DNA of 64,000 bases, from contig DYJI01000007.1 of the NCBI GenBank assembly GCA_020723185.1, forward strand, positions 153,874 through 217,873. The letters run 5' to 3'. Position 1 is the first letter of the stretch. Every line of letters begins with the position of its first letter. Of the stretch, positions 1 to 64,000 are shown piece by piece. The DNA is from Sideroxydans lithotrophicus (GTDB taxonomy: Bacteria; Pseudomonadota; Gammaproteobacteria; Burkholderiales; Gallionellaceae). The position numbers and the translations under genes were made by a program. The notes beneath the pieces are model-generated. The model was not told the origin of the DNA, made no database searches, and was given only the letters and a program-made list of their open reading frames with translations.

Positions 1-39
<39 letters not shown>

Positions 40-75
40 GCAATGTTCTTTCCATTACACGATGATTGTTATTTT

Positions 76-1290
76 TCATGGACTCATCCGATTACATGGC
101 GGTGGTGCACCGAACGTCTCGCAAAAAGCATGGTACAACTGTCGCTCCAGCAAACGCCAGTCTTCGCTCACTACACGGTACCTTACTCTTGCGCCCCCCT
201 CAGCTAGTGCGCTGAATAATAATACACTACCATTGCCGCGCAAATGATCTGACAAACGCTTGCGCAAATTCCTGGTCGAACCGATATATACAACTTGTGT
301 TCGCTCAGTCGACAGTTGGCTATCTGGCATGACGGTATCCTCACAGGGACTGGTCGCGTGGATTTCATATACGCCAGAATGGGAAGGGATCATGGCGCTG
401 ACTCCCTGTTGCGTCATGGGCAGGAGAGGAGAGAACCCACCAGCCACGGACAAATAGCTTTCACGTCCGGCACGGCGACGCCAGTCTGGGATCGCCAGAT
501 GATGGCGTATCGCGGCGACCGAGCGCCGCGTGATCAAAACTCCATATTGCTGCGCGAGCAGTGAGGCGACAGCCTCGTCTGGCAGAGGATGTTCGATACG
601 CCTCTCCAGAATCAGCGTTTTTTCCAATTTCATCAAGTGATCAATGCGATGGCAATGGAGTTGGCGTTCGTTGGGAAGGAGTGTCGTTAATGGCTGAATT
701 TTGCCATCCGGCATTTTGAAGGCCAGTCCACGCACTAGGCGCGACACTCTACTTACGTCGGCCACCATGGGAAGTTGGGCACGCTCTGCCAATATTCTCG
801 TTAGACGCGCTTGGGGCATGGCTGCCAGATCAAGCGGATTCCCAGACATCAAATATTCCGCCTGAACGTCAATGAGCGAATGCATCAATGCATGAGTCAA
901 TCGGTTGCGGCTATTGATGAGGCGTAGCCGATGAAGCATGGAATGTATTTCCGGCAAAATACCTTGCGCTAGTTTCATGCGCTCTATTTCGTCCTCGTCG
1001 AAGCGGTATTCGCGGACGAAGGCCGTCCGATGGTAGACAAAGCTTGGGTAACCTTCTGACGTGCGAATTTCCCCTAATGCCAAAGGTGCACTTGAAGATC
1101 GCTCCACAGTCTGTGCGCACAGTACTGCACTATTCAGTGCTGATACTTCCACATGGGGTTTGAGCGACCGGAAATGCGGAGAAAGCTCAATTTTTTCTAC
1201 GCTTCGATCATAGGCCTTGAGCGGTAAAGTGAGAAAGCGAGCGAAAACGATTTTGCCGAGCGTGGCGGCATCGAGGTTGTTGTTCTTCAA
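76..1290 (-). CDS. Sigma-54 (RpoN) C-terminal-like protein fused to a GIY-YIG nuclease domain
   Basis: A 404-residue protein. Residues about 115-205 resemble the end of the RpoN core-binding region (a RNRLTHALM segment, then VSRVSRLVRGLAFKMPDGKIQPL). Residues 235-273 resemble the RpoN DNA-binding domain, with TRRSVAAIRH at 254-263 standing where sigma-54 has its RpoN box ARRTVAKYRE. From residue 306 there is a GIY-YIG nuclease: GVY at 306-308, VYIG at 334-337, the conserved Arg in RKRLSDHL, Glu in LLERQL (about 382) and Asn near 400. The glutamine-rich activator region I of true sigma-54 is missing. The start is taken as TTG three codons after an in-frame TGA; no good ribosome site is seen, so the start is uncertain. 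I infer a sequence-specific DNA-binding nuclease or regulator rather than a working sigma factor. Confidence 0.75.
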   Translation of the reverse strand: MKNNNLDAATLGKIVFARFLTLPLKAYDRSVEKIELSPHFRSLKPHVEVSALNSAVLCAQTVERSSSAPLALGEIRTSEGYPSFVYHRTAFVREYRFDEDEIERMKLAQGILPEIHSMLHRLRLINSRNRLTHALMHSLIDVQAEYLMSGNPLDLAAMPQARLTRILAERAQLPMVADVSRVSRLVRGLAFKMPDGKIQPLTTLLPNERQLHCHRIDHLMKLEKTLILERRIEHPLPDEAVASLLAQQYGVLITRRSVAAIRHHLAIPDWRRRAGRESYLSVAGGFSPLLPMTQQGVSAMIPSHSGVYEIHATSPCEDTVMPDSQLSTERTQVVYIGSTRNLRKRLSDHLRGNGSVLLFSALAEGGARVRYRVVSEDWRLLERQLYHAFCETFGAPPPCNRMSP

Positions 1291-1351
1291 AGCGTCTCAT
1301 CGTTGGATTGACAACTTGCTGCCGGTGGGTAAGTGCGCCGAGTGTCACGGC

Positions 1352-1394
1352 GACGCGGGTTCAAATAGCGCGATTGGGGAATTGAACCCGCGTC
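1352..1394. repeat. 13-bp perfect inverted repeat
   Basis: GACGCGGGTTCAA at 1352-1364 is matched by its exact reverse complement at 1382-1394, with 17 bases between. It lies between the Fic gene and the GIY-YIG gene, both on the minus strand. There is no T-run on either side, so an operator or an RNA hairpin is as likely as a terminator. Confidence 0.6.
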
Positions 1395-1408
1395 CTAGAT
1401 GAGTGGTT

Positions 1409-2527
1409 TCACCGAAGCTCATACCAGACACCCCGTCCGCTACCGTGCTGGTTCAAGTGCCCACGTTCAATCAGCGTGCGGAAATGTTGCTTGAGTGTAT
1501 TGCGGCTTGCACCGGTCAGTTTGATTGCCTCGCCGATCGTGACACGACCATGCTCGCGGGCAAACTCGACGATTTGTAACGAAAGTTCCGGTAAGGTGGC
1601 CAGCACCAGTTTTTCGCGCTCAACCTTCTTTTCCAGTCGCTTGACCTGCTCCGTCAGCGAACGTAGGAAGAACACCAGCCATGGTTGCCAGTTCGGGGCA
1701 TCGCTGCGAATCGTCCCTTGGGTTTGACGCAGTGCCAGATAGTAGGCTTCCTTGCTTTGCTCGATGACGCTTTCCAGTGAACTATAGGGCACATAGGCGT
1801 AGCCTGATTGCAACAGCAACAAGGTTGTGAGCACGCGCGAAAGGCGACCGTTGCCGTCCTGAAATGGGTGAATTTCCAGAAACACGACTACCCAAACTGC
1901 AATGATTAGTAACGGATGCAGGTGTTTTGAATCGCGTTCTTCCTGTACCCATGTCACCAGTTCGGTCATCAAACGTGGCGTGTCGAATGGTGAAACTGTC
2001 TGAAACACGATACCGAGCTGCGTGCCGTTTTCATCAAAGGCTGCGACGCTATTGGATGTGGTCTTGTAATTGCCGCGATGCCATGCATCTTTTTCACTAT
2101 AGACGAGCAGATTCTGGTGCAATTGCTTGATATGGTTTTCGGTGAATGTGATGTCTTTCCACGACGAAAAAACTAGCTCCATTACTTCCGCATAGCCAGC
2201 CACTTCCTGTTCGTCACGACTGCTGAAGTTTTTGATCTGCAGGTTGGACAGCAATCCCTCGACCTCGCGGTCGGACAATTTGCTGCCCTCAATCCGGGTT
2301 GACGAGCCGATACTTTCGATAGTGGCAACGCGGCGCAGGGCAGACAGCCTGTCTGGGGCGAGCGTCCCCAAGGCGCGCCACGCCCCCTTGAATTCATCAA
2401 TTCTAGCGATCAGTGACAGAATGTCCGGGGTGATATGGATTGTGTCGGTTTTAATCACGGAACCAATGATACACCCAATTACACCCATTTCAAGTGCGCC
2501 ATCCAAAACACATCCATTTACATCCAA
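1409..2527 (-). CDS. Fic family protein (AMPylase-like) with C-terminal winged helix
   Basis: A 372-residue protein with the complete Fic active-site motif HPFQDGNGRLSR at residues 220-231; the His acts in nucleotidyl transfer. An N-terminal STRIEG at 76-81 matches the (S/T)xxxE(G/N) inhibitory helix of class II Fic enzymes, whose Glu blocks ATP in the active site. The last 60 residues look like a winged helix (VTIGEAIKLTGASRNTLKQHF), the common Fic/HTH arrangement. Fic enzymes attach AMP to target proteins; the target here is unknown. An internal Met at residue 14 is an alternative start. It may be a stress or self-regulation switch carried by the element. Confidence 0.88.
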   Translation of the reverse strand: MDVNGCVLDGALEMGVIGCIIGSVIKTDTIHITPDILSLIARIDEFKGAWRALGTLAPDRLSALRRVATIESIGSSTRIEGSKLSDREVEGLLSNLQIKNFSSRDEQEVAGYAEVMELVFSSWKDITFTENHIKQLHQNLLVYSEKDAWHRGNYKTTSNSVAAFDENGTQLGIVFQTVSPFDTPRLMTELVTWVQEERDSKHLHPLLIIAVWVVVFLEIHPFQDGNGRLSRVLTTLLLLQSGYAYVPYSSLESVIEQSKEAYYLALRQTQGTIRSDAPNWQPWLVFFLRSLTEQVKRLEKKVEREKLVLATLPELSLQIVEFAREHGRVTIGEAIKLTGASRNTLKQHFRTLIERGHLNQHGSGRGVWYELR

Positions 2528-2570
2528 TAGATCGGGACAGGCTCCATGGCGTGCGGTTTGCCAATCAATT

Positions 2571-2596
2571 CCTCCCCAGCATTCAAGCTGGGGAGG
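2571..2596. repeat. Hairpin downstream of metE, related to one downstream of metR
   Basis: CCTCCCCAGC (2571-2580) and GCTGGGGAGG (2587-2596) form a perfect 10-bp stem with a 6-base loop. The hairpin with its right flank GATGTAAA closely matches the one at 5982-6021. It lies just past the metE stop and may end metE transcription, though no T-run follows. Confidence 0.7.
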
Positions 2597-2614
2597 ATGT
2601 AAATAGACCTTGAT

Positions 2615-4909
2615 TCAAACTGCTGCGGCACGCAAAGTTTTTGCCGCCGCCACCATGTGGGTCAGTGCGGGAATGACCTCTGCCCACTGGCGTGTCTTCA
2701 GACCGCAATCCGGGTTCACCCACAAGCGTTCGGCTGGAATACGAAGGGCGGCCTTTTTCATCAACTCCACCATGTGCTGTTCAGTCGGGATGTTGGGCGT
2801 ATGGATGTCATACACGCCGGGGCCGATCTGATTCGGATACTTGAAATGGTCGAAAACATCCAGCAACTCCATATCCGACCGCGAGGTCTCGATAGTAATG
2901 ACATCGGCATCCATGTCGGCGATAGCGGCGATAATGTCGTTGAATTCCGAATAGCACATATGGGTGTGAATCTGCGTCTCGTCTGTCACGCCGTTGGCAG
3001 CAATACGGAAGGATTCCACCGCCCAGTCCAGATAGGATTGCCATTGTGCGCGGCGCAGCGGCAATCCTTCGCGCAACGCGGCCTCGTCAATCTGAATGAT
3101 GCGCACCCCGGCCTGTTCCAAATCCAGAACTTCCTCGCGGATTGCCAGCGCCAGTTGGTAGCAGGAAACCGAACGCGGCTGGTCGTCGCGTACGAAGGAC
3201 CAGTTCAGCATCGTCACCGGCCCGGTCAGCATGCCCTTAATCGGCTTGTCGGTCAGTGATTGTGCGTATTTGATCCATTCCACCGTCATCGCTTGCGGAC
3301 GTCTGATGTCGCCGAACAGGATGGGCGGCTTTACGCAGCGCGAGCCGTAAGACTGCACCCAGCCAAAGTGACTGAAGGCGTAGCCATCCAGTTGTTCGCC
3401 GAAGTATTCCACCATGTCGTTGCGCTCGGCCTCGCCGTGCACCAGTACATCCAGCCCCAGTGTTTCCTGCTCGCGCACGCAGCGCGCAATTTCAGCCTGC
3501 ATCGCGCTCTGGTAGTCGGTATTGTTGATCTCGCCCGCCTTGAACTGGCTGCGCGCCTGGCGGATTTCCGCCGTCTGCGGGAACGAGCCGATGGTGGTGG
3601 TCGGATACAGCGGCAGCTTCAGAAATGCTGCCTGTTTCTCGGCGCGCACCGGATAGGCATTCTGGCGTTGTCCGAGTTCAGGTGTGATGCGAGCCAGTGC
3701 CTGCTTGACCGCCGGGTTGCTGACACGAGGCGAAGCGCGGCGGCTGGCGAGTGCGCCCTGATTCGCTTTCAATTCGTTGGCGACGGCGGCACGGCCTTGA
3801 TTCAATGCGGTGGCCAGCACACGCAGTTCATCGAGTTTTTGTACCGCAAAGGCCAGCCAGGATTTGATCTCGGTATCCAGCTTCTGCTCGCTGTTCAAAT
3901 CCACAGGGACATGCAGCAGCGAGCAGGACGGCGCGATCCACAAACGCTCACCAAGGCGCTCGGCCAGCGGTTCCAGCCAGTCCAGCGTGGCATTGAGGTC
4001 GGTCTTCCAGATATTGCGACCATTGATGACACCGAGCGACACGATCTTGTGTGAAGACACCAGATTCAACAGCGGCTGTATCTCGTTGCGTGCATTGATG
4101 ACATCCAGATGCAGACCGGCGACCGGCAGATTGCATGCCAAATACAGATTCTCTTGCAGTGTGCCGAAATAAGTCGCCAGCAGCAGCTTGATGCGAATGC
4201 TCTTGAGGTGGTGGTAAGCTAGATTGTAAGCGTTCTGCCAATCGGCATCCAATTCTGTAACCAAGGCGGGCTCGTCGATTTGCACCCACTCCACGCCTTG
4301 TGCTGCAAGTGTGTCCAGCAGTTCGGAATAGACGGGTAACAGACGCGGCAGCAGGTTCAGTCGACTGGAGTCATCCTTGGTTTTGCCGATGCGCAGATAG
4401 GTGACGGGGCCGATGATCACCGGCTTGGCATGCACGCCCTGCGCCTTAGCCTCGGCTAGTTGCGCCAGCAGACGTGTGGCATCCAGCTTGAATTCGGTGT
4501 CGGCAGTAAATTCCGGCACGATATAGTGATAGTTGGTATCGAACCACTTGGTCATTTCGCCCGCAGCGATCCCGCTGCAACAGCCCGCATGATCCTCGGT
4601 ACCTTGTGCGGAACGCCCGCGAGCGACTCTGAAATAATTATCCAGCGGATCGCCATGGTAGTCGCGTGCGCGCAGGGGTAGATTGCCAAGTGTGAGGCTC
4701 ATATCAAGCACTTGATCGTAGAAAGAAAAATCGCCCACCGGACTCCAGTCTAGGCCGGATTGCACATTCCAATGCGTTTTGCGCAGTGCTGTGCCTTGGA
4801 TTTTCAGTTCGGATATGGAGGACTGCCCCTTCCAGTAAGACTCCAGGGCAAATTTCAGTTCGCGTTTCGCGCCTATGCGCGGAAAACCCAAGTTATGCGT
4901 GACGACCAT
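2615..4909 (-). CDS. metE: Cobalamin-independent methionine synthase MetE
   Basis: A 764-residue enzyme, full length for MetE. It transfers a methyl group from 5-methyltetrahydropteroyltri-glutamate to homocysteine in the cytoplasm, the last step of methionine synthesis. The start [14 protein letters not shown] is the typical MetE N terminus. The C-terminal barrel keeps the zinc ligands: His and Cys in [10 protein letters not shown], Glu in ITIETSRSD and Cys in NPDCGLKTR. It is divergent from metR (107 bp between starts), the classic arrangement in which MetR with homocysteine activates metE. The pair looks like cargo within a mobile region because it is bracketed by matching hairpins. Confidence 0.97.
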
Positions 4910-4970
4910 GATTTTTCTTTCAGATGAGAACAGGAGCGCAATGATAGAAAAATCATCCCATGAGATAAAA

Positions 4971-4983
4971 TGATATTATTTCA
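4971..4983. promoter_or_regulatory. Likely MetR binding site in the metE-metR intergenic region
   Basis: TGATATTATTTCA differs at one base from the enterobacterial MetR consensus TGAANNTNNTTCA and lies in the 107-bp divergent promoter region. A second loose TGA-N8-TCA palindrome lies at 4942-4955, nearer metE. Regulation by MetR is inferred from gene arrangement and motif. Confidence 0.5.
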
Positions 4984-5016
4984 ACCATCAATTATTATTT
5001 TTCATGCAATAGACTT

Positions 5017-5931
5017 ATGGGCATACTCGAACGCAGCCACCTGGAAATCATCCGCGCCGTATCACAACACGGTTCGCTGACCGCCGCCGCAGAAAAACTG
5101 CACCTGACCCAATCCGCCTTGAGCCACACCGTGCGCAAGCTGGAAGAGCAACTGGGTCTGCCGGTCTGGTACCGCGAGGGGCGCAGCTTGCGTCCGACTC
5201 AGGCAGGTGAATATCTGTTGTCAGTTGCCAACCGTCTGTTGCCGCAACTGGTGCATACCGAGGAACGCTTAAAACAATTTGCGCAGGGCGAACGCGGCAG
5301 CCTGCGCATCGGCATGGAGTGCCACCCGTGTTATCAGTGGTTATTGAAGATTGTCTCCCCATATCTCGCGCAATGGCCGGACGTGGATGTGGATGTAAAA
5401 CAGAAATTTCAATTTGGCGGTATCGGTGCATTGTTTGGTTATGAAATCGACATGCTGGTAACCCCTGATCCGCTCTACAAACCTGGCCTCACCTTTGAGC
5501 CGGTATTCGACTACGAACAAGTGCTGGTCGTTGGTCCGCAGCACCCGCTGCGCGGGGTGGAATATGTACTACCCAAACAACTCTCGGGAGAAACACTCAT
5601 CACTTACCCGGTCGCCATCGAGCGGCTGGACATTTACACGCTATTCCTGATCCCTGCCGGGGCTGCACCCAAGCGCCACAAAATCATCGAGACCACCGAC
5701 ATCATGCTGCAAATGGTCGCCAGCGGTCGCGGTGTGGCTGCCCTGCCGCGCTGGTTGGTCGAGGATCAATCAGCCAAGTTCGACGTCGCGCCGGTAAAGC
5801 TGGGGAAGCGTGGCTTGGCCAAGCAGATTTTTCTGGGATTCCGCGAGGTGGACGCTGATATAGATTACCTGCGTGCCTTCGTTGACTTGGCGGACACACA
5901 CCGCAACAAAGCGAGACTATTTCTCCATTGA
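5017..5931 (+). CDS. metR: LysR-type regulator MetR
   Basis: A 304-residue LysR-family regulator. The N-terminal helix-turn-helix is clear: HLEIIRAVSQHGSLTAAAEKLHLTQSALSHTVRKLEEQLG at about residues 7-46, followed by an effector domain of normal length. Divergent pairing with metE identifies it as MetR, which uses homocysteine as co-inducer and represses its own gene. It begins with ATG after a short AT-rich leader; no strong Shine-Dalgarno is seen. Confidence 0.93.
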   Translation: MGILERSHLEIIRAVSQHGSLTAAAEKLHLTQSALSHTVRKLEEQLGLPVWYREGRSLRPTQAGEYLLSVANRLLPQLVHTEERLKQFAQGERGSLRIGMECHPCYQWLLKIVSPYLAQWPDVDVDVKQKFQFGGIGALFGYEIDMLVTPDPLYKPGLTFEPVFDYEQVLVVGPQHPLRGVEYVLPKQLSGETLITYPVAIERLDIYTLFLIPAGAAPKRHKIIETTDIMLQMVASGRGVAALPRWLVEDQSAKFDVAPVKLGKRGLAKQIFLGFREVDADIDYLRAFVDLADTHRNKARLFLH

Positions 5932-5981
5932 GGGAATAGGTGTGACCTTCCCCCCGGTTTTTCGTCTCCCAACAGGCGGGG

Positions 5982-6021
5982 TTGACATCCTCCCCGGCAC
6001 TCATGCCGGGGAGGATGTCAA
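5982..6021. repeat. 18-bp-stem hairpin downstream of metR
   Basis: TTGACATCCTCCCCGGCA (5982-5999) and its exact reverse complement (6004-6021) form an 18-bp stem around CTCA. It shares TCCTCCCC-GC-GGGGAGGATGT with the hairpin at 2571. It lies between the converging metR and helicase genes, where it could act as a two-way terminator, or it could be one end of a mobile module. Confidence 0.75.
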
Positions 6022-6047
6022 AAAGGAGCCCACCGGAGTTTGGTAAT

Positions 6048-7751
6048 CTAAAGAAGCTCAGCTTTCCTCATGAATCTCGATTCCGGCCCATCATCAAGCG
6101 AACTGCTGATCTCAAGTCGGTTTCTGGAGCGCGTCATACCGACGTAGAACAAGCGCCTTTCCTCGGCCTCGGTAGAATCAAGGTGGGGGAGGTTCCCGTC
6201 CTCGGCCGCGATGATCCAAACGTTGTCGAACTCCAGTCCTTTGCTGCCATGCAAGGTTGAGAGAACGACCTCGGCCGCGGCAGTGTCCGAATTCAGCCTG
6301 GTCAGGGTGTTCAGCCGCTGCGCGAGAGATCCATTCAGCTTTGCCACGATGTTGGCCAGCTTCTTGAGGAGGTTTCCTCTATCGGACTTCAGGTACTGAG
6401 AAAACCAGTTCGTGGCCGCATAGATGGCCAGAGAGGTGTTGCCGTCTGCCATTTGCCGGCGCCAGTCGGCGCAACCGCGCCTCACGCCGTCGATGATTTT
6501 GATGGCGCGCACATCTTCGTTGGGTACGTGCTGGCGGATCTTTTCCAGCATCTGGTCGCAGTTCTTGTGGCTGTGGTCCAGGTTGAGCAGCTCCGGCTTG
6601 ATGCCGCACATAGAGAGCGCGTTGGCCATGCCCGTCCAGTTGTCCGAATGCACACTCTTGAGCAGCCCGACAAGCGCGCTTCCTACCATGCCATCCCAGA
6701 TGGACTTGCCGCCAGACAGGCGATAGGGGATAGCGTTCGCCATCAGCTCCGCCTCGACGTGCTCAAGCAAGCTGTTGGTTCTGGCCAGAACCGCCCAAGT
6801 TTGGCCGGGGGAAGACTTGATTGCCTTGGCTACGCGGCCAGCCTCATCGAGCCGATCTGCAACGCGATGCACATTGATGACGCCCACATTGGAGCGATGC
6901 GCCGTGATGGCCTTGTTGGCACGCAGCTTGTTGCAGGCGATCAGCGTTGCGGCGTGAGCAAGGATGTTCGGCGCACACCGGTAATTGACGGGTAGGGTGA
7001 TCTCTTGGGAGACAAGCTGCTGGGTGATGCGCTGCATCCCCTCGTACCCGAGGGCGTTCCTGAAGGAGTACAAGCTCTGATCATCGTCGCCAACGATGGT
7101 GCACTCGATGCCTGCCTTGCCGTGCTCGATCACCCACTGCGTCTGAATCTCATCCGCATCCTGAAATTCGTCAGCCAGCAGCCAGCGTATGGAGAGCGGC
7201 TTGATACTGTCATCCCGAATACCGTTCACCACGGTCAACAGGATGTCGGAGAAGTCCATGCCGCGCTCTGTGGCCAGCAGGCCTTGGTAGGCATGGAACA
7301 CATCCTCGATCTCGACATCCTCGAACTTGGGGACGCCGAGTTGGGATTTGGCGCGGTCGATGGCGGACAGCACGTCCTCGAAAGGTGCGTGGCACTTGAA
7401 TTGAGAGTAGCACCGACGCAGTATGCCCATGCGCTCCCCATCAGATAGCAGCTTGATACGGGACAAGTGCTTCAGGCGGCGAATTTGCGAAAGTGCGACG
7501 GAATGGAAGGTGCCGACAGCTAAGCGCTGCGCCTCGCGCTCCCCGCACAACTGTAGTGTCCGGGCTTTAAGTTCGGCTGCAGCATCGCGAGTGAAGGTGA
7601 CGGCGCAGAGCCGTCCGGTTTTGTTTTCAGAGAGGAGCCGGGCAGCGCGCATGGATAGCACGCTGGTTTTGCCCGATCCTGGACAGGCCAGAATCGAGCA
7701 ATGCCCATCGGCGCTGATAGCCCGATTTTGATGCGGGTTGAGTTCGATCAA
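6048..7751 (-). CDS. UvrD/Rep-like superfamily 1 DNA helicase
   Basis: A 567-residue ATP-dependent 3-prime to 5-prime DNA helicase by family. Visible motifs in order: Q-motif (NPHQNRAI), Walker A CPGSGKT near residue 25, DEFQDAD (motif II), GDDDQSLYSFR (motif III), VNYRCAPN (motif IV), TLHGSKGLEFDNV (motif V) and EERRLFYVGMTRSRNRL (motif VI). It is shorter than chromosomal UvrD (about 720 residues), so the 2B and C-terminal regions are reduced. The start is probably TTG at 7751, overlapping the TGA of the upstream gene (TTGA), which implies coupled translation. It probably serves DNA processing of the element. Confidence 0.92.
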   Translation of the reverse strand: MIELNPHQNRAISADGHCSILACPGSGKTSVLSMRAARLLSENKTGRLCAVTFTRDAAAELKARTLQLCGEREAQRLAVGTFHSVALSQIRRLKHLSRIKLLSDGERMGILRRCYSQFKCHAPFEDVLSAIDRAKSQLGVPKFEDVEIEDVFHAYQGLLATERGMDFSDILLTVVNGIRDDSIKPLSIRWLLADEFQDADEIQTQWVIEHGKAGIECTIVGDDDQSLYSFRNALGYEGMQRITQQLVSQEITLPVNYRCAPNILAHAATLIACNKLRANKAITAHRSNVGVINVHRVADRLDEAGRVAKAIKSSPGQTWAVLARTNSLLEHVEAELMANAIPYRLSGGKSIWDGMVGSALVGLLKSVHSDNWTGMANALSMCGIKPELLNLDHSHKNCDQMLEKIRQHVPNEDVRAIKIIDGVRRGCADWRRQMADGNTSLAIYAATNWFSQYLKSDRGNLLKKLANIVAKLNGSLAQRLNTLTRLNSDTAAAEVVLSTLHGSKGLEFDNVWIIAAEDGNLPHLDSTEAEERRLFYVGMTRSRNRLEISSSLDDGPESRFMRKAELL

Positions 7752-8473
7752 GCAACGACAGCTTCAGCAGGTTGAGCTGCGGCGGCGGCCTTCTTTGTGC
7801 GCTTCGGCTTGGTCGCTGTTGCAGCAGGTTCCGAACCTTCCGTACCGGTCTCGGTGGTAGATGCGCCATCAGTCAAAGTCAGATCGTCATCGTGCTCCTG
7901 GTCTGGTCCCTTGTTGTTGTGGGCTTTGAATGCGCGGTTCGTGATGCTCTTGATCTCGGCAGCCACGCCGATGGCCTTGCGACGCCACTTGCGCTCCATG
8001 CTCGATTTCACATCGTCGGCAATGAAACCAGCGAACCAGGCTGAGTGGACAAGGCAGATCAGCTCGTCCAGTTCGGTGATGATTTGCAGGTACTGGCCAG
8101 CCTTGTGACAGGTCAGTTTGGCCTCAACGGTCGCTGCATTCGTGTAGCTCAATCTACCCATTTCAATACCGTTATCGTCGGCGATCTTCTTGATCTGAGC
8201 TGCTACCTTGCGCAGCTCGGCCAGCGCTTTGTTGATCAGATGATCGACGGCACCGTTGACAGCCATCATGTCGCTCTGGTTTTTGATGATGGTGGGGAGC
8301 ACCGCGCTCAAATTGCGCATCGACACTGCGCACTCATCGAATGCGGTATCAAAAGCCAGTTGGGCAGGGGTCGTATTCAGCGATATCGTTTTCTGGATAT
8401 AGGGGTTACTGAATTCGATCTTGCGCTTCGCAGCCGGGATCTCTGCTTTCTTTACTTCCGTCTTGTCTGCCAT
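7748..8473 (-). CDS. Hypothetical protein, possible DUF1845-like element protein
   Basis: A 241-residue soluble protein I do not firmly recognise. The middle is helical (LPTIIKNQSDMMAVNGAVDHLINKALAELRKVAAQIKK); then comes a Trp/Leu segment DELICLVHSAWFAGFIADD. The C-terminal 50 residues are low complexity, acidic then Ala/Pro/Lys-rich. The segment ELICLVHSAWFAG loosely recalls DUF1845 proteins of integrative elements, but I cannot confirm it. It is first in a two-gene minus-strand unit with the helicase, transcribed from the operator-bearing region at 8509-8573 and divergent from the ParM-like gene. Confidence 0.7.
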   Translation of the reverse strand: MADKTEVKKAEIPAAKRKIEFSNPYIQKTISLNTTPAQLAFDTAFDECAVSMRNLSAVLPTIIKNQSDMMAVNGAVDHLINKALAELRKVAAQIKKIADDNGIEMGRLSYTNAATVEAKLTCHKAGQYLQIITELDELICLVHSAWFAGFIADDVKSSMERKWRRKAIGVAAEIKSITNRAFKAHNNKGPDQEHDDDLTLTDGASTTETGTEGSEPAATATKPKRTKKAAAAAQPAEAVVA

Positions 8474-8508
8474 GGTTGTTCCTTAAGTGAATGGGATGGG
8501 TATTGCGA

Positions 8509-8573
8509 GCATGACTTTGCCGCAGCCCCCCAAGAAAATCCTCGGAATGCGGTTCAAATTTGAACCGTATTTC
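8509..8573. promoter_or_regulatory. Duplicated 65-bp control sequence with 18-bp palindrome (copy 1)
   Basis: These 65 bases are identical to 39104-39168. They contain the perfect palindrome CGGTTCAAATTTGAACCG at 8550-8567 and a C-rich block (GCCCCCC). Both copies lie between divergent gene blocks in the same orientation relative to them, so the repeat is probably an operator-promoter shared by two units. On the minus strand this copy also encodes ATG plus eight codons and a stop (8483-8512), a possible leader peptide. Confidence 0.75.
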
Positions 8574-8774
8574 AAGGATTTCAGAGAAGCATCTCTTGAT
8601 AATCGCCACACGCTCCACAGGCGCACTACAGCACGCAAGGAAGATTTGAAGGCGCAGGGAAACGCGCCGCAGACGCCTTGTAGATGTGTTGAAGATGAGG
8701 GCGTGAAATTTGCGAGACGTTCGGTAGAACGCCTGTGGGTGAACTGGAATTTCACTACACACAAGGAGAATGCT

Positions 8775-9752
8775 GTGCAAATCGTCGGACTGGATATTGG
8801 TTACTCGAACTTGAAGGTGGCATTTGGTGAAGATGGGAAGGAGCCAGCGCTCGTAAGCCGTCCTGCCGGTGCCGCACCATCGGAGCATATCGGCCAGCGC
8901 ATCATGCCTGCCGGCGCAGATGAGCCTTTGCGCGTTCTGGTGGATGGCAAAGAGTATGTCGCCGGATGCAGCCATGATCGACTGGAGAACTGGGCGCGCG
9001 AACTCCACAAGGATTACACCTCCACCGATTCCTACCGCGCCCTGTTCAATGCCGGTCTGCTGCTGTCCGGCATGACGGAGATCGATCGCGTGGTGACTGG
9101 TCTGCCGACCAGTCAATACTTCGATGACGGTCTGCGCAAGCACTTGGCCAAGACCATGAAGGGCGAGCATCAAGTCACCCCGAAGAAGAAGATCATCGTC
9201 AAGGACGTGAAGATCGTGCCCCAGCCGCTGGGCGGTTTCGTCGACTACCTCAACCACCTCGAAGATCCATCCGAGATCGAAGATGCCTCGGTACTGGTCA
9301 TCGACCCGGGCTTCTTCTCGGTGGACTGGGTGCTTTTGGTGAACGGCGAATTCAAGCGCGGCTCGTCCGGTACCAGTCTCGATGCCACCTCGGTCATCCT
9401 GGACGAAGCCAGCGCGCTGATCGGCAAGGACTACGGGAGCGGCCCAGGACGCAGCAAGATGGAGAACGCGGTACGTTCCGGCCGGAACACAGTGTCGGTG
9501 CACGGCACTCGCGTCGACATCGCCCCCTATCTGGCCGCTGCTTCGGCAACAGTGGGGCACATCGTCAGCTCCCAGCTGCAAGCCTCCCTGCGCAAGGAAG
9601 AGTCAGCGGTCGATGCCATCGTGATGGTGGGTGGTGGCGCACCGTTGTTCCAAGCCGCGATCAAGGAAGCTTTCGACAAGACACCGCTGACGATTTCCGA
9701 ATCGTCCGTGTTCGCGAACGCACGCGGCTTCTGGCACGGCGGGGCGGCGTAA
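8775..9752 (+). CDS. Actin-like ATPase, ParM/StbA family, PRTRC protein D-like
   Basis: A 325-residue actin-fold protein starting at GTG 8775, placed 6 bases after AAGGAG. The start is chosen because LDIGYSNLKVAFGEDG, the first phosphate-binding loop, begins at residue 5; a longer open frame upstream only reads through the operator. The second phosphate motif is VLVIDPGFFSVDWVL (about residue 174) and the adenosine motif is MVGGGAPLF near 284. Plasmid ParM proteins form filaments that push replicons apart. The PRTRC system found at 48.9-55.6 kb has a partner D of this size and fold that is often encoded away from the cassette, so this is a good candidate for D. Confidence 0.82.
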   Translation: MQIVGLDIGYSNLKVAFGEDGKEPALVSRPAGAAPSEHIGQRIMPAGADEPLRVLVDGKEYVAGCSHDRLENWARELHKDYTSTDSYRALFNAGLLLSGMTEIDRVVTGLPTSQYFDDGLRKHLAKTMKGEHQVTPKKKIIVKDVKIVPQPLGGFVDYLNHLEDPSEIEDASVLVIDPGFFSVDWVLLVNGEFKRGSSGTSLDATSVILDEASALIGKDYGSGPGRSKMENAVRSGRNTVSVHGTRVDIAPYLAAASATVGHIVSSQLQASLRKEESAVDAIVMVGGGAPLFQAAIKEAFDKTPLTISESSVFANARGFWHGGAA

Positions 9753-9777
9753 TGGACGGCGAGAGCTTGGAGGGGTC

Positions 9778-10056
9778 ATGCGGATAACCGTCAACTATTT
9801 CGAGGGATACCCTGAGTTGGAGGCCGAGTTGGCCAAGCACTCGCCACGCGCCCGTGCTGAGCGGATGCGATTCCTTGCGGCGATGGGATTGGCTTTCATG
9901 AACGATGGTCGGTCCCACGCCGCCGCTGCACCGGCAGCAGCGCCGGTTGCTACGCAGGCAGCTCCTGCGGCAATCCAGACGACACCAGGCAAGGGTGCTA
10001 GCAGCACAGCAAAGTCCATTACGCGTAGTGTTTTCGGGCAGACGAATGACGATTAG
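9778..10056 (+). CDS. Small ParR/StbB-like partner of the ParM-like protein
   Basis: A 92-residue protein following the ParM-like gene by 25 bases, with a GAGGGG ribosome site before ATG. The first 45 residues are helical and charged (ELEAELAKHSPRARAERMRFLAAMGLAFM); the rest is an Ala/Pro/Thr linker ending in a short basic-acidic tail. Size and position fit a ParR-type adaptor that binds centromere DNA and the filament. No clear DNA-binding motif is visible, so the role is inferred from context. Confidence 0.6.
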   Translation: MRITVNYFEGYPELEAELAKHSPRARAERMRFLAAMGLAFMNDGRSHAAAAPAAAPVATQAAPAAIQTTPGKGASSTAKSITRSVFGQTNDD

Positions 10057-10408
10057 CAATCCCTATCTTGCCGGCCTTGATCTGGCCAAGCAGCACCACG
10101 GCACAAGCGGTCAATCCGCAATGGTGAAGTGCATCCTGTCGCTGTACAACAGCCGGAACTCGTTCTCGATCAGCGAGATCTTGGCACCGCTCGACAACAA
10201 GTATTCGGCGGCGGTCTTTGCCATGCTTCACGAGTACGCGCGCCACGGCGAAACCGAGGAATTGCGGATCGCTGGCCGTTGGTGCGTCGAGAACTTCCCG
10301 CGCATGATCGAACTCGCCGATGCCATGAGCAACGCGGCCGGAGAAGTTCGTTATCGCTGGGATCGGGAGCATGAAGCAGAAATGCGCCGCTTGTATCCAG
10401 ATGGCTAG
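10046..10408 (+). CDS. Hypothetical protein, possibly DUF7673-like
   Basis: A 120-residue soluble protein starting at ATG 10046, overlapping the previous stop by 11 bases. It has a GQSAMVKCILSLYNSRNSF segment and a later acidic-aromatic stretch (YARHGETEELRIAGRWC). The GQS...LL..YN pattern weakly recalls DUF7673 of mobile elements. Third gene of the ParM-like operon; function unknown. Confidence 0.6.
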   Translation: MTISNPYLAGLDLAKQHHGTSGQSAMVKCILSLYNSRNSFSISEILAPLDNKYSAAVFAMLHEYARHGETEELRIAGRWCVENFPRMIELADAMSNAAGEVRYRWDREHEAEMRRLYPDG

Positions 10409-10424
10409 CGGGAAGTCAGAAATC

Positions 10425-10672
10425 ATGAGCGAGAAGACCGCAGTGATGTCGCGCGCCCTATCTCATGAATGGGTGTCGCTGGAACAGTTGGGGGAGGCAA
10501 TACGAAGTGTTCTGCAGCACATCCCGAGTACACGGCACAACGGTTGTTGCATCCGGACGCGGAAAGACTCTGTGAGGCACTGGCCGAGATGAACTATCGG
10601 AAATTGAGTGCAGTGAAACGCGAGGTGTTCGAAGGCGAACATCTGGAAGCGCTGATGAGGTGGGTTGAATGA
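10425..10672 (+). pseudogene. Small gene apparently broken by a frameshift
   Basis: An ATG at 10425 (MSEKTAVMSRALSHEWVSLE) opens a plausible frame. After about 25 codons the natural continuation (AAHPEYTAQRLLHPDAERL...FEGEHLEALMRWVE) lies one frame over and ends at 10672, overlapping the next start by 4 bases. The switch falls near the G5 run at about 10489-10495. The second frame alone (from ATG 10469) has no visible ribosome site. It is either a frameshift mutation, a sequencing error in the G run or, less likely, programmed slippage. The tail resembles short helical element proteins; function unknown. Confidence 0.45.
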
Positions 10673-10932
10673 TCGAATTGATTGAATGGGTAGGGTGCAT
10701 CATCGGATTGGGCGGCGCAGCACTGCTTGCCATGAACTCCCGCCATTCTGCATGGGGATGGGTGCTATTCATCCTGTCGAATGTTGCCTGGATTGCATAC
10801 GGCCTGTTGACACACGCTAATGGGTTGGTGGTCCAGCAGCTCGGCTTCACGGTCACAAGCTTGATGGGCATCTGGAAGTGGCTGGTTGTTCCGCGCCTTG
10901 CGCTCAAATCTATCCACAAAAATGGTGGATAA
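10669..10932 (+). CDS. Small PnuC-like membrane protein
   Basis: An 87-residue protein with three predicted membrane helices (about residues 7-22, 29-47 and 55-75). The pattern WGWVLFILSNVAWIAYGLL then FTVTSLMGIWKW recalls a PnuC/SemiSWEET half-transporter. It overlaps the preceding frame (ATGA) and the recombinase start. Such small proteins are frequent on plasmids; the substrate cannot be told. Confidence 0.65.
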   Translation: MIELIEWVGCIIGLGGAALLAMNSRHSAWGWVLFILSNVAWIAYGLLTHANGLVVQQLGFTVTSLMGIWKWLVVPRLALKSIHKNGG

Positions 10933-12919
10933 GGTTGTGAACAAGGCCGTCGAGCCACCGGAAATTGCTGGAGTTCGAGGTGCTGCACATACCTTGAGCG
11001 GCAACCTCGTGCAAAGAAAAATCGGTCGGCATCACATCGCCTTTTTCCGTGCAAGTCTGCAAGGGCTGGACATCGGCGACATGGCCGACAAGTATCTTGA
11101 GACCGGCATGGATCTCCGCCGCGCCAAGACGACGCTGGTGTGGATCTGGGACACGCTGCGCCAGGCTGCATTGCGACATGGCAAACATCGTGAGGCCCAC
11201 CTGATCCGTCTGCGGGTGACCATCCATAGTCCCGTCGAGGTCACGGCCAAGATCCCTTCGCTGGATGAGTTCCGGGATGAGTTCGACCCGAACGGCTTCT
11301 ACACCGAGAGAGAGCTGCTTCAAGCCTATCTGGAAGCCCATCCCCAGTCCGTCGATACACAAGCTCGGAAGAGGCAGCGCCTGATCAGTCGGCAGCTGGA
11401 AGCCCTGAAATGGATAGAGCCATTGATCTCTGCCGACCCTGTGCGCGAAGACTGGGTTGCGGCATGGTTCGATGAAACGATATCCAAGCGCCTGCTGCTG
11501 GCCGGGCTGCCTACGCTGGGGCATCTCTTGGATTGTATTGCCAGCGCCGGATATCGGTGGTGGATCGGCGTGCCAAGACTAGGAGAAAAGGGCGCTGCGC
11601 GTATCGTGGCGTGGCTGCGGGGCTATGAAGCCTCACTGGGGGCACTTCCGGAACTGTCACTTATGCCGCTGCGTAGCATATCCACCAGCGCACTGATCCA
11701 AACACGCCAGATGTGCACAGGAATCGTGCCGCTGGAGTCGTTTGCCTCGCCGGCAGACCTTGATGGACGGGACGGCTCGAACCGCTACCCTGGAGCACCG
11801 CGCATCGATGCAGCCAACGATTACCAGGCCATCTTTGCGTGGCTGGCCACGAAGTCCGGAAATCCGAACACGCAGCGCTCCTATCAGAAGGAAGCTGAAC
11901 GGATGCTGCTATGGGCGGTGCTGGAACGCGGCAAGGCACTATCCAGCCTGTCGGTCGAAGACTGTGCCGCCTATCGTGATTGGCTTTCCATGCTCGGCCG
12001 CACAGAAGACGCAGAGTGGCCCTTCCGTATTGCGCAGTCATCATGGCTGGGTGAGAAGGGTATTGCTCGCCACAAACAAGGCTGGAAGCCGTTCGATGGG
12101 GCGCTATCGGCGCGCAGCGTGAAGTACGCCGTAACCGTTGTCAGTGGTTTGTATGAGTGGCTGGTCCGCGTACATTACTGCGCATTCAATCCATGGGTAG
12201 GGGTGTCGAAGACGCTGCGGGTCAATGCCGACGAACCGGCACCGGAGGTTGAGTTCATGCGCGCCTTCTCGGTTGGCCAATGGGAACATTTGATGTCGGG
12301 TCTGGCTGGCCAGCCGATCAGCAAACAGAACGTGAGGCTGAAGTTCGTCCTCCCGTTGGCCTATTCCACCGGCATGCGTATCTCGGAGCTGGTGGACGCG
12401 ACCATTGGTCGTATCTACACCATGCCGCTCACGGATGGTGTGGGAGTGAGGTGGATGCTCAAGGTGCTGGGGAAGGGCGGCAAGTGGCGCGCAGTGCCTA
12501 TTCCATCGGACACCATCGAGGCGCTGAAAACCTACCTTGACCATCGGGGCCTGAACTCGGACATCCTCAGCAACCCGCCTGAGACGCCGCTCATCGCAAG
12601 CCTGACCGGCCCGGGAGCGGTCACCACCAGTGCGCTTTCCAAATCGCTGGACGGGTTCTTTGATGACGTGGCCAGAAAACTCAAGGAAGACGGCCGGAGC
12701 ATCGAGGCCAAAGCATTCGAGCAGGCTACGGTCCACTGGATGCGTCATACCTGCGGAAGCCATTTGGCGTTGAGCGGCGTTCCCCTGAACGTCATTCAGC
12801 GATTGCTGGGCCATGCCAGCCTTCAAACAACCAGCATTTATACCGATGCCTCCGATGAGAATATGTGGCGTGCGGTGGAAAGCGCAGGGCAGAGCAGATC
12901 GAGCAAGGGGGCGGTGTGA
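10922..12919 (+). CDS. Tyrosine site-specific recombinase with DUF3701-like N terminus
   Basis: A 665-residue integrase counted from ATG 10922. The N-terminal part (RRHHIAFFRASLQGLD-like segment around residue 35) matches the DUF3701 type of large integrases and is followed by a helix-hairpin-helix region and a SAM-like core-binding domain. The catalytic domain has Arg in STGMRISELV, Lys in KGGKWRAVP, HxxR in HWMRHTCGSH, a His in LLGHASLQTT and the nucleophile Tyr in SIYTDASDE. All key residues are present. It may integrate the element or resolve multimers; no attachment sites could be identified in the window. Confidence 0.93.
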   Translation: MVDKVVNKAVEPPEIAGVRGAAHTLSGNLVQRKIGRHHIAFFRASLQGLDIGDMADKYLETGMDLRRAKTTLVWIWDTLRQAALRHGKHREAHLIRLRVTIHSPVEVTAKIPSLDEFRDEFDPNGFYTERELLQAYLEAHPQSVDTQARKRQRLISRQLEALKWIEPLISADPVREDWVAAWFDETISKRLLLAGLPTLGHLLDCIASAGYRWWIGVPRLGEKGAARIVAWLRGYEASLGALPELSLMPLRSISTSALIQTRQMCTGIVPLESFASPADLDGRDGSNRYPGAPRIDAANDYQAIFAWLATKSGNPNTQRSYQKEAERMLLWAVLERGKALSSLSVEDCAAYRDWLSMLGRTEDAEWPFRIAQSSWLGEKGIARHKQGWKPFDGALSARSVKYAVTVVSGLYEWLVRVHYCAFNPWVGVSKTLRVNADEPAPEVEFMRAFSVGQWEHLMSGLAGQPISKQNVRLKFVLPLAYSTGMRISELVDATIGRIYTMPLTDGVGVRWMLKVLGKGGKWRAVPIPSDTIEALKTYLDHRGLNSDILSNPPETPLIASLTGPGAVTTSALSKSLDGFFDDVARKLKEDGRSIEAKAFEQATVHWMRHTCGSHLALSGVPLNVIQRLLGHASLQTTSIYTDASDENMWRAVESAGQSRSSKGAV

Positions 12920-13128
12920 TTCTGCGTTTCGAGAGCAATCAGCGCGGATACATGGTCGAGCTGAGTGAGGATCTGTTCGGAGCATATATTTTGCGCAGGC
13001 GTTGGTATGGCCTGAACAACCGGAGAGGCGGCGCAAAACAACAAGTGTTCCTCTGCATGTCAGACGCCTTGAAAGAGGTACGCCGCATTACGCGCACCCG
13101 AGAAAGGCACGGGTACAGGCGCGGATGA
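12916..13128 (+). CDS. Stand-alone WGR-domain small protein
   Basis: A 70-residue protein with a GTG start at 12916 sharing GTGA with the recombinase stop. Nearly the whole length fits a WGR domain: ILRFESNQRGYMVEL, then RRRWYGLNNRRGG in place of WGRIG, an FLCMSDALKEVRRI segment and the terminal RHGYRRG. WGR domains bind nucleic acids and usually sit in larger PARP or ligase proteins. Tight coupling to the integrase suggests an accessory recombination or DNA-binding factor; this is inference. Confidence 0.7.
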   Translation: MILRFESNQRGYMVELSEDLFGAYILRRRWYGLNNRRGGAKQQVFLCMSDALKEVRRITRTRERHGYRRG

Positions 13129-13182
13129 TTTTCCAGTACGTTACACAAGCCGGTGAGCCTGCGGAGTGGCGAGCAGTTGCCT

Positions 13183-15138
13183 TCATAGCACGCCCTCTAC
13201 GACGATGCCGTTCATGTACATCATGTTCTTAAGATCCATCAAGCGGTTGATGGTCAATTCGGAAAGTGCGTGCCCTTGTGACAGGATCAACGTCCCGTCC
13301 TTGAGGCGGACGCTCTCCTTCAGCACCATCCCGGGGCGCAAGCGGTTCAGCGAGATCGGTCGTCCTCCAGTCGGCTCCTTGGCATTGCGCACCTGACGAA
13401 CTCCGGATGCATTCACAGTAGCCGAGCGATGGACGGAAGTGTTGGTTTCCTCGGACGACGGTAGACTCTTCAATTCGGTTCTGACCGCTTCGTATGCCAC
13501 GGGGGAATGAAGGTGCAGGGGTTCCGACAAAGCCTGCGCAAGCTTTTCCTCCACGACGGCAGGAATGATGGGCTTTACCAGAAAGCCGTTGATGTCGAGT
13601 GCCAGCGCTGAACCGAGTATCTCGGTCTGCGAGAACGAAGTGAGCACCACTACCCGCGTTTCTGGTTTTGCGCAGGTCTTACCAGCGCGTATCTTCTGGA
13701 TGAATTGCAAACCATTCATCCCCGGCATGTTGACGTCGGTGATGACCAGATCGAATACATGCCCATTCAGCAACTCGATAGCAGCCGTCGCGTTGTCAGC
13801 ATCGACGATATTCGAATAGCCCAAGTCATGCAGAACCTGAAGTGTGAGTTTTCTGGTGAAGTCATCATCCTCGATCACGAGGACTTTCAGCTCAGCCGCC
13901 TTATGCGAGACCTCCCGGGCTGAAGAGGGAGTCAGGTGCGCGAACGTTATTCCGAAACTGTTGACGAAGTCGCGGAATGAACTTTCATCCATCGGCTTCG
14001 CAATGAAATAGCCTTGCGTCGTATCGCATCCGATGGCTTTCAGGGCATCCCAGTCTTGCTGGGTCTCCACGCCTTCCGCCACGCTCTTGACCTTCAGCTT
14101 ATGCGCCATGTCAACGCTTGATTCGACCACGATGCGCAGTGCCTTGTTGTCTGCGAAGTCGGTTACGAAGGACTGGTCTATCTTCAGCTCTCCGAAGGCT
14201 ATGCGCGTGAGTTGCTGCAGACTTGAAGAGCCGGTACCGAAATCATCAATGGACAGCACAAAACCGTTCATACACAGTCGCGCCAGATTCTCCAATGCGC
14301 ACGCGACATCTGTCATGGCAGCGGATTCCGTGATCTCCAGCACGATGAACTGCGGTTCCACTCCTGCCGCGCGTGCGATCCGGGTGATCTTGTCTGCCAA
14401 TGTCGTATCGTCCAGCGAGACCAGTGACAGGTTGACCGATACCGTCAGCAGGTGCCCCTGTCCATGCAACACACGTACTGCCTCCGCCGACCTTTTCAGG
14501 ATATGGAAGGTCAGTTCATCGATGTTGCCAGTCTGTTCTAGCACCGGGATGAACATACCGGGACCGACCACTCCATGCGCTGGATGCTTCCAGCGTGCCA
14601 ACGCCTCGGCGCCCACCAGTCGCCCGCTCTTCATATCCACCTTGGGCTGGAAGAACGGCTCGAACTGGCCGGCACTTATCGCCTGCATGATCTCTTCAAG
14701 TTGGAAACTCATTGCCGTGTTGGTCTGCGGTGCTTTTTGCGCCGTCTTGCCGTACTTGAGCAGTTGCTGCCGGAGCTGTTCCAGCAAGATCGGTTTCTCC
14801 ATCATGCCCAGCAACTGGACGCCATACATCTGCGTCATTTTGCCGACCGACGTCAATATCTTGTCGTCCATCCCGCTGGTGAGGATGACAGCAACATCCC
14901 GGTGCATTTCTCCCAGATGGCGGAGGAATTCCATACCATCCATTTCTGGCATGCTCAGGTCGCACAGTGCGATATGGACGTTCTTCGAATCTGGATTAAG
15001 GAGGATATCCAGCGCCTGCTTGCCATTGCCGGCGGTCTGGATGGAAGTGATTCCCAGCGACTTCAGCATGGTCGTCATGATGCTGCGCTGGAATTCGTCA
15101 TCTTCCACGATCAAGACGCTCAGGTCATGGATGTTCAT
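13183..15138 (-). CDS. REC-EAL-REC response regulator, c-di-GMP phosphodiesterase type
   Basis: A 651-residue protein. REC1 at about 8-130 (VEDDEFQ, CDLSMPEMDG) is followed by EAL at about 150-395 with EALARWKHP, IDDFGTGSSSL and KIDQSFVTDF, so the catalytic motifs are largely kept. REC2 spans about 418-540 (VIEDDDFTRK, ITDVNMPGMNG). The last 60 residues carry RPGMVLKESVRLKDGTLIL, also seen at the end of the HD-GYP protein at 25367. It should hydrolyse c-di-GMP under phosphorylation control. Its start shares ATGA with the hybrid-kinase stop, so that kinase is its likely partner. Confidence 0.92.
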   Translation of the reverse strand: MNIHDLSVLIVEDDEFQRSIMTTMLKSLGITSIQTAGNGKQALDILLNPDSKNVHIALCDLSMPEMDGMEFLRHLGEMHRDVAVILTSGMDDKILTSVGKMTQMYGVQLLGMMEKPILLEQLRQQLLKYGKTAQKAPQTNTAMSFQLEEIMQAISAGQFEPFFQPKVDMKSGRLVGAEALARWKHPAHGVVGPGMFIPVLEQTGNIDELTFHILKRSAEAVRVLHGQGHLLTVSVNLSLVSLDDTTLADKITRIARAAGVEPQFIVLEITESAAMTDVACALENLARLCMNGFVLSIDDFGTGSSSLQQLTRIAFGELKIDQSFVTDFADNKALRIVVESSVDMAHKLKVKSVAEGVETQQDWDALKAIGCDTTQGYFIAKPMDESSFRDFVNSFGITFAHLTPSSAREVSHKAAELKVLVIEDDDFTRKLTLQVLHDLGYSNIVDADNATAAIELLNGHVFDLVITDVNMPGMNGLQFIQKIRAGKTCAKPETRVVVLTSFSQTEILGSALALDINGFLVKPIIPAVVEEKLAQALSEPLHLHSPVAYEAVRTELKSLPSSEETNTSVHRSATVNASGVRQVRNAKEPTGGRPISLNRLRPGMVLKESVRLKDGTLILSQGHALSELTINRLMDLKNMMYMNGIVVEGVL

Positions 15139-18100
15139 CGCCCGCCCTCCGTGTTATCACCTTCCGAGATAAACGACGCCAGCCTCTCAAGTGCCTGATC
15201 AAGCGCTGCCTTGGCGATGGCCGCTGCTTTTTCATTATGATCCCGCGCCGCCTGCTCCAGCGCTTCACATGCCCGCGCCATGGCCGTGGCACCGACCATC
15301 CGGCAAGAGCCCTTCATGCGATGCGCGGTAGTCTCCGCATCGGCGATATTTCCTTGTTCGAGCATTCCGGGCAGCTTGGCATGATCGTCCCGGATATGTG
15401 CCAGGAAGTCATTCAATACGCGCGCATGCCCGGAACCGTCCGTCACGATAGCATCCAGGATCGAGTGGTCTAAAGGTTGCTCATGGTCATCCGTGGTCGT
15501 CACGGAAGGCATACTCGATGCACCGTTGCTTTGTGCAAGAGATAGCCATTTGGCCAATACCTGCTTGAGCTGGGCAAGGTTGGCGGGCTTCACCAGCAGT
15601 TCATCCATTCCGGCATCCCGGCAACGCCCCTCTTCCTCGGCCAAGGCGTTGGCTGTCCAGGCGATGACCGGGGTTCTGGGAAGGGACTCGTCCGCTTCCG
15701 CCTTGCGTATCTCGCGAGCGAGTTCGTAACCATTCATCTCAGGCATGTGGCAATCGGTGATGACCAGCACAAAACGCCCTTCGCGCCACTTCGACAGAGC
15801 GACCGATCCGTTCTCCGCGGTTTCGGCGCGCAATCCCAGCAACTGGATCTGGCGTGCCAGCAGATCGCGATTGATGGGATGATCGTCGACCGCCAGCACC
15901 AGCGGGGCATCGGCACCGACGTCGAGCAGAGGAACGACCTTACGTTGCTCCACTTCCAGGTGCGAACTTCTTATTTCTTCGCCCGGTGCACCGGAGACTG
16001 GAAGCGTCAGGGTAAGGCTGAAGACGGAACCTTCTCCTGGTGTGCTCTGCAATGAGATATCACCGTCCAACAGCTCCGCCAATCGCCTGCAGATCGCAAG
16101 CCCGAGTCCGGTCCCGCCATACATACGCGCTGTATCCGCGCTCTCCTGCCGGTAGCGTTGGAACAGGCGCTGTTGGTCTTTCAGGGCGATCCCCATCCCC
16201 GTATCCTTGACAGAGAAACGCACCTGATCGCTGCTATCAAGATGTTTCACAAGCTCTGCCCTCAGCTCGATCTCTCCCTGCAGGGTGAATTTGATCGCAT
16301 TGCTGACGAAGTTGTTGAGTACCTGCGTCAGGCGCAAGGGGTCCACGACGTAAGCTGCCTTGAGACGCGGATCGGCATGCTGCCAAAGCATCAGCGATTT
16401 GGCGCTGGCGACACGCGAGTAGGTGTTGACGACATCCTGCAGCAAGCCCGGTATTGAAGTCGGACGCGGAGAGAGTTCAAGTTTTCCTTCTTCTATCTTG
16501 GACCAGTCCAGGATGTCGCTGACGATACGCAACAGGCCTCTGCCGGAATCCCATGCAGCATCCAGCGTCGCATGCTGCTCTTTGTCGAGATTCGTCATGG
16601 AAAGCAGCTCCAGCATGCCCAGCATGCCAGTGAGCGGCGTGCGTATCTCGTGGCTCATGGTGGCAAGGAAAGAGTCCTTAGCCTTGTTGGCGAGTTCCGC
16701 CTTTTGCTTCGCGGCTTCAAGCTGTTTCGTGGCCTCACGGTAGGCGGTAACATCGTGCGCAGTGGCGTACATGAGACCATCCTTGTCGGGCGCCGACAAC
16801 CAAGACAATATCCGCCATGAGCCATCCTTATGCCGGTAGCGGTTCTCGAACCGCAGCACGGTCTCTCCGGACTTGACCTGCCGCTCGACCTCACGCAGGG
16901 TGACGGCATGTTCGTCCGGATGCACGAAAAAAAGATAGGGATGCGTCAGCATCTCCTCGGTGCTCCAACCCAGCGTTTTGGTGAATGCGGGATTGACGCG
17001 CTTGAAGTAACCGTCCGCGCTGGAGATGCACATCATGTCCAGCGATAGTTCGAAGAAACGGTCCAGTTGATCCTCTGCCGCCTTGCGGGCAGAGACGTCG
17101 CGCGTGATTTTCGAAAAACCCAGCGCTTTGCCTTCTTCGTTGTAAAGGGTGGTGATGACTACATTGGCCCAGAATCGCGTTCCGTCCTTGCGCACCCGCC
17201 AGCCTTCGTCTTCGCAACGGCCATGCTCCATCGCTTGGGAAAGCTTTGCTGCCGGTTTTCCGGATGCGATGTCTTCTGCAGGATAGAAGACCGAGAAGTG
17301 CCGCCCGATGATCTCTTCGGCCGTATAGCCTTTCAACCGTTCAGCCCCCTCATTCCACGTGATGACATGGCCCTGCAGGTCGAGCATCAGGTTCGCGACA
17401 TCCTTGACGCCGTCGACCAGCATGCGATATCGCTCCTCGCTGGTCCGCAGCGCCTGTTGCGCGGCGTATTCATTGCCCACATCGCGAAACACCAGCACCG
17501 CACCGATCACGCTGCCATCGGTGTCGCGTATGGGCGCGCAACTGTCGGCAATAGGGGTTTCCCTGCCGTCACGGGCGATCAGCACGGTATCGTTGGCAAG
17601 ACCGTGGATGATGCCTTCCGCCAGCGCAGCTTCTACAGGGATAGTCGCGGGTTGACGTGTCTTGTGGTTGATGATGCGGAAAATATCGGCCACAGGATGA
17701 CCGAGCGCCTCCACCTGCGACCAACCGGTCAGTTGTTCCGCCACGGAATTCAGGCGCGTTATCCTACCTTGGGCATCGGTCGACATCACAGCATCGCCAA
17801 TGGAATCGAGCGTCACTGACAATTTTCTCTCGCTGGCACGCAGGGCGACGGTTGCCTCCACAGCCTGCCGCACTGACCTTATTCTTTTTTCGTGCGAAAT
17901 GCTGAACAGGACACCCATCAAGCAAAACACGCTGACCGAGACGAGTGTCATCGGCGTGTCGACGGCGAAGGAAAATTGAGGAGGGATGAAGAACCACGTG
18001 ACTAATGCTGCCGAAAAAAACGTGGAGGCCAAGCCCGGGCGCAATCCTCCAATCCAGGAGCTGATGAACACCGCAGGAAAGAATAGAAGCCATACGTAAG

Positions 18101-18203
18101 GCTGAATTGCGGCCCAGAAGACCCATTGCAGCATGCCGGCAACGAGCGGCGGCAAGACCGCAATGAGCAGCATCCTGATCAATGATGGGGCACGAACTTT
18201 CAT
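15135..18203 (-). CDS. Hybrid sensor histidine kinase, DUF4118-PAS x3-HisKA-HATPase-REC-HPt
   Basis: A 1022-residue membrane kinase. ATG 18203 is preferred because AAGAGGG precedes it; an in-frame TTG 51 bases upstream lacks such a site. Membrane segments of DUF4118 type lie at about 10-110, then three PAS domains (about 130-245, 258-375 and 388-500). HisKA has the phospho-acceptor in ATMSHEIRTPLTG (about 530), then HATPase (GTGLGLAICRR), REC (VDDHPINRD, TDCHMPEMNG) and HPt (HRMKGSCRMVG). This is a complete phosphorelay in one chain. It probably passes phosphate to the downstream REC-EAL-REC protein. Confidence 0.94.
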   Translation of the reverse strand: MKVRAPSLIRMLLIAVLPPLVAGMLQWVFWAAIQPYVWLLFFPAVFISSWIGGLRPGLASTFFSAALVTWFFIPPQFSFAVDTPMTLVSVSVFCLMGVLFSISHEKRIRSVRQAVEATVALRASERKLSVTLDSIGDAVMSTDAQGRITRLNSVAEQLTGWSQVEALGHPVADIFRIINHKTRQPATIPVEAALAEGIIHGLANDTVLIARDGRETPIADSCAPIRDTDGSVIGAVLVFRDVGNEYAAQQALRTSEERYRMLVDGVKDVANLMLDLQGHVITWNEGAERLKGYTAEEIIGRHFSVFYPAEDIASGKPAAKLSQAMEHGRCEDEGWRVRKDGTRFWANVVITTLYNEEGKALGFSKITRDVSARKAAEDQLDRFFELSLDMMCISSADGYFKRVNPAFTKTLGWSTEEMLTHPYLFFVHPDEHAVTLREVERQVKSGETVLRFENRYRHKDGSWRILSWLSAPDKDGLMYATAHDVTAYREATKQLEAAKQKAELANKAKDSFLATMSHEIRTPLTGMLGMLELLSMTNLDKEQHATLDAAWDSGRGLLRIVSDILDWSKIEEGKLELSPRPTSIPGLLQDVVNTYSRVASAKSLMLWQHADPRLKAAYVVDPLRLTQVLNNFVSNAIKFTLQGEIELRAELVKHLDSSDQVRFSVKDTGMGIALKDQQRLFQRYRQESADTARMYGGTGLGLAICRRLAELLDGDISLQSTPGEGSVFSLTLTLPVSGAPGEEIRSSHLEVEQRKVVPLLDVGADAPLVLAVDDHPINRDLLARQIQLLGLRAETAENGSVALSKWREGRFVLVITDCHMPEMNGYELAREIRKAEADESLPRTPVIAWTANALAEEEGRCRDAGMDELLVKPANLAQLKQVLAKWLSLAQSNGASSMPSVTTTDDHEQPLDHSILDAIVTDGSGHARVLNDFLAHIRDDHAKLPGMLEQGNIADAETTAHRMKGSCRMVGATAMARACEALEQAARDHNEKAAAIAKAALDQALERLASFISEGDNTEGGR

Positions 18204-18510
18204 GCTGTCCCTCTTTGTGCGTTCTTGATCACGTAAAATGTGAACAAACGACAACAGCGCCGGAGAAATCGCCGACGATTAATCAGACTACCCTGTCCTG
18301 GAGGATTTTCATATATGCCGCACAGATATAGATACTTATCTATACCTGTATCTATATCAGTAGCCACACCATCATTATGGAAATAAAGTGGGATTGCTCA
18401 TTTATCCCCTGTCTATATCAACCTGATGGGTGATGCCAATCCGGCGGGCTAGATTTGAGGCCCGGCGGATTGCGCGTACCGGAGCAGGCGAGGGAGCGAC
18501 GAAAATGAAA
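18204..18510. promoter_or_regulatory. Control region of the kinase operon with repeated tatctata palindromes
   Basis: No gene is seen here. GATATAGATA (18325-18334) and TATCTATATC (18349-18358) form a perfect inverted repeat, with a TATCTATA between them and another TCTATATC near 18413, so TATCTATA-type half-sites recur about four times. A separate imperfect 12-bp hairpin lies at 18438-18471, just past the pilin-like gene stop. The half-sites look like operator repeats for a regulator of the kinase unit. Confidence 0.5.
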
Positions 18511-19155
18511 TTATTGAGGCGTCCGTCTGATGCTCAAACAAGCAAGATAGAAATCGTGAGCATTGATAAAATCCTCCGAGAGCGGCGCGCCGCCATGTTG
18601 CGCGTGGGAAATCTGCATTGCACCTTTGGTCGTGATGCCATCATCCAGCATCATGTCCAGCTGTTTCGCTAGGCGACCCGGGATGTTGTCGGAGCAGATG
18701 ATGAATCCGCCGCCCATGCCGCGGACGGGCGCGTTGCGGATGTCGCTTGCATTCACTCCCCCCTTGGACAAATTGATTGGCGCATAGCCGCTCACGCGAC
18801 TTTTCGAGGCGCTATGCGTTGATTCCGTTTCCGGTATCTTCTGCCAGATATAAAACGGTTCGTTTAGGGAAGTATTAAGCAGATCAGCGATGCGTTGATT
18901 GTCCTGGGTGACGCCTGTACTCTCGTTGTTTTGCGTTCTGCGCTTGTTGGCTTGACTGGTACCGCCTGAAGTAACGGAACGAATCTGTCCATCATAAAGA
19001 GCCTGTTCTATCGCCCTGAATTTATTGGCAAGGTCACTGCAATGTGAGCTTTCCAGCATCTCGCGCCCCTTGACGGTTAGTGTGACGAACATGGAGAAGA
19101 TCGCCATGACGATGGCGGCTTGTATCAATGTGGAGCCGGATTGTTCAAGTTGCAT
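18511..19155 (-). CDS. Type IV pilin-like / pseudopilin protein
   Basis: A 214-residue protein with a class III-type leader: MQLEQSG then STLIQAAIVMAIFSMFVTLTV, a likely prepilin peptidase site after Gly7 and a hydrophobic helix. The usual Glu at mature position 5 is replaced by Gln. The remainder has two to three Cys and a Gly-rich C-terminal part (MGGGFIICSDNIPGRL). It stands alone, with no pilus or secretion genes nearby, so it may be a minor pilin using the host machine. Confidence 0.72.
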   Translation of the reverse strand: MQLEQSGSTLIQAAIVMAIFSMFVTLTVKGREMLESSHCSDLANKFRAIEQALYDGQIRSVTSGGTSQANKRRTQNNESTGVTQDNQRIADLLNTSLNEPFYIWQKIPETESTHSASKSRVSGYAPINLSKGGVNASDIRNAPVRGMGGGFIICSDNIPGRLAKQLDMMLDDGITTKGAMQISHAQHGGAPLSEDFINAHDFYLACLSIRRTPQ

Positions 19156-19351
19156 AAAGTTGGTTATCCTTGGCTGATTAAGGGTGTTGCATATGGATAC
19201 TAGCAGTATCCATTCTAAAAGTAGGGATTAATGTATCCGGACTGAATAAAATAGAATCCGCTGGATTTGTGCTAACAGGATAGCGACATACCGACAGCCA
19301 GCAGTCATCCCTTTTGGAATAAGCCTCCTTGCATCCAGCGTTTGCGTGACG

Positions 19352-19531
19352 CTACCTGACGCCCAGATAGATTTTCACCTTCATCACCATCGGGCCGACA
19401 GATTTAACGGCCTGTTTTAGCTGCGCTTCCGACACCCCCATTCTCTTTGTCCAGTATCGCAATTCCCACGGTTCGTTCACGTTGATGCGTTGCGGATCTT
19501 GCGGCTGACGGATGTTCAGATTGTCTGACAT
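19352..19531 (-). CDS. DUF3606 domain protein
   Basis: A 59-residue protein starting at ATG 19531 after AGGAAG. RINVNEPWELRYWTKRMGVSEAQLKQAVKSVG matches the short DUF3606 family of proteobacteria over nearly its full length. These proteins are of unknown function and are common in beta- and alphaproteobacteria. It has no operon partners. Confidence 0.85.
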   Translation of the reverse strand: MSDNLNIRQPQDPQRINVNEPWELRYWTKRMGVSEAQLKQAVKSVGPMVMKVKIYLGVR

Positions 19532-19600
19532 GTGGTTTGCTTCCTGAGAGGTGGGCTGTTTTTTAAAATAGCCTATCGTGCGCAGCAAAGGAATCGCCAT

Positions 19601-19637
19601 GAATATCTATGCCTTTTCCGAAAAGATATAGATATTC
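19601..19637. repeat. AT-rich hairpin before the HU remnant
   Basis: GAATATCTAT (19601-19610) and ATAGATATTC (19628-19637) pair exactly, and an inner CTTTT/AAAAG stem continues the structure. A short T-run follows on the plus strand. It resembles the tatctata half-sites of 18325-18358 in base pattern. Confidence 0.55.
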
Positions 19638-19710
19638 TTTATCCTTGTACTGGGCAGCGATTTGGGAAACAATCCAAAACCCTATTGGCAACCATGGATA
19701 TGGAGATCTC

Positions 19711-19783
19711 ATGAATCGCAAGGAACTGATTGATGCACTGGCCGCCAAGACAGGCAGCAGCAAGGCAGATGCGGACCGTAACG
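19711..19783 (+). pseudogene. Truncated HU DNA-binding protein gene (first about 24 codons)
   Basis: MNRKELIDALAAKTGSSKADADR is the start of an HU/IHF-type histone-like protein, with ATG at 19711 after GGAGATCTC. Homology stops near 19783, where the sequence joins a GGDEF-domain fragment in another frame. Nearly three quarters of HU, including the DNA-binding arm, is missing, so it is non-functional. Confidence 0.75.
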
Positions 19784-19993
19784 CAGCAACTGATCTCCCG
19801 TCTATTGGAAGCCGCCTCGGCGCCTGTTCAGATCAGTGATTTTGAAGTGAATGTATCCGCCAGCATCGGCGTGACGCTCTATCCCGACGATGATGCCGAT
19901 GCCGATATCCTGATGCGTCATGCCGATCAGGCGATGTACCTGGCAAAACAGGCAGGCAAGAATTGCTATCGCCTCTTTTATGTAGGCCGGTAA
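19784..19993 (+). pseudogene. 3-prime remnant of a GGDEF (diguanylate cyclase) gene
   Basis: The frame reads QISDFEVNVSASIGVTLYPDD...DADILMRHADQAMYLAKQAGKN, the last third of a GGDEF domain, ending at 19993. The GGDEF signature and all upstream parts are absent. It is fused in the DNA to the HU remnant, which marks a deletion or recombination joint next to the intact signalling cluster. Confidence 0.8.
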
Positions 19994-20192
19994 AGTCGAG
20001 ATCAGAAGGTCTTGATCACCATGCTTGTCCTCAATCCGACTTGCTTTTGATGCGGTTAGATGATGCTTGCCGCAAAACCTAGTTCAGTGCACTGGGTAGC
20101 GTACAGGGCGACTTTCATTGCGGCGCGTCTCCGTGTTCGATGGCGGATGCCGTGATAAAGTGCACGCGTAATCCATGAATCGAGGGGGGGAT

Positions 20193-21998
20193 ATGGAACG
20201 CACGCTGTTATTGGTCGACGACGAAGCAGATATTACCTCCGCTCTGTTGCGTGTGCTGAGGAACGACGGCTACAAGATATTGTGCGCGAGCAGCGGCAAG
20301 GAAGGTTTGGCGCTACTCGCACAACACGATGTCGGCGTCATCATCTCTGACCAGCGCATGCCAGAGATGTCCGGCGTGGAGTTCCTGACCCAGGTGAAGG
20401 AGCTCTATCCGCACACCATACGCATCGTGCTGAGCGGTTACGCCGACCTTGATTCGGTGATGGATGCCATCAATCGCGGCGCCATCTACAAGTTCTTCGC
20501 CAAGCCGTGGGACAACGAAATATTGCGGGCCGAAGTGCTGGAGGCCTTCAGGCACCACGAGTTGGCGTGGGAGAAAGCGCATCTGCTGCAGGAGATACAG
20601 ACCGCAAACGACCTGCTGGCGCAGGTCAATCTTGAGCTGGCGGAGGTGGTGTCGCACAAGGACAGTCAGATCGAGCATATCGCCCATTACGATGCACTGA
20701 CCGGTCTTCCCAATCGCCTGCTGTTCAACGACCGTCTGGATCAAGAGCTGGCCCGCGCGCATCGGGAAGATCGTATGGTGGCCGTCCTGGCCGTCGGCCT
20801 GGACCGGTTCAAACAGATCAACGACTCTTTCGGACACCCCATGGGCGACCAGTTGTTGCAAGTGATGGCGGGAAGGCTGGCCGGCAAGGTGCGTGCGTGC
20901 GATACCGTGGCGCGCATCGCAGGCGACGAATTCGGCGTGGTGCTGACGGGCGTGAAAGCCGCGCATGACGTCGGCGATGTGGCGCAGAAGATAATCGATT
21001 CGATCGCGCAGAATCCCATGTCGATAGGCGACAGCGAAATATTCGTCACGCTCAGCATCGGCGTCTGCCTGTATCCGCTCGACGGGCCGAACACCGCGAC
21101 GTTGCTCAGGAATGCGGATGCGGCCTTGCATCACGCCAAGACCGAGGGACGCAACAACTTCCAGTATTACGCCGCCCACATGAATGCCTCGGCATGGCAG
21201 CGGCTCCAACTGGAAACAGGGTTGCGCCGGGCGCTGGAGCGCGATGAATTCGTGCTCCATTACCAGCCGCAAGTCGATCTGGATCACGGCAAGATCATCG
21301 GCATGGAAGCGCTGCTGCGTTGGCAAAGCGCGGAGCGCGGTCTGGTCTCTCCCGGCGAGTTCATCCCGTTGCTGGAGGAGACCGGCCTGATCGTGCCGGT
21401 GGGCGAGTGGGTGCTGCGCACGGCATGCAAGCAGGCGCGCGCATGGCAGGCGGCCGGACTTTCCGGTTTTCATGTTGCGGTCAACCTGTCTCCGCTGCAA
21501 TTCGGGCAGCCGGATTTCGCCGGGGTGGTGATCGCCATCCTAGAGGAATACGGCCTCGATCCGGCGCTGAGGATGATCGAACTGGAGTTGACCGAAAGTC
21601 TGCTGATGCACAACGTGGCCGGGACGATAGACACACTGAACAAACTGCACGCAACGGGAATAGAGTTCTCCATCGACGACTTCGGCACCGGCTATTCCAG
21701 TCTGAGCTATCTGAAACGCTTTCCGATAAGCAGTCTCAAGATCGACCAGTCGTTCGTGCGCGACCTGTCCAGCGACCGCAGCGACGAGGCCATCGTCACC
21801 GCGATCATTGCATTGGGGCACAGTCTGGGACTGAACGTCATCGCCGAGGGGGTGGAAACCGCAACGCAGCTCACGCGCCTGCGCGAGATGGGGTGCGACG
21901 AGATACAGGGCTATCTGTTCAGCCGGCCGGTGCCCGCGGCGGAAATGACGCATTTGTTGCAAAGCGGGGAAACCCTGAGTTTGCCTCCGGAGGAGTGA
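20193..21998 (+). CDS. REC-GGDEF-EAL response regulator
   Basis: A 601-residue protein from ATG 20193, chosen because GAGGGGGG lies just before it; an in-frame ATG is 18 bases upstream. REC at about 1-115 (LLVDDEADIT, ISDQRMPEMSG). GGDEF at about 160-325 has AGDEF in place of GGDEF, so cyclase activity is doubtful. EAL at about 340-590 has EALLRWQ, IELELTESL, IDDFGTGYSSL and KIDQSFVRDL, consistent with active phosphodiesterase. It overlaps the next gene by TGATG, so the two are translated together. Confidence 0.94.
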   Translation: MERTLLLVDDEADITSALLRVLRNDGYKILCASSGKEGLALLAQHDVGVIISDQRMPEMSGVEFLTQVKELYPHTIRIVLSGYADLDSVMDAINRGAIYKFFAKPWDNEILRAEVLEAFRHHELAWEKAHLLQEIQTANDLLAQVNLELAEVVSHKDSQIEHIAHYDALTGLPNRLLFNDRLDQELARAHREDRMVAVLAVGLDRFKQINDSFGHPMGDQLLQVMAGRLAGKVRACDTVARIAGDEFGVVLTGVKAAHDVGDVAQKIIDSIAQNPMSIGDSEIFVTLSIGVCLYPLDGPNTATLLRNADAALHHAKTEGRNNFQYYAAHMNASAWQRLQLETGLRRALERDEFVLHYQPQVDLDHGKIIGMEALLRWQSAERGLVSPGEFIPLLEETGLIVPVGEWVLRTACKQARAWQAAGLSGFHVAVNLSPLQFGQPDFAGVVIAILEEYGLDPALRMIELELTESLLMHNVAGTIDTLNKLHATGIEFSIDDFGTGYSSLSYLKRFPISSLKIDQSFVRDLSSDRSDEAIVTAIIALGHSLGLNVIAEGVETATQLTRLREMGCDEIQGYLFSRPVPAAEMTHLLQSGETLSLPPEE

Positions 21999-22807
21999 TG
22001 GAACGCACACTGTTGCTGGTCGACGACGAAGAGAACATCACTTCCGCCCTGCTGCGCCTGTTGCGCGGGGACGGCTACCGCATCCTGCGCGCGAACAGCG
22101 GCGAAGCGGGACTGGAATTGCTGGCGCAGAACGAGGTTGGCGTGATCATCTCCGACCAGCGCATGCCGGGCATGACCGGGGTGGAGTTCCTCGGCCGGGT
22201 GCGCGAGCTGTATCCCGACACCGTGCGCGTCGTCCTGAGCGGTTACACCGAACTCAGCTCGGTGACCGATGCCATCAACCGCGGCGCGGTCTATAAGTTC
22301 CTCACCAAACCGTGGGAGGACGATCTGCTGCGTGCCAACGTGGAAGAGGCATTCCAGCGCTATGAACTGAAAATGGAGAACGTCCGGCTGGCGCGGGAGT
22401 TGCATCTTGCGAACGCAGAGCTGCTGCGCATCAACCATGAGCTGGAGCGGCGGGTGGCGGAAAAAACCGGCGAAGTCATGCGCAACCTGAACATCCTCCA
22501 GGTGTCGCAGGAAGTGCTGGAGCACTTGCCGGTGGCAGTCATCGGCATTGGCGACGACGGTGTGATCGCCATTGCCAATCGAGCCGCGCACCGCCTGTTC
22601 TCGCAGCAGGGAACGCAGGCCTTGCTGGGCGAGACGGCCGGCGATGTCATTCCGCCCGAATTACTGGCGTGCATGGCGGGCGCGGAATGCGAGAGGCAAC
22701 GCCCGTACCTTTTGGACGATGGCCGGCAAGCCAGCTGCTGGTGCTGCAAGATGGGGGCGTTTTCGTTATCGAAAGGCTTCGTTCTCGTTATCGATGTCGG
22801 CATATGA
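21998..22807 (+). CDS. REC-PAS response regulator
   Basis: A 269-residue protein. REC at 1-115 is closely related to that of the upstream gene (MERTLLLVDDEENITSALLRLLRGDGY against MERTLLLVDDEADITSALLRVLRNDGY), so the receivers arose by duplication. A coiled segment at about 125-165 leads to a PAS-like domain (LEHLPVAVIGIGDDGVIAIAN). There is no output enzyme domain, and the C-terminal CWCCKMG is Cys-rich. It probably relays the signal by protein contact. Confidence 0.88.
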   Translation: MERTLLLVDDEENITSALLRLLRGDGYRILRANSGEAGLELLAQNEVGVIISDQRMPGMTGVEFLGRVRELYPDTVRVVLSGYTELSSVTDAINRGAVYKFLTKPWEDDLLRANVEEAFQRYELKMENVRLARELHLANAELLRINHELERRVAEKTGEVMRNLNILQVSQEVLEHLPVAVIGIGDDGVIAIANRAAHRLFSQQGTQALLGETAGDVIPPELLACMAGAECERQRPYLLDDGRQASCWCCKMGAFSLSKGFVLVIDVGI

Positions 22808-22858
22808 AGTGAATCATTCCGCGATTCGGTCCAAGCCAATATAACTATGCGAATTACG

Positions 22859-23686
22859 ATGGATAAGAAAGCGATTCTCGACCGCCTGCATCAGTTGCCC
22901 GCCATGCCGCGTGTGGTGCAGGAGGTGCTGGCAAGTTTCAATGATGAGCGGATCGGCAGCGCCGTTCTGGCACACAAGATCGCGCTCGATCAGGGATTGA
23001 GCGCCAAGGTGCTGCAGGTGGCGAATTCGTCCTTCTACGGCCTGCCGCGCGAGATCGGCTCGATCCAGGAGGCTGTGACGGTACTGGGCTTCGACACCGT
23101 CCGTTCGCTGGTGCTGTCGGCGGGGTTCATGCGCGCCTTCCCGGCCGCTGCGGGCAAAGGCTTCGACCGCGATGCCTACTGGCTGCGCAGCTTCCGGGTG
23201 GCGACCTACACCGAAGCGCTGGCGCAATGTCTGGGCAATGAGCGGTCGATGTCGTTCAGCGCAGGCATGTTCCATGATGTCGGCCAACTGGTGTTGGATG
23301 TATGCATGCCGGAACAGTTCGCCGCCGTGCTGGCGCGGCAAGCGGCTTCCGGTCTGGACTTGATCGAATGCGAGCGGGCAGAACTGGGGTTCGATCATGC
23401 CGAGATCGGTGCGGACATGGCCAGGCGCTGGAATTTTCCGGCCAAGCTGGAACATGCCATCCGCTATTGGCGCGCGCCGGCGCATGAGCCGTTCGAGGCG
23501 GTGACCGCGATGGTGCATGTCGCGGAGGAACTGGCGCGCGGCGCGGACGGCGAGGCACTGATCGACAGTCTGCCGGCAACGTTGCGCGACCGTTTGCAAC
23601 TGAGCTGGCCGCAGCTGGAGGAATGTTTGCCGCAGCAGCAGCAACTGGATGCTACGGCCAGATTGATGTTGGCGACGCAGGATTGA
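22859..23686 (+). CDS. HDOD domain protein
   Basis: A 275-residue protein with an HDOD domain across about residues 10-205: LPAMPRVVQEVLASFNDERIGSAVLAHKIA, then KVLQVANSSFYG and SIQEAVTVLGFDTVRSLVLSAGF. HDOD domains are HD-like and usually lack full metal-binding residues, acting as signalling scaffolds in two-component and c-di-GMP networks. ATG 22859 or 22847 are both possible; neither has a clear ribosome site. It overlaps the next gene by TGATG. Confidence 0.9.
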   Translation: MDKKAILDRLHQLPAMPRVVQEVLASFNDERIGSAVLAHKIALDQGLSAKVLQVANSSFYGLPREIGSIQEAVTVLGFDTVRSLVLSAGFMRAFPAAAGKGFDRDAYWLRSFRVATYTEALAQCLGNERSMSFSAGMFHDVGQLVLDVCMPEQFAAVLARQAASGLDLIECERAELGFDHAEIGADMARRWNFPAKLEHAIRYWRAPAHEPFEAVTAMVHVAEELARGADGEALIDSLPATLRDRLQLSWPQLEECLPQQQQLDATARLMLATQD

Positions 23687-25299
23687 TGAACACGGATATT
23701 GTGAGGAAGGCAGCGGAGACCATGGATATTTCAAAGCGCAGCGCATCCCTGCTGGAGAATTCTCCCGCCCTGATCCTGCTGGTCATCGCCCTGTCCGTGG
23801 TGGCGGCCGAAGCGTCGGTGATGCTGCTGCTGAACTATCTCCCCCCGCTATCCTTGCTGCAGGAGGCGTTCGCCGATGCGGCCATGCTGGTCGTGCTGAT
23901 CTCGCCCGCGCTGTATCTTTTCCTGTTCCGGCCCATGGTGTCTCAGCTGCGCCAGCGCACACATGACGCGAAAGTGCTGCAGGAGTCGCTGGGGGAGTTG
24001 CGCTCCCTCAAGTTCGCGCTGGACAGGCATGCCATCGTCAGCATCACCGATGCCAAGGGGCAGATCGTCTACGTGAACGAGAAGTTCTGCAAGGCAAGCA
24101 AATACCGGCGCGAGGAGCTGCTCGGGCAGAACCACCGCATTCTCAAATCCGGCGTGCATGAGTCCGGACTCTACAGCGACATGTGGGAAACAATCTCGAG
24201 GGGCAACGTGTGGCAGGGTGAATTGTGCAACCGGAGCAAGGACGGTGAACTTTACTGGGTCGAAACGACCATCATTCCCCTGCTGGACGAACAGGGGCTG
24301 CCGCGCCAGTACATCGCCATCCGCACCGACATCACCCGCTTGCTGGCAGTCACCGCTGCGCTGGCCGACAGCAAAGCGGAACTGGAACTGCGTGTGCGCG
24401 ACCGGACGGCCGAACTGGAACAGGCCAAACAGGCGCTGGAGGTGGATATCAAGGCGATGAAGCAGCTCAACCAGAAACTGGAGGACGCGCACAGTCAGCT
24501 GCTGCAATCGGAGAAGATGGCCTCCATCGGTCAGCTGGCGGCGGGCGTGGCGCACGAGATCAACAACCCGATCGGCTATGTGTATTCCAATCTGGGCACG
24601 CTGGAAAAGTACGTGCAGGACACCTTCGGTATGCTCGAGTTGTACGAGCAGGCGGAAGGCGCGCTCACCGACCCGGCAGTGCTGGCGCGCCTGCAGACAG
24701 CCAAACATAAGCTGGACCTCGCCTTTCTCAAGACCGACCTGCGCGCGCTGATGGACGAATCCAAGGACGGCATCACCCGCGTGAAGAATATCGTGCAGAA
24801 CCTGAAAGACTTCTCGCATGCAGACAGCGCCGACGAGTGGCGTTACGCCGACCTGCACCGCGGACTGGACAGCACCCTGAGCATCGTCAACAACGAGATC
24901 AAATACAAAGCGGAAGTGGTCAAACAATACGGCGAATTGCCGCAAGTCGAGTGCCTGGCATCGCAACTCAACCAGGTATTCATGAACCTGCTGGTGAACG
25001 CCGCCCACGCCATCGAAGAACACGGCACCATCACCCTGCGTACCGGGCGTGAAGGCGACGAGGTGTGGGTGGAAGTGGCGGATACCGGCAAGGGCATCGC
25101 CCCGGAACACCTGAAGAAACTGTTCGACCCCTTCTTCACCACCAAGCCGGTGGGGCAGGGGACAGGGCTTGGGCTGTCGCTGTCATACGGCATCGTGCAG
25201 AAACACCACGGCCGGATAGAAGTGCAGAGCGAATTAGGCAGGGGCTCAGCCTTCCGCGTATGGCTGCCCGTTGAGCAAGCGCGGAACAAGCAGGCATGA
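23686..25299 (+). CDS. Membrane PAS sensor histidine kinase
   Basis: A 537-residue kinase. Two membrane helices (about 25-45 and 62-82) are followed by a PAS/PAC domain (about 105-225), a coiled coil and a kinase core. The core has HisKA (SIGQLAAGVAHEINNP, phospho-His), a long helical insert typical of the four-helix type, and HATPase with GLGLSLSYGIVQ. The core is identical at DNA level to that of the gene at 27869. It lacks a receiver, so it probably feeds the stand-alone REC proteins of this cluster. Confidence 0.93.
   Translation: MNTDIVRKAAETMDISKRSASLLENSPALILLVIALSVVAAEASVMLLLNYLPPLSLLQEAFADAAMLVVLISPALYLFLFRPMVSQLRQRTHDAKVLQESLGELRSLKFALDRHAIVSITDAKGQIVYVNEKFCKASKYRREELLGQNHRILKSGVHESGLYSDMWETISRGNVWQGELCNRSKDGELYWVETTIIPLLDEQGLPRQYIAIRTDITRLLAVTAALADSKAELELRVRDRTAELEQAKQALEVDIKAMKQLNQKLEDAHSQLLQSEKMASIGQLAAGVAHEINNPIGYVYSNLGTLEKYVQDTFGMLELYEQAEGALTDPAVLARLQTAKHKLDLAFLKTDLRALMDESKDGITRVKNIVQNLKDFSHADSADEWRYADLHRGLDSTLSIVNNEIKYKAEVVKQYGELPQVECLASQLNQVFMNLLVNAAHAIEEHGTITLRTGREGDEVWVEVADTGKGIAPEHLKKLFDPFFTTKPVGQGTGLGLSLSYGIVQKHHGRIEVQSELGRGSAFRVWLPVEQARNKQA
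24499..25061 (+). repeat. 563-bp kinase-core repeat, copy 1
   Basis: This tract is base-for-base identical to 28157-28719, a constant offset of 3658. It covers HisKA, the inter-helix region and the first part of HATPase. Sequence outside both ends diverges quickly while staying homologous, which fits gene conversion or a very recent partial duplication. Confidence 0.92.
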
Positions 25300-25366
25300 T
25301 CACGTTAGCCGCAGCAGCGGGGAAAAGGATATCGAATATGCAACGGCACACACGATCGGGGCGCGT

Positions 25367-26686
25367 ATGAGCGAGACACCAGACACGACGGCGACGATAC
25401 TGTTCGTCGATGACGAGGCGAATATCCTGTCCTCCCTCAAGCGACTGTTCCGCCCGCTCGGCTACCGCATCCTCACGGCGGAAAGCGGCTCCGAGGGACT
25501 GGATATCCTGCAGCGCGAGCCCGTCGACCTGGTGGTCTCCGATATGCGCATGCCGGAAATGAACGGGGCGCAGTTCCTGGAGCAGGTCCGTGCAAGATGG
25601 CCGGCGACGCTGCGCATCCTGCTGACCGGCTATGCCGAGATAGACGCCACCATCGAGGCCATCAACAAGGGGCACATCTACCGTTACGTCTCCAAGCCGT
25701 GGGAAGACAACGACATCACGCTGACGATCCGGCACGCGCTGCAACAGAAACAGCTGGAGCGGGACAAGCAGCGACTGGAAGAACTGACCTACCGGCAGAA
25801 CGAGGAGCTGAAGGAGCTGAACGCCAGCCTGGAAACGAAGGTCAGGGCGCGTACCGAGGAACTGCGCCAGACCATGAGTTTCCTCGAAGCCGCACACGAG
25901 AAGCTCAAGCAGGGTTTCATCACCTCGATCCGGGTGTTCTCCAACCTGATCGAGATGCGCGAGGGCGGCATGGCGGGGCACTCGCGCCGGGTCGCCGAAC
26001 TGTCCAGAGCCATCGCCTGGCAGATGGAGATGAGGGAACCAGACGTGCAGGACGTATTCCTGGCGGCGCTGTTGCATGATGTTGGCAAGATCGGTTTTCC
26101 GGACTACCTGCTGGTGAAGCCGTTCTCGACCCTGACCGCCGAGGAGCGGGGCGCGGTGATCAAACATCCGGCCAAAGGGCAGACGGTGCTGATGGCGCTG
26201 GAACAATTGCACAATGCCGCGAAGCTGATCCGCAGCCACCACGAGCATTTCGACGGCTCCGGCTACCCGGACAGACTCGCCGGGCTGGAGATTCCGCTGG
26301 GCGCGCGCATCATCGCGGTGGCCAACGAATACGACTCGGTGCAGATCGGCACGATGTTGAACAAGCATCTGAAACAGGCCGACGCGCTGCTGTTCATCCA
26401 AGATGGCCGCGGGCGGCGTTACGATCCGGCGGTGGTGGATGCTTTCATCAGCGTCATCGGAGCGAACACCGAAACTGCCCATGTGCGGCCGGAACTGGCG
26501 CTGCATCCGGAGCAGCTCAGGCCCGGCATGGTGCTTTCGCGCGATCTGCTGACCAAACAAGGCGAACTGCTGCTGTCCAAGGATTACCGGCTGGACGAAC
26601 TTTTGATCGGGCAGATCAGGAACTTCGAACAGCAGGGCGACAAATTGACCCTGTATGTCTATGAAAAAAGGCCGGGACAGGCGTAG
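25367..26686 (+). CDS. REC-HD-GYP response regulator
   Basis: A 439-residue protein from ATG 25367. REC at about 5-120 (LFVDDEANIL, VSDMRMPEMNG), a coiled linker, then HD-GYP at about 170-370: GHSRRVAELS, LLHDVGKIGF, H-KGQTVL and HHEHFDGSGYPDRLAG. The metal-binding residues are present, so c-di-GMP hydrolysis is likely, although the usual YDALTS segment is altered to YDSVQIG. The C terminus has RPGMVLSRDLLTKQGELLL, shared with the REC-EAL-REC protein. An open frame runs upstream of this start but is not preceded by a ribosome site. Confidence 0.92.
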   Translation: MSETPDTTATILFVDDEANILSSLKRLFRPLGYRILTAESGSEGLDILQREPVDLVVSDMRMPEMNGAQFLEQVRARWPATLRILLTGYAEIDATIEAINKGHIYRYVSKPWEDNDITLTIRHALQQKQLERDKQRLEELTYRQNEELKELNASLETKVRARTEELRQTMSFLEAAHEKLKQGFITSIRVFSNLIEMREGGMAGHSRRVAELSRAIAWQMEMREPDVQDVFLAALLHDVGKIGFPDYLLVKPFSTLTAEERGAVIKHPAKGQTVLMALEQLHNAAKLIRSHHEHFDGSGYPDRLAGLEIPLGARIIAVANEYDSVQIGTMLNKHLKQADALLFIQDGRGRRYDPAVVDAFISVIGANTETAHVRPELALHPEQLRPGMVLSRDLLTKQGELLLSKDYRLDELLIGQIRNFEQQGDKLTLYVYEKRPGQA

Positions 26687-26728
26687 CGTCTGACGCCCGT
26701 TTTTCCACAACTCCAACGGAGGGCGATC

Positions 26729-27865
26729 ATGTACATCGAACAGCAATACTGGACGGCCAGTGACGGCTGGCAAAAGGAATCGGCGTTTTCCGTCGACGGT
26801 AATGCCTCGCTGGTGCTGGTCTTCGGCGCGGGCCATTTACTGGCCGATGCCGCGCGGATGGACGAGGTGCGCGCGTTCTATCCCGCCGCCCCGCTGCTCG
26901 GGTGTTCCACCTCGGGTGAGATCTGCGGCACCCGCGTGCGCGACGACTCGCTTGTCGTGACCGCCGTCCGTTTCGAGCATACCGCTATCAGGCTGGCACA
27001 GACGACCGTCAACGGCAGCGAAGACAGCGCGCAGGCCGGCCAGCGTTTGGCGCAGGATCTGGTGCAGCAGCAACTGGTGCATGTGCTGGTGCTGTCGGAT
27101 GGGCTCAAGGTGAACGGCACCGAGCTGGCGCGCGGCTTGCGCGAGAACCTGCCGCAGAGCGTGGCTGTGACAGGCGGCATGGCCGGCGACGGCGCGAACT
27201 TCAAACAGACACTGGTCTGCGCCGACGGCCCGCCCGCCGACGGCATGATCGCCGCGCTGGGTTTTTACGGCAATCGCCTCATGGTAGGTTATGGCTCCCT
27301 CGGCGGCTGGGACTCCTTCGGCGCGGAACGACTGATCACGCGCTCGAAAGGCAACGTGCTGTATGAACTGGACGGGCAATCCGCCCTTGAATTGTACAAA
27401 CGATATCTGGGCGAACATGCGGCCGGGCCGGCGGAAGCCCTGCTGTTCCCGCTGGCGCTGCGCACCGACGGCGAGGGCTACGGCTTGGTGCGTTCGGTCA
27501 TGGCGATAAACGAGGAAGAACAAAGCATGACCTTCGCCGGCGACATGCCGGAAGGGGGCTATGCGCGTCTGATGAAGGCCAACTTCGACCGCCTCATCGA
27601 CGGCGCAGCCGATGCGGCGCACGCCACCAGCGAGACGCTGGGCGCGTCCAACCCCGAACTGGCTCTGCTCGTCAGTTGTGTGGGACGCAAGCTGGTGCTC
27701 AAACAGCGTGTGGAGGAAGAGGTGGAAGGCGTGCGCGAGGTGCTGGGCGAAGACACCGTGCTCGCCGGCTTTTATTCCTACGGCGAGATATGTCCGCACG
27801 GTACGTTCACCAAATGCGAGCTGCACAACCAGACTATGACGATCACCACTTTCTCGGAGCGATGA
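26729..27865 (+). CDS. FIST domain sensory protein
   Basis: A 378-residue protein with FIST_N (about 25-210, e.g. PLLGCSTSGEICG) and FIST_C (about 220-360, ending GFYSYGEICPHGTFTKCELHNQTMT). FIST domains are thought to bind small ligands such as amino acids. ATG follows GGAGGGCG. It lies 3 bases before a kinase gene that has no sensor domain of its own, so the pair is probably a two-part ligand sensor. Confidence 0.9.
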   Translation: MYIEQQYWTASDGWQKESAFSVDGNASLVLVFGAGHLLADAARMDEVRAFYPAAPLLGCSTSGEICGTRVRDDSLVVTAVRFEHTAIRLAQTTVNGSEDSAQAGQRLAQDLVQQQLVHVLVLSDGLKVNGTELARGLRENLPQSVAVTGGMAGDGANFKQTLVCADGPPADGMIAALGFYGNRLMVGYGSLGGWDSFGAERLITRSKGNVLYELDGQSALELYKRYLGEHAAGPAEALLFPLALRTDGEGYGLVRSVMAINEEEQSMTFAGDMPEGGYARLMKANFDRLIDGAADAAHATSETLGASNPELALLVSCVGRKLVLKQRVEEEVEGVREVLGEDTVLAGFYSYGEICPHGTFTKCELHNQTMTITTFSER

Positions 27866-27868
27866 ACC

Positions 27869-28966
27869 ATGCACAGGCTGCTCGCGCGCCAGATCAAGCG
27901 TCACCTCGGCGACCCGGCCGAACTGCCGGCCGCGCTGGCGACATTCATCGCCGCCGTGGACGATGCCTATGACAACGCCGATGCTGACCGCCTGCTGATT
28001 GAGCGCTCCCTCGACCTGATGTCGAAGGAGCTGACCGAGGCCAATGACGGACTGCGCAAGGAACTGGCGGAGCACCGGCGCATAGAACAGGTCCTGCAAA
28101 AGAAACAGGAAGAGCAGCATATCCTCATCAGGAAACTGGAAGATGTGCACAGCCAACTGCTGCAATCGGAGAAGATGGCCTCCATCGGTCAGCTGGCGGC
28201 GGGCGTGGCGCACGAGATCAACAACCCGATCGGCTATGTGTATTCCAATCTGGGCACGCTGGAAAAGTACGTGCAGGACACCTTCGGTATGCTCGAGTTG
28301 TACGAGCAGGCGGAAGGCGCGCTCACCGACCCGGCAGTGCTGGCGCGCCTGCAGACAGCCAAACATAAGCTGGACCTCGCCTTTCTCAAGACCGACCTGC
28401 GCGCGCTGATGGACGAATCCAAGGACGGCATCACCCGCGTGAAGAATATCGTGCAGAACCTGAAAGACTTCTCGCATGCAGACAGCGCCGACGAGTGGCG
28501 TTACGCCGACCTGCACCGCGGACTGGACAGCACCCTGAGCATCGTCAACAACGAGATCAAATACAAAGCGGAAGTGGTCAAACAATACGGCGAATTGCCG
28601 CAAGTCGAGTGCCTGGCATCGCAACTCAACCAGGTATTCATGAACCTGCTGGTGAACGCCGCCCACGCCATCGAAGAACACGGCACCATCACCCTGCGTA
28701 CCGGGCGTGAAGGCGACGAAGTGTGGGTGGAGATCGCCGACACCGGTCACGGCATCGCGCCAGAACACCTGCAGAAGATATTCGACCCGTTCTTCACCAC
28801 CAAACCGGTCGGCAAGGGCACGGGACTGGGGCTGTCGCTGTCGTACGGCATCGTGCAGGAACACCACGGCCGGATCGAGGTGCAGAGTGAAGCGAGCAAA
28901 GGCACTGCATTCAGGGTGTGGCTGCCGATCGTGCAGCCGCCGGCGACAAACGGGCAAGTTCCCTGA
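27869..28966 (+). CDS. Soluble histidine kinase paired with the FIST protein
   Basis: A 365-residue kinase. The N-terminal 90 residues are helical with no membrane segment or PAS domain. HisKA begins near 95 (SIGQLAAGVAHEINNP), and HATPase ends the protein (GLGLSLSYGIVQEHHG). Residues about 97-283 are identical to the core of the membrane kinase at 23686. Input probably comes from the FIST protein immediately upstream. Confidence 0.92.
   Translation: MHRLLARQIKRHLGDPAELPAALATFIAAVDDAYDNADADRLLIERSLDLMSKELTEANDGLRKELAEHRRIEQVLQKKQEEQHILIRKLEDVHSQLLQSEKMASIGQLAAGVAHEINNPIGYVYSNLGTLEKYVQDTFGMLELYEQAEGALTDPAVLARLQTAKHKLDLAFLKTDLRALMDESKDGITRVKNIVQNLKDFSHADSADEWRYADLHRGLDSTLSIVNNEIKYKAEVVKQYGELPQVECLASQLNQVFMNLLVNAAHAIEEHGTITLRTGREGDEVWVEIADTGHGIAPEHLQKIFDPFFTTKPVGKGTGLGLSLSYGIVQEHHGRIEVQSEASKGTAFRVWLPIVQPPATNGQVP
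28157..28719 (+). repeat. 563-bp kinase-core repeat, copy 2
   Basis: Exact copy of 24499-25061. The first mismatch on the right is G to A at 28720. Confidence 0.92.
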
Positions 28967-29700
28967 CACGGGCGGGAGTGCATCGTTGCTCCTTGATAGA
29001 GGAACGGCAAGGCCAACCCGTTCCGGGGGCAACAACCTGTTTTGATGTGGATAGCCTTTCCGGCTGCAACTTATAGAAGAATCGAGTGGGGACGCGGCTC
29101 ATCTCGCTTAACCTTGAGGGCGTAAGATTCTTTGCGTAAACGGTAATTTGGCAGGGAACTACCGTCCATTAGGAATAGAAAGAAGTTGGCTCGGTAATAT
29201 TTCTAACTTCTAGTCCTCGACATTTCCTCATCTGGCGCGCCCGAAGAGTTAAGAACTTCTGCAATGGCAGCAGACGCAGATTCTGGTAACTGAAACGGCC
29301 GCTATGGTCAATCATGGAGAATAGTAAAGGTGAATTATCGCGGAAGCCATAAACCAAGTGACTTCCACGTGATAATTGATTGTGCAAAATCGACATAATT
29401 TCCGGAGGTAGGCAACTGCCTGTAAAAGCAAATTTGGTCGTAGATTTTCAGTGGAACCGCACAGGGACTGGTAGTGTCGCCTCGACAATAACTCCCTGCC
29501 TTGGGAGTATGCGGATTATGTAAACCTTTGCATTAATGTCCTACGCACCAACCAAGACTTCAGGCTGGGTGTGGAGTATCAAGTGCACATAATCAAGCAG
29601 TCTACATAATCGGCCTAAGCTGCCGGATAGGGTTAGTCTGAATTAGCTGCTTTTCCGCCCTTGGCCTTCGGCATCCACCCCTCATATTACACACAACAGA
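28967..29700. other. 734-bp stretch without a convincing gene
   Basis: The base composition is lower in GC than the flanking signalling genes. The only open frame is minus strand 29169-29396 (75 residues, MSILHNQLSRGSHLVYGF...), which matches no family I recognise and has only a weak GGAAATT before its ATG. No clear hairpin terminator or repeat was seen. It is probably decayed sequence at the joint between the signalling island and the transfer block. Confidence 0.6.
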
Positions 29701-29832
29701 ATGCTGGGTTTATTACTGGGCAACCAAGGTCAGAAGGCGCAGGAAGTATTTAATACATGGGGATTTGAGGCGGATTTCAGGCACGAAGACGGTAAGCAAC
29801 GGCTATACGTGGGCGGCCTGTTGAACTGCTAG
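29701..29832 (+). pseudogene. 43-residue open frame, probably a gene remnant
   Basis: ATG 29701 to TAG 29832 encodes MLGLLLGNQGQKAQEVFNTW followed by GFEADFRHEDGKQRLYVGGL. The protein-like composition and strong frame suggest the end of a former gene. It has no ribosome site and overlaps the minus-strand gene end by 4 bases. Not recognised. Confidence 0.3.
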
Positions 29833-30221
29833 GAGCCCGTCTGGCGCACCTGCTCAAGGTAAGTATCGATAGCCCGCATAGCCTCGGCCGCATATTGTGT
29901 ACCGCCACTCTTTTGCAGCAGCACCATAGCCCGTTGCTTGCACTCCGATTCTCCACCATGCCCGATCGAGGCGACCACCTGACTGAAGCATTGGTTGAAC
30001 TCGGCCAGCGCAACCTCGGCTTTGGGGGAAAGCTGCGCTACCTGACTGTTGATCTCGGTTGTGTTCAGTAGGCTCGGCTGAAATGCCAAAACCCACAAAC
30101 CGGCTATGACGGCCACAAATGCCACGATGCGCAGCAATCCGGCAAGAAGCCTGAGCGCCACGTAGGCAATCAGGAATACGGCCGCAGCCAGGATGATTTG
30201 TTCCATCGTGAAATTCAGCAT
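29829..30221 (-). CDS. Small inner-membrane protein
   Basis: A 130-residue protein with two near-continuous hydrophobic helices at about 8-50 (ILAAAVFLIAYVALRLLAGLLRIVAFVAVIAGLWVLAF), then a periplasmic or cytoplasmic helical part with two Cys (FNQCFSQ, SECKQR). It is last in a three-gene minus-strand unit with two exported proteins. Function unknown; context suggests the transfer envelope apparatus. Confidence 0.65.
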   Translation of the reverse strand: MLNFTMEQIILAAAVFLIAYVALRLLAGLLRIVAFVAVIAGLWVLAFQPSLLNTTEINSQVAQLSPKAEVALAEFNQCFSQVVASIGHGGESECKQRAMVLLQKSGGTQYAAEAMRAIDTYLEQVRQTGS

Positions 30222-30244
30222 ACTAGCCTTTCTGATCGCGCTGA

Positions 30245-30613
30245 TTACCGTGTCGATGTGCTGCTGGGCGGCTGGCCGTTCTTACACATGTCCAGCTCGT
30301 AGTTCAGGGCGAAGTCCGTTCTCGGGCCTTCCTTGGTTGGAGTATTAGGCTGAATGAGCTTGACGGCGAGGCGGCTACAACCCTCTTCCTTGTAACGTTT
30401 GAGCGTCGACACCTCGGCGCGGACAGGATCGTATGCGCCGGTGGTCTCGTGGATCTTGTCGGCCACCGCGCCTTCCACGATGCCTTTGGAGGCGCCGTCA
30501 GGCGAGTTAAGCGCCATCAACATCAGCGTCTTGACCGTATTGCTATCAGACGCTTGAGCAGCGCTGGCCAGCATGGAAAGGCATGCAAGGAATAGCAGTT
30601 TCTTCTTCATCAA
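30245..30613 (-). CDS. Exported hypothetical protein
   Basis: A 122-residue protein with a clear signal peptide (MMKKKLLFLACLSMLASAAQA, cleavage near residue 21). The mature part is small, with two Cys (EEGCSRL, LDMCKNG) that could form a disulfide, and a Ser/Thr tail. It overlaps the upstream gene by ATGA. Not recognised; periplasmic by inference. Confidence 0.7.
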   Translation of the reverse strand: MMKKKLLFLACLSMLASAAQASDSNTVKTLMLMALNSPDGASKGIVEGAVADKIHETTGAYDPVRAEVSTLKRYKEEGCSRLAVKLIQPNTPTKEGPRTDFALNYELDMCKNGQPPSSTSTR

Positions 30614-31326
30614 TGAACCTCTTGGTTGGGAATCGAGGGCTGTGAGGATGCGCTAGCGTTATCTGCTACCTCGGGCTGGGCCTGAATCTCGGTTACGACA
30701 CGCTTCACCGCGGCACGGAGTACAGCGATGGGGCGATCAAACGGGTCGGCAGATGCGACGGTGACAATCTCCATGTTTCTGGTCTTGCCATCGGCATCTT
30801 TGAATTCCAGATTGGCTCGGATTCCAACAGCACTTGCAGAGAGGTATTTGGACTTACGAGAGTCCAGTGCGGCACCAACAAGCGCGCCAGCAGCAGCACC
30901 AGCCAGCCCGAAGGTTGACCCAACTGAAGCACCAGCCGTCTCGCCCAGCGTACTCTTGGGATCGTCTTGCTTGTCAGATTCGGAAAAGTGTTGCAGCTCA
31001 TCCATCACGTCATCTTCTTGAACAACTTCTGTAACAACGGAGGAAGTTGCATTGTTCTTGTGTTGGACGTAGATCGCTGCGCCGACGACTATCACGCAAG
31101 TATTATTGTCCTTGGAAACGGTCAGACCGCTTTCCGAAAACAGGCTGCTCAGTGAGGATTCCCCACCACTTCCGAAGAAAGCGCGCTCCTTCACGGCGCA
31201 CTCCGCACCATTCGGCAACTTGATCGCATCGCCCTTTACGCTCTTCACCTCGGTTTTGATTTCCGCTTGTGCTGTTCCAATCGCCAGGAACAGCGAAACT
31301 GCCACCGCTACGAATTTGGACTTCAT
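30610..31326 (-). CDS. Exported glycine-zipper protein
   Basis: A 238-residue protein with a signal peptide (MKSKFVAVAVSLFLAIGTAQA). A central glycine-zipper segment (GETAGASVGSTFGLAGAAAGALVGAALD, about 125-152) could insert in a membrane. The C-terminal part is polar. Glycine-zipper proteins often associate with the outer membrane. It begins the unit driven by the promoter at 31374-31403. Confidence 0.72.
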   Translation of the reverse strand: MKSKFVAVAVSLFLAIGTAQAEIKTEVKSVKGDAIKLPNGAECAVKERAFFGSGGESSLSSLFSESGLTVSKDNNTCVIVVGAAIYVQHKNNATSSVVTEVVQEDDVMDELQHFSESDKQDDPKSTLGETAGASVGSTFGLAGAAAGALVGAALDSRKSKYLSASAVGIRANLEFKDADGKTRNMEIVTVASADPFDRPIAVLRAAVKRVVTEIQAQPEVADNASASSQPSIPNQEVH

Positions 31327-31373
31327 TTGAATCCCCTTTCTGATGTGGAAATCTGCTCATTGCAGGTGGATTT

Positions 31374-31403
31374 ATAATAGACCCAATGGGTCTATAGAGG
31401 CAA
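31374..31403 (-). promoter_or_regulatory. Promoter with palindromic operator for the exported-protein unit
   Basis: On the minus strand TTGCCT (31403-31398) and TATTAT (31379-31374) are spaced by 18 bases. The spacer and the edge of the -10 box hold a 9-bp palindrome ATAGACCCA-A-TGGGTCTAT (31377-31395). A repressor bound there would block polymerase. This would separate regulation of the three exported proteins from the tra genes upstream. Confidence 0.55.
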
Positions 31404-31415
31404 GCGCTATTTGCA

Positions 31416-32957
31416 CTATTGCTTCCCCCTCGTGTAGTAATTGAGCAGCTTTTGCTGAACGCTGTTGTTCACATCCGTATTGATGGCTCCGGTCGATGGC
31501 AGAGTGGCGGTGGCCATGATCTCTGCCATGAATTCACTCATGTCAATCGCTGAAAAATCCATCCGCCCGAACTCGTCCATGGTCAGACCGGAACAGTCAG
31601 AATTGGCCCTGCCAAGCTGAGTGACTGCAGCGGTGTTGATGATCTTGGCCAGCTTGGAGTTGAAGCAGCAATAGCGTCTGGTAACTGAAGTGCAGAAGAA
31701 CCCATTGCAATTAGAACTGTAATGGCGGCATAGCCCGGCACCATTTTTCTGTGCCAGTTCCTTTTCATCTTTTGGACAGGAGGTCACTTCAACGATGACC
31801 AGAACAGCAACCGCGACAGCGAAGGTTGTGGGATCAAATGCAAATGAGAATCCAGCCGTCGAAGAGTAGGTCATGGTCAGACCATATGCAGACATAGACA
31901 AACCGCTTGTCGCAGCTCCAGTAGTCGCTGCCGCCATCATTGCTTCGCCGCCACGCATAGCGTTATACGTATTTGACATGATGTCGTACATGTAAGAGCT
32001 TCCAGCACTGATTGCCTGACCGCCAGCGGTAGTGATGATTTTCCCGCCAATACTGGAATTTTTCACGGCACCACCCTTCGAATCGCAGCACCGAGACAGG
32101 CTGTCCTGGTCGCAACTCTCAGCAGTACCGCTGAAGATCCTTTGGTTGGCATCGATGTAGGTAGCAGCTTGTCGCCCGATTTCGTGCGAAGCCACAGCCG
32201 CCGCAAGATCAGTATCGGGCTCATGGCCAGCGTTGAAACAGTTTCCTCCGGTGCAGTATTGCTGAGAGCCACAATCCATAACGGTCGTTGATCCTCCGGT
32301 TGAACAGCTATATGTCTTTTCTTTCAGCAGACAGTTGGCTCCTGTGGCACCGGCCGGGCTGAGACACGTAGACGAGCTGAAGGTGCAGCCCTTGGCCGTC
32401 AGGAGCGAGCAGTCAGACTGAACTGCACCAAGACATGAATAGCTGTCTTGCCATGCCCAGCAGTCTTTATAAACAGACAATCCATTGATCACGCGTGTGC
32501 CTGCCGGCTCTGTGCATACATGAGAGGCGAGCTGGCAGGATGGATTTGCCGAAACAGAATCGCAGGCGGAGGTATTGATGGTGTCGGTTACGATTGTGTA
32601 CGTGGTATCCAGCACAACGGTATTGGTGGGCTGGGTTGTGCCGCCGCCGCACTGATAAGTGTTCGTCCAGCGCAAACATCCAGAACTTGAAGGGGAAGAG
32701 CAGACGGAATTCGTTTGCTGACACCCTGGGGTTGAACTGATGGCGGCGCAGTAATCTACAGCAGCTTTATCGACGCAACTGTAGGTGTCGGTATATTTCC
32801 AGCAGGTCGCGCCGAGAGACGAGAGGCAAACATCCACCCCGCTGATCTTCTTGCATGGTGTGGCATCAACGCAGGTGGAGCCGGTCTTCGTGCATTGTGC
32901 GCCGTAACTCTGGGCGGCAAATAGTAGGAATAGCGAGAGAAATATTGAGCGAATCAT
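31416..32957 (-). CDS. TraN-like cysteine-rich outer-membrane mating-pair protein, second part
   Basis: A 513-residue protein with its own signal peptide (MIRSIFLSLFLLFAAQSYGA), starting at ATG 32957 that shares ATGA with the stop of the preceding gene. It has repeated Cys-aromatic units, CWKYTDTYSC, CLRWTNTYQC, CWAWQDSYSC and CLLKEKTYSC, typical of TraN/TrhN C-terminal regions. A Gly/Ala segment and more Cys follow. TraN stabilises contact between mating cells at the outer membrane. Here the long TraN appears divided into two secreted chains. Confidence 0.85.
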   Translation of the reverse strand: MIRSIFLSLFLLFAAQSYGAQCTKTGSTCVDATPCKKISGVDVCLSSLGATCWKYTDTYSCVDKAAVDYCAAISSTPGCQQTNSVCSSPSSSGCLRWTNTYQCGGGTTQPTNTVVLDTTYTIVTDTINTSACDSVSANPSCQLASHVCTEPAGTRVINGLSVYKDCWAWQDSYSCLGAVQSDCSLLTAKGCTFSSSTCLSPAGATGANCLLKEKTYSCSTGGSTTVMDCGSQQYCTGGNCFNAGHEPDTDLAAAVASHEIGRQAATYIDANQRIFSGTAESCDQDSLSRCCDSKGGAVKNSSIGGKIITTAGGQAISAGSSYMYDIMSNTYNAMRGGEAMMAAATTGAATSGLSMSAYGLTMTYSSTAGFSFAFDPTTFAVAVAVLVIVEVTSCPKDEKELAQKNGAGLCRHYSSNCNGFFCTSVTRRYCCFNSKLAKIINTAAVTQLGRANSDCSGLTMDEFGRMDFSAIDMSEFMAEIMATATLPSTGAINTDVNNSVQQKLLNYYTRGKQ

Positions 32958-33970
32958 AGAGCGGCAGCCTCCAGCACAGAACAACCATTGTTGGTGGAAC
33001 TTGAGACAACGGCGGGATATATGCAGGTCGAGTTGGAACCACTGCCGGTTAGGGTGGTACCAGAGGGGCAGGAATAGACGGTGTTATAGATATTGGGGCA
33101 GAAATAATTTGACACTCCGCCTGAGCATGAAAGCATAGTCCCATCAGTCTGAGGCATATATCCACACGGATAATCACCATCAGCTTTCGTTACAAACCCG
33201 GTCGTTCTGCATGTGTATGAAAGCTTTGCGCGACTACCAAATCCAGTACTACTAAAACTAAAAGTGCCGGCCTGTACAAGCGTCTGCGTTACTACTGCGG
33301 AAACTGGTGCTGGCTGAGTAACTATCACATTCAGCGTCTTATCGCAGGACTGCGGCAAATACGTTGTGGCCGTCTTTTCGCATTGGTAATAGGTGTCCAC
33401 ATTCACATGAATCACACGCCCCATCGTGCATTGCTGAGAGGCAACGCCAAACCATTCGCTGCAAATCTCGGTAGTAGGTAGCGAGCCGACCGTCTTGTTC
33501 ACACAGCTTGAGAATGAGCCGGCAGCATTGGGGTCAGTGACACCCTGTGCCTCGATGGTTCTTGAGGCAGCAAACAGGCTTTCCGGGATCGCAATCTGCG
33601 GTCGATTGGCTGGGTTGTTCACCATCAGATTGATCGCCTCACAGTTTTGCCGTAAAAATGGATCTGGGTTGGGCGCGTCATTCTGGCAATCCGCCACTTT
33701 GGTTTGTCCGGCCGAAACCGTGTTACCGCTTCCCCCTTGGAATAGGGCGCTCTCAGGCGCTGTTCCATTTGAGTTGTAGTAGGTCGGGTTGAACTGATTC
33801 ACGGTCGATGAAACGCCGCCAGTGGACAGGTTCGATACCGCGTTGGCTTGGGCAGATTGAGCCAGCGCCTGCGCATCAGCGAAGGCCTGCTGGGCTGGTG
33901 TAAGCGGTGCTGCAAGAGCGAATGAAGCTGCTCCCCACGCCATCACTCCAAAAAATAAGCGATACCTCAT
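32954..33970 (-). CDS. traN: TraN-like mating-pair stabilisation protein, N-terminal part
   Basis: A 338-residue exported protein (signal MRYRLFFGVMAWGAASFALA). The mature start APLTPAQQAFADAQALAQSA and the block PFLRQNCEAINLMVNNPANRP are typical of TraN N termini, and about 14 Cys occur later. True TraN proteins of F-type systems are about 600-900 residues; this and the following gene together give about 850. It overlaps trbC by one base. Confidence 0.85.
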   Translation of the reverse strand: MRYRLFFGVMAWGAASFALAAPLTPAQQAFADAQALAQSAQANAVSNLSTGGVSSTVNQFNPTYYNSNGTAPESALFQGGSGNTVSAGQTKVADCQNDAPNPDPFLRQNCEAINLMVNNPANRPQIAIPESLFAASRTIEAQGVTDPNAAGSFSSCVNKTVGSLPTTEICSEWFGVASQQCTMGRVIHVNVDTYYQCEKTATTYLPQSCDKTLNVIVTQPAPVSAVVTQTLVQAGTFSFSSTGFGSRAKLSYTCRTTGFVTKADGDYPCGYMPQTDGTMLSCSGGVSNYFCPNIYNTVYSCPSGTTLTGSGSNSTCIYPAVVSSSTNNGCSVLEAAAL

Positions 33971-34644
33971 TATTGAATCCCCCTTATCAGCCTGCGATTG
34001 AACGCTTGGGCCGCCGATGCAAACGCTGGTGAATTTCTCTCGATCAGGTCAAGCGCGTAATCCTGGCCAACGTCCCCCGTCACCTTGATGTACTGGGTGG
34101 CTTGGGCGCAGCCGTTATCCAGCCCCTCGCTTGCGGTAGGCAGGGCGATCACCAGCGCAGGAACCGTCACTACTTGGAACTGATTGAATGCCGGTGGATT
34201 GACGCTGACTTCGACACGGTGTTGGTCGATCAGATTGGACACGTGCTTGGACATCTCCATCAGCTTGTCCCCCTTGAAGCCACGGAAGACGATGTGCGCT
34301 CCGGTTCTTTCCGACTCCAGAACGACGCGTTGCAGGCTCTCTGGCGGCATCGAGAACGACACGAACACCATTAGCTCGTGCGTGGCCGTTCTGATTGGTA
34401 TCACTGGCGGCTTGCTGAACTGCTGAGCGAGGTCAGAAGGCGATGCCTTGATTGCCGGTTGCGGGAAGTTGTCCAGCTTGGGGGCGTCTGGCTTCCGGTG
34501 CTGTGCAAACTGCGCGTTCAGCTCCTTCAAAACCCGGTTCGACTTTTCCAATGGCGTCTCGGCTTGTTCATTCGCGACCACTGGCTGAATGACCATGGCA
34601 AGCAGCAAGGCGAGAAGAGGGGAGGCAGCGTGTGCGATTCGCAT
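33970..34644 (-). CDS. trbC: TrbC, type-F pilus assembly protein
   Basis: A 224-residue exported protein from ATG 34644, sharing TGATG with the traU stop. Signal peptide ends near ...VIQPVVA. The conserved TrbC_Ftype core is ELMVFVSFSMPPESLQRVVLESERTGAHIVFRG, followed by VTVPALVIA, a thioredoxin-like cis-Pro pattern. TrbC acts in the periplasm in F-pilus assembly and usually works with TraW. Confidence 0.92.
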   Translation of the reverse strand: MRIAHAASPLLALLLAMVIQPVVANEQAETPLEKSNRVLKELNAQFAQHRKPDAPKLDNFPQPAIKASPSDLAQQFSKPPVIPIRTATHELMVFVSFSMPPESLQRVVLESERTGAHIVFRGFKGDKLMEMSKHVSNLIDQHRVEVSVNPPAFNQFQVVTVPALVIALPTASEGLDNGCAQATQYIKVTGDVGQDYALDLIERNSPAFASAAQAFNRRLIRGIQ

Positions 34645-35654
34645 CAGAATGCCCCCTGACAGCAATTGCGCTTACGGAAGATCATGTATGCAAAATCTTC
34701 ACCGGCCCCCGGGATCTCTTTGCCAGCTCCCCACAAGATCGAGGTTCGCCCAAGCGGTTGGCAGCATTTGCCGTTAATCTTGTTCTGGGCCACGGGGAAG
34801 TGCATCTGGTACTTGTAGTTCGTCTTGTCCATCAGCATCTGAGGGTAATACCCGCACATCCCCTCGCTGCCGTCCGCTGCCCACATCAGACCTTCTCGAT
34901 GCATCTTGGCGATCAATCGCGAGGTGATCAAACTGGACGCTTGAACCCCTCCGATATGGGTGGCAACGTGCCCGTTCAATGGGTACATTGACCCCTGACA
35001 TCCCGCACACCAAAACAGCGAGTTGCTACCGAAGCCGGCAGTCGCGGCAGCGCAGTCAGCGCCACAGGCCAGCCGTGCGACAAGGTTCCCGAACAGGAAT
35101 GAGTCAGGATTGAGGATGGTGGTCATCTCATCGTCATTCCAAAGCGGGTCAAGTTCCGTCAGATAAGCCAGGTCGAACACGTTCTGTTCCAGACATGGGC
35201 TATCCAGTACCGCGCCCAGAACCACCATCACGGGGTCAACGTACCAGTGGGCCTGATAGAACGAGCTGGTGCCAGCATGATCCCTCTTGGTCTGCGTTCC
35301 ATGCGGCGCATTGAAACCGGGGTCCATCTCAATGCCGCCCATCGCGCTTAAGCAGAATGGTTTGCGCACCACGTCGACGTGACGCACCGGCTCCCAGAAG
35401 CTCACCTTCAGACCGACATTCAGGCCGCAGGCGCATGTCGGAGCGCCCCCAGGATCTGGCGTGTCCTCTTGCCCAGTTGAGACGGGAAGCGACAATGCTC
35501 CGGCGCCAAATTTGATTGGGAATGAACAGCTCCAGCAAATGTCGGTGACAAGGTTCGGGAATTTTCCTTGGCAGGTCAGATTTGCGGCATTCGAGTTCAG
35601 CGTGCATGCCATCATGGCCAGCGCACCAAGCATCAACTTAATAGCGTAGTTCAT
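34644..35654 (-). CDS. traU: TraU, conjugative DNA transfer and pilus assembly
   Basis: A 336-residue periplasmic protein with signal MNYAIKLMLGALAMMACTLNSNA. It is Cys-rich as in the family, with recognisable blocks: ICWSCSFPIKFG, FWEPVRHVDVVRKPFC, QAHWYVDPVM, WCAGCQGSMYPLNG and GKCCQPLGRTSILWG. The Cys pairs need a disulfide system for folding. Its start overlaps the traW end by 17 bases. Confidence 0.96.
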   Translation of the reverse strand: MNYAIKLMLGALAMMACTLNSNAANLTCQGKFPNLVTDICWSCSFPIKFGAGALSLPVSTGQEDTPDPGGAPTCACGLNVGLKVSFWEPVRHVDVVRKPFCLSAMGGIEMDPGFNAPHGTQTKRDHAGTSSFYQAHWYVDPVMVVLGAVLDSPCLEQNVFDLAYLTELDPLWNDDEMTTILNPDSFLFGNLVARLACGADCAAATAGFGSNSLFWCAGCQGSMYPLNGHVATHIGGVQASSLITSRLIAKMHREGLMWAADGSEGMCGYYPQMLMDKTNYKYQMHFPVAQNKINGKCCQPLGRTSILWGAGKEIPGAGEDFAYMIFRKRNCCQGAF

Positions 35655-36267
35655 CGATTCTCAACCTCTTCCCTTCCTGACGGACGATTGCGGGTACCTG
35701 AGCGATGGAGAAGCGCTTGATCAGCTTCCCGCCCTGATCGAAATACACGGAGGACTTCCACTTGCGCATCAAGGCCAGCGGCTCACCGGCGACCAACACA
35801 ACCTTCACTGGCCTGTCCGATGCAGCAACGATTTTCTTGGAGAATTCGAGTTGTTTTTCGTCCCGGCCATCCACGAACAACAGGTATGTGTTCCAGCCGA
35901 TGTAGTCCAGCGGATTAACTCGCGTGCCGCGTGGGTAGAGGACTTTTCCGGTCGCGTCCACGATGTCTTTCTGCGTCACTATGGATGGGTCGTAGTAGTG
36001 AGTAGAGGCCGTGTCTGTTGCCTTGAATCCAGCCAGCGGTCGAGGGTGTTCGATGCTGGAAATGACCTTGTTCTTGTAGTCCTCCTGATACTGGGCCAAT
36101 TCGCCTGATTGCTCCATTTGCTTCAGCTTGGAGGTGATCATCTCCAGCGCATCGCGCTCTATGATCGAGTAAGTCGGTCCGACCACACCTAAGTCTTCGG
36201 CAATCGCCGATGTGGCGATCTGAAATAGCGCGGCGAGCAGCGCCATTGAAGAGCGCGTGATTTTCAT
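35638..36267 (-). CDS. traW: TraW, type-F pilus assembly protein
   Basis: A 209-residue exported protein from ATG 36267, sharing ATGA with the preceding stop. After the signal peptide, DLGVVGPTYSIIERDALEMI and LYPRGTRVNPLDYI are conserved TraW blocks, then FVDGRDEKQL and KIIKRFSIAQVPAIV-type sequence. TraW helps pilus extension in the periplasm. Confidence 0.95.
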   Translation of the reverse strand: MKITRSSMALLAALFQIATSAIAEDLGVVGPTYSIIERDALEMITSKLKQMEQSGELAQYQEDYKNKVISSIEHPRPLAGFKATDTASTHYYDPSIVTQKDIVDATGKVLYPRGTRVNPLDYIGWNTYLLFVDGRDEKQLEFSKKIVAASDRPVKVVLVAGEPLALMRKWKSSVYFDQGGKLIKRFSIAQVPAIVRQEGKRLRIDELRY

Positions 36268-36464
36268 CCGGCACCTTCCATCACAAGCCAATCCAGCTCA
36301 AACGGAATATCCAGGCACAGCGGACCTCTGACGGACGGCGCAATCGTCTCGATGGTTTGCATCACCTCGTTGAGTGAGTCGCCTTCAGCCGCAAGCCACG
36401 GGACTGATGGGGCTGTCGCGTACCAGCAACCGTTTGCGTACTGGCCAACGATCACGTCGATCAT
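36264..36464 (-). CDS. DUF1902/HicB-like small protein inside the tra operon
   Basis: A 66-residue protein (ATG 36464, AGGGA at the end of traI). IVGQYANGCWYATAPSVPWLAAEGDSLNEVMQTIETIAPSV fits the DUF1902 fold, which is related to HicB antitoxins. No HicA partner is next to it. Possibly a small regulator or orphan antitoxin co-translated with traI and traW. Confidence 0.7.
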   Translation of the reverse strand: MIDVIVGQYANGCWYATAPSVPWLAAEGDSLNEVMQTIETIAPSVRGPLCLDIPFELDWLVMEGAG

Positions 36465-36468
36465 TTCT

Positions 36469-38562
36469 TTATTCCCTTGTAACAATGGACTTGCCCTTAG
36501 TTGGTTGTTTGAACTTGATGGAAAGTAGGCCTTCAACCTCTTCTGCAACATCACCAGTCGCTGAGCCAGCTTGGGGGGTTGCCTTCTTCTTCTGTACCCG
36601 TTTTCTAGGCTTCTTGGCCGTCTGCACGGGTTGCCCTGCGTCAGCAATCTGGAAGACCTCTTCGAAACTCGAAGTCACAGGGGCGGGCTTCTGGCTCTTT
36701 GCATGCTCGATCGCTTCATTCAATCCGCGTGCGATGCTTTCAAAGGCTTTTCCGCCAGATGCGCCAAACAAATGTCCGACAACCGCACTCAACCTGATCG
36801 ACTTGGCCACGCCATCAGCGAACTCGGCATCGCCGACCTTGGCAACATCGCTTGCGGGAATCAGCCAGCCCAGCTCGGATAGTTCGTCCAGAATCTGCTT
36901 CCCCATGAATCCATATCCAGAGAAGGTATCCGGCCACTTGAGGTAAACGGTCCCATCAGGCTGCTTAATCCCAAGGGACTCGAAAGACTTCTTACCTTCC
37001 TTGAACTCGCCCAAAAGGACGCGAAGCAGTTCCCCCATCGCGCCATCTAGTTCGTCCAGCGCAAGCGGCGCATGCTCGACAGGTTCAGCTGGGGGGGGAG
37101 GTAATGACTCAGAAGTTGAGTTGGGCTGCGCATCAGTCCCTTTTGGCTCACTTTCAGGCAGGCGTTCTGCAGGTGTGCTGGAGGTGTCTTGCGGCTGTAT
37201 TGCCTCGACGGATTCGGTTTTCACATGTGCCGTAGATGTTCCGCAGTCATCCTGAGAATTCAGGGGCAACTCCGCTTGCGCGTCCTCTCGCTTGGTGGTC
37301 GCACTGGGGCCAGTTTTGCTTGAGTGAATCTTTCCGGGAATCGGCGCAATCGGCATCGAGCTGATCAGAGCCTGATCGCGGAGGCGAACCGCCTTCATTC
37401 GCATATTGGGGATCTTCTCGGTTATAACTTCTGGTGAGATGTAGTAGAACGGATCGGCTTCGTCCTCCCTCATGAAAGCGATTTCGCGCTCAACCATCAT
37501 GTCCAGGATGCCGTCAGCGGTCTTCGGTAGGCCGGGGATATCTTCGTCCTTGGTGCGGCGTGCAATCTCTTCGCCGGCCATAGGCCAGACCAGATAGGTG
37601 GTTCCATCAAGATTCCAGATTCGCGCAGAAGGCTCGTTGATGCGCCAGATGCCTTCTTGCACCAGTCGCCGCATGATGTCGGTCAGATACCGCTCAACAG
37701 GCACACCGATCTCATAACCGGCCATAGCCACACCCATGCTCTTCAGATCACGCTCGACACTCAGCTGGTCGGCCTTCACCACAAAGTTGTGGATCTGATT
37801 GGTCGAGCCGGGGTTATTGTTCAGTGATTCCGTCAGCCAGATCACAGCGTCAGAGCCGCCACTATTGATCCATTTGAGCGTTTCTTTCCTGATGACGGCA
37901 TGATGCATGGTGCTGGAGACGTTGGTGTGCTTCTTGCCGCGGCCTTCTTGCCAGTGCAGGAAGTAGTTGCTGATCTTGTTTTCGATGGCCCATTCATAAA
38001 GGCCTTGGTCGTATGGTTCCCACCTCAGATCGTTGGCCCGGTTGGTTACCGAAATATCGGTGATGATCTTGCCGAGGTCATGGCAGATGCCGGCCAAGAA
38101 TACGGTCAGCTTCCAGCGCGGTTCGATGATGCGCCTTTGCTGCGGCGTGACCACGCCACGAATCAACTTGCCCTCCGTTTGTTGCAAGGCCCAGAGTCCG
38201 ACTTCCAGCGAGTGGCGCAACATCCCTCCGCCACCGCGATGGTGGTGAGCTTGCGATGCAGGAAGAAGCTGTACGAGCGCAGCCAGCTGCAACATCGCAG
38301 GCATGTAATGCTCATTGAGTAGCGCTTCATTGGCGATGATCTGGCGAACGCCATCTACCAGCTCCTTTTGAGTGGCGAGCAGCGTGGATGGAGGATATAT
38401 AGGCAGCCCCTCCATAAATGGGGGATAGCGTGGGATATCGCGAAGTTGGTCAAGCGTCTTGGTATCTTCGGTTTGGGCGAGCGGTATCACCGGCGATTGG
38501 TTCGCAAGCGGCTTGGGCAACCAGCCAATCTTCACCAACAATCTATCGACAAGCGTAGTCAT
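36469..38562 (-). CDS. traI: MOBH-type relaxase TraI
   Basis: A 697-residue relaxase of the MOBH class. The N-terminal TraI_2 domain has an HD-type metal site: HHHRGGGG at 106-113, LRHSLEV at 115-121 and GICHDLGK at 158-165, as in TraI of R27 and SXT/R391 elements. Residues about 425-540 are low complexity. The C-terminal TraI_2_C-like part (about 545-640) has YLKWPDTFSGYGFMGKQILDELSELGWL. MOBH relaxases nick at oriT and lead single-stranded DNA into the recipient. No oriT was identified. It shares TGATG with the peptidase gene. Confidence 0.92.
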   Translation of the reverse strand: MTTLVDRLLVKIGWLPKPLANQSPVIPLAQTEDTKTLDQLRDIPRYPPFMEGLPIYPPSTLLATQKELVDGVRQIIANEALLNEHYMPAMLQLAALVQLLPASQAHHHRGGGGMLRHSLEVGLWALQQTEGKLIRGVVTPQQRRIIEPRWKLTVFLAGICHDLGKIITDISVTNRANDLRWEPYDQGLYEWAIENKISNYFLHWQEGRGKKHTNVSSTMHHAVIRKETLKWINSGGSDAVIWLTESLNNNPGSTNQIHNFVVKADQLSVERDLKSMGVAMAGYEIGVPVERYLTDIMRRLVQEGIWRINEPSARIWNLDGTTYLVWPMAGEEIARRTKDEDIPGLPKTADGILDMMVEREIAFMREDEADPFYYISPEVITEKIPNMRMKAVRLRDQALISSMPIAPIPGKIHSSKTGPSATTKREDAQAELPLNSQDDCGTSTAHVKTESVEAIQPQDTSSTPAERLPESEPKGTDAQPNSTSESLPPPPAEPVEHAPLALDELDGAMGELLRVLLGEFKEGKKSFESLGIKQPDGTVYLKWPDTFSGYGFMGKQILDELSELGWLIPASDVAKVGDAEFADGVAKSIRLSAVVGHLFGASGGKAFESIARGLNEAIEHAKSQKPAPVTSSFEEVFQIADAGQPVQTAKKPRKRVQKKKATPQAGSATGDVAEEVEGLLSIKFKQPTKGKSIVTRE

Positions 38563-39107
38563 CAGAACAGGCGGTATCCGCGTCCGATAATCATCTGGTC
38601 AGATACCAGGCCCACTACCTTGTAGCGCGAATCAAGGCTCTTAGGATGGTCACCTTGCACGTAGTAGTGGCCAGACGGGATTAAGCCCTTGAAGTCGTTT
38701 TCTTCGATAGGCCTGCCATCCGAAGTGACAGGCAGGGCTTTGCCAACAGGATTCCCATTCACGAAGAACTGATGGTTTCTTGCTTCAACAGTATCGCCCG
38801 GCACACCGACCACACGCTTCAGGAAGCGTGCATTCTTCGGATAGATGAAGTCGCTGGGGTAGTAGAAGGCAGCGTAGTCATCACGCGACGGCAGGGTGCG
38901 CTTTTCCACCAAATACACGGTGCCGCCCAAGCTGTTGCTCACGTTGATATTCATCTCATACTTCATCGAGAAGGCCCAGTAACCGAAGAGCAGGGCGATG
39001 TACGCGAAGCCATAACGAACAAGGTGAGCGTGCATGGCGTCGAGCCGTGCCATGCACCAGAGCCATGCTTCGATTGAATTGAGCGAATTGAGAGTTTTCA
39101 TCGGCAT
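38562..39107 (-). CDS. S26 signal peptidase of the TraF/TrhF type
   Basis: A 181-residue membrane peptidase; starts at 39107 and 39101 are both possible. Membrane helix at about 28-47 (FAYIALLFGYWAFSM). The catalytic Ser lies in NVSNSLGGTVYL, the Lys in RFLKRVVGVPGD, and the box YYVQGDHPKSLDSRY is typical. TrhF/TraF of conjugation systems matures the pilin. It begins the tra unit and is followed at once by traI, unlike SXT/R391, where it precedes traW. Confidence 0.9.
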   Translation of the reverse strand: MPMKTLNSLNSIEAWLWCMARLDAMHAHLVRYGFAYIALLFGYWAFSMKYEMNINVSNSLGGTVYLVEKRTLPSRDDYAAFYYPSDFIYPKNARFLKRVVGVPGDTVEARNHQFFVNGNPVGKALPVTSDGRPIEENDFKGLIPSGHYYVQGDHPKSLDSRYKVVGLVSDQMIIGRGYRLF

Positions 39108-39168
39108 GACTTTGCCGCAGCCCCCCAAGAAAATCCTCGGAATGCGGTTCAAATTTGAACCGTATTTC
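39104..39168. promoter_or_regulatory. Duplicated 65-bp control sequence with 18-bp palindrome (copy 2)
   Basis: Exact copy of 8509-8573, with the palindrome at 39145-39162. It reaches the first codon of the peptidase gene, so on the minus strand it provides the leader of the tra operon; to the right lies the plus-strand maintenance region. One regulator probably controls both copies. Confidence 0.75.
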
Positions 39169-39334
39169 GTTGGTGTTAGGAGGGTGTTCAGGGAAGTCGA
39201 AAAGCGTAGATGTGCTGTAGATGTTCTGCCGTGCGCGTGGTCGTGATGCAGCTTAGTTGCCGATGAAAAATCATTGCGATCACTGATTGACAGCCAATTT
39301 CCGCCGCTGTATTTTTGTCACATCTACTTCGATG

Positions 39335-39404
39335 CTTATTGCTCGAACTGATATTGGTGGCTGGCCAATTGAAACAAACAGAAGGCGAGAAATCGTCAAG
39401 CAGT
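39335..39404 (+). promoter_or_regulatory. Conserved promoter-like block, copy 1
   Basis: Shares cTTATTGC...TGATATTGG-N7-CCAAT...AAACAGAAG with blocks at 45439 and 50692. The palindrome ATTGG-N7-CCAAT is at 39353-39369, and TGATA and GAAACA flank it as possible -35 and -10 elements 17 bases apart. A GCGA/TCGT mini-hairpin follows. It lies directly upstream of leader 1. Confidence 0.55.
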
Positions 39405-39408
39405 AAAT

Positions 39409-39483
39409 CACCCACCCAAGCGGGGACATCGTTCCCCTTGGGGCATGGTGTCCCTTTTTTTTTTCGTCAAAAAGGAGATCACC
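39409..39483 (+). promoter_or_regulatory. Structured leader 1 (before the 25-residue peptide gene)
   Basis: Outer stem GGGACA (39423-39428) with TGTCCC (39449-39454), inner CCCC/GGGG, then a T10 run, a terminator-like shape. Alternatively ATGGTG...CTTTTT can pair with AAAAAGG...CACCAT, covering AAGGAG and the start codon at 39484. Confidence 0.75.
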
Positions 39484-39561
39484 ATGTCACTCGTTATCGT
39501 TGCCTGCATCGTTTCTGGTTATGCACTGAGCCGTCCTGTTGTTCGGACGCTCGGCCTGTAA
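39484..39561 (+). CDS. 25-residue hydrophobic peptide, family copy 1
   Basis: ATG to TAA, with AAAAAGGAGATCACC before the start, an excellent ribosome site. The peptide starts MSLVIVACIVSGY and ends SRPVVRTLGL: a short hydrophobic helix then a basic tail. Copy 2 at 55817 has 16 of 25 residues the same and the same length, with strongest match in SGY-LSRPVVR-LGL. Constraint on protein sequence implies it is translated. Probably inserts in the inner membrane; function unknown. Confidence 0.7.
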   Translation: MSLVIVACIVSGYALSRPVVRTLGL

Positions 39562-39563
39562 AT

Positions 39564-39625
39564 CTACCCATTGGGGATACGTCCCCTTTGGGGTGTGTCC
39601 CCTTAAATTTTCAAGGAGACGCACC
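39564..39625 (+). promoter_or_regulatory. Structured leader 2 (before the RecE-like gene)
   Basis: GGGGATAC and GTGTCCCC form an 8-bp outer stem with one U-G wobble around TCCCC/GGGG. The alternative pairs GTGTGTC with GACGCAC next to AAGGAG. Confidence 0.72.
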
Positions 39626-40909
39626 ATGAAACGCTTTGTTCGCAATCTTCCAATCGCCGATTACCACGCAGGGGAAGAGATTTCCCACAGTGGTATCGTC
39701 AAGCTGCTCAAGTCACCTGAGCACTATTTGCAGTACAAAATCGGTGGAGACGAACCCACTCCCGCAATGGAGTTCGGTTCTGCTTTCCACGCATTCATCC
39801 TGGAACCTGAGTTGTTCGCGGCGACTTACTCTGTCGTAGATGAATCAGCACTGGCCGGAACGCTGGCTACTCTGGACGACTACAAAGCTGCGGCAACGCA
39901 GTTGGGTGTGAAGTTCGAGGCGCTGAACAAGGATGAACTGAAGCTGGCCATTAAGGCAGCGGATAAAACTGGCATCCTCTTTTTCAAAGAGGATATGCAA
40001 CAAGAAATCGCCGCAATTTCAGCAGAAAAGCTGGCCGGGGCATTGGCTACGCTGGATGATCTCAAACAAGCTGCTGATACGCTTGGTATCGCAATTGGGA
40101 AGATGAAGAAGGATGAGCTGAAGGAGGCTATCAAAGCTTTCGATGCGGATTCAAAATTCAAATTCCGCGAAGATGTCCAAGCCGAAATAGCTGCACTTAC
40201 TGCTGATAAGTTGGTTGGGACGCTGGCTACTCTGGACGAATACAAAACTGCGGCAACGCAGTTGGGTGTGAAGTTCGAGGCGCTGAACAAGGATGAACTG
40301 AAGCTGGCCATCAAGGCGGCGGATACAGAATCATTGTTCAAGTTCCGTGAGGATGAGTACAACCGCCTGTACGGGGCCAAAATCATTCTCAAGCAAGACC
40401 AGATGGATGCGCTGACCGCGATGCGGGAAAGCGTTTTCAAACATGGTGGCGCTGCCAAAATGTTGGCCAAAGGTGAAGCAGAGTCTTCTTTGTACTGGAC
40501 TGATGAAATCACCGGCCTCAAATGCCGGATTCGTCCTGATTGGTTGTTCGATGGCGGAATGGCAGATCTCAAAAGCTGCGTTTCTGCCAGCAAGGCTGAT
40601 TTTGCCAAAGCTGTGGCCAACCTCGGGTATGACATCGAGGCGGCGTTCTATGTCGACGGCATGAAGGCAGTCACCGGAAAATCGGTCGATTTCTTCTTCA
40701 TCGCTGTTGAGAAAACTGCGCCGTACACGACAGCCTGTTACAAGGCCAGTCAGGAGATGATCGAAATCGGGCGCGCCAAGTATCGCGGCGGGCTTGAGTT
40801 GCTGAAATGGTGTCAGGAAAACAAGCAATATCCTGGCTATCAACCCAATGGTGAGATCGAGACAATCGATCTTCCGCGCTGGGCTGCAAACTTCGAGCTG
40901 GAGGCATAA
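39626..40909 (+). CDS. RecE/YqaJ-like PD-(D/E)XK exonuclease with three 60-residue repeats
   Basis: A 427-residue protein. The N-terminal SHSGIVKLLKSPEHYLQYK and EFGSAFHAFILEPELF, and the later RPDWLFDGGMADLKSC with a following helix, match RecE-type nucleases; D, D-x-K and downstream aromatic residues of the active site are present. Between these, residues 76-135, 136-195 and 196-245 are tandem copies of a helical unit (LATLDDYKAAATQLGV, then LNKDELKLAIKAAD), absent from ordinary RecE or lambda exonuclease. Paired with RecT at 42414, it should resect double-stranded ends to give 3-prime single strands for annealing. The start follows CAAGGAGACGCACC. Confidence 0.85.
   Translation: MKRFVRNLPIADYHAGEEISHSGIVKLLKSPEHYLQYKIGGDEPTPAMEFGSAFHAFILEPELFAATYSVVDESALAGTLATLDDYKAAATQLGVKFEALNKDELKLAIKAADKTGILFFKEDMQQEIAAISAEKLAGALATLDDLKQAADTLGIAIGKMKKDELKEAIKAFDADSKFKFREDVQAEIAALTADKLVGTLATLDEYKTAATQLGVKFEALNKDELKLAIKAADTESLFKFREDEYNRLYGAKIILKQDQMDALTAMRESVFKHGGAAKMLAKGEAESSLYWTDEITGLKCRIRPDWLFDGGMADLKSCVSASKADFAKAVANLGYDIEAAFYVDGMKAVTGKSVDFFFIAVEKTAPYTTACYKASQEMIEIGRAKYRGGLELLKWCQENKQYPGYQPNGEIETIDLPRWAANFELEA
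39851..40357 (+). repeat. Three tandem 180-bp units inside the RecE-like gene
   Basis: Units begin at 39851, 40031 and 40211. Units 1 and 3 are nearly identical for their first 115 bases, while unit 2 has diverged. This suggests old triplication with recent exchange between the outer units. Confidence 0.85.
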
Positions 40910-41299
40910 ATGATAGACGCAACGCTGGTCCCATTTCTGCCTATCAACCAGTTGGCCATCATTCGCGAATGTCTTGAAGGTGAGGAACGCGAGTTCTTCG
41001 TCAAAAAGATGGACGAGATAAAGGCCGTCATCGAAAAAATGCCAGTCACCTATTCGCAGTCTGAATCGGGTGATGAGGCGGTCGCGTATCTGCACTATTT
41101 CTATGGCAAATGTGATTGGTACATCACCGAGAAGGATATGGAAGGTGATGGAACTGTTCAGGCATACGGAATGGCAGATTTGGGCTACGGTCCTGAGTGT
41201 GGCTACATCAGCATTCAGGAGATCACTCAATCAGGAATCTATGTTGAGCTCGATCTTCACTGGGAACCCAAAACGCTGGCAGAAATCAAGAAGAAGTAA
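40910..41299 (+). CDS. DUF2958 protein
   Basis: A 129-residue protein whose second half has the DUF2958 pattern: CDWYITEKDMEGDGTVQAYGMADLGYGPECGYISIQEI and ELDLHWEPKTLAEI. This family is common on conjugative elements and has no known function. It starts directly after the RecE-like stop, in the same transcript. Confidence 0.8.
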   Translation: MIDATLVPFLPINQLAIIRECLEGEEREFFVKKMDEIKAVIEKMPVTYSQSESGDEAVAYLHYFYGKCDWYITEKDMEGDGTVQAYGMADLGYGPECGYISIQEITQSGIYVELDLHWEPKTLAEIKKK

Positions 41300-41370
41300 T
41301 CCACCCATCGGGGGCATCGTTCCCCTTGGGGCGTGGTGTCCTCCTGATTCATTTTCAAAAGGAGAACATC
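41300..41370 (+). promoter_or_regulatory. Structured leader 3
   Basis: GGGGGCAT-CCCCTTGGGG-GTGTCC form of the family. The alternative pairs GGTGTCCTCCT with AGGAGAACATC over the ribosome site. The T-run is weak. Confidence 0.6.
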
Positions 41371-41676
41371 ATGGCAGGACGGCTGTATTCAATTCAACCG
41401 GACGACCGTGTTCCGATTGAGTACACGCACTACCAAGAATGGCACGAGCCAGGAAAGGTGGCAGAGTTGGAGCGTGTGATCGGTGCTTGGGAAAAGTCCC
41501 TCGATGTATCACTACTTTCCATATCGGACGGTTTCGACAATCTGGATCAGATGGTTCATTCCGTAGGCTGGGACAATACGATCAATCTGGTTGTCTACGC
41601 GATCCTGTGTGAAGGTTTCGATGTCTATGTCGGAAGCGACTTCATCGATATCTACAACCGCACTGATTGGGAATAA
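41371..41676 (+). CDS. Hypothetical protein
   Basis: A 101-residue acidic soluble protein, starting after AAAAGGAGAACATC. It has aromatic-rich N-terminal and C-terminal parts (YTHYQEWHEPGK; CEGFDVYVGSDFIDIYN). Not recognised. Its leader places it among the coordinately controlled genes of the region. Confidence 0.65.
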   Translation: MAGRLYSIQPDDRVPIEYTHYQEWHEPGKVAELERVIGAWEKSLDVSLLSISDGFDNLDQMVHSVGWDNTINLVVYAILCEGFDVYVGSDFIDIYNRTDWE

Positions 41677-41690
41677 TTCGATTCAAAGCA

Positions 41691-41757
41691 GCACCAACCC
41701 GTCGGGGATACATTCCCCTCGGGGTTTGTGTCCCCTTAATTCTTTAGGGAGACACAA
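41691..41757 (+). promoter_or_regulatory. Structured leader 4
   Basis: GGGGATAC/GTGTCCCC outer stem around CCCCTCGGGG. The alternative pairs TTTGTGTC with GACACAAA exactly, covering GGGAG and the base before the start; the TTT/AAA ends differ from other copies on both strands. Confidence 0.75.
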
Positions 41758-42114
41758 ATGGGAATCGCAATCTTGGTAATTTTTTCAATCGGCCTGTATC
41801 AGGTCGGGAAATGGGCAGTCTTCAAGGCTATTTCTCCAAGCACTGTGGCAGCGAAAACTGAAACGGTCGTAATGGAGACATCTCAGCCAGTTCAAGCGGC
41901 AGTATCGGTTGAGCAAAGCTGGGTTGGTTTTGAAGCACCTACATTCGTTCGTCGCGGTATGCCTTTCCCTGTATTGAAGGAAAAGGCAAAACGCAAACGT
42001 GCGAAAAAGCCGAAGCTCGAAGCAGCGCCGGCACCGTTGGAGGAAGCATTTCCAATGGGTGACTGGACTCTCTTTGCAAACACCGAAGGAGATCACCATG
42101 TCACGACGCATTAA
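41758..42114 (+). CDS. Single-pass membrane protein
   Basis: A 118-residue protein with one N-terminal membrane helix (MGIAILVIFSIGLYQVGKWAVF), a Ser/Thr/Val linker, and a strongly basic stretch (KEKAKRKRAKKPK at about 75-90) that could contact nucleic acid. Its last 17 bases overlap the next gene and its ribosome site. Not recognised. Confidence 0.6.
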   Translation: MGIAILVIFSIGLYQVGKWAVFKAISPSTVAAKTETVVMETSQPVQAAVSVEQSWVGFEAPTFVRRGMPFPVLKEKAKRKRAKKPKLEAAPAPLEEAFPMGDWTLFANTEGDHHVTTH

Positions 42115-42328
42115 AATTACGGCAATCGACCGAATCAAGTCCCGCACACTACGAGTCGCGCTGAAGGTATTCATGGCCGACCCGTCTCTTGGCAAATGCC
42201 AGGCAAAGCCGCTGTTCGCAGAAATCTGTTCCCACTTGCAAGCGGGGATGGATGACGAACAGGTTGTACGGGAAGTGGTAAGGAATCGCGCAATTGGCAA
42301 TCCAAGCCGTCAATTGTCGTTGATGTAA
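42098..42328 (+). CDS. Small basic hypothetical protein
   Basis: A 76-residue protein starting at ATG 42098 after GAAGGAGATCACC. It is basic and helical (RRIKITAIDRIKSRTLRVALKVFMADP). The overlap with the previous gene implies coupled expression. Not recognised. Confidence 0.6.
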   Translation: MSRRIKITAIDRIKSRTLRVALKVFMADPSLGKCQAKPLFAEICSHLQAGMDDEQVVREVVRNRAIGNPSRQLSLM

Positions 42329-42330
42329 TT

Positions 42331-42413
42331 CAAAGCAGCATCCACCCGATGGGGACACTTCCCCTCGGGGCATGGTGTCCCCTTTTTTGTTTCACTCGAA
42401 AAGGAGATACACC
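42331..42413 (+). promoter_or_regulatory. Structured leader 5 (before recT)
   Basis: GGGGACA/TGTCCCC 7-bp outer stem, then T6. The alternative pairs CATGGTGT with ACACCATG, directly covering the start codon at 42414. Confidence 0.78.
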
Positions 42414-43577
42414 ATGTCACAAGCACTTCAAAACATCCGCCGTTCCAACACCGCAGCAGCAACGAAGCCGGCAGAAGCAAGCGGTTTCCCGGCGATGCTT
42501 GAGCAGTACAAGGGCGAAATCGCCCGTGCGCTGCCGAAGCATATCAACCCCGACCGCATGGCACGCATCGCGCTGACTGCGTTCCGCATGACCCCGAAGC
42601 TGGGCGAATGCGATCCGCGAAGCGTGTTTGCCGCCGTGATCCAGTCCTCGCAGTTGGGTTTGGAAGTCGGTCTGATGGGCGAAGCTCACCTCGTCCCGTT
42701 CGGCAAACAGTGTCAACTCATCCCCGGCTACACAGGGCTGATGAAGCTGGCACGCAACAGCGGCCTGGTCGTTGACATCTACGCGGAAGCAGTGCGAATC
42801 AACGACAAATTCGCGCTCAAGCTCGGTATGGCGCGCGATCTGCAGCACGAACCTCTCACGGCTCCAGGCGGCTTTCCTGCGTCTGATGAAGAGCGCGGCG
42901 AGGTGGTTGGCTTTTATGCGGTTGGTGTGCTCAAGGACGGTAGCAAAACGTTCGTGGCCATGTCGCGCAAGGAAGTCGAGAAGATTCGCGATGGCAGCAA
43001 AGGATACAAAGCAGCAAAGCAATACAACAAGGAATCCCCATGGGATACCGACTTTGTACCGATGGGCAAAAAAACCTTGATTCGTAGCCTGTGCAAGTGG
43101 CTTCCGAAGTCTCCAGAGCTGGCAACAGCTTTGGCCTTGGATGACAACGCAGGCCGCCAGAATCTCAACGTCAAGGATGTGATCGACGGCACTTTCACGC
43201 CGGTGGTCGACGAAGAGACTGGCGAGGTCATGGAAGTATCTGATGGCAACTTATCCATTCAACAGCAGTGGGATAAATACGATCAGGTGCTTGCAGACTA
43301 TGGCGCAAAAGAGGCTGAAAACTTCATGCCTAAAACTCCGCGTCCAGTGTCGAACGCCAAACCATCGGCGTCCGAAGCTGAATCGGAAGCAGCAGCTCAA
43401 GGCCTGGTTGCAAAGATTGTCGATGCCATGAAGAAGACCAAAACCGTTGAAGCATTGGATGAGGTCTACCTTCACGCAGAAGGCATCCTGAGCGATGCGG
43501 AGCTAGAAGTGATCCTCGTTGACTATCGCAACTGCAAGGAAGCGATTCTCAAAGGTAACGAAGGTCTGTTCGACTAA
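42414..43577 (+). CDS. recT: RecT family single-strand annealing protein
   Basis: A 387-residue RecT-like recombinase. Conserved blocks are [34 protein letters not shown] and [17 protein letters not shown], then [24 protein letters not shown]. RecT anneals complementary strands produced by RecE-type resection. The C-terminal 100 residues are variable. Paired with the RecE-like gene 1.5 kb upstream, it likely repairs or recombines element DNA after transfer. Confidence 0.95.
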
Positions 43578-43579
43578 GT

Positions 43580-43663
43580 AGCACCCACCCATGCGGGATC
43601 ATCATGTCCCGCTTGGGGCATGGTGTGACCGCTTTTTTGTATCAATCGAAAAGGAGATTCACC
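43580..43663 (+). promoter_or_regulatory. Structured leader 6 (before ssb)
   Basis: The outer stem is GCGG/CCGC instead of GGGG/CCCC, changed on both strands, followed by T6. The alternative pairs CATGGTG with CACCATG at the start codon. Confidence 0.72.
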
Positions 43664-44089
43664 ATGCTGAACAAAGTACAACTCATCGGTCGTTTGGGCA
43701 AAGACCCCGATCTTCGCTATATGCCGAACAGTGATGCCGTCGCCAATGTTTCGTTGGCGACAACGGAATCCTGGAAGGACAAGGAAGGCCAGAAGCAAGA
43801 GAAAACCGAGTGGCATAACCTCGTGTTCTATCGCGGCCTTGCCGAAGTGGTTGGCGAGTATCTGAAGAAGGGCGCTCTCATCTATGTCGAGGGCCAACTG
43901 ACAACCGAGAAGTACAAGAAAGACGGCGAAGATCGCTACATCACCAAGATCGTTGTCTCCGACATGAAGATGCTCGGTGGCGGCGGCAAGGCTGAAAGCG
44001 AAGATCATTCCAGCGCAAAACCGGCATCGACAGCGAAACCCGCTAAAGGTGCAGGCAAGACCGCCAAGAGTGATATGGAGCCGTTCTAA
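43664..44089 (+). CDS. ssb: Single-stranded DNA-binding protein
   Basis: A 141-residue SSB with a complete OB fold ([56 protein letters not shown]) and an acidic tip DMEPF that binds partner proteins, related to the chromosomal DDDIPF. Element-borne SSBs protect transferred single strands and dampen the SOS response. It is preceded by leader 6. Confidence 0.97.
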
Positions 44090-44094
44090 GCAAT

Positions 44095-44232
44095 GACCAC
44101 CCCAGGGGGGAACATCCCCCTTGGGGATGCTTCCTTGCCGGTGGTGTCAAACCCACCAACCTGTACGGGACACACTAAAGCATCCCGTGGGGTGCTTTGG
44201 TGTGTCCAGTGCGGATTAACCAAGGAGGCATC
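44095..44232 (+). promoter_or_regulatory. Structured leader 7 (before primase), with an extra long hairpin
   Basis: A GGGGG/CCCCC element with TTGGGG resembles the family but is less complete. It is followed by a 15-bp stem: GGACACAC-T-AAAGCA (44168-44182) with TGCTTT-G-GTGTGTCC (44193-44207), one U-G pair, 10-base loop. The ribosome site CAAGGAGG follows. Confidence 0.6.
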
Positions 44233-45321
44233 ATGGAAGCGAAAGACGTCAAGGAAATGGCCGCAGGCCGCTGGGAAAGCATCTTTGCAAGGCTGGCTCC
44301 GCAACTGGAGAAAGCTGTTGATCGTGCGCCCAACCACGTTCCGTGCCCCGTGCACGGCGGTACCGATGGATTCCGGTTGTTCAGGGATTTCAACGATACG
44401 GGTGGCGGCGTGTGCAACACGTGCGGCATCAAGCACGATGGCTATGCGACGCTCATGTGGGTGAATGGATGGGATTTCAAAACCACACATGAAGCGCTGC
44501 AGGATGCACTTGGAGTGGGTGGAAGCAGTCAGCCCATCCCCAAGGTCACCAGTAAACCTGTAGCAAAGAAGGTGAAAGAGAAGGACGTTGAAGACATCCG
44601 AGATTCCCTGAATCACGTATGGAAGAACAGCGTGGCGCTCTCGTCACCAGAAGCGCGGCCAGCAAGGAAGTATTTTGCGAACCGCGGTATCACAAACGTG
44701 GACTTCCGGAAGATCGATAGCAAGATGATCCGCTTCGTTCCTTCTCTTGAGCACTACGAAGAAGATCCGAACGACGGGAAGTTCAAACTGACTGGTATGT
44801 ATCCTGCCATTGTCGCGATGGTGTGTGATGCAAGTGGTCGTCCATCGACCATCCATCGCACTTATCTCACAGCCGATGGGACAAAAGCACCAGTCCAGTC
44901 GCCCAAGAAAATGATGCGGCACTGCGCCGATGATTTGTTTGGGGCAATGCAAATTGCGTTGTTGGGCAATAGCAAGGTACTGGCAATCACGGAAGGGATT
45001 GAGACGGCTTTGGCAGTAATGAGCGCTTTCAATATCCCGGCCTGGGCTGCCGGCAATGCATATCTGTTGGAACACTTTGTGCCACCCAAGGGGGTAGACG
45101 TGGTGATCTACGCTGACAAAGACCAACCATCCAAGCAACATCCGGAAGGGCATGGCCAAGGCTCAGCCAAATTGCTGCTGAAGCGTCTTTGGGCCGAGGG
45201 CATCAAGGCATCCATCAAGATCCCGGAAGGCAACATTCCGCAAGGAATGAAGTCGGTCGATTGGCTTGATGTGGTGAGCGGTGCGATTCAGGCACCCACA
45301 ATGAAAACGGTCGCAAGATAG
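44233..45321 (+). CDS. DNA primase-like protein with zinc ribbon and Toprim domain
   Basis: A 362-residue protein. The zinc-binding N terminus has CPVHGGTDGFR and CNTCG (about 37-67). The Toprim domain is at about 250-330: VLAITEGIETALAV (Glu) and VDVVIYADKDQPSK (DxD-like). There is no helicase domain. This fits plasmid and ICE primases that synthesise primers on incoming single strands. ATG follows CAAGGAGGCATC. Confidence 0.88.
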   Translation: MEAKDVKEMAAGRWESIFARLAPQLEKAVDRAPNHVPCPVHGGTDGFRLFRDFNDTGGGVCNTCGIKHDGYATLMWVNGWDFKTTHEALQDALGVGGSSQPIPKVTSKPVAKKVKEKDVEDIRDSLNHVWKNSVALSSPEARPARKYFANRGITNVDFRKIDSKMIRFVPSLEHYEEDPNDGKFKLTGMYPAIVAMVCDASGRPSTIHRTYLTADGTKAPVQSPKKMMRHCADDLFGAMQIALLGNSKVLAITEGIETALAVMSAFNIPAWAAGNAYLLEHFVPPKGVDVVIYADKDQPSKQHPEGHGQGSAKLLLKRLWAEGIKASIKIPEGNIPQGMKSVDWLDVVSGAIQAPTMKTVAR

Positions 45322-45369
45322 GCTGCAATCCCCATGTGAATGGCGAGCGCAAGTCCTGGACACGTTTTT

Positions 45370-45389
45370 CCCCGCTTGTCGGGGTTTTT
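45370..45389 (+). terminator. Rho-independent terminator after the primase gene
   Basis: CCCCG-CTTGT-CGGGG followed by TTTTT. A second weaker hairpin (GCAGA/TCTGC, 45394-45411) follows. It ends the block recE-like to primase and precedes promoter block 2. Confidence 0.8.
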
Positions 45390-45438
45390 CAAAGCAGATC
45401 GCGAGGTCTGCTTCGAAAAGCGGAATTCACACGCGGAG

Positions 45439-45512
45439 CTTATTGCTTCGGGTTGATATTGGTGGCTGGCCAATCGAAATAAACAGAAGACGTTCAAGCG
45501 TCAACGAATTAC
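45439..45512 (+). promoter_or_regulatory. Conserved promoter-like block, copy 2
   Basis: TTGATA then ATTGG-N7-CCAAT (45458-45474) and AAACAGAAG, as in copy 1; followed by a GACG/CGTC mini-hairpin. It lies right after the terminator and just upstream of leader 8, so it is well placed as the promoter of the next block. Confidence 0.6.
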
Positions 45513-45520
45513 AAAATAGC

Positions 45521-45589
45521 AACATCCACCCAACGGGGGCACGCTCCCCGCTGGGGTTTGTGTCCCCATTTTTTACAAAGGAGACACAG
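45521..45589 (+). promoter_or_regulatory. Structured leader 8
   Basis: GGGGGCAC/GTGTCCCC outer stem with a G-U pair around CCCCGCTGGGG, then a T6 run. The alternative pairs TTTGTGTC with GACACAGA beside AAAGGAG. Confidence 0.75.
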
Positions 45590-45781
45590 ATGGGACTGCT
45601 TTTCGATATGGCCGCTTTCTACAGGTGGCTGCAAGAAGCTTCAGACGACGAGCTTACTAAGCGTCGCGCCGAGGCTTTGACAATGGAAGCTGAGCTGAGC
45701 GACGAAGACGTTAAACGTCGGCTTCGTCGTTTGGTCGGGATGATTGAGGAGGAGATGGTGGCAAGGAAGTTTCGAGCCTAA
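45590..45781 (+). CDS. Small helical hypothetical protein
   Basis: A 63-residue highly charged helical protein (MGLLFDMAAFYRWLQEASDDELTKRR...). ATG at 45590 after AAAGGAGACACAG. Not recognised. Its end is overlapped by a minus-strand open frame. Confidence 0.65.
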   Translation: MGLLFDMAAFYRWLQEASDDELTKRRAEALTMEAELSDEDVKRRLRRLVGMIEEEMVARKFRA

Positions 45782-46064
45782 ATCTGTTGCGGCGTAGTTG
45801 TGCGATTGCATCGGAAGCCTTATGGGTTCCGCTCATGACCGCAAAGACGGCCGCAGCCTCATTGTTCGTTTTGGATTTGTGTTGGATGCACTTCAACTGC
45901 AAGTCAAACGCTTCCACCCTTGGCACTTCGAACTGCTCACAAAGCTGATCGAACTCGTCGCAGGAGAAAGACCACGGCTGGTTGAACAGGAGCTGCTTCT
46001 TACGCTCCAGTTCAACCTTGCCGCCTTCAATGACCGTGAATGGATTGGAACATGGCTTGTTCAT
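45711..46064 (-). CDS. Possible minus-strand gene inside the plus-strand block
   Basis: A 117-residue frame, MNKPCSNPFTVIEGGKVELE..., with natural-looking composition (KKQLLFNQPWSFSCDEFDQLCEQF) and filling a gap that otherwise has no gene. There is no clear ribosome site, and it overlaps the plus-strand gene by 71 bases. The TVIEGG start resembles other small plasmid proteins. It is opposite to every other gene between 39.4 and 63.2 kb. Confidence 0.45.
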   Translation of the reverse strand: MNKPCSNPFTVIEGGKVELERKKQLLFNQPWSFSCDEFDQLCEQFEVPRVEAFDLQLKCIQHKSKTNNEAAAVFAVMSGTHKASDAIAQLRRNRFRLETSLPPSPPQSSRPNDEADV

Positions 46065-46090
46065 GCGGCCAGTCTAGCACGGCAGTTTTA

Positions 46091-46159
46091 TTAACCCAAT
46101 CGGGGGATACATTCCCCGTTGGGGTGTGCGTCCCCTTTATTCACTCAAGGAGACGCACC
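46091..46159 (+). promoter_or_regulatory. Structured leader 9 (before the ArdC-like gene)
   Basis: GGGGA/TCCCC outer stem around CCCCGTTGGGG. The alternative pairs GTGCGTC with GACGCAC exactly, against GTGTC/GACAC in most other copies. Confidence 0.75.
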
Positions 46160-47005
46160 ATGAAAGAAAAATCCAACAAGCCAGACTGGAACGCGCTGTT
46201 TGAGCAGGCTTTGACGCAACCAGGAGTGATGTCTAAGGCGTATTCGGTTTTCCACGAGTACAGCCTTGGCAATGCATTCTTGGCCGCGTGTCAGCTGTTC
46301 GATCGCAAGTTGCCGCTTTCACCCATCGCCACCTTCAACAAGTGGAAAGAGCTTGGCCGCATGGTCAAGAAAGGGGAGAAAGCAATCCAGTTGGTGATGC
46401 CAGTCCAAGTCAAAATCAAATCGAAAGAGGAGGAAGACGAGGCCGGCATCACTGGTCAGGATCAAGGGGCTGCAACAAAAACCATCTTCATCCTGAAAAA
46501 CAACTGGTTCGCACTGTGCCAGACGGACGGCGCGGAGTATGCGCAAGATGTCGCCATTCCGAAGTGGGACAAGGCGAGAGCCTTAGCTTCACTTGGAATC
46601 ACAGAGCAGGACTTCAAAAGCATGAGTGGCAATGCTCAAGGCTATGCCATTCCGAACGAGAAGAAGTTGGCCATCAACCCGCTTGCGGCGTTGCCTTGGA
46701 AGACGACTTTTCACGAGATGGCGCACTGCCTGCTTCACTCGGCAGAAGCTCAAATGGCTGACGGTGAAATGTTGCAGCGATGCATCAAGGAAGCCGAGGC
46801 CGAGAGCGTTGCCTACCTGTGTTGCGCGACGTTGGAGTTGCCCGGGCTGGAACAGAGCCGCGCGTATATCCAACACTGGCTGGGTTCTGAAGAGCAATCC
46901 GACGAATTCAAAAAGAAGAGCGCAGCAAGGGTATTTGCGGCAGCAAACAAGATCCTTAAAGCAGGCGAATGTGCAGTTGACGGAGAGGGGGTGAAGAATG
47001 TCTAG
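46160..47005 (+). CDS. ArdC-like antirestriction / ImmA-IrrE-type metallopeptidase
   Basis: A 281-residue protein. The N-terminal part (YSVFHEYSLGNAFLAACQL, ATFNKWKELGRMVKKGEKAIQLVMP) is the ArdC single-strand-binding DUF1738 domain. The C-terminal part holds the zinc metallopeptidase motif TTFHEMAHCLLHS with a downstream Glu-rich helix. ArdC proteins protect incoming single-stranded DNA from restriction during conjugation. Its leader and position next to SSB and primase fit that role. Confidence 0.9.
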   Translation: MKEKSNKPDWNALFEQALTQPGVMSKAYSVFHEYSLGNAFLAACQLFDRKLPLSPIATFNKWKELGRMVKKGEKAIQLVMPVQVKIKSKEEEDEAGITGQDQGAATKTIFILKNNWFALCQTDGAEYAQDVAIPKWDKARALASLGITEQDFKSMSGNAQGYAIPNEKKLAINPLAALPWKTTFHEMAHCLLHSAEAQMADGEMLQRCIKEAEAESVAYLCCATLELPGLEQSRAYIQHWLGSEEQSDEFKKKSAARVFAAANKILKAGECAVDGEGVKNV

Positions 47006-47366
47006 CCTCCGATACGTCAGAACACCATCCGAAAGAACGATCATCGACAAGCTGCACGCATTACGTCGAAAGGTCGGCCTTTCGGATGGCGTCAAATTCC
47101 GAGCCGAGTTTCTTGTTCTGGCTTTCAAGCATGGATTGGTGAGCGATATCTGCACATACCGACTATGGGATGAAGGCTGGGATGAGTTGGGCGAACGAAC
47201 ATTCGACACCTGCTTCGAGATGGGTGATGCCGAGGAAGTTATCGCGATGGTCGTTTCACAGGCCAGAAACGAAGGCTTCCTGGATGCAATCCGCAATTAC
47301 TGCAACATGCCGGGGTCATTTGATCGCTGGCTGGGGTATGCGGACAAGCAAGCGTGTCTATTCTGA
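46998..47366 (+). CDS. Hypothetical protein
   Basis: A 122-residue protein overlapping the ArdC-like end by 8 bases. Helical, with two Trp-rich stretches (LWDEGWDELGERTFD; FDRWLGYADK). Not recognised. Confidence 0.65.
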   Translation: MSSLRYVRTPSERTIIDKLHALRRKVGLSDGVKFRAEFLVLAFKHGLVSDICTYRLWDEGWDELGERTFDTCFEMGDAEEVIAMVVSQARNEGFLDAIRNYCNMPGSFDRWLGYADKQACLF

Positions 47367-47379
47367 GAAGGGAGACAAC

Positions 47380-47559
47380 ATGCCGTTATCCAAAGATCAG
47401 TTGCTGGCCATGGAAGTAGAGAACGAAATTCTGAGTGTTGCCGACCTCAGCGATGAAGTCACACGTAGCGACCTTCAGGGGATTGCAAGTGTGGCCGCAC
47501 GAAAGATCATCGCCAAGGTACGGGAGCACTTGGACTCGGCTTCAAATCCAATGCCGTAG
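47380..47559 (+). CDS. Small helical hypothetical protein
   Basis: A 59-residue protein, ATG 47380 after AAGGGAGACAAC. Acidic helical sequence (MEVENEILSVADLSDEVTRSD). Last gene of the ArdC-like unit. Not recognised. Confidence 0.6.
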   Translation: MPLSKDQLLAMEVENEILSVADLSDEVTRSDLQGIASVAARKIIAKVREHLDSASNPMP

Positions 47560-47596
47560 CAATACGACTCACCATCAGTTCGCTGAATGGTAATTG

Positions 47597-47662
47597 AACC
47601 AACCACCCAGAGGGGCACGCCCCCTCTGGGGGTGGTGTCCCTTGAAACTTAAAGGAGACACC
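47597..47662 (+). promoter_or_regulatory. Structured leader 10 (before radC)
   Basis: GGGGCAC/GTGTCCC outer stem. The alternative is the clearest of all: GGTGTC-CCTT pairs with AAGG-A-GACACC over the ribosome site, immediately before the ATG at 47663. Confidence 0.78.
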
Positions 47663-48256
47663 ATGAAAGACCGTTCAAATGCTGACCTACTGGCCATATT
47701 GGTGGGCAGATCATTAGCCAATGTGATGGCACCAAAACCTCTTGCCGAGGTGTTCGGATTCGAAAAGCCAAGGCAAATGCAGTTGTGTGAGGAGGATCCG
47801 GCTATCTATGCGGTCAATCCAACGATAGCGGCAGCGAAAGAGCTGTTCACACGCTGCATGAGAGAGCGAATGTCGGAGGAAGTATGTCTTCAATCCCCCG
47901 ATAGCGTAAGTGCATTTCTATGTTCTGAAATCGGACATTTTGAGCACGAGTCATTCTGGTGTTTGTGGCTTGATGCACAACACAGGCTGATCGCAGCTGG
48001 TGAAATGTTTCGCGGAACTCTGACGCAAGCCAGCATCCATCCTCGCGAAGTGGTGAAGTCGGCGTTACACCACAACGCCGCAGCGGTGATCTTCGCGCAT
48101 AACCACCCGTCAGGTTTACCAGAGCCTTCAAGGTCTGACGAACTACTGACAACCGCGCTAAGTCAATCGCTGTGCTTGATTGAGGTCAAGGTGCTGGACC
48201 ACATTATTGTTGCCAGCAACAAGTTCGTCTCGTTTGCAGAGAAAGGACTAATTTAA
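47663..48256 (+). CDS. RadC-family JAB domain protein
   Basis: A 197-residue protein with the RadC/JAMM motif: E in the FRGTLTQA region, then HNHPSGLPEPSRSD. The N-terminal HhH part of chromosomal RadC is absent. RadC-like genes are common on mobile elements, where a DNA-repair or metal-dependent peptidase role is debated. Leader 10 precedes it. Confidence 0.9.
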   Translation: MKDRSNADLLAILVGRSLANVMAPKPLAEVFGFEKPRQMQLCEEDPAIYAVNPTIAAAKELFTRCMRERMSEEVCLQSPDSVSAFLCSEIGHFEHESFWCLWLDAQHRLIAAGEMFRGTLTQASIHPREVVKSALHHNAAAVIFAHNHPSGLPEPSRSDELLTTALSQSLCLIEVKVLDHIIVASNKFVSFAEKGLI

Positions 48257-48330
48257 CCGCCCAATGGGGGATGCACCGTCCCCATCGGGGCGGCGCACCT
48301 CCGAAAGGCATCAACCAAAGGAGGGCAATC
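48257..48330 (+). promoter_or_regulatory. Structured leader 11
   Basis: GGGGGATGCAC and a GCGCACCTCC partner with CCCC/GGGG inside. It is the most divergent family member, and the alternative ribosome-site pairing is weak. Confidence 0.5.
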
Positions 48331-48561
48331 ATGAGCGTCAATTATGTTGTCAAAAACGGGCACACCCTCGGCTACATCCAAGAGGGGAGCTCACTCATGG
48401 GAGTGTTGGCCAGCAACAAAGACGGTCATCACCCGAATGGAGGTCCGGTTTCATTCTTTGAGTCGGACATTCGTCCTGCAACAGAAGATGACTTCCATAA
48501 GTTTCGGGTTGTTGTACCGCCAGATTTTCGGAATCAGCACAACCAGGAGCAATCCCAATGA
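48331..48561 (+). CDS. Hypothetical protein
   Basis: A 76-residue protein after AAAGGAGGGCAATC. Ends in a Gln/Asn-rich tail. Shares ATGA with the next gene. Not recognised. Confidence 0.6.
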   Translation: MSVNYVVKNGHTLGYIQEGSSLMGVLASNKDGHHPNGGPVSFFESDIRPATEDDFHKFRVVVPPDFRNQHNQEQSQ

Positions 48562-48839
48562 CCATTGATACTCAAGAAATCAAAGTTACGCTCGTTTCAG
48601 CAGAGCATGGCTTCAAGGACTTTGACGTGGCCAACCTGCCCAATGTTCATCGGGCGTGCGTTGGTCAGGGAATCAAGAAGGGCGATATCTTCAATGTCTA
48701 TTGCAGCAATGGTGTGAAGCTGGGGGCGACATGGTGCGGGGGGATAGTTCAATCCCTTGCCAATTTCGCAGAGACCCATGCTTTATATCGGCAGTTGTGC
48801 GGTACGGGAGAAGTTGTTCTAACTGAATTATGTAACTGA
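48558..48839 (+). CDS. Hypothetical protein
   Basis: A 93-residue protein with four Cys (CVGQGIKKGD, YCSN, WCGG, LCGTG). Translationally coupled to the preceding gene. Not recognised. Confidence 0.6.
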   Translation: MTIDTQEIKVTLVSAEHGFKDFDVANLPNVHRACVGQGIKKGDIFNVYCSNGVKLGATWCGGIVQSLANFAETHALYRQLCGTGEVVLTELCN

Positions 48840-48841
48840 TC

Positions 48842-48920
48842 AATTACCCACCCATCGGGGATGTCTCTATCCCCTGTGGGGTAGGTCATCCCCTTTTTTT
48901 TCATTAAAAGGAGATACCAA
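48842..48920 (+). promoter_or_regulatory. Structured leader 12 (before parB)
   Basis: GGGGATG/CATCCCC outer stem, a double compensatory change from GGGGACA/TGTCCCC, followed by T8. The alternative pairs GGTCATC with GATACC next to AAAAGGAG, with a one-base bulge. Confidence 0.8.
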
Positions 48921-50612
48921 ATGCAACAAGCAATCACTCAAATGCGCGCAGGAGACATCCGCCAAGGAAGAAACCCACGCACGTACTTCGATCCTGTCGA
49001 AATGGCCGAAATGGAAGCATCGGTAGCCGCCAAAGGCGTGATTCAGCCGATCCTGATTCGTCCCGTTGAAGACTGGTACGAAATCGTTGCCGGCGAACGC
49101 CGCTGGCGCGCAGCGATGAAGACTCGTGGTGAAGACTACGAGATTCCAGTCCTGGTCAGAATCCTCAGCGACGATGAGGCTGACGAGCTGGCGCTCATCG
49201 AGAACGTGTCTCGGGCCAATATGAGCCCAGCGGAAGAAGCCGTCGCAGCAGCCAAGATTCTCGGCCGCTGTGAAGGAAACCGCGACGAGGCAGCAAAAAG
49301 GCTCGGTTGGTCGCGCAGCACGCTGGATAAGCGTCTTGCGCTGATGAACTGTAGTCCTTCTGTGATGGCAGCGCTTAATGAACGGAAGATCCAGCTGGGC
49401 CACGCCGAACTACTGGCTGCGGTTCCGAAGGATCGACAAGAGAAGGTGCTGGCGAACTTGCTGGCGCAACCTTCGCTTCCGTCTGTTGCGCTCTTCAAGG
49501 CCGGACTGGAGGAGATTGCCAAGGCACTGTCTACGGCGATCTTCGACAAAGAGGGCTGCGGAACCTGTCACCACAATAGCGGCAATCAGCAGGCGTTGTT
49601 TGCTGAGGCCGTATCGGATGGGCACTGCACGAATGGCGCCTGTTTCGATGGTAAGACCGAGGAGGTGTTGGAGGCCAAGAGAAAATCCTTGGAGGAAAAC
49701 TATCCGAAGGTTGTGATCGTGCGTCAAGGCGAGAACAACACGGTCGTCAAGCTGGTTGCAGATGGCGCGACCGGCGTTGGTAATGAGCAGGCTGCAGCAT
49801 GTCGTAGCTGCAAATCATTCGGTGCGGCCGTCAGCGCGATTCCCGGCAAGATGGGAAATGTGTACGAGTCGCAATGTTTTGATCCTGCGTGCCACACAAA
49901 GAAGGTGGGCGAACGTCTGTTGGCTGAGAAAGCGGCGGCCGGAAACGGTGCTGCGACCTCTGCTACGGGAAAGCCTGCTGGTACAAAGCCTGCTGCTGGA
50001 AGTGGTGCGGGGAAATCCAAAGCCACAACCAAAGGCGGTGCCGCGACATCCGTTCAGGACAGCCAACGTGTCGTGGACTACCGCATCGAGGTCTGGCGCA
50101 AGGCTTTGAAGAAGGAGCTGTACGCGGATGCAGACAAGAATCTCTGCATGCTCATCGGCGTAATGATGACGCGCGGCGGCTCGAATGTGTCTTCGACCAA
50201 ACTGGCTTCTGGCTTCGAGGCCCTGACATCCCAAAAGGCTCCCAGCAGCAATGTGGGGGAGGCTGCGGAGATGGTAGGGCAGGCAGACGAGGAAGTGCGC
50301 TCGAAGATGCTGTCCGGGATCATCATCTCGATTACGGACAGCATTGAAAAGCATCACTTGCCCGGCATGCTCAAGTTCATGCAAGTGGACATGTCGAAGC
50401 ATTGGAAGTTGAACGCGGACTTCCTGGACCTCCTCACCAAGAGCGAGATCGAGGTCGTCGCGGAAGAGCTCGGGCTGAAGGTCGCGCTTGGCGAGCAGTA
50501 TGCCAAGGCAAAGACCGGTAAGAAGAACGAGTTCATCAAGGCACTTTTGGAATGCAAAAACTTCGATTTTGAAGGTAAGATTCCCAAGGTGTTGCAGTAT
50601 AGTGCTGTCTAA
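48921..50612 (+). CDS. PRTRC system ParB-family protein
   Basis: A 563-residue protein. ParB N-terminal domain with NPRTYFDPVEMAEMEAS, GVIQPILIRP and VAGERRWRAA, then a helix-turn-helix domain near 115-150 (AAKRLGWSRSTLDKRLALM). Two Cys clusters follow (CGTCHHNSG...CTNGAC; CRSCKSF...CFDPAC), probably zinc sites, then an Ala/Gly/Lys-rich linker and a helical C terminus. It is much longer than a plain ParB and fits the ParB of the PRTRC cassette that follows. Likely binds centromere-like DNA. Confidence 0.9.
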   Translation: MQQAITQMRAGDIRQGRNPRTYFDPVEMAEMEASVAAKGVIQPILIRPVEDWYEIVAGERRWRAAMKTRGEDYEIPVLVRILSDDEADELALIENVSRANMSPAEEAVAAAKILGRCEGNRDEAAKRLGWSRSTLDKRLALMNCSPSVMAALNERKIQLGHAELLAAVPKDRQEKVLANLLAQPSLPSVALFKAGLEEIAKALSTAIFDKEGCGTCHHNSGNQQALFAEAVSDGHCTNGACFDGKTEEVLEAKRKSLEENYPKVVIVRQGENNTVVKLVADGATGVGNEQAAACRSCKSFGAAVSAIPGKMGNVYESQCFDPACHTKKVGERLLAEKAAAGNGAATSATGKPAGTKPAAGSGAGKSKATTKGGAATSVQDSQRVVDYRIEVWRKALKKELYADADKNLCMLIGVMMTRGGSNVSSTKLASGFEALTSQKAPSSNVGEAAEMVGQADEEVRSKMLSGIIISITDSIEKHHLPGMLKFMQVDMSKHWKLNADFLDLLTKSEIEVVAEELGLKVALGEQYAKAKTGKKNEFIKALLECKNFDFEGKIPKVLQYSAV

Positions 50613-50619
50613 GTTTCAC

Positions 50620-50640
50620 CCACCCCTTCGGGGGTGGTTT
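50620..50640 (+). terminator. UUCG-loop hairpin terminator after parB
   Basis: CCACCCC-TTCG-GGGGTGG followed by TTT. The loop is the very stable cUUCGg tetraloop. It separates parB from promoter block 3. Confidence 0.75.
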
Positions 50641-50691
50641 CCCAAAGTGCAATGCAGATGTACTTTGGAAAACCAGACTTCACACCCAGCG

Positions 50692-50758
50692 CTTATTGCG
50701 TTGAGTTGAAATTGGCGGCCGACCAATCAAAACAAACGGAAGACGAGCGATCGTCAAT
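50692..50758 (+). promoter_or_regulatory. Conserved promoter-like block, copy 3
   Basis: TTGAAA then ATTGG-N7-CCAAT (50711-50727) and AAACGGAAG, followed by GACGA/TCGTC. The mini-hairpin differs from copies 1 and 2 with compensating changes. Well placed to drive the E-C-F-B-A-ThiF genes. Confidence 0.6.
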
Positions 50759-50776
50759 GAATCACCCAAAGCATTA

Positions 50777-50839
50777 CTCACCCAACGGGGACATCCTCCC
50801 CGCTGGGGTTGTGTCCCTTTTCATTCAAGGAGACACAAC
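50777..50839 (+). promoter_or_regulatory. Structured leader 13
   Basis: GGGGACA/TGTCCC outer stem around CCCCGCTGGGG. The alternative pairs GTTGTGTC with GACACAAC exactly, up to the start codon. Confidence 0.78.
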
Positions 50840-51310
50840 ATGCAAAAGGTTTTCAATTTCTTTTCAGACCCCGGCCATGGCTGGATGGCGGTTAAGAAGC
50901 GACAGCTTGTAGAACTAGGCATCGCCGCAAAAATAACTCCATACAGCTACCAACGTGGTGACACTGCATACCTCGAAGAAGATTGCGATGTAGCTCTATT
51001 CTTTGAGGTATTTCAAAAATTGACTGGGGAAAAACCAGTCTTAAAAAACCACTTCAGTAATCGCAGCTCAAAGATTCGCAACTATGAGTCCTATCGCTGC
51101 GATTCAGAGGCGTTCCGTGTCGTGGCCAGCGTACACGATCCTCGGACAGAGGATGACTCACACCCTGAAATGGAGTTGAATTCCGGTTCTTTGGAGGCAG
51201 CAACACGCCAAGCCAAGAGCTGGGCCCGCAATGGTTACTGGTCGGCTGTATATGACCAGCGAACCGGTGAGGCGATTCACGACTTCACGCCGGAAGCGAG
51301 TTTGCAATGA
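50840..51310 (+). CDS. Hypothetical protein
   Basis: A 156-residue soluble protein. The N-terminal half resembles a small DNA-element protein with an aromatic segment (NFFSDPGHGWMAVKKRQLVELGI), and the C-terminal half a compact alpha/beta piece. Overlaps the next gene by ATGA. Not recognised; it lies between ParB and protein E of the cassette. Confidence 0.6.
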   Translation: MQKVFNFFSDPGHGWMAVKKRQLVELGIAAKITPYSYQRGDTAYLEEDCDVALFFEVFQKLTGEKPVLKNHFSNRSSKIRNYESYRCDSEAFRVVASVHDPRTEDDSHPEMELNSGSLEAATRQAKSWARNGYWSAVYDQRTGEAIHDFTPEASLQ

Positions 51311-51528
51311 ACGGCATGTCGAAATACTCGATAGCTCAAAAGTCCGGTGGTTCTCATGAAGATGATGAGACGCCGCTTTACAGTTTATCGATTGAACGCG
51401 AGGACGAGACAAGCGAAACGATTTGCAGGGCGGTAAGTTACGCATCTGCGTCTGAAATGGCTCTCGGTCACGCAAAACATAGCGGGTACAGCAAGTACCT
51501 TCTAAACGGTCGCATCTGCACCGCATAG
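51307..51528 (+). CDS. Small hypothetical protein
   Basis: A 73-residue polar protein starting in the stop of the previous gene. Not recognised. Confidence 0.55.
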   Translation: MNGMSKYSIAQKSGGSHEDDETPLYSLSIEREDETSETICRAVSYASASEMALGHAKHSGYSKYLLNGRICTA

Positions 51529-51612
51529 CTCTCACAAAACCCAAGCGGGGACATCGTTCCCCTTGGGGGATGGTGTCCCCTTTTTTTGTTTCACTCGAAA
51601 AGGAGATCCACC
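51529..51612 (+). promoter_or_regulatory. Structured leader 14 (before PRTRC E)
   Basis: GGGGACA/TGTCCCC 7-bp outer stem, then T7. The alternative pairs ATGGTG with CACCAT at the start codon. Almost the same sequence as leader 5. Confidence 0.78.
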
Positions 51613-52071
51613 ATGTTCCAAGAGCTTCAACCTTTGCTGGCCACAGTCGCCAGCCTGACCATCTCAATGGTCGAAAATACTGACGGCACCATCACGCTGA
51701 CCGTTCTCCCTGTTGGGGTGAAGAAAGGCAGCAAGCTGGATAGTCAGATGCAATTGGTTGGCACGGCCGCTGAGTTGGATGAGGGGTTCGCCGCTCACCT
51801 GAACAGCTACACAGCCATGCGTCAATCTCTGGCAGACCAACTGGCCGCCACAGAAGCGATTCTGAAGGCGCAAAAGAAGGAAGCTGCCGAAACAGCGAAG
51901 AAGACGATTGCGAAATCCTCGAAGACGGAATCCGGGAGTGATCCCGAACCTGACGATGATGAGCAGTCTGGTGATGATGAAAATGGTGCAGGCAAAACAG
52001 CATCAGGTTCTTCTGAAACCAGCGCTTCAACCGCGCCCGCAGCACAGGCACCATCGGCGCTGTGGGATTAA
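51613..52071 (+). CDS. PRTRC system protein E
   Basis: A 152-residue protein. The first 75 residues are ordered (MFQELQPLLATVASLTISMVE, LTVLPVGVKKG, GTAAELDEGF), then a helix and a long acidic/Ser/Ala tail ending ALWD. The order E-C-F-B-A-ThiF after a ParB is diagnostic of PRTRC. Function unknown. Confidence 0.85.
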   Translation: MFQELQPLLATVASLTISMVENTDGTITLTVLPVGVKKGSKLDSQMQLVGTAAELDEGFAAHLNSYTAMRQSLADQLAATEAILKAQKKEAAETAKKTIAKSSKTESGSDPEPDDDEQSGDDENGAGKTASGSSETSASTAPAAQAPSALWD

Positions 52072-52086
52072 GGGGAGGATGACGAA

Positions 52087-52296
52087 ATGGCTATCCAAAC
52101 CACCGTTCTGACACGCACTTTCTCGTACAGCGGCTTGACCCTTCCTGATCCTGGGAAAGGCCTGTCACTTGAAGAGGTGCGCGATGTCTACGCAGCCACT
52201 TACCCAGAACTGATCTCTGCCTCCATCGAGGGGCCGGAAAAGAAGGGGGATAACTTGGTCTACACGTTCCGCAAGGGCGTGGGGACGAAGGGCTGA
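52087..52296 (+). CDS. PRTRC system protein C
   Basis: A 69-residue protein with the family pattern RTFSYSGLTLPDPGKGLSLEEVRDVYAATYPEL and terminal GPEKKGDNLVYTFRKGVGTKG. It lies 15 bases after E with GGGGAGG as ribosome site. Small, highly conserved, function unknown. Confidence 0.9.
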   Translation: MAIQTTVLTRTFSYSGLTLPDPGKGLSLEEVRDVYAATYPELISASIEGPEKKGDNLVYTFRKGVGTKG

Positions 52297-52298
52297 TC

Positions 52299-52505
52299 AT
52301 GGAGGCATCGCTGAAGGCAAGGCTCAAAGCCTTATCCAAGGATGCCTCCTCAACCAGGCAGGCGGGGCTGATCATCGCCCCGGCTGAATCTCAAGAGGAG
52401 CAATTATGCGTAATAGCATTGGACCTGCTCGTGCGCTCGACAAAGAGCGCACAGAAGGAAGATCTGCTGCTGCCTCCTCTGGGGGCTTTGCCGCTGGTTT
52501 TCTGA
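52299..52505 (+). CDS. Doubtful small frame overlapping PRTRC F
   Basis: A 68-residue frame from ATG 52299 whose first 35 residues (MEASLKARLKALSKDASSTR) fill the gap between C and F; the rest overlaps F in another frame. It may be a real short gene, a truncated one, or a chance frame. Confidence 0.3.
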   Translation: MEASLKARLKALSKDASSTRQAGLIIAPAESQEEQLCVIALDLLVRSTKSAQKEDLLLPPLGALPLVF

Positions 52506-53476
52506 CGCTTCCAGCTATCCCCAAACACCTTCCGGTTACATCGGTGGTGGATAAGGATGACGGAAAGTGGCTTCAGGCCGCCAAGTTGTGCGCAGAGCTG
52601 GTTGAGGATGACGAACTCGTTATCCATGACAAGACATCTGCGCGCGACATCATCGGTCAATCACTATCCGTGTGGGCATCAAAACACTGCGCGGATATTC
52701 AAGTGCTGGATAAATTCGAGCTGAACGCCAGTCTGGAACAAGATGCATTTGGTCTGGAGTATGAAGGTGAAAGTGACAAGAAATGCCTGTTCATCGGCTT
52801 TCAATCCCAGCAAACAACGCCATTCATCAACGTCAAGGCGAAAGTCGAGATGTTGGAGTTGGCGCACCCGGGTCTGGGCCGAACCGCAGTCAGTATCGCG
52901 GAGATGGCCAGTTATCGGACCTTCACGGCGTTCACACCACAAGTAGCCCTTCATCACGCCTCGTACCTGTATTGGTATGGGACGGAAACTGATGAAGAGC
53001 TCAAGGAGGAGATGGAGGGGATCGGTGCCGAGGACGAGTTTGACGACGATATGTTGTTGCCAAGCCAGTTCATGGAGTCATTCCCAAAGTACCTCGTCAG
53101 TGGTGAAAGTCTTGAGCGTGAAGTGATTCAACGCATTGCATCCAGCAAGGAACCCGCTGGCGAAGTGGCCCGAATCATCTTGTCCATCGCGGACCTGATC
53201 GACCAGGATGCCAGATTGCCAGACCTCAGAAATTTCTATGGGGAGTCAGCCTTCTTTTCCTGCTACGTGGGGACTGGGGAAGACATGCTGGGGCGTGTTC
53301 TCGATGACTTTTATCAGAATACCGGCAATGGAGGTGAGTTCACCGATATGTACGGAGTGGCCGAGGTCGACTTCAGCAAGAAGGCTTTCCTGAAATGGAA
53401 GTCCGAAACTGAAAAAGGCTTCGCGCTTTACACACAACTTGATCGCTTGATGCGCTGCATCGGCGATGTTCAATAA
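52406..53476 (+). CDS. PRTRC system protein F
   Basis: A 356-residue protein starting after GAGGAG. Central beta-rich part (FGLEYEGESDKKCLFIGFQ...KAKVEMLELAHPG), an acidic linker (EGIGAEDEFDDDM) and a helical end. Position and size fit F. Function unknown. Confidence 0.85.
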   Translation: MRNSIGPARALDKERTEGRSAAASSGGFAAGFLTLPAIPKHLPVTSVVDKDDGKWLQAAKLCAELVEDDELVIHDKTSARDIIGQSLSVWASKHCADIQVLDKFELNASLEQDAFGLEYEGESDKKCLFIGFQSQQTTPFINVKAKVEMLELAHPGLGRTAVSIAEMASYRTFTAFTPQVALHHASYLYWYGTETDEELKEEMEGIGAEDEFDDDMLLPSQFMESFPKYLVSGESLEREVIQRIASSKEPAGEVARIILSIADLIDQDARLPDLRNFYGESAFFSCYVGTGEDMLGRVLDDFYQNTGNGGEFTDMYGVAEVDFSKKAFLKWKSETEKGFALYTQLDRLMRCIGDVQ

Positions 53477-53486
53477 AGGAGACATC

Positions 53487-54224
53487 ATGCAAGTTAAAGC
53501 AGCATGCGTGTCAGGCTCACAGAAGGGGTACGGAATGTCCCAGGCGATCCTGCTGTATAGCGAGCGCCACGGAAGAACTGTATTTGCTTCGGTGCATGAC
53601 GTGAGCATGAGCAAGGAGGGTGTCGCGTCGATCGAAGCGGGTTCCCCGGTCTCCAAGGCCGGACTCGTGAAGATGATGCAAACCCTCTTGCCGGAAGATT
53701 ACGCGCCGGCAGAACTGTTGGGGAATCACATCCTCGCCAAAGGGAGCGACCACCTTGTGTGGTACTGCAAACCCCAGAAGCGGCATGTATGGTTCAACAA
53801 TGATGAGATTGGTCGCGATGTAAGCGCAGCTACCCATCAACCAGGTCTGGTGTTCATCATCAGCAAGGAGGATTGGTATGTGTTCGCCGTCAAAGGCAAC
53901 AAGCGTCCGTCATCGAGCACGCCACTATATGTTGCCCCATACCTCAACGTGTGGGCTGGTGGCCGCATCTGTACCGGGAACATCGAAACGCCGAAGGGCG
54001 GGATGCGTTTCAGTACGGAAGCGTGGGAAGAGGCTTTTTTCAATAGCTACTTCACTCATCCGAACCAGCACGAAAAGGGTGTTCTGACAAAGTATCGCGG
54101 CGGGATCTTCTCGCTGTGGCGGTCGCTGATGAAAGGCCGAGCATTTCCGGCTGAATCATTGGTGCGCGCCGGCGAGACGCTGGGTCAGGCATTTGAAAGG
54201 ACGGTGAAGCATGGACAGCCGTGA
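53487..54224 (+). CDS. PRTRC system protein B
   Basis: A 245-residue protein, taken from ATG 53487 because AAAGGAG precedes it. Typical segments are HILAKGSDHLVWYCKPQKRHVWFN and ALKGNKRPS-like YVFAVKGNKRPSSSTPLYVAPYLNVW, then VCTGN-like RICTGNIETP. It overlaps A by 14 bases. Function unknown. Confidence 0.88.
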   Translation: MQVKAACVSGSQKGYGMSQAILLYSERHGRTVFASVHDVSMSKEGVASIEAGSPVSKAGLVKMMQTLLPEDYAPAELLGNHILAKGSDHLVWYCKPQKRHVWFNNDEIGRDVSAATHQPGLVFIISKEDWYVFAVKGNKRPSSSTPLYVAPYLNVWAGGRICTGNIETPKGGMRFSTEAWEEAFFNSYFTHPNQHEKGVLTKYRGGIFSLWRSLMKGRAFPAESLVRAGETLGQAFERTVKHGQP

Positions 54225-54822
54225 CGTTGCGCTGCAAAGCGTGATGCCCACGGTGATGGTGCCGCGCTTCTCCGAGCTGGAAGAGCTGGACACGTCGGGC
54301 AATCGTATCTTGATGGCTTCGAACGGTGTCTGGCTGGAGGTTTGCCGTACGTGGCTGTATGCGCGTATGCCGATTGCGCCGCCTGCACTGATCCCGGTTC
54401 CATATGGGGAGGTGAGCGCGGAATTGCGATTTGGCTTTGGCAAGCTGCCGACGGCGATGGTCTCTCAGTTCATCGAGCTGGCCAGAATTCGCAGTCCTAA
54501 CGAGTGTGCCGCTTGGATCGTCTGGAATCAGCGGACGGGGAAGTGGAGCCTGCGGATGCTCGAAGAGCGTTCTGTAGGTCCGGGGCATGTTGAAGTTGTC
54601 CGGCCAGCACTGGCGGAAGACGAACACATGATTCTGGATTTGCACTCACATGGGCTGTCGGACGCGTACTTTTCCAGTACCGACGACTACGATGATGGCC
54701 GAGGCGAAGTCAAAATCGCCGGAGTCATTGGAAATCTCAATAAGCCAGAGGTGACAGCATCTTTTCGCCTCTGTGCGAATGGGGTGTTTGTGTCACTTCC
54801 ATATGCAATCCCGCAGGGATAG
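54211..54822 (+). CDS. PRTRC system protein A (JAB-type)
   Basis: A 203-residue protein with a JAB/MPN-like motif LDLHSHGLSDAYFSSTDDYDD near 146-166: HSHG gives the metal His pair and the later Asp residues the third site. It sits beside a ThiF/E1-like gene, as JAB peptidases do in bacterial ubiquitin-like systems. Confidence 0.9.
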   Translation: MDSRDVALQSVMPTVMVPRFSELEELDTSGNRILMASNGVWLEVCRTWLYARMPIAPPALIPVPYGEVSAELRFGFGKLPTAMVSQFIELARIRSPNECAAWIVWNQRTGKWSLRMLEERSVGPGHVEVVRPALAEDEHMILDLHSHGLSDAYFSSTDDYDDGRGEVKIAGVIGNLNKPEVTASFRLCANGVFVSLPYAIPQG

Positions 54823-54833
54823 GAAGGAATCAC

Positions 54834-55643
54834 ATGATCCATAACATCGAATCGCGCCTGCTCACGCGGGCGGTAAAGGTGGTGCTGGTCGGCGCAGGGG
54901 GCACAGGTTCGCACGTCTTGCGACGGCTTGCCAATATGCACCTTGCGATGGTTGAGCTGGGACATCCTGAAGGTCTGGATGTCCTGGTAATCGATCCTGA
55001 CACCGTGTCAAAAACCAATGTTGGCCGGCAGAATTTCTGGCCATCCGATGTTGGGCAGCCCAAGGCCGAATTACTGGTCAACCGCTGCAATATGCTGATG
55101 CAAACGAACTGGCAGGCTGAAGTCGCGAAAGTCACTAACGATTCGCGCTTCAACTCCCGTCCGGACATCGTGATCGGATGCGTCGACAACAGGAAGGGCA
55201 GGGGGGCGATACTCAAGGCGCTCAAGCGCAGCGTGTATCAACACTCAGCCTACTACTTGGACATCGGCAACAGGGAGCATGACGGCCAGGTGGTGCTAGG
55301 CGAGATCTTCGGTGAGCAATACAAGCGGGAACATCGCTTGCCGCACATCGCCGATCTCTATCCCGACATCATCGACGGGTCGCTGGATGCTACAGACGAC
55401 ACGCCAAGCTGCAGTTTGGCCGAAGCGTTGGAGAAGCAATCTCTGTTCATCAACGACACGATGGCAAATGCGGCCTGCAACTTGTTGTGGGAGCTGTTTC
55501 GTTATGGACGGCTCACGCACCATGGTCAGTTCGTCAACATCAAGTCAGGGAGGGTGACCCCTCTGGCCATCGATCCTGAGGCGTGGAAGCGCTTTGGCTA
55601 CGATGAGAATGCAAAACCAAAGCGGCGCCGTAAGGCCGCATAG
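54834..55643 (+). CDS. PRTRC system ThiF-family E1-like protein
   Basis: A 269-residue protein with nucleotide-binding GAGGTGSHVLRRLA near residue 19, the DPDTVSKTNVGRQNF E1 signature and VIGCVDNRKGR. A Cys in DDTPSCSLAEALEKQSLFIND may act as the thioester residue. E1/ThiF enzymes adenylate C-terminal glycines of small proteins; PRTRC C, which ends in a TKG motif, is a conceivable substrate, but this is speculation. Confidence 0.92.
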   Translation: MIHNIESRLLTRAVKVVLVGAGGTGSHVLRRLANMHLAMVELGHPEGLDVLVIDPDTVSKTNVGRQNFWPSDVGQPKAELLVNRCNMLMQTNWQAEVAKVTNDSRFNSRPDIVIGCVDNRKGRGAILKALKRSVYQHSAYYLDIGNREHDGQVVLGEIFGEQYKREHRLPHIADLYPDIIDGSLDATDDTPSCSLAEALEKQSLFINDTMANAACNLLWELFRYGRLTHHGQFVNIKSGRVTPLAIDPEAWKRFGYDENAKPKRRRKAA

Positions 55644-55816
55644 ATGTAGGTAGATAGCAACAGGTCTCGATCTGCGATGTTTGCAGAGAGGGACACGATG
55701 AGTCCCCTTGGTGGCAATAGCCATTAGGGGGCTTCACTTAATCCTGACAGCGACCCTGCTGGCTTAAGGAAGCCCCCTTTTGGCTTCCTTTCCAACCAAC
55801 CACAAGGAGATTCACC
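55644..55816 (+). promoter_or_regulatory. Intergenic leader of the second 25-residue peptide gene
   Basis: Contains a partial relative of the structured leaders (GGGACA...TCCCCTTGG at 55692-55720) and a separate hairpin GGAAGCC-CCCTTTT-GGCTTCC (55768-55788) followed by TTTCC. A CACAAGGAGATTCACC ribosome site ends the region. Confidence 0.45.
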
Positions 55817-55894
55817 ATGTTGACAGTCATTTTGGCTTGCTGCATTTCTGGTTACGTTCTGAGCCGCCCAGTTGTTCGGGTTCTCGGTCTGTGA
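55817..55894 (+). CDS. 25-residue hydrophobic peptide, family copy 2
   Basis: ATG to TGA. The peptide begins MLTVILACCISGY and ends SRPVVRVLGL, matching copy 1 at 39484 in length and in the block SGY-LSRPVVR-LGL. It has a strong ribosome site and is 11 bases from a co-directional gene. The two copies sit at the opposite ends of the maintenance region. Confidence 0.7.
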   Translation: MLTVILACCISGYVLSRPVVRVLGL

Positions 55895-55905
55895 GGAGAT
55901 TCATC

Positions 55906-56061
55906 ATGTCGCTTTCTACCGAAACGAAGAGGTTCTTTGAAAAAGTGGCCAGCAAGAACTTTCGCCTGGCCTGCAACGTGTATCACGCACTCGTATCCGG
56001 GCAGGACATCACGCCTGAGGTGAGGGGGCAGATACGTGAAGCGTTACGCATCGCCGGTTGA
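55906..56061 (+). CDS. Small helical hypothetical protein
   Basis: A 51-residue basic helical protein (MSLSTETKRFFEKVASKNFRL...), with GAGGAGATTCATC before the ATG. It follows the peptide gene closely, so they form a pair. Not recognised. Confidence 0.65.
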   Translation: MSLSTETKRFFEKVASKNFRLACNVYHALVSGQDITPEVRGQIREALRIAG

Positions 56062-56090
56062 TTGGTGATGCGTAATGGAAAAACGAGATA

Positions 56091-56120
56091 AGCCAGCACA
56101 GCGATGTGCTGGCTTTTTTT
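56091..56120 (+). terminator. Strong rho-independent terminator closing the PRTRC block
   Basis: AGCCAGCACA-GCGA-TGTGCTGGCT, a 10-bp stem, followed by T6. It ends the transcript before the defence island. Confidence 0.9.
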
Positions 56121-56271
56121 GATGGGCAGAGACACCTTAAAGATCGTCGCGAGAAGTGCGCAGAGAATATTTCCAAGAGTCTGGGCCTTAATGCACAGCA
56201 AGGATTGCCTTCTGGTGGTATTGCAAACGCAATTGCACATGACCGGAGCAGTTGCTTGGTAAGGCAGTGAT

Positions 56272-56345
56272 AATCTGCGTATAATATGCGCAGATTTGCT
56301 TGCGCGCCTAGCCATCTGCGTATAGCATGCGCAGATGGCTAGGCG
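56272..56345 (+). promoter_or_regulatory. Promoter and double palindromic operator of the restriction operon
   Basis: Copy 1 is AATCTGCG-N9-CGCAGATT (56272-56296), whose centre holds TATAAT (56280-56285), a perfect -10 box, with TTGGTA 18 bases upstream. Copy 2 has perfect 16-bp arms (56305-56320 and 56330-56345) around TATAGCATG. Both share ATCTGCGTATARYATGCGCA. The ATG at 56335 lies in the right arm of copy 2, so the hairpin would also hide the start codon. Confidence 0.75.
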
Positions 56346-56856
56346 ATTGAAGGCATCCGATATCTATGGGGTGGCTAACTATACTCGGAATCAGTTCAGA
56401 GGATTGTTAGCGGAACTTGGCTATCAATTTGAAAAGTTTGAGCAAACACAACCTCGAGTTGCCCGTACCTTCTCCCCCCAAGATTTTCTCGTTATTTTGA
56501 TAGCTTGCGAACTTGACTCAAAATACTGTTTGCGTCGTAGTGCTATCGCAAATTTAATTCCGCAAATTAAACGCGAACTATCTGGTCCGAGACCTGTGGC
56601 TCAACAGCCTAGGCTATTGATAAATGTAACTCCCCCCTCGGTGCGCTACGTTGATGCTGATGCAAATTTCAGTACTGGATTGGTAATGCCACTGCAGGAA
56701 ACCTTTGCGCGAGTAGACGGACATCTCCTGCAATCAGGAAGTGAATTGCCAACGCCTCAGACCGCGCTAAATTTTGGCCCTACGCTAGTTCAAGAAGATA
56801 CAGCAGATGAAATGAAACATGCTTCTTCAAATCATTTGAAGAAGGTGGCGCGATGA
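56335..56856 (+). CDS. MerR-like regulator of the restriction operon
   Basis: A 173-residue protein. LKASDIYGVANYTRNQFRGLLAELG then RTFSPQDFLVILIACELDSKYCLRRSAIANLI follows the MerR helix-turn-helix plus R-Y/F-S-xx-D pattern. The C-terminal 90 residues are not recognised. It probably binds the two palindromes in front of and inside its own start and so times methylase against nuclease, like controller proteins of restriction systems. It overlaps the methylase gene by ATGA. AT-rich relative to the genes upstream. Confidence 0.7.
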   Translation: MARRLKASDIYGVANYTRNQFRGLLAELGYQFEKFEQTQPRVARTFSPQDFLVILIACELDSKYCLRRSAIANLIPQIKRELSGPRPVAQQPRLLINVTPPSVRYVDADANFSTGLVMPLQETFARVDGHLLQSGSELPTPQTALNFGPTLVQEDTADEMKHASSNHLKKVAR

Positions 56857-59800
56857 GTTACCTAAACTCAGACATGAAAGGGAAATTGACCCGTCTGTTG
56901 AAGTCGTTATCCTATACAAAGGAAAACGGCTGGGTTACTGCGGATGAATTCAACACCGTTCATGCGCATAGGTTCGCGCTCGCACAAGCTCGCGATTACA
57001 TGTCGGTAGCAGGCGTCTTTTGTTGGGCTAATGGTCAGAACGTAACTTCGATAGCAGCACCTCTAGTCTATATTGCAACGGCAACTGATCGTATTGAAGC
57101 TCAAATTGTTCACCGTAAAGTTTGGAGTCAAGGCTTAGTTCCTTTCCTTTTAGTATTAACTCCGGAAGAAGTGTTCATATGTAATGGATTTCGCTATTCC
57201 AGCGAGGAGTGGGGGCAGGTAGTTACAGTTCTCAGTTGGAATGAGGCGCAAAGTGCGGCTGCATTAGCTAAATTGTCAGCAACCAGGCTGAGATCTTCTT
57301 TGTTCTGGAGAGAGCACGCGATTGACGTATCTGGTCGCGTGGATCAGTGCCTGCTCGACGGATTAGATGGGCTAAGTGATAGTCTTATGCAGGGGCGCGG
57401 CGTTTCAAAAAAACTTGGCCATACAGCAGCAAATGGTTTAATTGGGAAGCTCTTGTATGTCTTTTTTCTTTTTGACCGAGGTGTTATTAACCAAAGTTGG
57501 CTGGAAGAAAGAGGACATAATCGAATAAATTTACTTGATGCAGGTTCTTCTTGGTCAAAACAAGCCACATGGAAGCTGCTGAACGATTTAGATGCTATTT
57601 TCAATGGAAGTATTTTTCCATTGTCCCACTCAGATCGTTCTGATATCGACCAGACTCATATTGATTTAGTACGCATAGTGATAAAGCATGGAGCTGTCGC
57701 TCAGTCCGGCACTGTGCAATTAAGCCTGCTTGATATTGACCTTGGCGTACTGCGCGTTGAAACTCTTTCCGCTGTATACGAACAGTTCCTGGAAAATGTA
57801 AAAAGAGGAGAGCGACGCAAGGTAGGAGCATATTACACACCTCCGTTTCTTGTTGATCTGATACTAGATCGAGTTGAACAAACACGTAAGCTGGAGGATG
57901 GCATTACTGTATTAGATCCTGCCGCTGGCTCAGGAGTTTTTCTTGTAGGGGCGTACAGACGTATTCTTGAACATGCACGTGCATCAACCAGTGCCACCAT
58001 GTCTCTGGACATGGTTCGTGGATTATTGACCAGAAATATCTTTGGCATTGAACGAAATCCTGATGCATGTCACGTTACTGCCTTCAGCCTCTACTTGACC
58101 ATGCTGGATTATGTTAATCCACGCGATTTGAGCCGTGTAGCACAAGGCAAAGACCCAAAGAAGCTCTTCCCGAATTTAGTGGGGAATAACTTATTCGCAA
58201 AAGACTTTTTCAGCAAGGCTGCATTCGCGAGCATCCCAAAAATATTCTGCGTCGTCGGCAACCCACCATGGCAAACGTTAAAAAAGCTTGGGTCAGCCTC
58301 AGCGAGCCAATGGCTGAGTCGCCAGGAAGGATCGCCTATCGGCAATGATCAAGCCGCCGAGTTATTTTTGTGGAAAGCGTTGCGTGAACACCTGGTTGCG
58401 GATGGTGTACTTGCGATGTTGATACCCGCAAAATCATTTGTTAATCCAACCTCTGCCAAATTTCGGCAGAGACTCGTGGAAGAATTCTCGGTTATTGGTG
58501 CAATAAATTTTGCTCATTTGCGCCATAAACTATTCGTAGGGGCAAAGCATGCCTGTGCAGGAATATTTATCCAAAATAGAAAAGCAAATTACGATCATTC
58601 TACATGGATTTATTCGCCGCTATCAGTTAGCCAGCCAGTAGCATCCCGCGATGCTTGGCCGTGGACACTAGTCATGGACGCATCAGATGTTCAAGTGTTT
58701 CAGCAAAGTTTCTTTACTGAGAATCCTAGATCATGGTTTGAAGCATTTATGCTTCGTCCCGTAGATCGGCAAATTCATCGCTATGTTAGAGATTCGGCAA
58801 AGACTAAAAGAATTGAGCTGCTGGGCTCTCTTTGTTCTTCGATTGATGCCGGAATAAAGCGAGGTGGAAATTCTATTGAAACAGGGTTGGACGAAAAGTA
58901 TTTAGTCGATGAGTTTGTCAGCCTTACGGATAATCAGCGCCCGACTGGGCAAAACCTTGATTTGTTCCATAATCAATCGGATCAGAAAGCGATTAAACGA
59001 CTGGATAAATTGCCGCCACGTCAGTTGGCTATAGTTGCACCTAGTTATAGAAATCAATTTAGCGGGAATTTCTTATTAGTACCTCGCAACTTCCGCAATA
59101 TACGTTTCATCGATTATCCAAAAGGCTATACGTCTAGCTATTTGGCGGTGTTCTTCAATAAGTCTGGCAATCCAATTGATAAAAAAGAACGTGACTTTCT
59201 CCATGCCCTTGAAAAATACCTAAATAGCAAAACTGCGCTGTATTTCATGGCCACTATAGGAAGAAGATGGCTCATGGATCGGCGCAATGTTGAGCCGGCC
59301 GATCTTTCTGCGATGCCAGTGCCGTTTACTTCTTTAAGTGATACACGGATCAAAGATTTGTTGCGTTTGGATGGGGAGAAACTTGAAGCATTCATTTTGG
59401 AGACCATGGGCATCACCGGAGATTTGAGAAATTCGATTAAAGAATTCTTAAATTTCCGCATGCTCTTTCAGGATGGGAATGTGCCCGAAAACGCATTAAT
59501 AATGCCAACGCACGCTGTACTCGAAAATTACACGAAAGTCTTACGTCATCGCCTTGATGGTTTGGTAGGTCGGAAAGGTGCATTCCACATAGCCCATCAG
59601 ATAGAAGCGGAAACTGGAATTGGAGTCGTCGTTGCGCATTTTTCTGATGAAGAATCGGAATCTCATACTGAAGAATTACCCAAGATATGCCATGACGCGG
59701 TAATGAGCCATGGCAAATCCAAATCAAATAGTTTTACAGATAGCTTGTCAATAACTTTTCAGCCTAAGACAACGACTGTCTGCATGACGAAGCCTCTCGA

Positions 59801-59873
59801 ATTTTTCAGGTGGACTATTGATAGCGCCTACACTGATAGTCGCCAGGTTATGAATGCATTCGTCAACGGCTGA
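56853..59873 (+). CDS. Eco57I-like type IIG/N6-adenine DNA methyltransferase
   Basis: A 1006-residue protein. The N-terminal 330 residues include a nuclease-like region (DRIEAQIVHRKVWSQG, FLLVLTPEEVFICNG). Methylase motif I LDPAAGSGVFLVGAY at about 352, preceded by GAYYTPPFLVDLIL, and motif IV NPPW at about 470. The C-terminal 350 residues are probably target recognition. It resembles type IIG or PglX-like enzymes that methylate adenine. Low GC against the rest of the window suggests separate acquisition. Confidence 0.85.
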   Translation: MSYLNSDMKGKLTRLLKSLSYTKENGWVTADEFNTVHAHRFALAQARDYMSVAGVFCWANGQNVTSIAAPLVYIATATDRIEAQIVHRKVWSQGLVPFLLVLTPEEVFICNGFRYSSEEWGQVVTVLSWNEAQSAAALAKLSATRLRSSLFWREHAIDVSGRVDQCLLDGLDGLSDSLMQGRGVSKKLGHTAANGLIGKLLYVFFLFDRGVINQSWLEERGHNRINLLDAGSSWSKQATWKLLNDLDAIFNGSIFPLSHSDRSDIDQTHIDLVRIVIKHGAVAQSGTVQLSLLDIDLGVLRVETLSAVYEQFLENVKRGERRKVGAYYTPPFLVDLILDRVEQTRKLEDGITVLDPAAGSGVFLVGAYRRILEHARASTSATMSLDMVRGLLTRNIFGIERNPDACHVTAFSLYLTMLDYVNPRDLSRVAQGKDPKKLFPNLVGNNLFAKDFFSKAAFASIPKIFCVVGNPPWQTLKKLGSASASQWLSRQEGSPIGNDQAAELFLWKALREHLVADGVLAMLIPAKSFVNPTSAKFRQRLVEEFSVIGAINFAHLRHKLFVGAKHACAGIFIQNRKANYDHSTWIYSPLSVSQPVASRDAWPWTLVMDASDVQVFQQSFFTENPRSWFEAFMLRPVDRQIHRYVRDSAKTKRIELLGSLCSSIDAGIKRGGNSIETGLDEKYLVDEFVSLTDNQRPTGQNLDLFHNQSDQKAIKRLDKLPPRQLAIVAPSYRNQFSGNFLLVPRNFRNIRFIDYPKGYTSSYLAVFFNKSGNPIDKKERDFLHALEKYLNSKTALYFMATIGRRWLMDRRNVEPADLSAMPVPFTSLSDTRIKDLLRLDGEKLEAFILETMGITGDLRNSIKEFLNFRMLFQDGNVPENALIMPTHAVLENYTKVLRHRLDGLVGRKGAFHIAHQIEAETGIGVVVAHFSDEESESHTEELPKICHDAVMSHGKSKSNSFTDSLSITFQPKTTTVCMTKPLEFFRWTIDSAYTDSRQVMNAFVNG

Positions 59874-59887
59874 GATTGAGTTATTTA

Positions 59888-60646
59888 ATGCCAAAATCAA
59901 ACCTTAAGGCCCTATTTTGCGAACAGGGGTTTTCTTCTTGCAAAGCAGAGTTATGGGCTGAGTTCGTGAGGCAGGTATTGGAAATTTATTGGCAAGCCTC
60001 TGACCGATTATTGACGCCAAATTATTGGGACAGCTTCAAGAAGAAAAGAGGTGCGCTTGGGGCACCAAAAAAACGATGTGGAAAAAAAGTAATTCGAAAT
60101 CCAATAGAGGATGCGATTACCTCAGAGATTGGCAGCATTGCTGATGATCTCTACAGCCAGTTAGCTTCAGACCATTTTTTACGTAAACACGATGTTCAAT
60201 TTCGATTCGAGTTCTTAATCCATAGTGAGACGCGAGCTGGACGATATTCTAAAAAGGTCGACTTTAAAGTATGGTCGGCTGTTCATGGAGGCCCTGAGTT
60301 GGCAATAGAGGCGAAGCCTCTTATTTCAGATGTTGATATTGATGGGAGATATTTGGCGGAAGAAGGAATCGGGTGTTTTTTCACTAATGATTCGCCGTAC
60401 ACTAAAGGCCCCTTAGGGGCAATGCTGGCATATACGATTTGTGATGACAAAACGTCCAGAAAGAAGAATATTCTAGATGGGTTACAGAAATTTCAGCCTG
60501 CACCTGACAAGATAGTAAGAGTTACGATAAACGGGACAGATCAAGTTGACTGTTCTTGCCACGACCGATCAAGCTGGGGGTTTATCCCGATTACGATTTT
60601 GCATCTTGAGCGGCTATTCCCTGCAGAGGTGCAAATCGACGTCTAG
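59888..60646 (+). CDS. Putative PD-(D/E)XK restriction endonuclease
   Basis: A 252-residue protein; ATG 59888 is preferred over a TTG 12 bases upstream. YSKKVDFKVWSAVHGGPELAIEAKPL has the D-(X)n-ExK spacing of the PD-(D/E)XK fold (D, E, K). A Cys-rich segment (QVDCSCHDRS) occurs late. Adjacent to the methylase by 14 bases, it is a natural cutting partner, giving a split system although type IIG enzymes normally carry their own nuclease. Confidence 0.65.
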   Translation: MPKSNLKALFCEQGFSSCKAELWAEFVRQVLEIYWQASDRLLTPNYWDSFKKKRGALGAPKKRCGKKVIRNPIEDAITSEIGSIADDLYSQLASDHFLRKHDVQFRFEFLIHSETRAGRYSKKVDFKVWSAVHGGPELAIEAKPLISDVDIDGRYLAEEGIGCFFTNDSPYTKGPLGAMLAYTICDDKTSRKKNILDGLQKFQPAPDKIVRVTINGTDQVDCSCHDRSSWGFIPITILHLERLFPAEVQIDV

Positions 60647-60755
60647 GAGTGTTTAATGAAGATTTCTGAAAAATGTAGCTGGGAATCTTATAGGGTCTTT
60701 TTTGATACTGAACTGTTAAGCCATAAAAATCGGGATTAATTGACTCGCGCTCAGT

Positions 60756-62342
60756 ATGTCGACTAAGCATCACTCCATTTCATTCCAAATCATTGGCCAG
60801 CGCGCCGAAGTTCCGGCGAACACCCAAGGATGGTCAGCGTACTTAAACCGTGACGACTGGGACGATTGGGGAAAGTATTGCACTCAGTTTTACCTGAGCG
60901 TGGTTGACGAAGAGGGAAAGCAGCACAACATTGGGCAAGTGAAGATCGGGCAGCGCAAGTTAAAGCCCCATAAGGCGTCTGCAGAACTTCCATCCGGTCA
61001 CCGCAAACCGAATGTTCCGTCCACCTTCGAGCAATTGGGCGATGATTTCTTCTCAGTTGGACAAGACGAAGAATACTACGCCAACCTTGGTGCCCTTGGT
61101 GACACAGTCCGCGAGCATGTTCTCACCTGTCTGCGTGATGTGGCATTGGACCAAGAACGTTGGGTATGGGCCAAGGATGAATATGTTACCGAAGAATCAT
61201 TGCTTCGTTCAATTACTAGGAGCACTGTCGAGGGGCAATTTCGCAGAATGGCGCATGGTGATGCGCGTGTGACGCGTTATGCTTTTGCTTATTCTCCACC
61301 AAAGCGTCTGGGGGATGGAGCTCCGCCCTTCATGCTGGATTTCACCGTTGATCCCAAGTCTCCAATTCCAACTAATGTCCACGTCCTCATTGGACGGAAT
61401 GGCGTCGGGAAGACGCGACTGCTTTCCTTGATGACAAATGCGCTTGTCGCAAGGGATGCCTCAGCGAGACAGTCCGGCAAATTTGAGTTCAATGAGCTTG
61501 GAGGCCGCGGGGGGACATTTGCCAACGTAGTAGCTGTTTCGTTTAGCGCATTTGATGAAGCAGACCTGCTACCTGATCGTAATCCAGCACCTGACTCAAT
61601 TGGATTTTCTTACATCGGGCTTCGCGGCTGGACCAGCGATTCACCAACGGCCACGATTAAACCAAAATCTCCAAACATGCTTGCAAGCGAGTTTGTGGAT
61701 AGTCTGAAAGAGTGTCGCATTGGAGCACGACGAAGGCGATGGGTAAATGTGATTACTTCGCTACAGTCTGATCCCGTCTTCCAGGCGGCTCAGCTGACCT
61801 CAATGATAGATGCGAATCTTGCCAATAAAGAAGAGCGAGAAGTCATCTTGAAAACCTTCAAAGCTCTCAGCTCTGGACATAAGATTGTTCTTCTCACGTT
61901 AACTCGACTAGTTGAGAAGGTTGAGGAAAGAACGCTTGTTTTGATCGATGAGCCAGAGGCTCACCTCCATCCACCTCTCTTGTCGGCAATGACACGAGCC
62001 ATCTCCGAGTTGATGGTGAAACGGAATGGTGTGGCTATTGTTGCAACCCATTCACCAGTGATTCTTCAGGAGGTTCCCAAGTCCTGCGCCTGGATACTTG
62101 ATCGCATGTTGACAGCTTCAAAGGCAGAACGGCCAACGATTGAAACATTTTCTGAAAGCGTAGGAATCCTGAGTCGAGAGGTGTTTCAGTTAGAGCTCTC
62201 GCAATCAGGCTACCATCAAATTCTGAGGGAATTGAGGCGAGAATCCGCCACCTATGAGAATGCTCTCGATCAGTTGGAAGGTCAACTTGGTGCCGAGGGC
62301 AAGGCGGTGCTGAGAGGTATGTACTTAAATGGCGAGGAGTAA
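60756..62342 (+). CDS. AAA ATPase of a Septu-like (PtuA) defence pair
   Basis: A 528-residue protein. ABC-type/AAA15-like ATPase: Walker A IGRNGVGKTRLLSLM at about 210, then Walker B VLIDEPEAHLHPPLL near 392 and switch THSPVIL. The N-terminal 190 residues are unrecognised. The tight link with an HNH nuclease 9 bases later is the layout of Septu (PtuA/PtuB). It may gate nuclease action by ATP levels. Confidence 0.85.
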   Translation: MSTKHHSISFQIIGQRAEVPANTQGWSAYLNRDDWDDWGKYCTQFYLSVVDEEGKQHNIGQVKIGQRKLKPHKASAELPSGHRKPNVPSTFEQLGDDFFSVGQDEEYYANLGALGDTVREHVLTCLRDVALDQERWVWAKDEYVTEESLLRSITRSTVEGQFRRMAHGDARVTRYAFAYSPPKRLGDGAPPFMLDFTVDPKSPIPTNVHVLIGRNGVGKTRLLSLMTNALVARDASARQSGKFEFNELGGRGGTFANVVAVSFSAFDEADLLPDRNPAPDSIGFSYIGLRGWTSDSPTATIKPKSPNMLASEFVDSLKECRIGARRRRWVNVITSLQSDPVFQAAQLTSMIDANLANKEEREVILKTFKALSSGHKIVLLTLTRLVEKVEERTLVLIDEPEAHLHPPLLSAMTRAISELMVKRNGVAIVATHSPVILQEVPKSCAWILDRMLTASKAERPTIETFSESVGILSREVFQLELSQSGYHQILRELRRESATYENALDQLEGQLGAEGKAVLRGMYLNGEE

Positions 62343-62351
62343 TCACAGTCA

Positions 62352-63212
62352 ATGAGACATCTGCCTCTTCCAACAGATGACAATGAAGATATCTTCGCTG
62401 CAGACGATGTCTTCGAAACATGTGTGTCTATGGTGAAAAAACCAACTCTGAGGGCGCAGTTGCGGGCCATCAGCCAGGATGTGAAAACTGAGGCCGCAGA
62501 CTACGATGTCAAGGCGGCCAAGATGCAGCTTTACCTGAAGCAACCTCACAATCACGTAGGGGGCGTTTCGGGTGACGAAATGGTGAAGGTTTATACCCTC
62601 CGTATGGTGCCCAAGACATCAAAGGGTCGTCCCATCTACGACAGAATCATGTCTGCGCCTGTGCACCGTAGATGCCCGCTATGCGGCATCGGGACGGTCA
62701 ACACGCTCGATCATTATTTACCAAAAACACATTTCCCGATCTTCTCTGTAACACCCCACAATCTGATTCCTGCATGCGAATGGTGTCAAGGGGAGAAACT
62801 AGAATATTACCCCACAACGATGGGAGGACAGCTTCTCCATCCATATTTTGATAATGTGGACAACGAGGTTTGGCTCGCATCTGAGGTGGTAGCTGGTGTT
62901 CCAGCCGGGTTCCGCTACTTTGCAGCACCGCCAGACCATTGGATACCATTATTGAAGACACGAGTGGCAGCGCATTTAGAAGAACTAAATCTTCCAGTGT
63001 TGTTCTCCTCAAATGCCGGAAGCCGACTTTCGGAGATTCGCGCTCGTCTCATGAATCTGCATCAAAAAGGGGGTGAAAACGCCGTCCGTATACACTTATA
63101 CGAAGAGCTTGCCAGCATTGAAGCCGATCACATGAACTCATGGGCAGCAGCGATGTATCGTGCTGCTGTAGCGAGTGATTGGTTTTGTAATGGCGGATTT
63201 AAAGAAACCTAA
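62352..63212 (+). CDS. HNH endonuclease of the Septu-like pair (PtuB)
   Basis: A 286-residue protein. HNH motif RCPLCGIGTVNTLDHYLPKTHFPIFSVTPHNLIPACEWCQ at about 97-136, with two CxxC zinc pairs and the catalytic His in LDHYLPK. Similar to PtuB-type nucleases acting with the preceding ATPase against phage or foreign DNA. No third gene follows. Confidence 0.85.
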   Translation: MRHLPLPTDDNEDIFAADDVFETCVSMVKKPTLRAQLRAISQDVKTEAADYDVKAAKMQLYLKQPHNHVGGVSGDEMVKVYTLRMVPKTSKGRPIYDRIMSAPVHRRCPLCGIGTVNTLDHYLPKTHFPIFSVTPHNLIPACEWCQGEKLEYYPTTMGGQLLHPYFDNVDNEVWLASEVVAGVPAGFRYFAAPPDHWIPLLKTRVAAHLEELNLPVLFSSNAGSRLSEIRARLMNLHQKGGENAVRIHLYEELASIEADHMNSWAAAMYRAAVASDWFCNGGFKET

Positions 63213-63763
63213 CACTCTTGGATATAAGGCAATGCGAGCCGACTTGTTGGGCCATGTGGCTAACAGTCTAATTTTCAGTTGCCCGCGTATTGTTTTGTTT
63301 GCAGTGTCCTCCTAGGTCGCGCAGATCGTTGGCGATCTTGCGACAGGCGTAGTAACACGCCAAGTTGGCCTGTATAACGTATGCACAGGCGGCGCACCGG
63401 ATATTGCTGCTCATGTTGTTTGATGTCGCTCCAGTTCAGCCCCCCTTGCTGCGACAGCGTCTTCTCGAACCTCCCTTGCATACAAGGGATCACACACCTT
63501 CTGCATGGCCATCTTTGACGGGAAAATATACTATTTTTCCCATCATTCCGAGTGCCTGGATTAACGGAATTTCATTTTTAAGCGGTACGCGGTAAAGCTG
63601 AATTCCTGATAACTCTTATTATCAGGAATGGCACTTTTCGCGGATAAAGTGGCAGGTAATACAAGCCGCCGTTCAAAACGGCACAATACACCTGCAAATA
63701 CAAGCATCTGCAATGCCGTGTTCTGAAATACAATCGACGCACCACACAACAGAGTGCGACACC
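63213..63763. other. 551-bp non-coding stretch with several palindromes
   Basis: Visible structures: ATTCCTGATA (63602-63611) with TATCAGGAAT (63620-63629); GCCGTT-CAA-AACGGC (63668-63682); and GGGAAAA/TTTTCCC near 63520-63541. On the minus strand, 63270-63416 could encode a 48-residue Cys-rich peptide (MSSNIRCAACAYV...), but it lacks a ribosome site. The region may hold a promoter for the next gene, a recombination site or an origin; none can be assigned. Confidence 0.5.
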
Positions 63764-64000
63764 ATGGATCAGCAACAACAAAAAACGGAAGAGATGATCG
63801 ACGGACTGGTGCGGCCAGAAAGAATGGCTCACACCATCGGGCGAACGCCCAAGTACATCCAGGACGAGATTGCCGGCCTTGTGGAGGGGGAGCAGATTCT
63901 TGGCTCTTTCGGAGATCTGATCAAGCGCTCTGTCGAGATGACTGAAGAGCACAAGGAATTCGCCGGAACGAACGTTGTATCGATTTTTCGGAAGGGCGTT
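63764..64000 (+). CDS. Hypothetical protein, cut by the window edge
   Basis: An open frame from ATG 63764 that runs off the window, at least 79 residues (MDQQQQKTEEMIDGLVRPER...). Helical and polar, with an MIDGLVRPERMAHTIGRTPKYIQDEI segment that could be a small helix-turn-helix. The end is missing, so no family is assigned. Confidence 0.6.
   Translation, partial: MDQQQQKTEEMIDGLVRPERMAHTIGRTPKYIQDEIAGLVEGEQILGSFGDLIKRSVEMTEEHKEFAGTNVVSIFRKGV

What the first reader, a model, noticed from the sequence alone, without database searches (positions are those of the whole stretch)
39409..51612. Fourteen related 5-prime leaders that look like a two-state RNA switch
Upstream of most transcription or translation units between 39.4 and 51.6 kb lies the same leader: CCA-CGGGGACA...TCCCCTTGGGG..GTGTCCCC, a T-run, then AAAAGGAGA-CACC-ATG. 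State one: GGGGACA pairs with TGTCCCC (terminator-like with the T-run). State two: the same GTGTCCCC strand pairs with the ribosome site and CACC-ATG. Both stems show compensatory change: outer GGGGACA/TGTCCCC, GGGGATG/CATCCCC (leader 12), GGGGGCAC/GTGTCCCC (8), GCGG/CCGC (6); alternative GTTGTGTC/GACACAAC (13), TTTGTGTC/GACACAAA (4), GTGCGTC/GACGCAC (9), GGTGTC/GACACC (10). Because the 3-prime strand is shared, the states exclude each other. Genes affected include RecE/RecT, SSB, primase, ArdC, RadC, ParB and PRTRC E. I know no named RNA family with this shape. A common RNA-binding regulator, cross-pairing between copies or antitermination on entry are possible uses.
Basis: partly seen in the sequence, partly recalled or inferred. 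Interest (0 to 1): 0.88.

Follow-up and report, generated by a model that had tools for sequence, protein, structure and literature searches.

The report
Two-state RNA gates on plasmid genes
Fourteen gene blocks of a mobile DNA element begin with the same kind of RNA fold, which can either hide or expose the ribosome's landing site, and the same device sits on genes of two drug-resistance plasmids, where I found no report of it.

Summary
Six segments alternate between two folds. Fold A pairs 1·4, 2·3 and 5·6; hairpin H2 (5·6) closes the Shine-Dalgarno. Among the 14 leaders alone, cognate 2·5 pairing beats re-dealt partners (6/20000 permutations). In 193 leaders of related loci z=-15; in 87 model matches from loci not used before z=-10.7. 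The module also precedes many genes of IncA plasmid pRA1 and IncC plasmid pUMNK88 (bet, exo; ssb in IncC), with other letters but the same pairings. Rfam has no matching family, and my literature searches found no report. Energies favour B in the half-made RNA (88% of 224) and A in the complete leader (99.6%). Most likely it is a translation gate, closed by default and opened by strand exchange. The opener is unknown. The terminator reading is weakened because 11 of 13 pRA1 leaders keep 2·5 without a T-rich tail. Some leaders are preceded by a second conserved element, a covarying hairpin with a pseudoknot-like tail.

The parts
39415..39486 (+). leader 1: H1, shared strand Y 39444-39458, ribosome-site arm Z 39469-39486; start of a 25-codon ORF
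   Evidence: fold; pairings; R1 E=3e-14 (training row)
39567..39628 (+). leader 2, RecE-like nuclease (DUF3799)
41304..41373 (+). leader 3, unknown protein
   Evidence: (training row)
41698..41760 (+). leader 4, unknown protein
42345..42416 (+). leader 5, RecT
43588..43666 (+). leader 6, SSB
44100..44235 (+). leader 7, Toprim primase; aberrant, large inserted hairpins between the two strands of H2
   Evidence: R1 matches only part, 44098-44137, E=0.15
45529..45592 (+). leader 8, 63-aa protein
   Evidence: (training row)
46095..46162 (+). leader 9, ArdC-like antirestriction protein
   Evidence: (training row)
47606..47665 (+). leader 10, RadC
48260..48333 (+). leader 11, unknown protein; weak H2
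   Evidence: R1 E=0.65
48851..48923 (+). leader 12, ParB
50781..50842 (+). leader 13, unknown protein
51540..51615 (+). leader 14, PRTRC E-like protein
39353..39383 (+). hairpin with pseudoknot-like tail upstream of leader 1
45458..45488 (+). hairpin with pseudoknot-like tail upstream of leader 8
50711..50741 (+). hairpin with pseudoknot-like tail upstream of leader 13; loop CCG / tail CGG where the other rows have CTG / CAG

Best explanation
Each leader is a two-state cis-acting RNA gate on translation. Six short segments lie in order: 1 (CCC..), 2 (GGGG + loop), 3 (CCCC), 4 (GGGG), 5 (Y, complement of the Shine-Dalgarno region) and 6 (Z, Shine-Dalgarno to start codon). State A (1·4, 2·3 = hairpin H1; 5·6 = hairpin H2) hides the Shine-Dalgarno. 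State B (2·5, with 3·4 as an inner hairpin) releases segment 6. Shown by covariation: H1, 2·5 and 5·6. Inferred: that 3·4 forms; that A is OFF and B is ON; that the complete RNA rests in A; and that the gate is opened by something that takes segment 1 or delays H1, such as a ribosome ending the upstream gene, folding during transcription, or an unknown factor. Letters change freely while the pairings stay, so the device probably works by strand exchange, not by sequence-specific recognition of the gate itself.
For: 14/14 window leaders fold with H1 and an SD-closing pairing and can form 2·5. Structure scan of 56 sequences (window and 55 loci): H1+H2 before 375 of 3872 candidate starts on the + strand against 33 of 2124 on the other; with 2·5 and a T-rich tail added, 230 against 1. 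Cognate 2·5 against partners from the same locus: -17.1 against -13.0 kcal/mol in 193 leaders, z=-15, 0/5000. Repeat on 87 matches of a model that knows only H1+H2, in loci not used before: 2·5 z=-10.7, H2 z=-10.1, H1 z=-10.5; controls H1 3' arm x Y z=+1.4, X x Z z=-0.1. Alignment of 50 leaders: H1+H2 78.7% of cells paired (shuffled 70.2), 137 two-sided changes (64); 2·5 81.0% (72.4), 67 two-sided changes (27), covariation 0.373 against 0.244 shuffled and at most 0.253 slid (rows were pre-filtered for 2·5). Three-way changes segment 2-5-6. Same module in pRA1 and pUMNK88. Energies: B favoured in the RNA up to segment 5 in 88% of 224, A in the full leader in 99.6%. Blocking the first 3-8 nt of H1 lowers the median cost of opening the SD from 7.7 to about 3 kcal/mol; blocking 10 nt brings it back to 6.0.
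Against: No expression or probing data. Even with segment 1 blocked, the SD is mostly free in at most 25 of 224 leaders. Direct-path barriers are high (H1 to B median 20 kcal/mol, B to A 16), so unaided switching during transcription is doubtful by this energy model. A stop codon of a long upstream ORF lies within 15 nt of H1 in only 61 of 224, and 45 of 224 have none within 150 nt, so the ribosome cannot be the general opener. The T-run after 2·5 in many leaders would make B a terminator there. Composition correlates within leaders: the reversed-X control is also below chance (z=-4.7, -4.5), though much less than the true pairing. Not every gene start of pRA1/pUMNK88 has the module.
Confidence: 0.6

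Rival explanations
1. Transcription attenuator: 2·5 is an intrinsic terminator (GC stem + U-run), H1 is the antiterminator, and H2 is a second lock on read-through RNA. An element-coded antitermination signal at the operon head (perhaps the pseudoknot-like element) lets polymerase through.
For: After the 2·5 helix T is 62, 82, 81, 73, 67% at the first five places and >=4 of 6 are T in 73% of 215; the T bias persists in 81 leaders whose tail is unpaired in state A. In the RNA made so far B beats H1 in most leaders (84% of 215; 88% of 224). A conserved structured element precedes some leaders.
Against: pRA1: T 46, 38, 15, 15, 8% in 13 leaders; 11 of the 13 fail a 3-of-5 T test. Several window leaders have broken T runs. 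Terminators before many genes of one operon would need full antitermination.
Confidence: 0.2
2. Kinetic pulse without any factor: B forms while the RNA is made and lets the first ribosomes in; the finished RNA refolds to A and falls silent (MS2 maturation-gene style). Overlaps with the best explanation; it differs in how the gate opens.
For: B preferred in 88% of partial RNAs, A in 99.6% of complete leaders; sequence freedom within one element fits a factor-free device.
Against: Computed barrier H1 to B is 20 kcal/mol, so H1, made first, should not open unaided.
Confidence: 0.15
3. A trans-acting regulator (protein or small RNA) of the element opens or locks all leaders. Overlaps with the best explanation; it differs in the opener.
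For: Common architecture on many genes; a conserved flank YAACCC at the 5' edge of H1 (A 60% and 74% at -2 and -1).
Against: Segments 2, 5 and 6 differ between leaders of one element, so a sequence-specific reader of the gate is unlikely. I did not search for a candidate regulator.
Confidence: 0.25
4. Ordinary RBS-closing hairpins; the 2·5 complementarity is a by-product of composition, duplication or template-switch repair of near-palindromes.
For: All segments are G- or C-rich because they mirror the Shine-Dalgarno; reversed-X control z about -4.5.
Against: Cognate excess z=-15 and -10.7 with the other controls near zero. A weak hint: G·U:A·C = 114:15 in 2·5, against 1.5 to 6.9 to 1 in slid registers; but H1 (43:23) and H2 (96:56) in the same alignment show no such excess.
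Confidence: 0.07
5. The hairpins act in single-stranded DNA during transfer (promoter or priming sites), not in RNA.
For: Genes such as ssb, recT and ardC suit entry; ssDNA promoters exist in other plasmids (Frpo; PMC11541004, search listing with abstract start, and passages that did not treat this).
Against: The 3' arm of H2 holds the Shine-Dalgarno next to a start codon in all 14 (in the wider scan by construction). In pRA1 the leaders lie at about 74-100 kb, far from mobI at 0.2 kb (that oriT lies near mobI is recalled).
Confidence: 0.05

Closest known systems
hok and aapA3 type I toxin mRNAs (metastable leaders; PMC6733600, passages read)
   Same: Alternative hairpins that compete during transcription and control access to the Shine-Dalgarno; coupled covariation in hok (title of a cited paper seen in the passages).
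   Different: There one toxin gene per system with an antisense antitoxin RNA (recalled), and in aapA3 the transient hairpins close the SD. Here the transient fold would open it, on many unrelated DNA-processing genes.
MS2 maturation-gene leader (as described in PMC6733600 passages)
   Same: A transient fold allows translation before the final fold closes the start.
   Different: One viral gene, one cloverleaf-like fold; no repeated module (partly recalled).
Bacillus trp leader with TRAP (recalled, no call)
   Same: Terminator in the nascent RNA plus SD-closing hairpin in read-through RNA.
   Different: Needs a protein that reads spaced triplets; I did not test for such repeats and noticed none.
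CUP repeats of pKM101 (conserved upstream repeats before antirestriction and related genes; recalled, no call)
   Same: The same upstream element on many leading-region genes of a conjugative plasmid.
   Different: CUP are recalled as DNA promoter/operator repeats; here base pairing, not sequence, is conserved.
radC RNA motif, Rfam RF01754 (PMC2864571, table passage)
   Same: Proteobacterial candidate RNA named for radC, one of the genes here.
   Different: 149-position model; no match over its cut-off in this genome and no listed match inside the window.

Membership tests
Rfam families (release 15, 4227 models) | score at or above a family's gathering threshold | tested here: not met
   window: 0 matches; 39000-52500 at E<=5: four matches far below threshold, of which sraL (20.2 of 39 bits) overlaps leader 7 and L2-Alphaproteobacteria (17.5 of 37.8) the stretch before leader 13; L056, L058, L001, L002: one tRNA only
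radC RNA motif RF01754 | match over 40 bits | tested here: not met
   7 weak hits in the genome, best 17.3 bits, none in the window
Translational switch by alternative SD pairing | one fold pairs the Shine-Dalgarno, an exclusive fold frees it, both conserved | tested here: met
   in B a median 70% of the 3' arm is unpaired
Translational switch by alternative SD pairing | expression depends on which fold forms | not testable with these tools
   needs reporters
Intrinsic-terminator attenuator | GC-rich stem followed at once by a U-tract in the alternative fold | tested here: inconclusive
   yes in many leaders, no in 11 of 13 of pRA1
Ligand-binding riboswitch | conserved aptamer sequence in the switching domain | tested here: inconclusive
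   leaders show little sequence conserved beyond YAACCC, G/C runs and SD; a conserved hairpin element precedes some leaders only
hok/MS2-type metastable leader | fold preferred in partial RNA differs from fold of full RNA | tested here: met
   88% and 99.6% of 224 by energy model; kinetics not shown
CUP repeats | conserved DNA promoter sequence | not tested
   recalled only

The most novel reading that the evidence does not exclude
A module-wide RNA control system of MobH/F-type mobile elements, including IncA and IncC resistance plasmids: operons start with a conserved hairpin-pseudoknot that sets the state of polymerase or ribosome, and gene blocks carry a sequence-free six-segment strand-exchange gate that reads that state.
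Probability: 0.3. Interest if true: 0.92.

Novelty: new variant of a known kind. Interest (0 to 1): 0.8.

Why it matters
If true, a whole set of mobile-element genes (ssb, recT/bet, exo, primase, ardC, radC, parB) is held behind one kind of RNA gate that keeps its base pairs but not its letters, which sequence comparison would miss. The gate is present in IncA and IncC plasmids, for which laboratory systems exist, so it can be tested, and it may add a post-transcriptional layer of control to recombination and antirestriction genes.

Tried and rejected
A loose scan for H1+H2 gave many false hits and was tightened. The tight scan still lets in some false hits: window 5815 and 49516 are coding-region entries among the 224, and 4 opposite-strand places carry 2·5 in that call. 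Ribosome occlusion of segment 1 as a general opener: rejected as universal, since stop-codon distances vary widely. The upstream box as the AcaCD site: the AcaCD core quoted in PMC5058578 (GCCCAAAATGGGC) is different. A sigma-70 promoter inside the box: no -10 hexamer at a fixed place. The radC RNA motif. Genome-wide counting of the box failed through my own spacing error (9 N instead of 8), so its 3 of 200 result says nothing about the box. Negative controls: F plasmid half, 2 of 271 starts with H1+H2, 0 with 2·5 in register, 0 model hits at E<=1; pRA1 1-45 kb, 0 model hits.
Full report
WHAT IS THERE. The window lies in a 2.6 Mb genome (contig C8). From 39.4 to 51.6 kb, 14 leaders stand before genes on the + strand. 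The folds of all 14 hold the same two parts: H1, CCCAA.GGGGA-loop-TCCCC.TTGGG, and H2, GGTGTCCCC(TTTT)...AAAAGGAGACACC, which closes the Shine-Dalgarno and often the start codon (in leader 7 the closing part is branched by inserted hairpins). It excludes both H1 and H2. All 14 leaders can form C with 8-10 pairs.

CHANCE. Within the 14 leaders alone, cognate C pairing beats re-dealt partners in all but 6 of 20000 permutations (z=-3.6), and H2 in all (z=-5.4). Leaders 7, 9 and 13 do not prefer their own partner (ranks 12, 11 and 10 of 14), and leaders 1, 3 and 11 rank 7, 8 and 8; the window alone is therefore moderate evidence.

RELATIVES. A RecT search gave 53 loci, and a nucleotide search led to two plasmids. 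The two plasmids carry the same tandem hairpins before many genes, with quite different letters. Scan of the window and 55 loci: 375 of 3872 candidate starts on the + strand against 33 of 2124 on the other have H1+H2. Adding C and a T-rich tail leaves 230 against 1. Of the 375, 304 passed a CC/SD filter and 215 remained after collapsing near-copies. In the 193 that lie in loci with three or more leaders, cognate C pairing is -17.1 against -13.0 kcal/mol for partners of the same locus (z=-15, 0/5000). The loop alone still gives z=-6.1. Controls: H1 3' arm x Y +1.9, X x Z -1.1. The reversed-X control is -4.7, so part of the effect is composition.

INDEPENDENT REPEAT. Model R1 was built from 50 leaders with H1+H2 only; 4 rows are from the window and 4 from pRA1. 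R1 gave 90 matches at E<=0.01; a few are overlapping matches on opposite strands and hence not real leaders. 87 were in 14 loci with three or more. C z=-10.7, H2 z=-10.1, H1 z=-10.5; controls +1.4 and -0.1; reversed-X -4.5.

PAIR COUNTS. On the 50-leader alignment H1+H2 has 78.7% of cells paired (shuffled 70.2) and 137 two-sided changes (64). C has 81.0% (72.4), 67 two-sided changes (27) and covariation 0.373 (shuffled 0.244, best slide 0.253). The rows had passed the C filter, so leans towards C; one search does not.

SIX SEGMENTS. The G/C logic runs as a chain from the Shine-Dalgarno: 6 GGAG, 5 CUCC, 2 GGGG, 3 CCCC, 4 GGGG, 1 CCCC. A pairs 1·4, 2·3, 5·6; B pairs 2·5, 3·4. That 3·4 forms is suggested by GNRA-like centres in the H1 3' arm (48 of 166 against 2 of 182 in the 5' arm), but the two arms are complementary, so this is only a hint.

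BREADTH. pRA1 (IncA) has such leaders before bet, exo, DUF3150, yfaE, yfbR and others. Of 23 gene starts compared between pRA1 and the IncC plasmid pUMNK88, most keep the module in both; at least three (pRA1 L058 37962, L058 45446, L056 7748) do not show it, and at L058 43760 the computed fold is B-like (read by eye). The ssb, bet and exo starts of pUMNK88 score with R1. One pair of leaders has changed in several places yet kept both folds (L058 38555 / pUMNK88 10136; by eye). In the host genome R1 finds 12 leaders and one weak antisense hit (E 0.06) at E<=0.1. It matches 38 of 200 genomes of the order at E<=0.01 (at least three others, G115, G071 and G020, hold loci that gave training rows) and 15 of 398 across the phylum at 1e-4, the own genome counted in both, a patchy spread that fits mobile DNA. 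F plasmid half and pRA1 1-45 kb: none.

MECHANISM. By energy, B is preferred in RNA made only up to segment 5 (88% of 224) and A in the whole leader (99.6%). Computed direct-path barriers are high (20 and 16 kcal/mol), so a helper is likely. Blocking 3-8 nt at the 5' edge of H1 cuts the median cost of opening the SD from 7.7 to about 3 kcal/mol, and blocking 10 nt mostly undoes this (6.0), as a relay that starts at segment 1 would predict; still, the SD is mostly free in at most 25 of 224. A ribosome ending the upstream gene could do it for some: stop within 15 nt in 61 of 224, none within 150 nt in 45. The T-run after C (73% with >=4 of 6) makes C a plausible terminator in many leaders, but 11 of 13 pRA1 leaders keep C without a T-rich tail (2 have one), so termination is unlikely to be the shared role. 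G·U:A·C is 114:15 in C (slid registers 1.5 to 6.9 to 1), but 43:23 in H1 and 96:56 in H2, so this is only a weak hint of pairing in the sense RNA. The best explanation and the kinetic and trans-factor rivals overlap: they differ in what opens the gate, so their odds do not sum to one.

SECOND ELEMENT. Before some leaders (in the window 1, 8 and 13, each behind a gap, probably operon-first) lies a 5-bp hairpin with loop [AG]GCTG and tail AAA[CT]AAACAG. The tail motif occurs 130 times on the + strand and 0 times on the other in 1.06 Mb; a looser motif on a slightly different set gave 125 against 6. 115 of 130 have an H1-like pattern 8-120 nt downstream against 322 of 2360 random places; 57 of 125 lie within 250 nt upstream of a leader of the 224 set. 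51 distinct copies have the loop in place; in 42 aligned copies all five stem pairs change on both sides (covariation of the whole structure 0.522 against 0.127 shuffled). Nearly all of these rows were picked by loop and tail letters, so the near-invariant loop-tail pairing is partly by selection; its one two-sided change is at window 50711-50741, and its fourth pair is absent in 9 of 42. Its role is unknown.

KNOWN OR NOT. Rfam: no family over threshold. Searches of open-licence papers showed no description; subscription papers and preprints were not covered. Papers seen: passages of PMC2864571, PMC4207636, PMC5058578, PMC6733600 and PMC11541004; the rest as listings. A passage of PMC4207636 states that AcaCD activates bet/exo in an IncC plasmid; the gate described here would act after that step.

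Noticed in passing
39353-39383, 45458-45488, 50711-50741: Covarying hairpin with loop [AG]GCTG (GGCCG in the third) and a pseudoknot-like AAA[CT]AAAC[AG]G tail upstream of leaders 1, 8 and 13; also in pRA1 and IncC; further hairpins flank it.
   Followed up: partly
39484-39561: A 25-codon ORF heads the operon behind leader 1; a similar small ORF seems to stand at the same place in the Simplicispira plasmid (read by eye).
   Followed up: no
44100-44235: The primase leader has a very long inserted hairpin; primase genes in L001 (15205), L002 (14875) and pRA1 (L056 7748) also have unusually long hairpins.
   Followed up: no
39626-40909: The RecE-like gene holds near-identical internal repeats (e.g. 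around 39860 and 40220), seen in the sequence.
   Followed up: no
L060 4167: F plasmid DNA methylase gene has H1+H2-like hairpins; the listed 2·5 complement (-16.3 kcal/mol) failed the register test.
   Followed up: no
52087-55643: PRTRC cluster: ubiquitin-like, E2-like, JAB and ThiF proteins downstream of the leaders.
   Followed up: no
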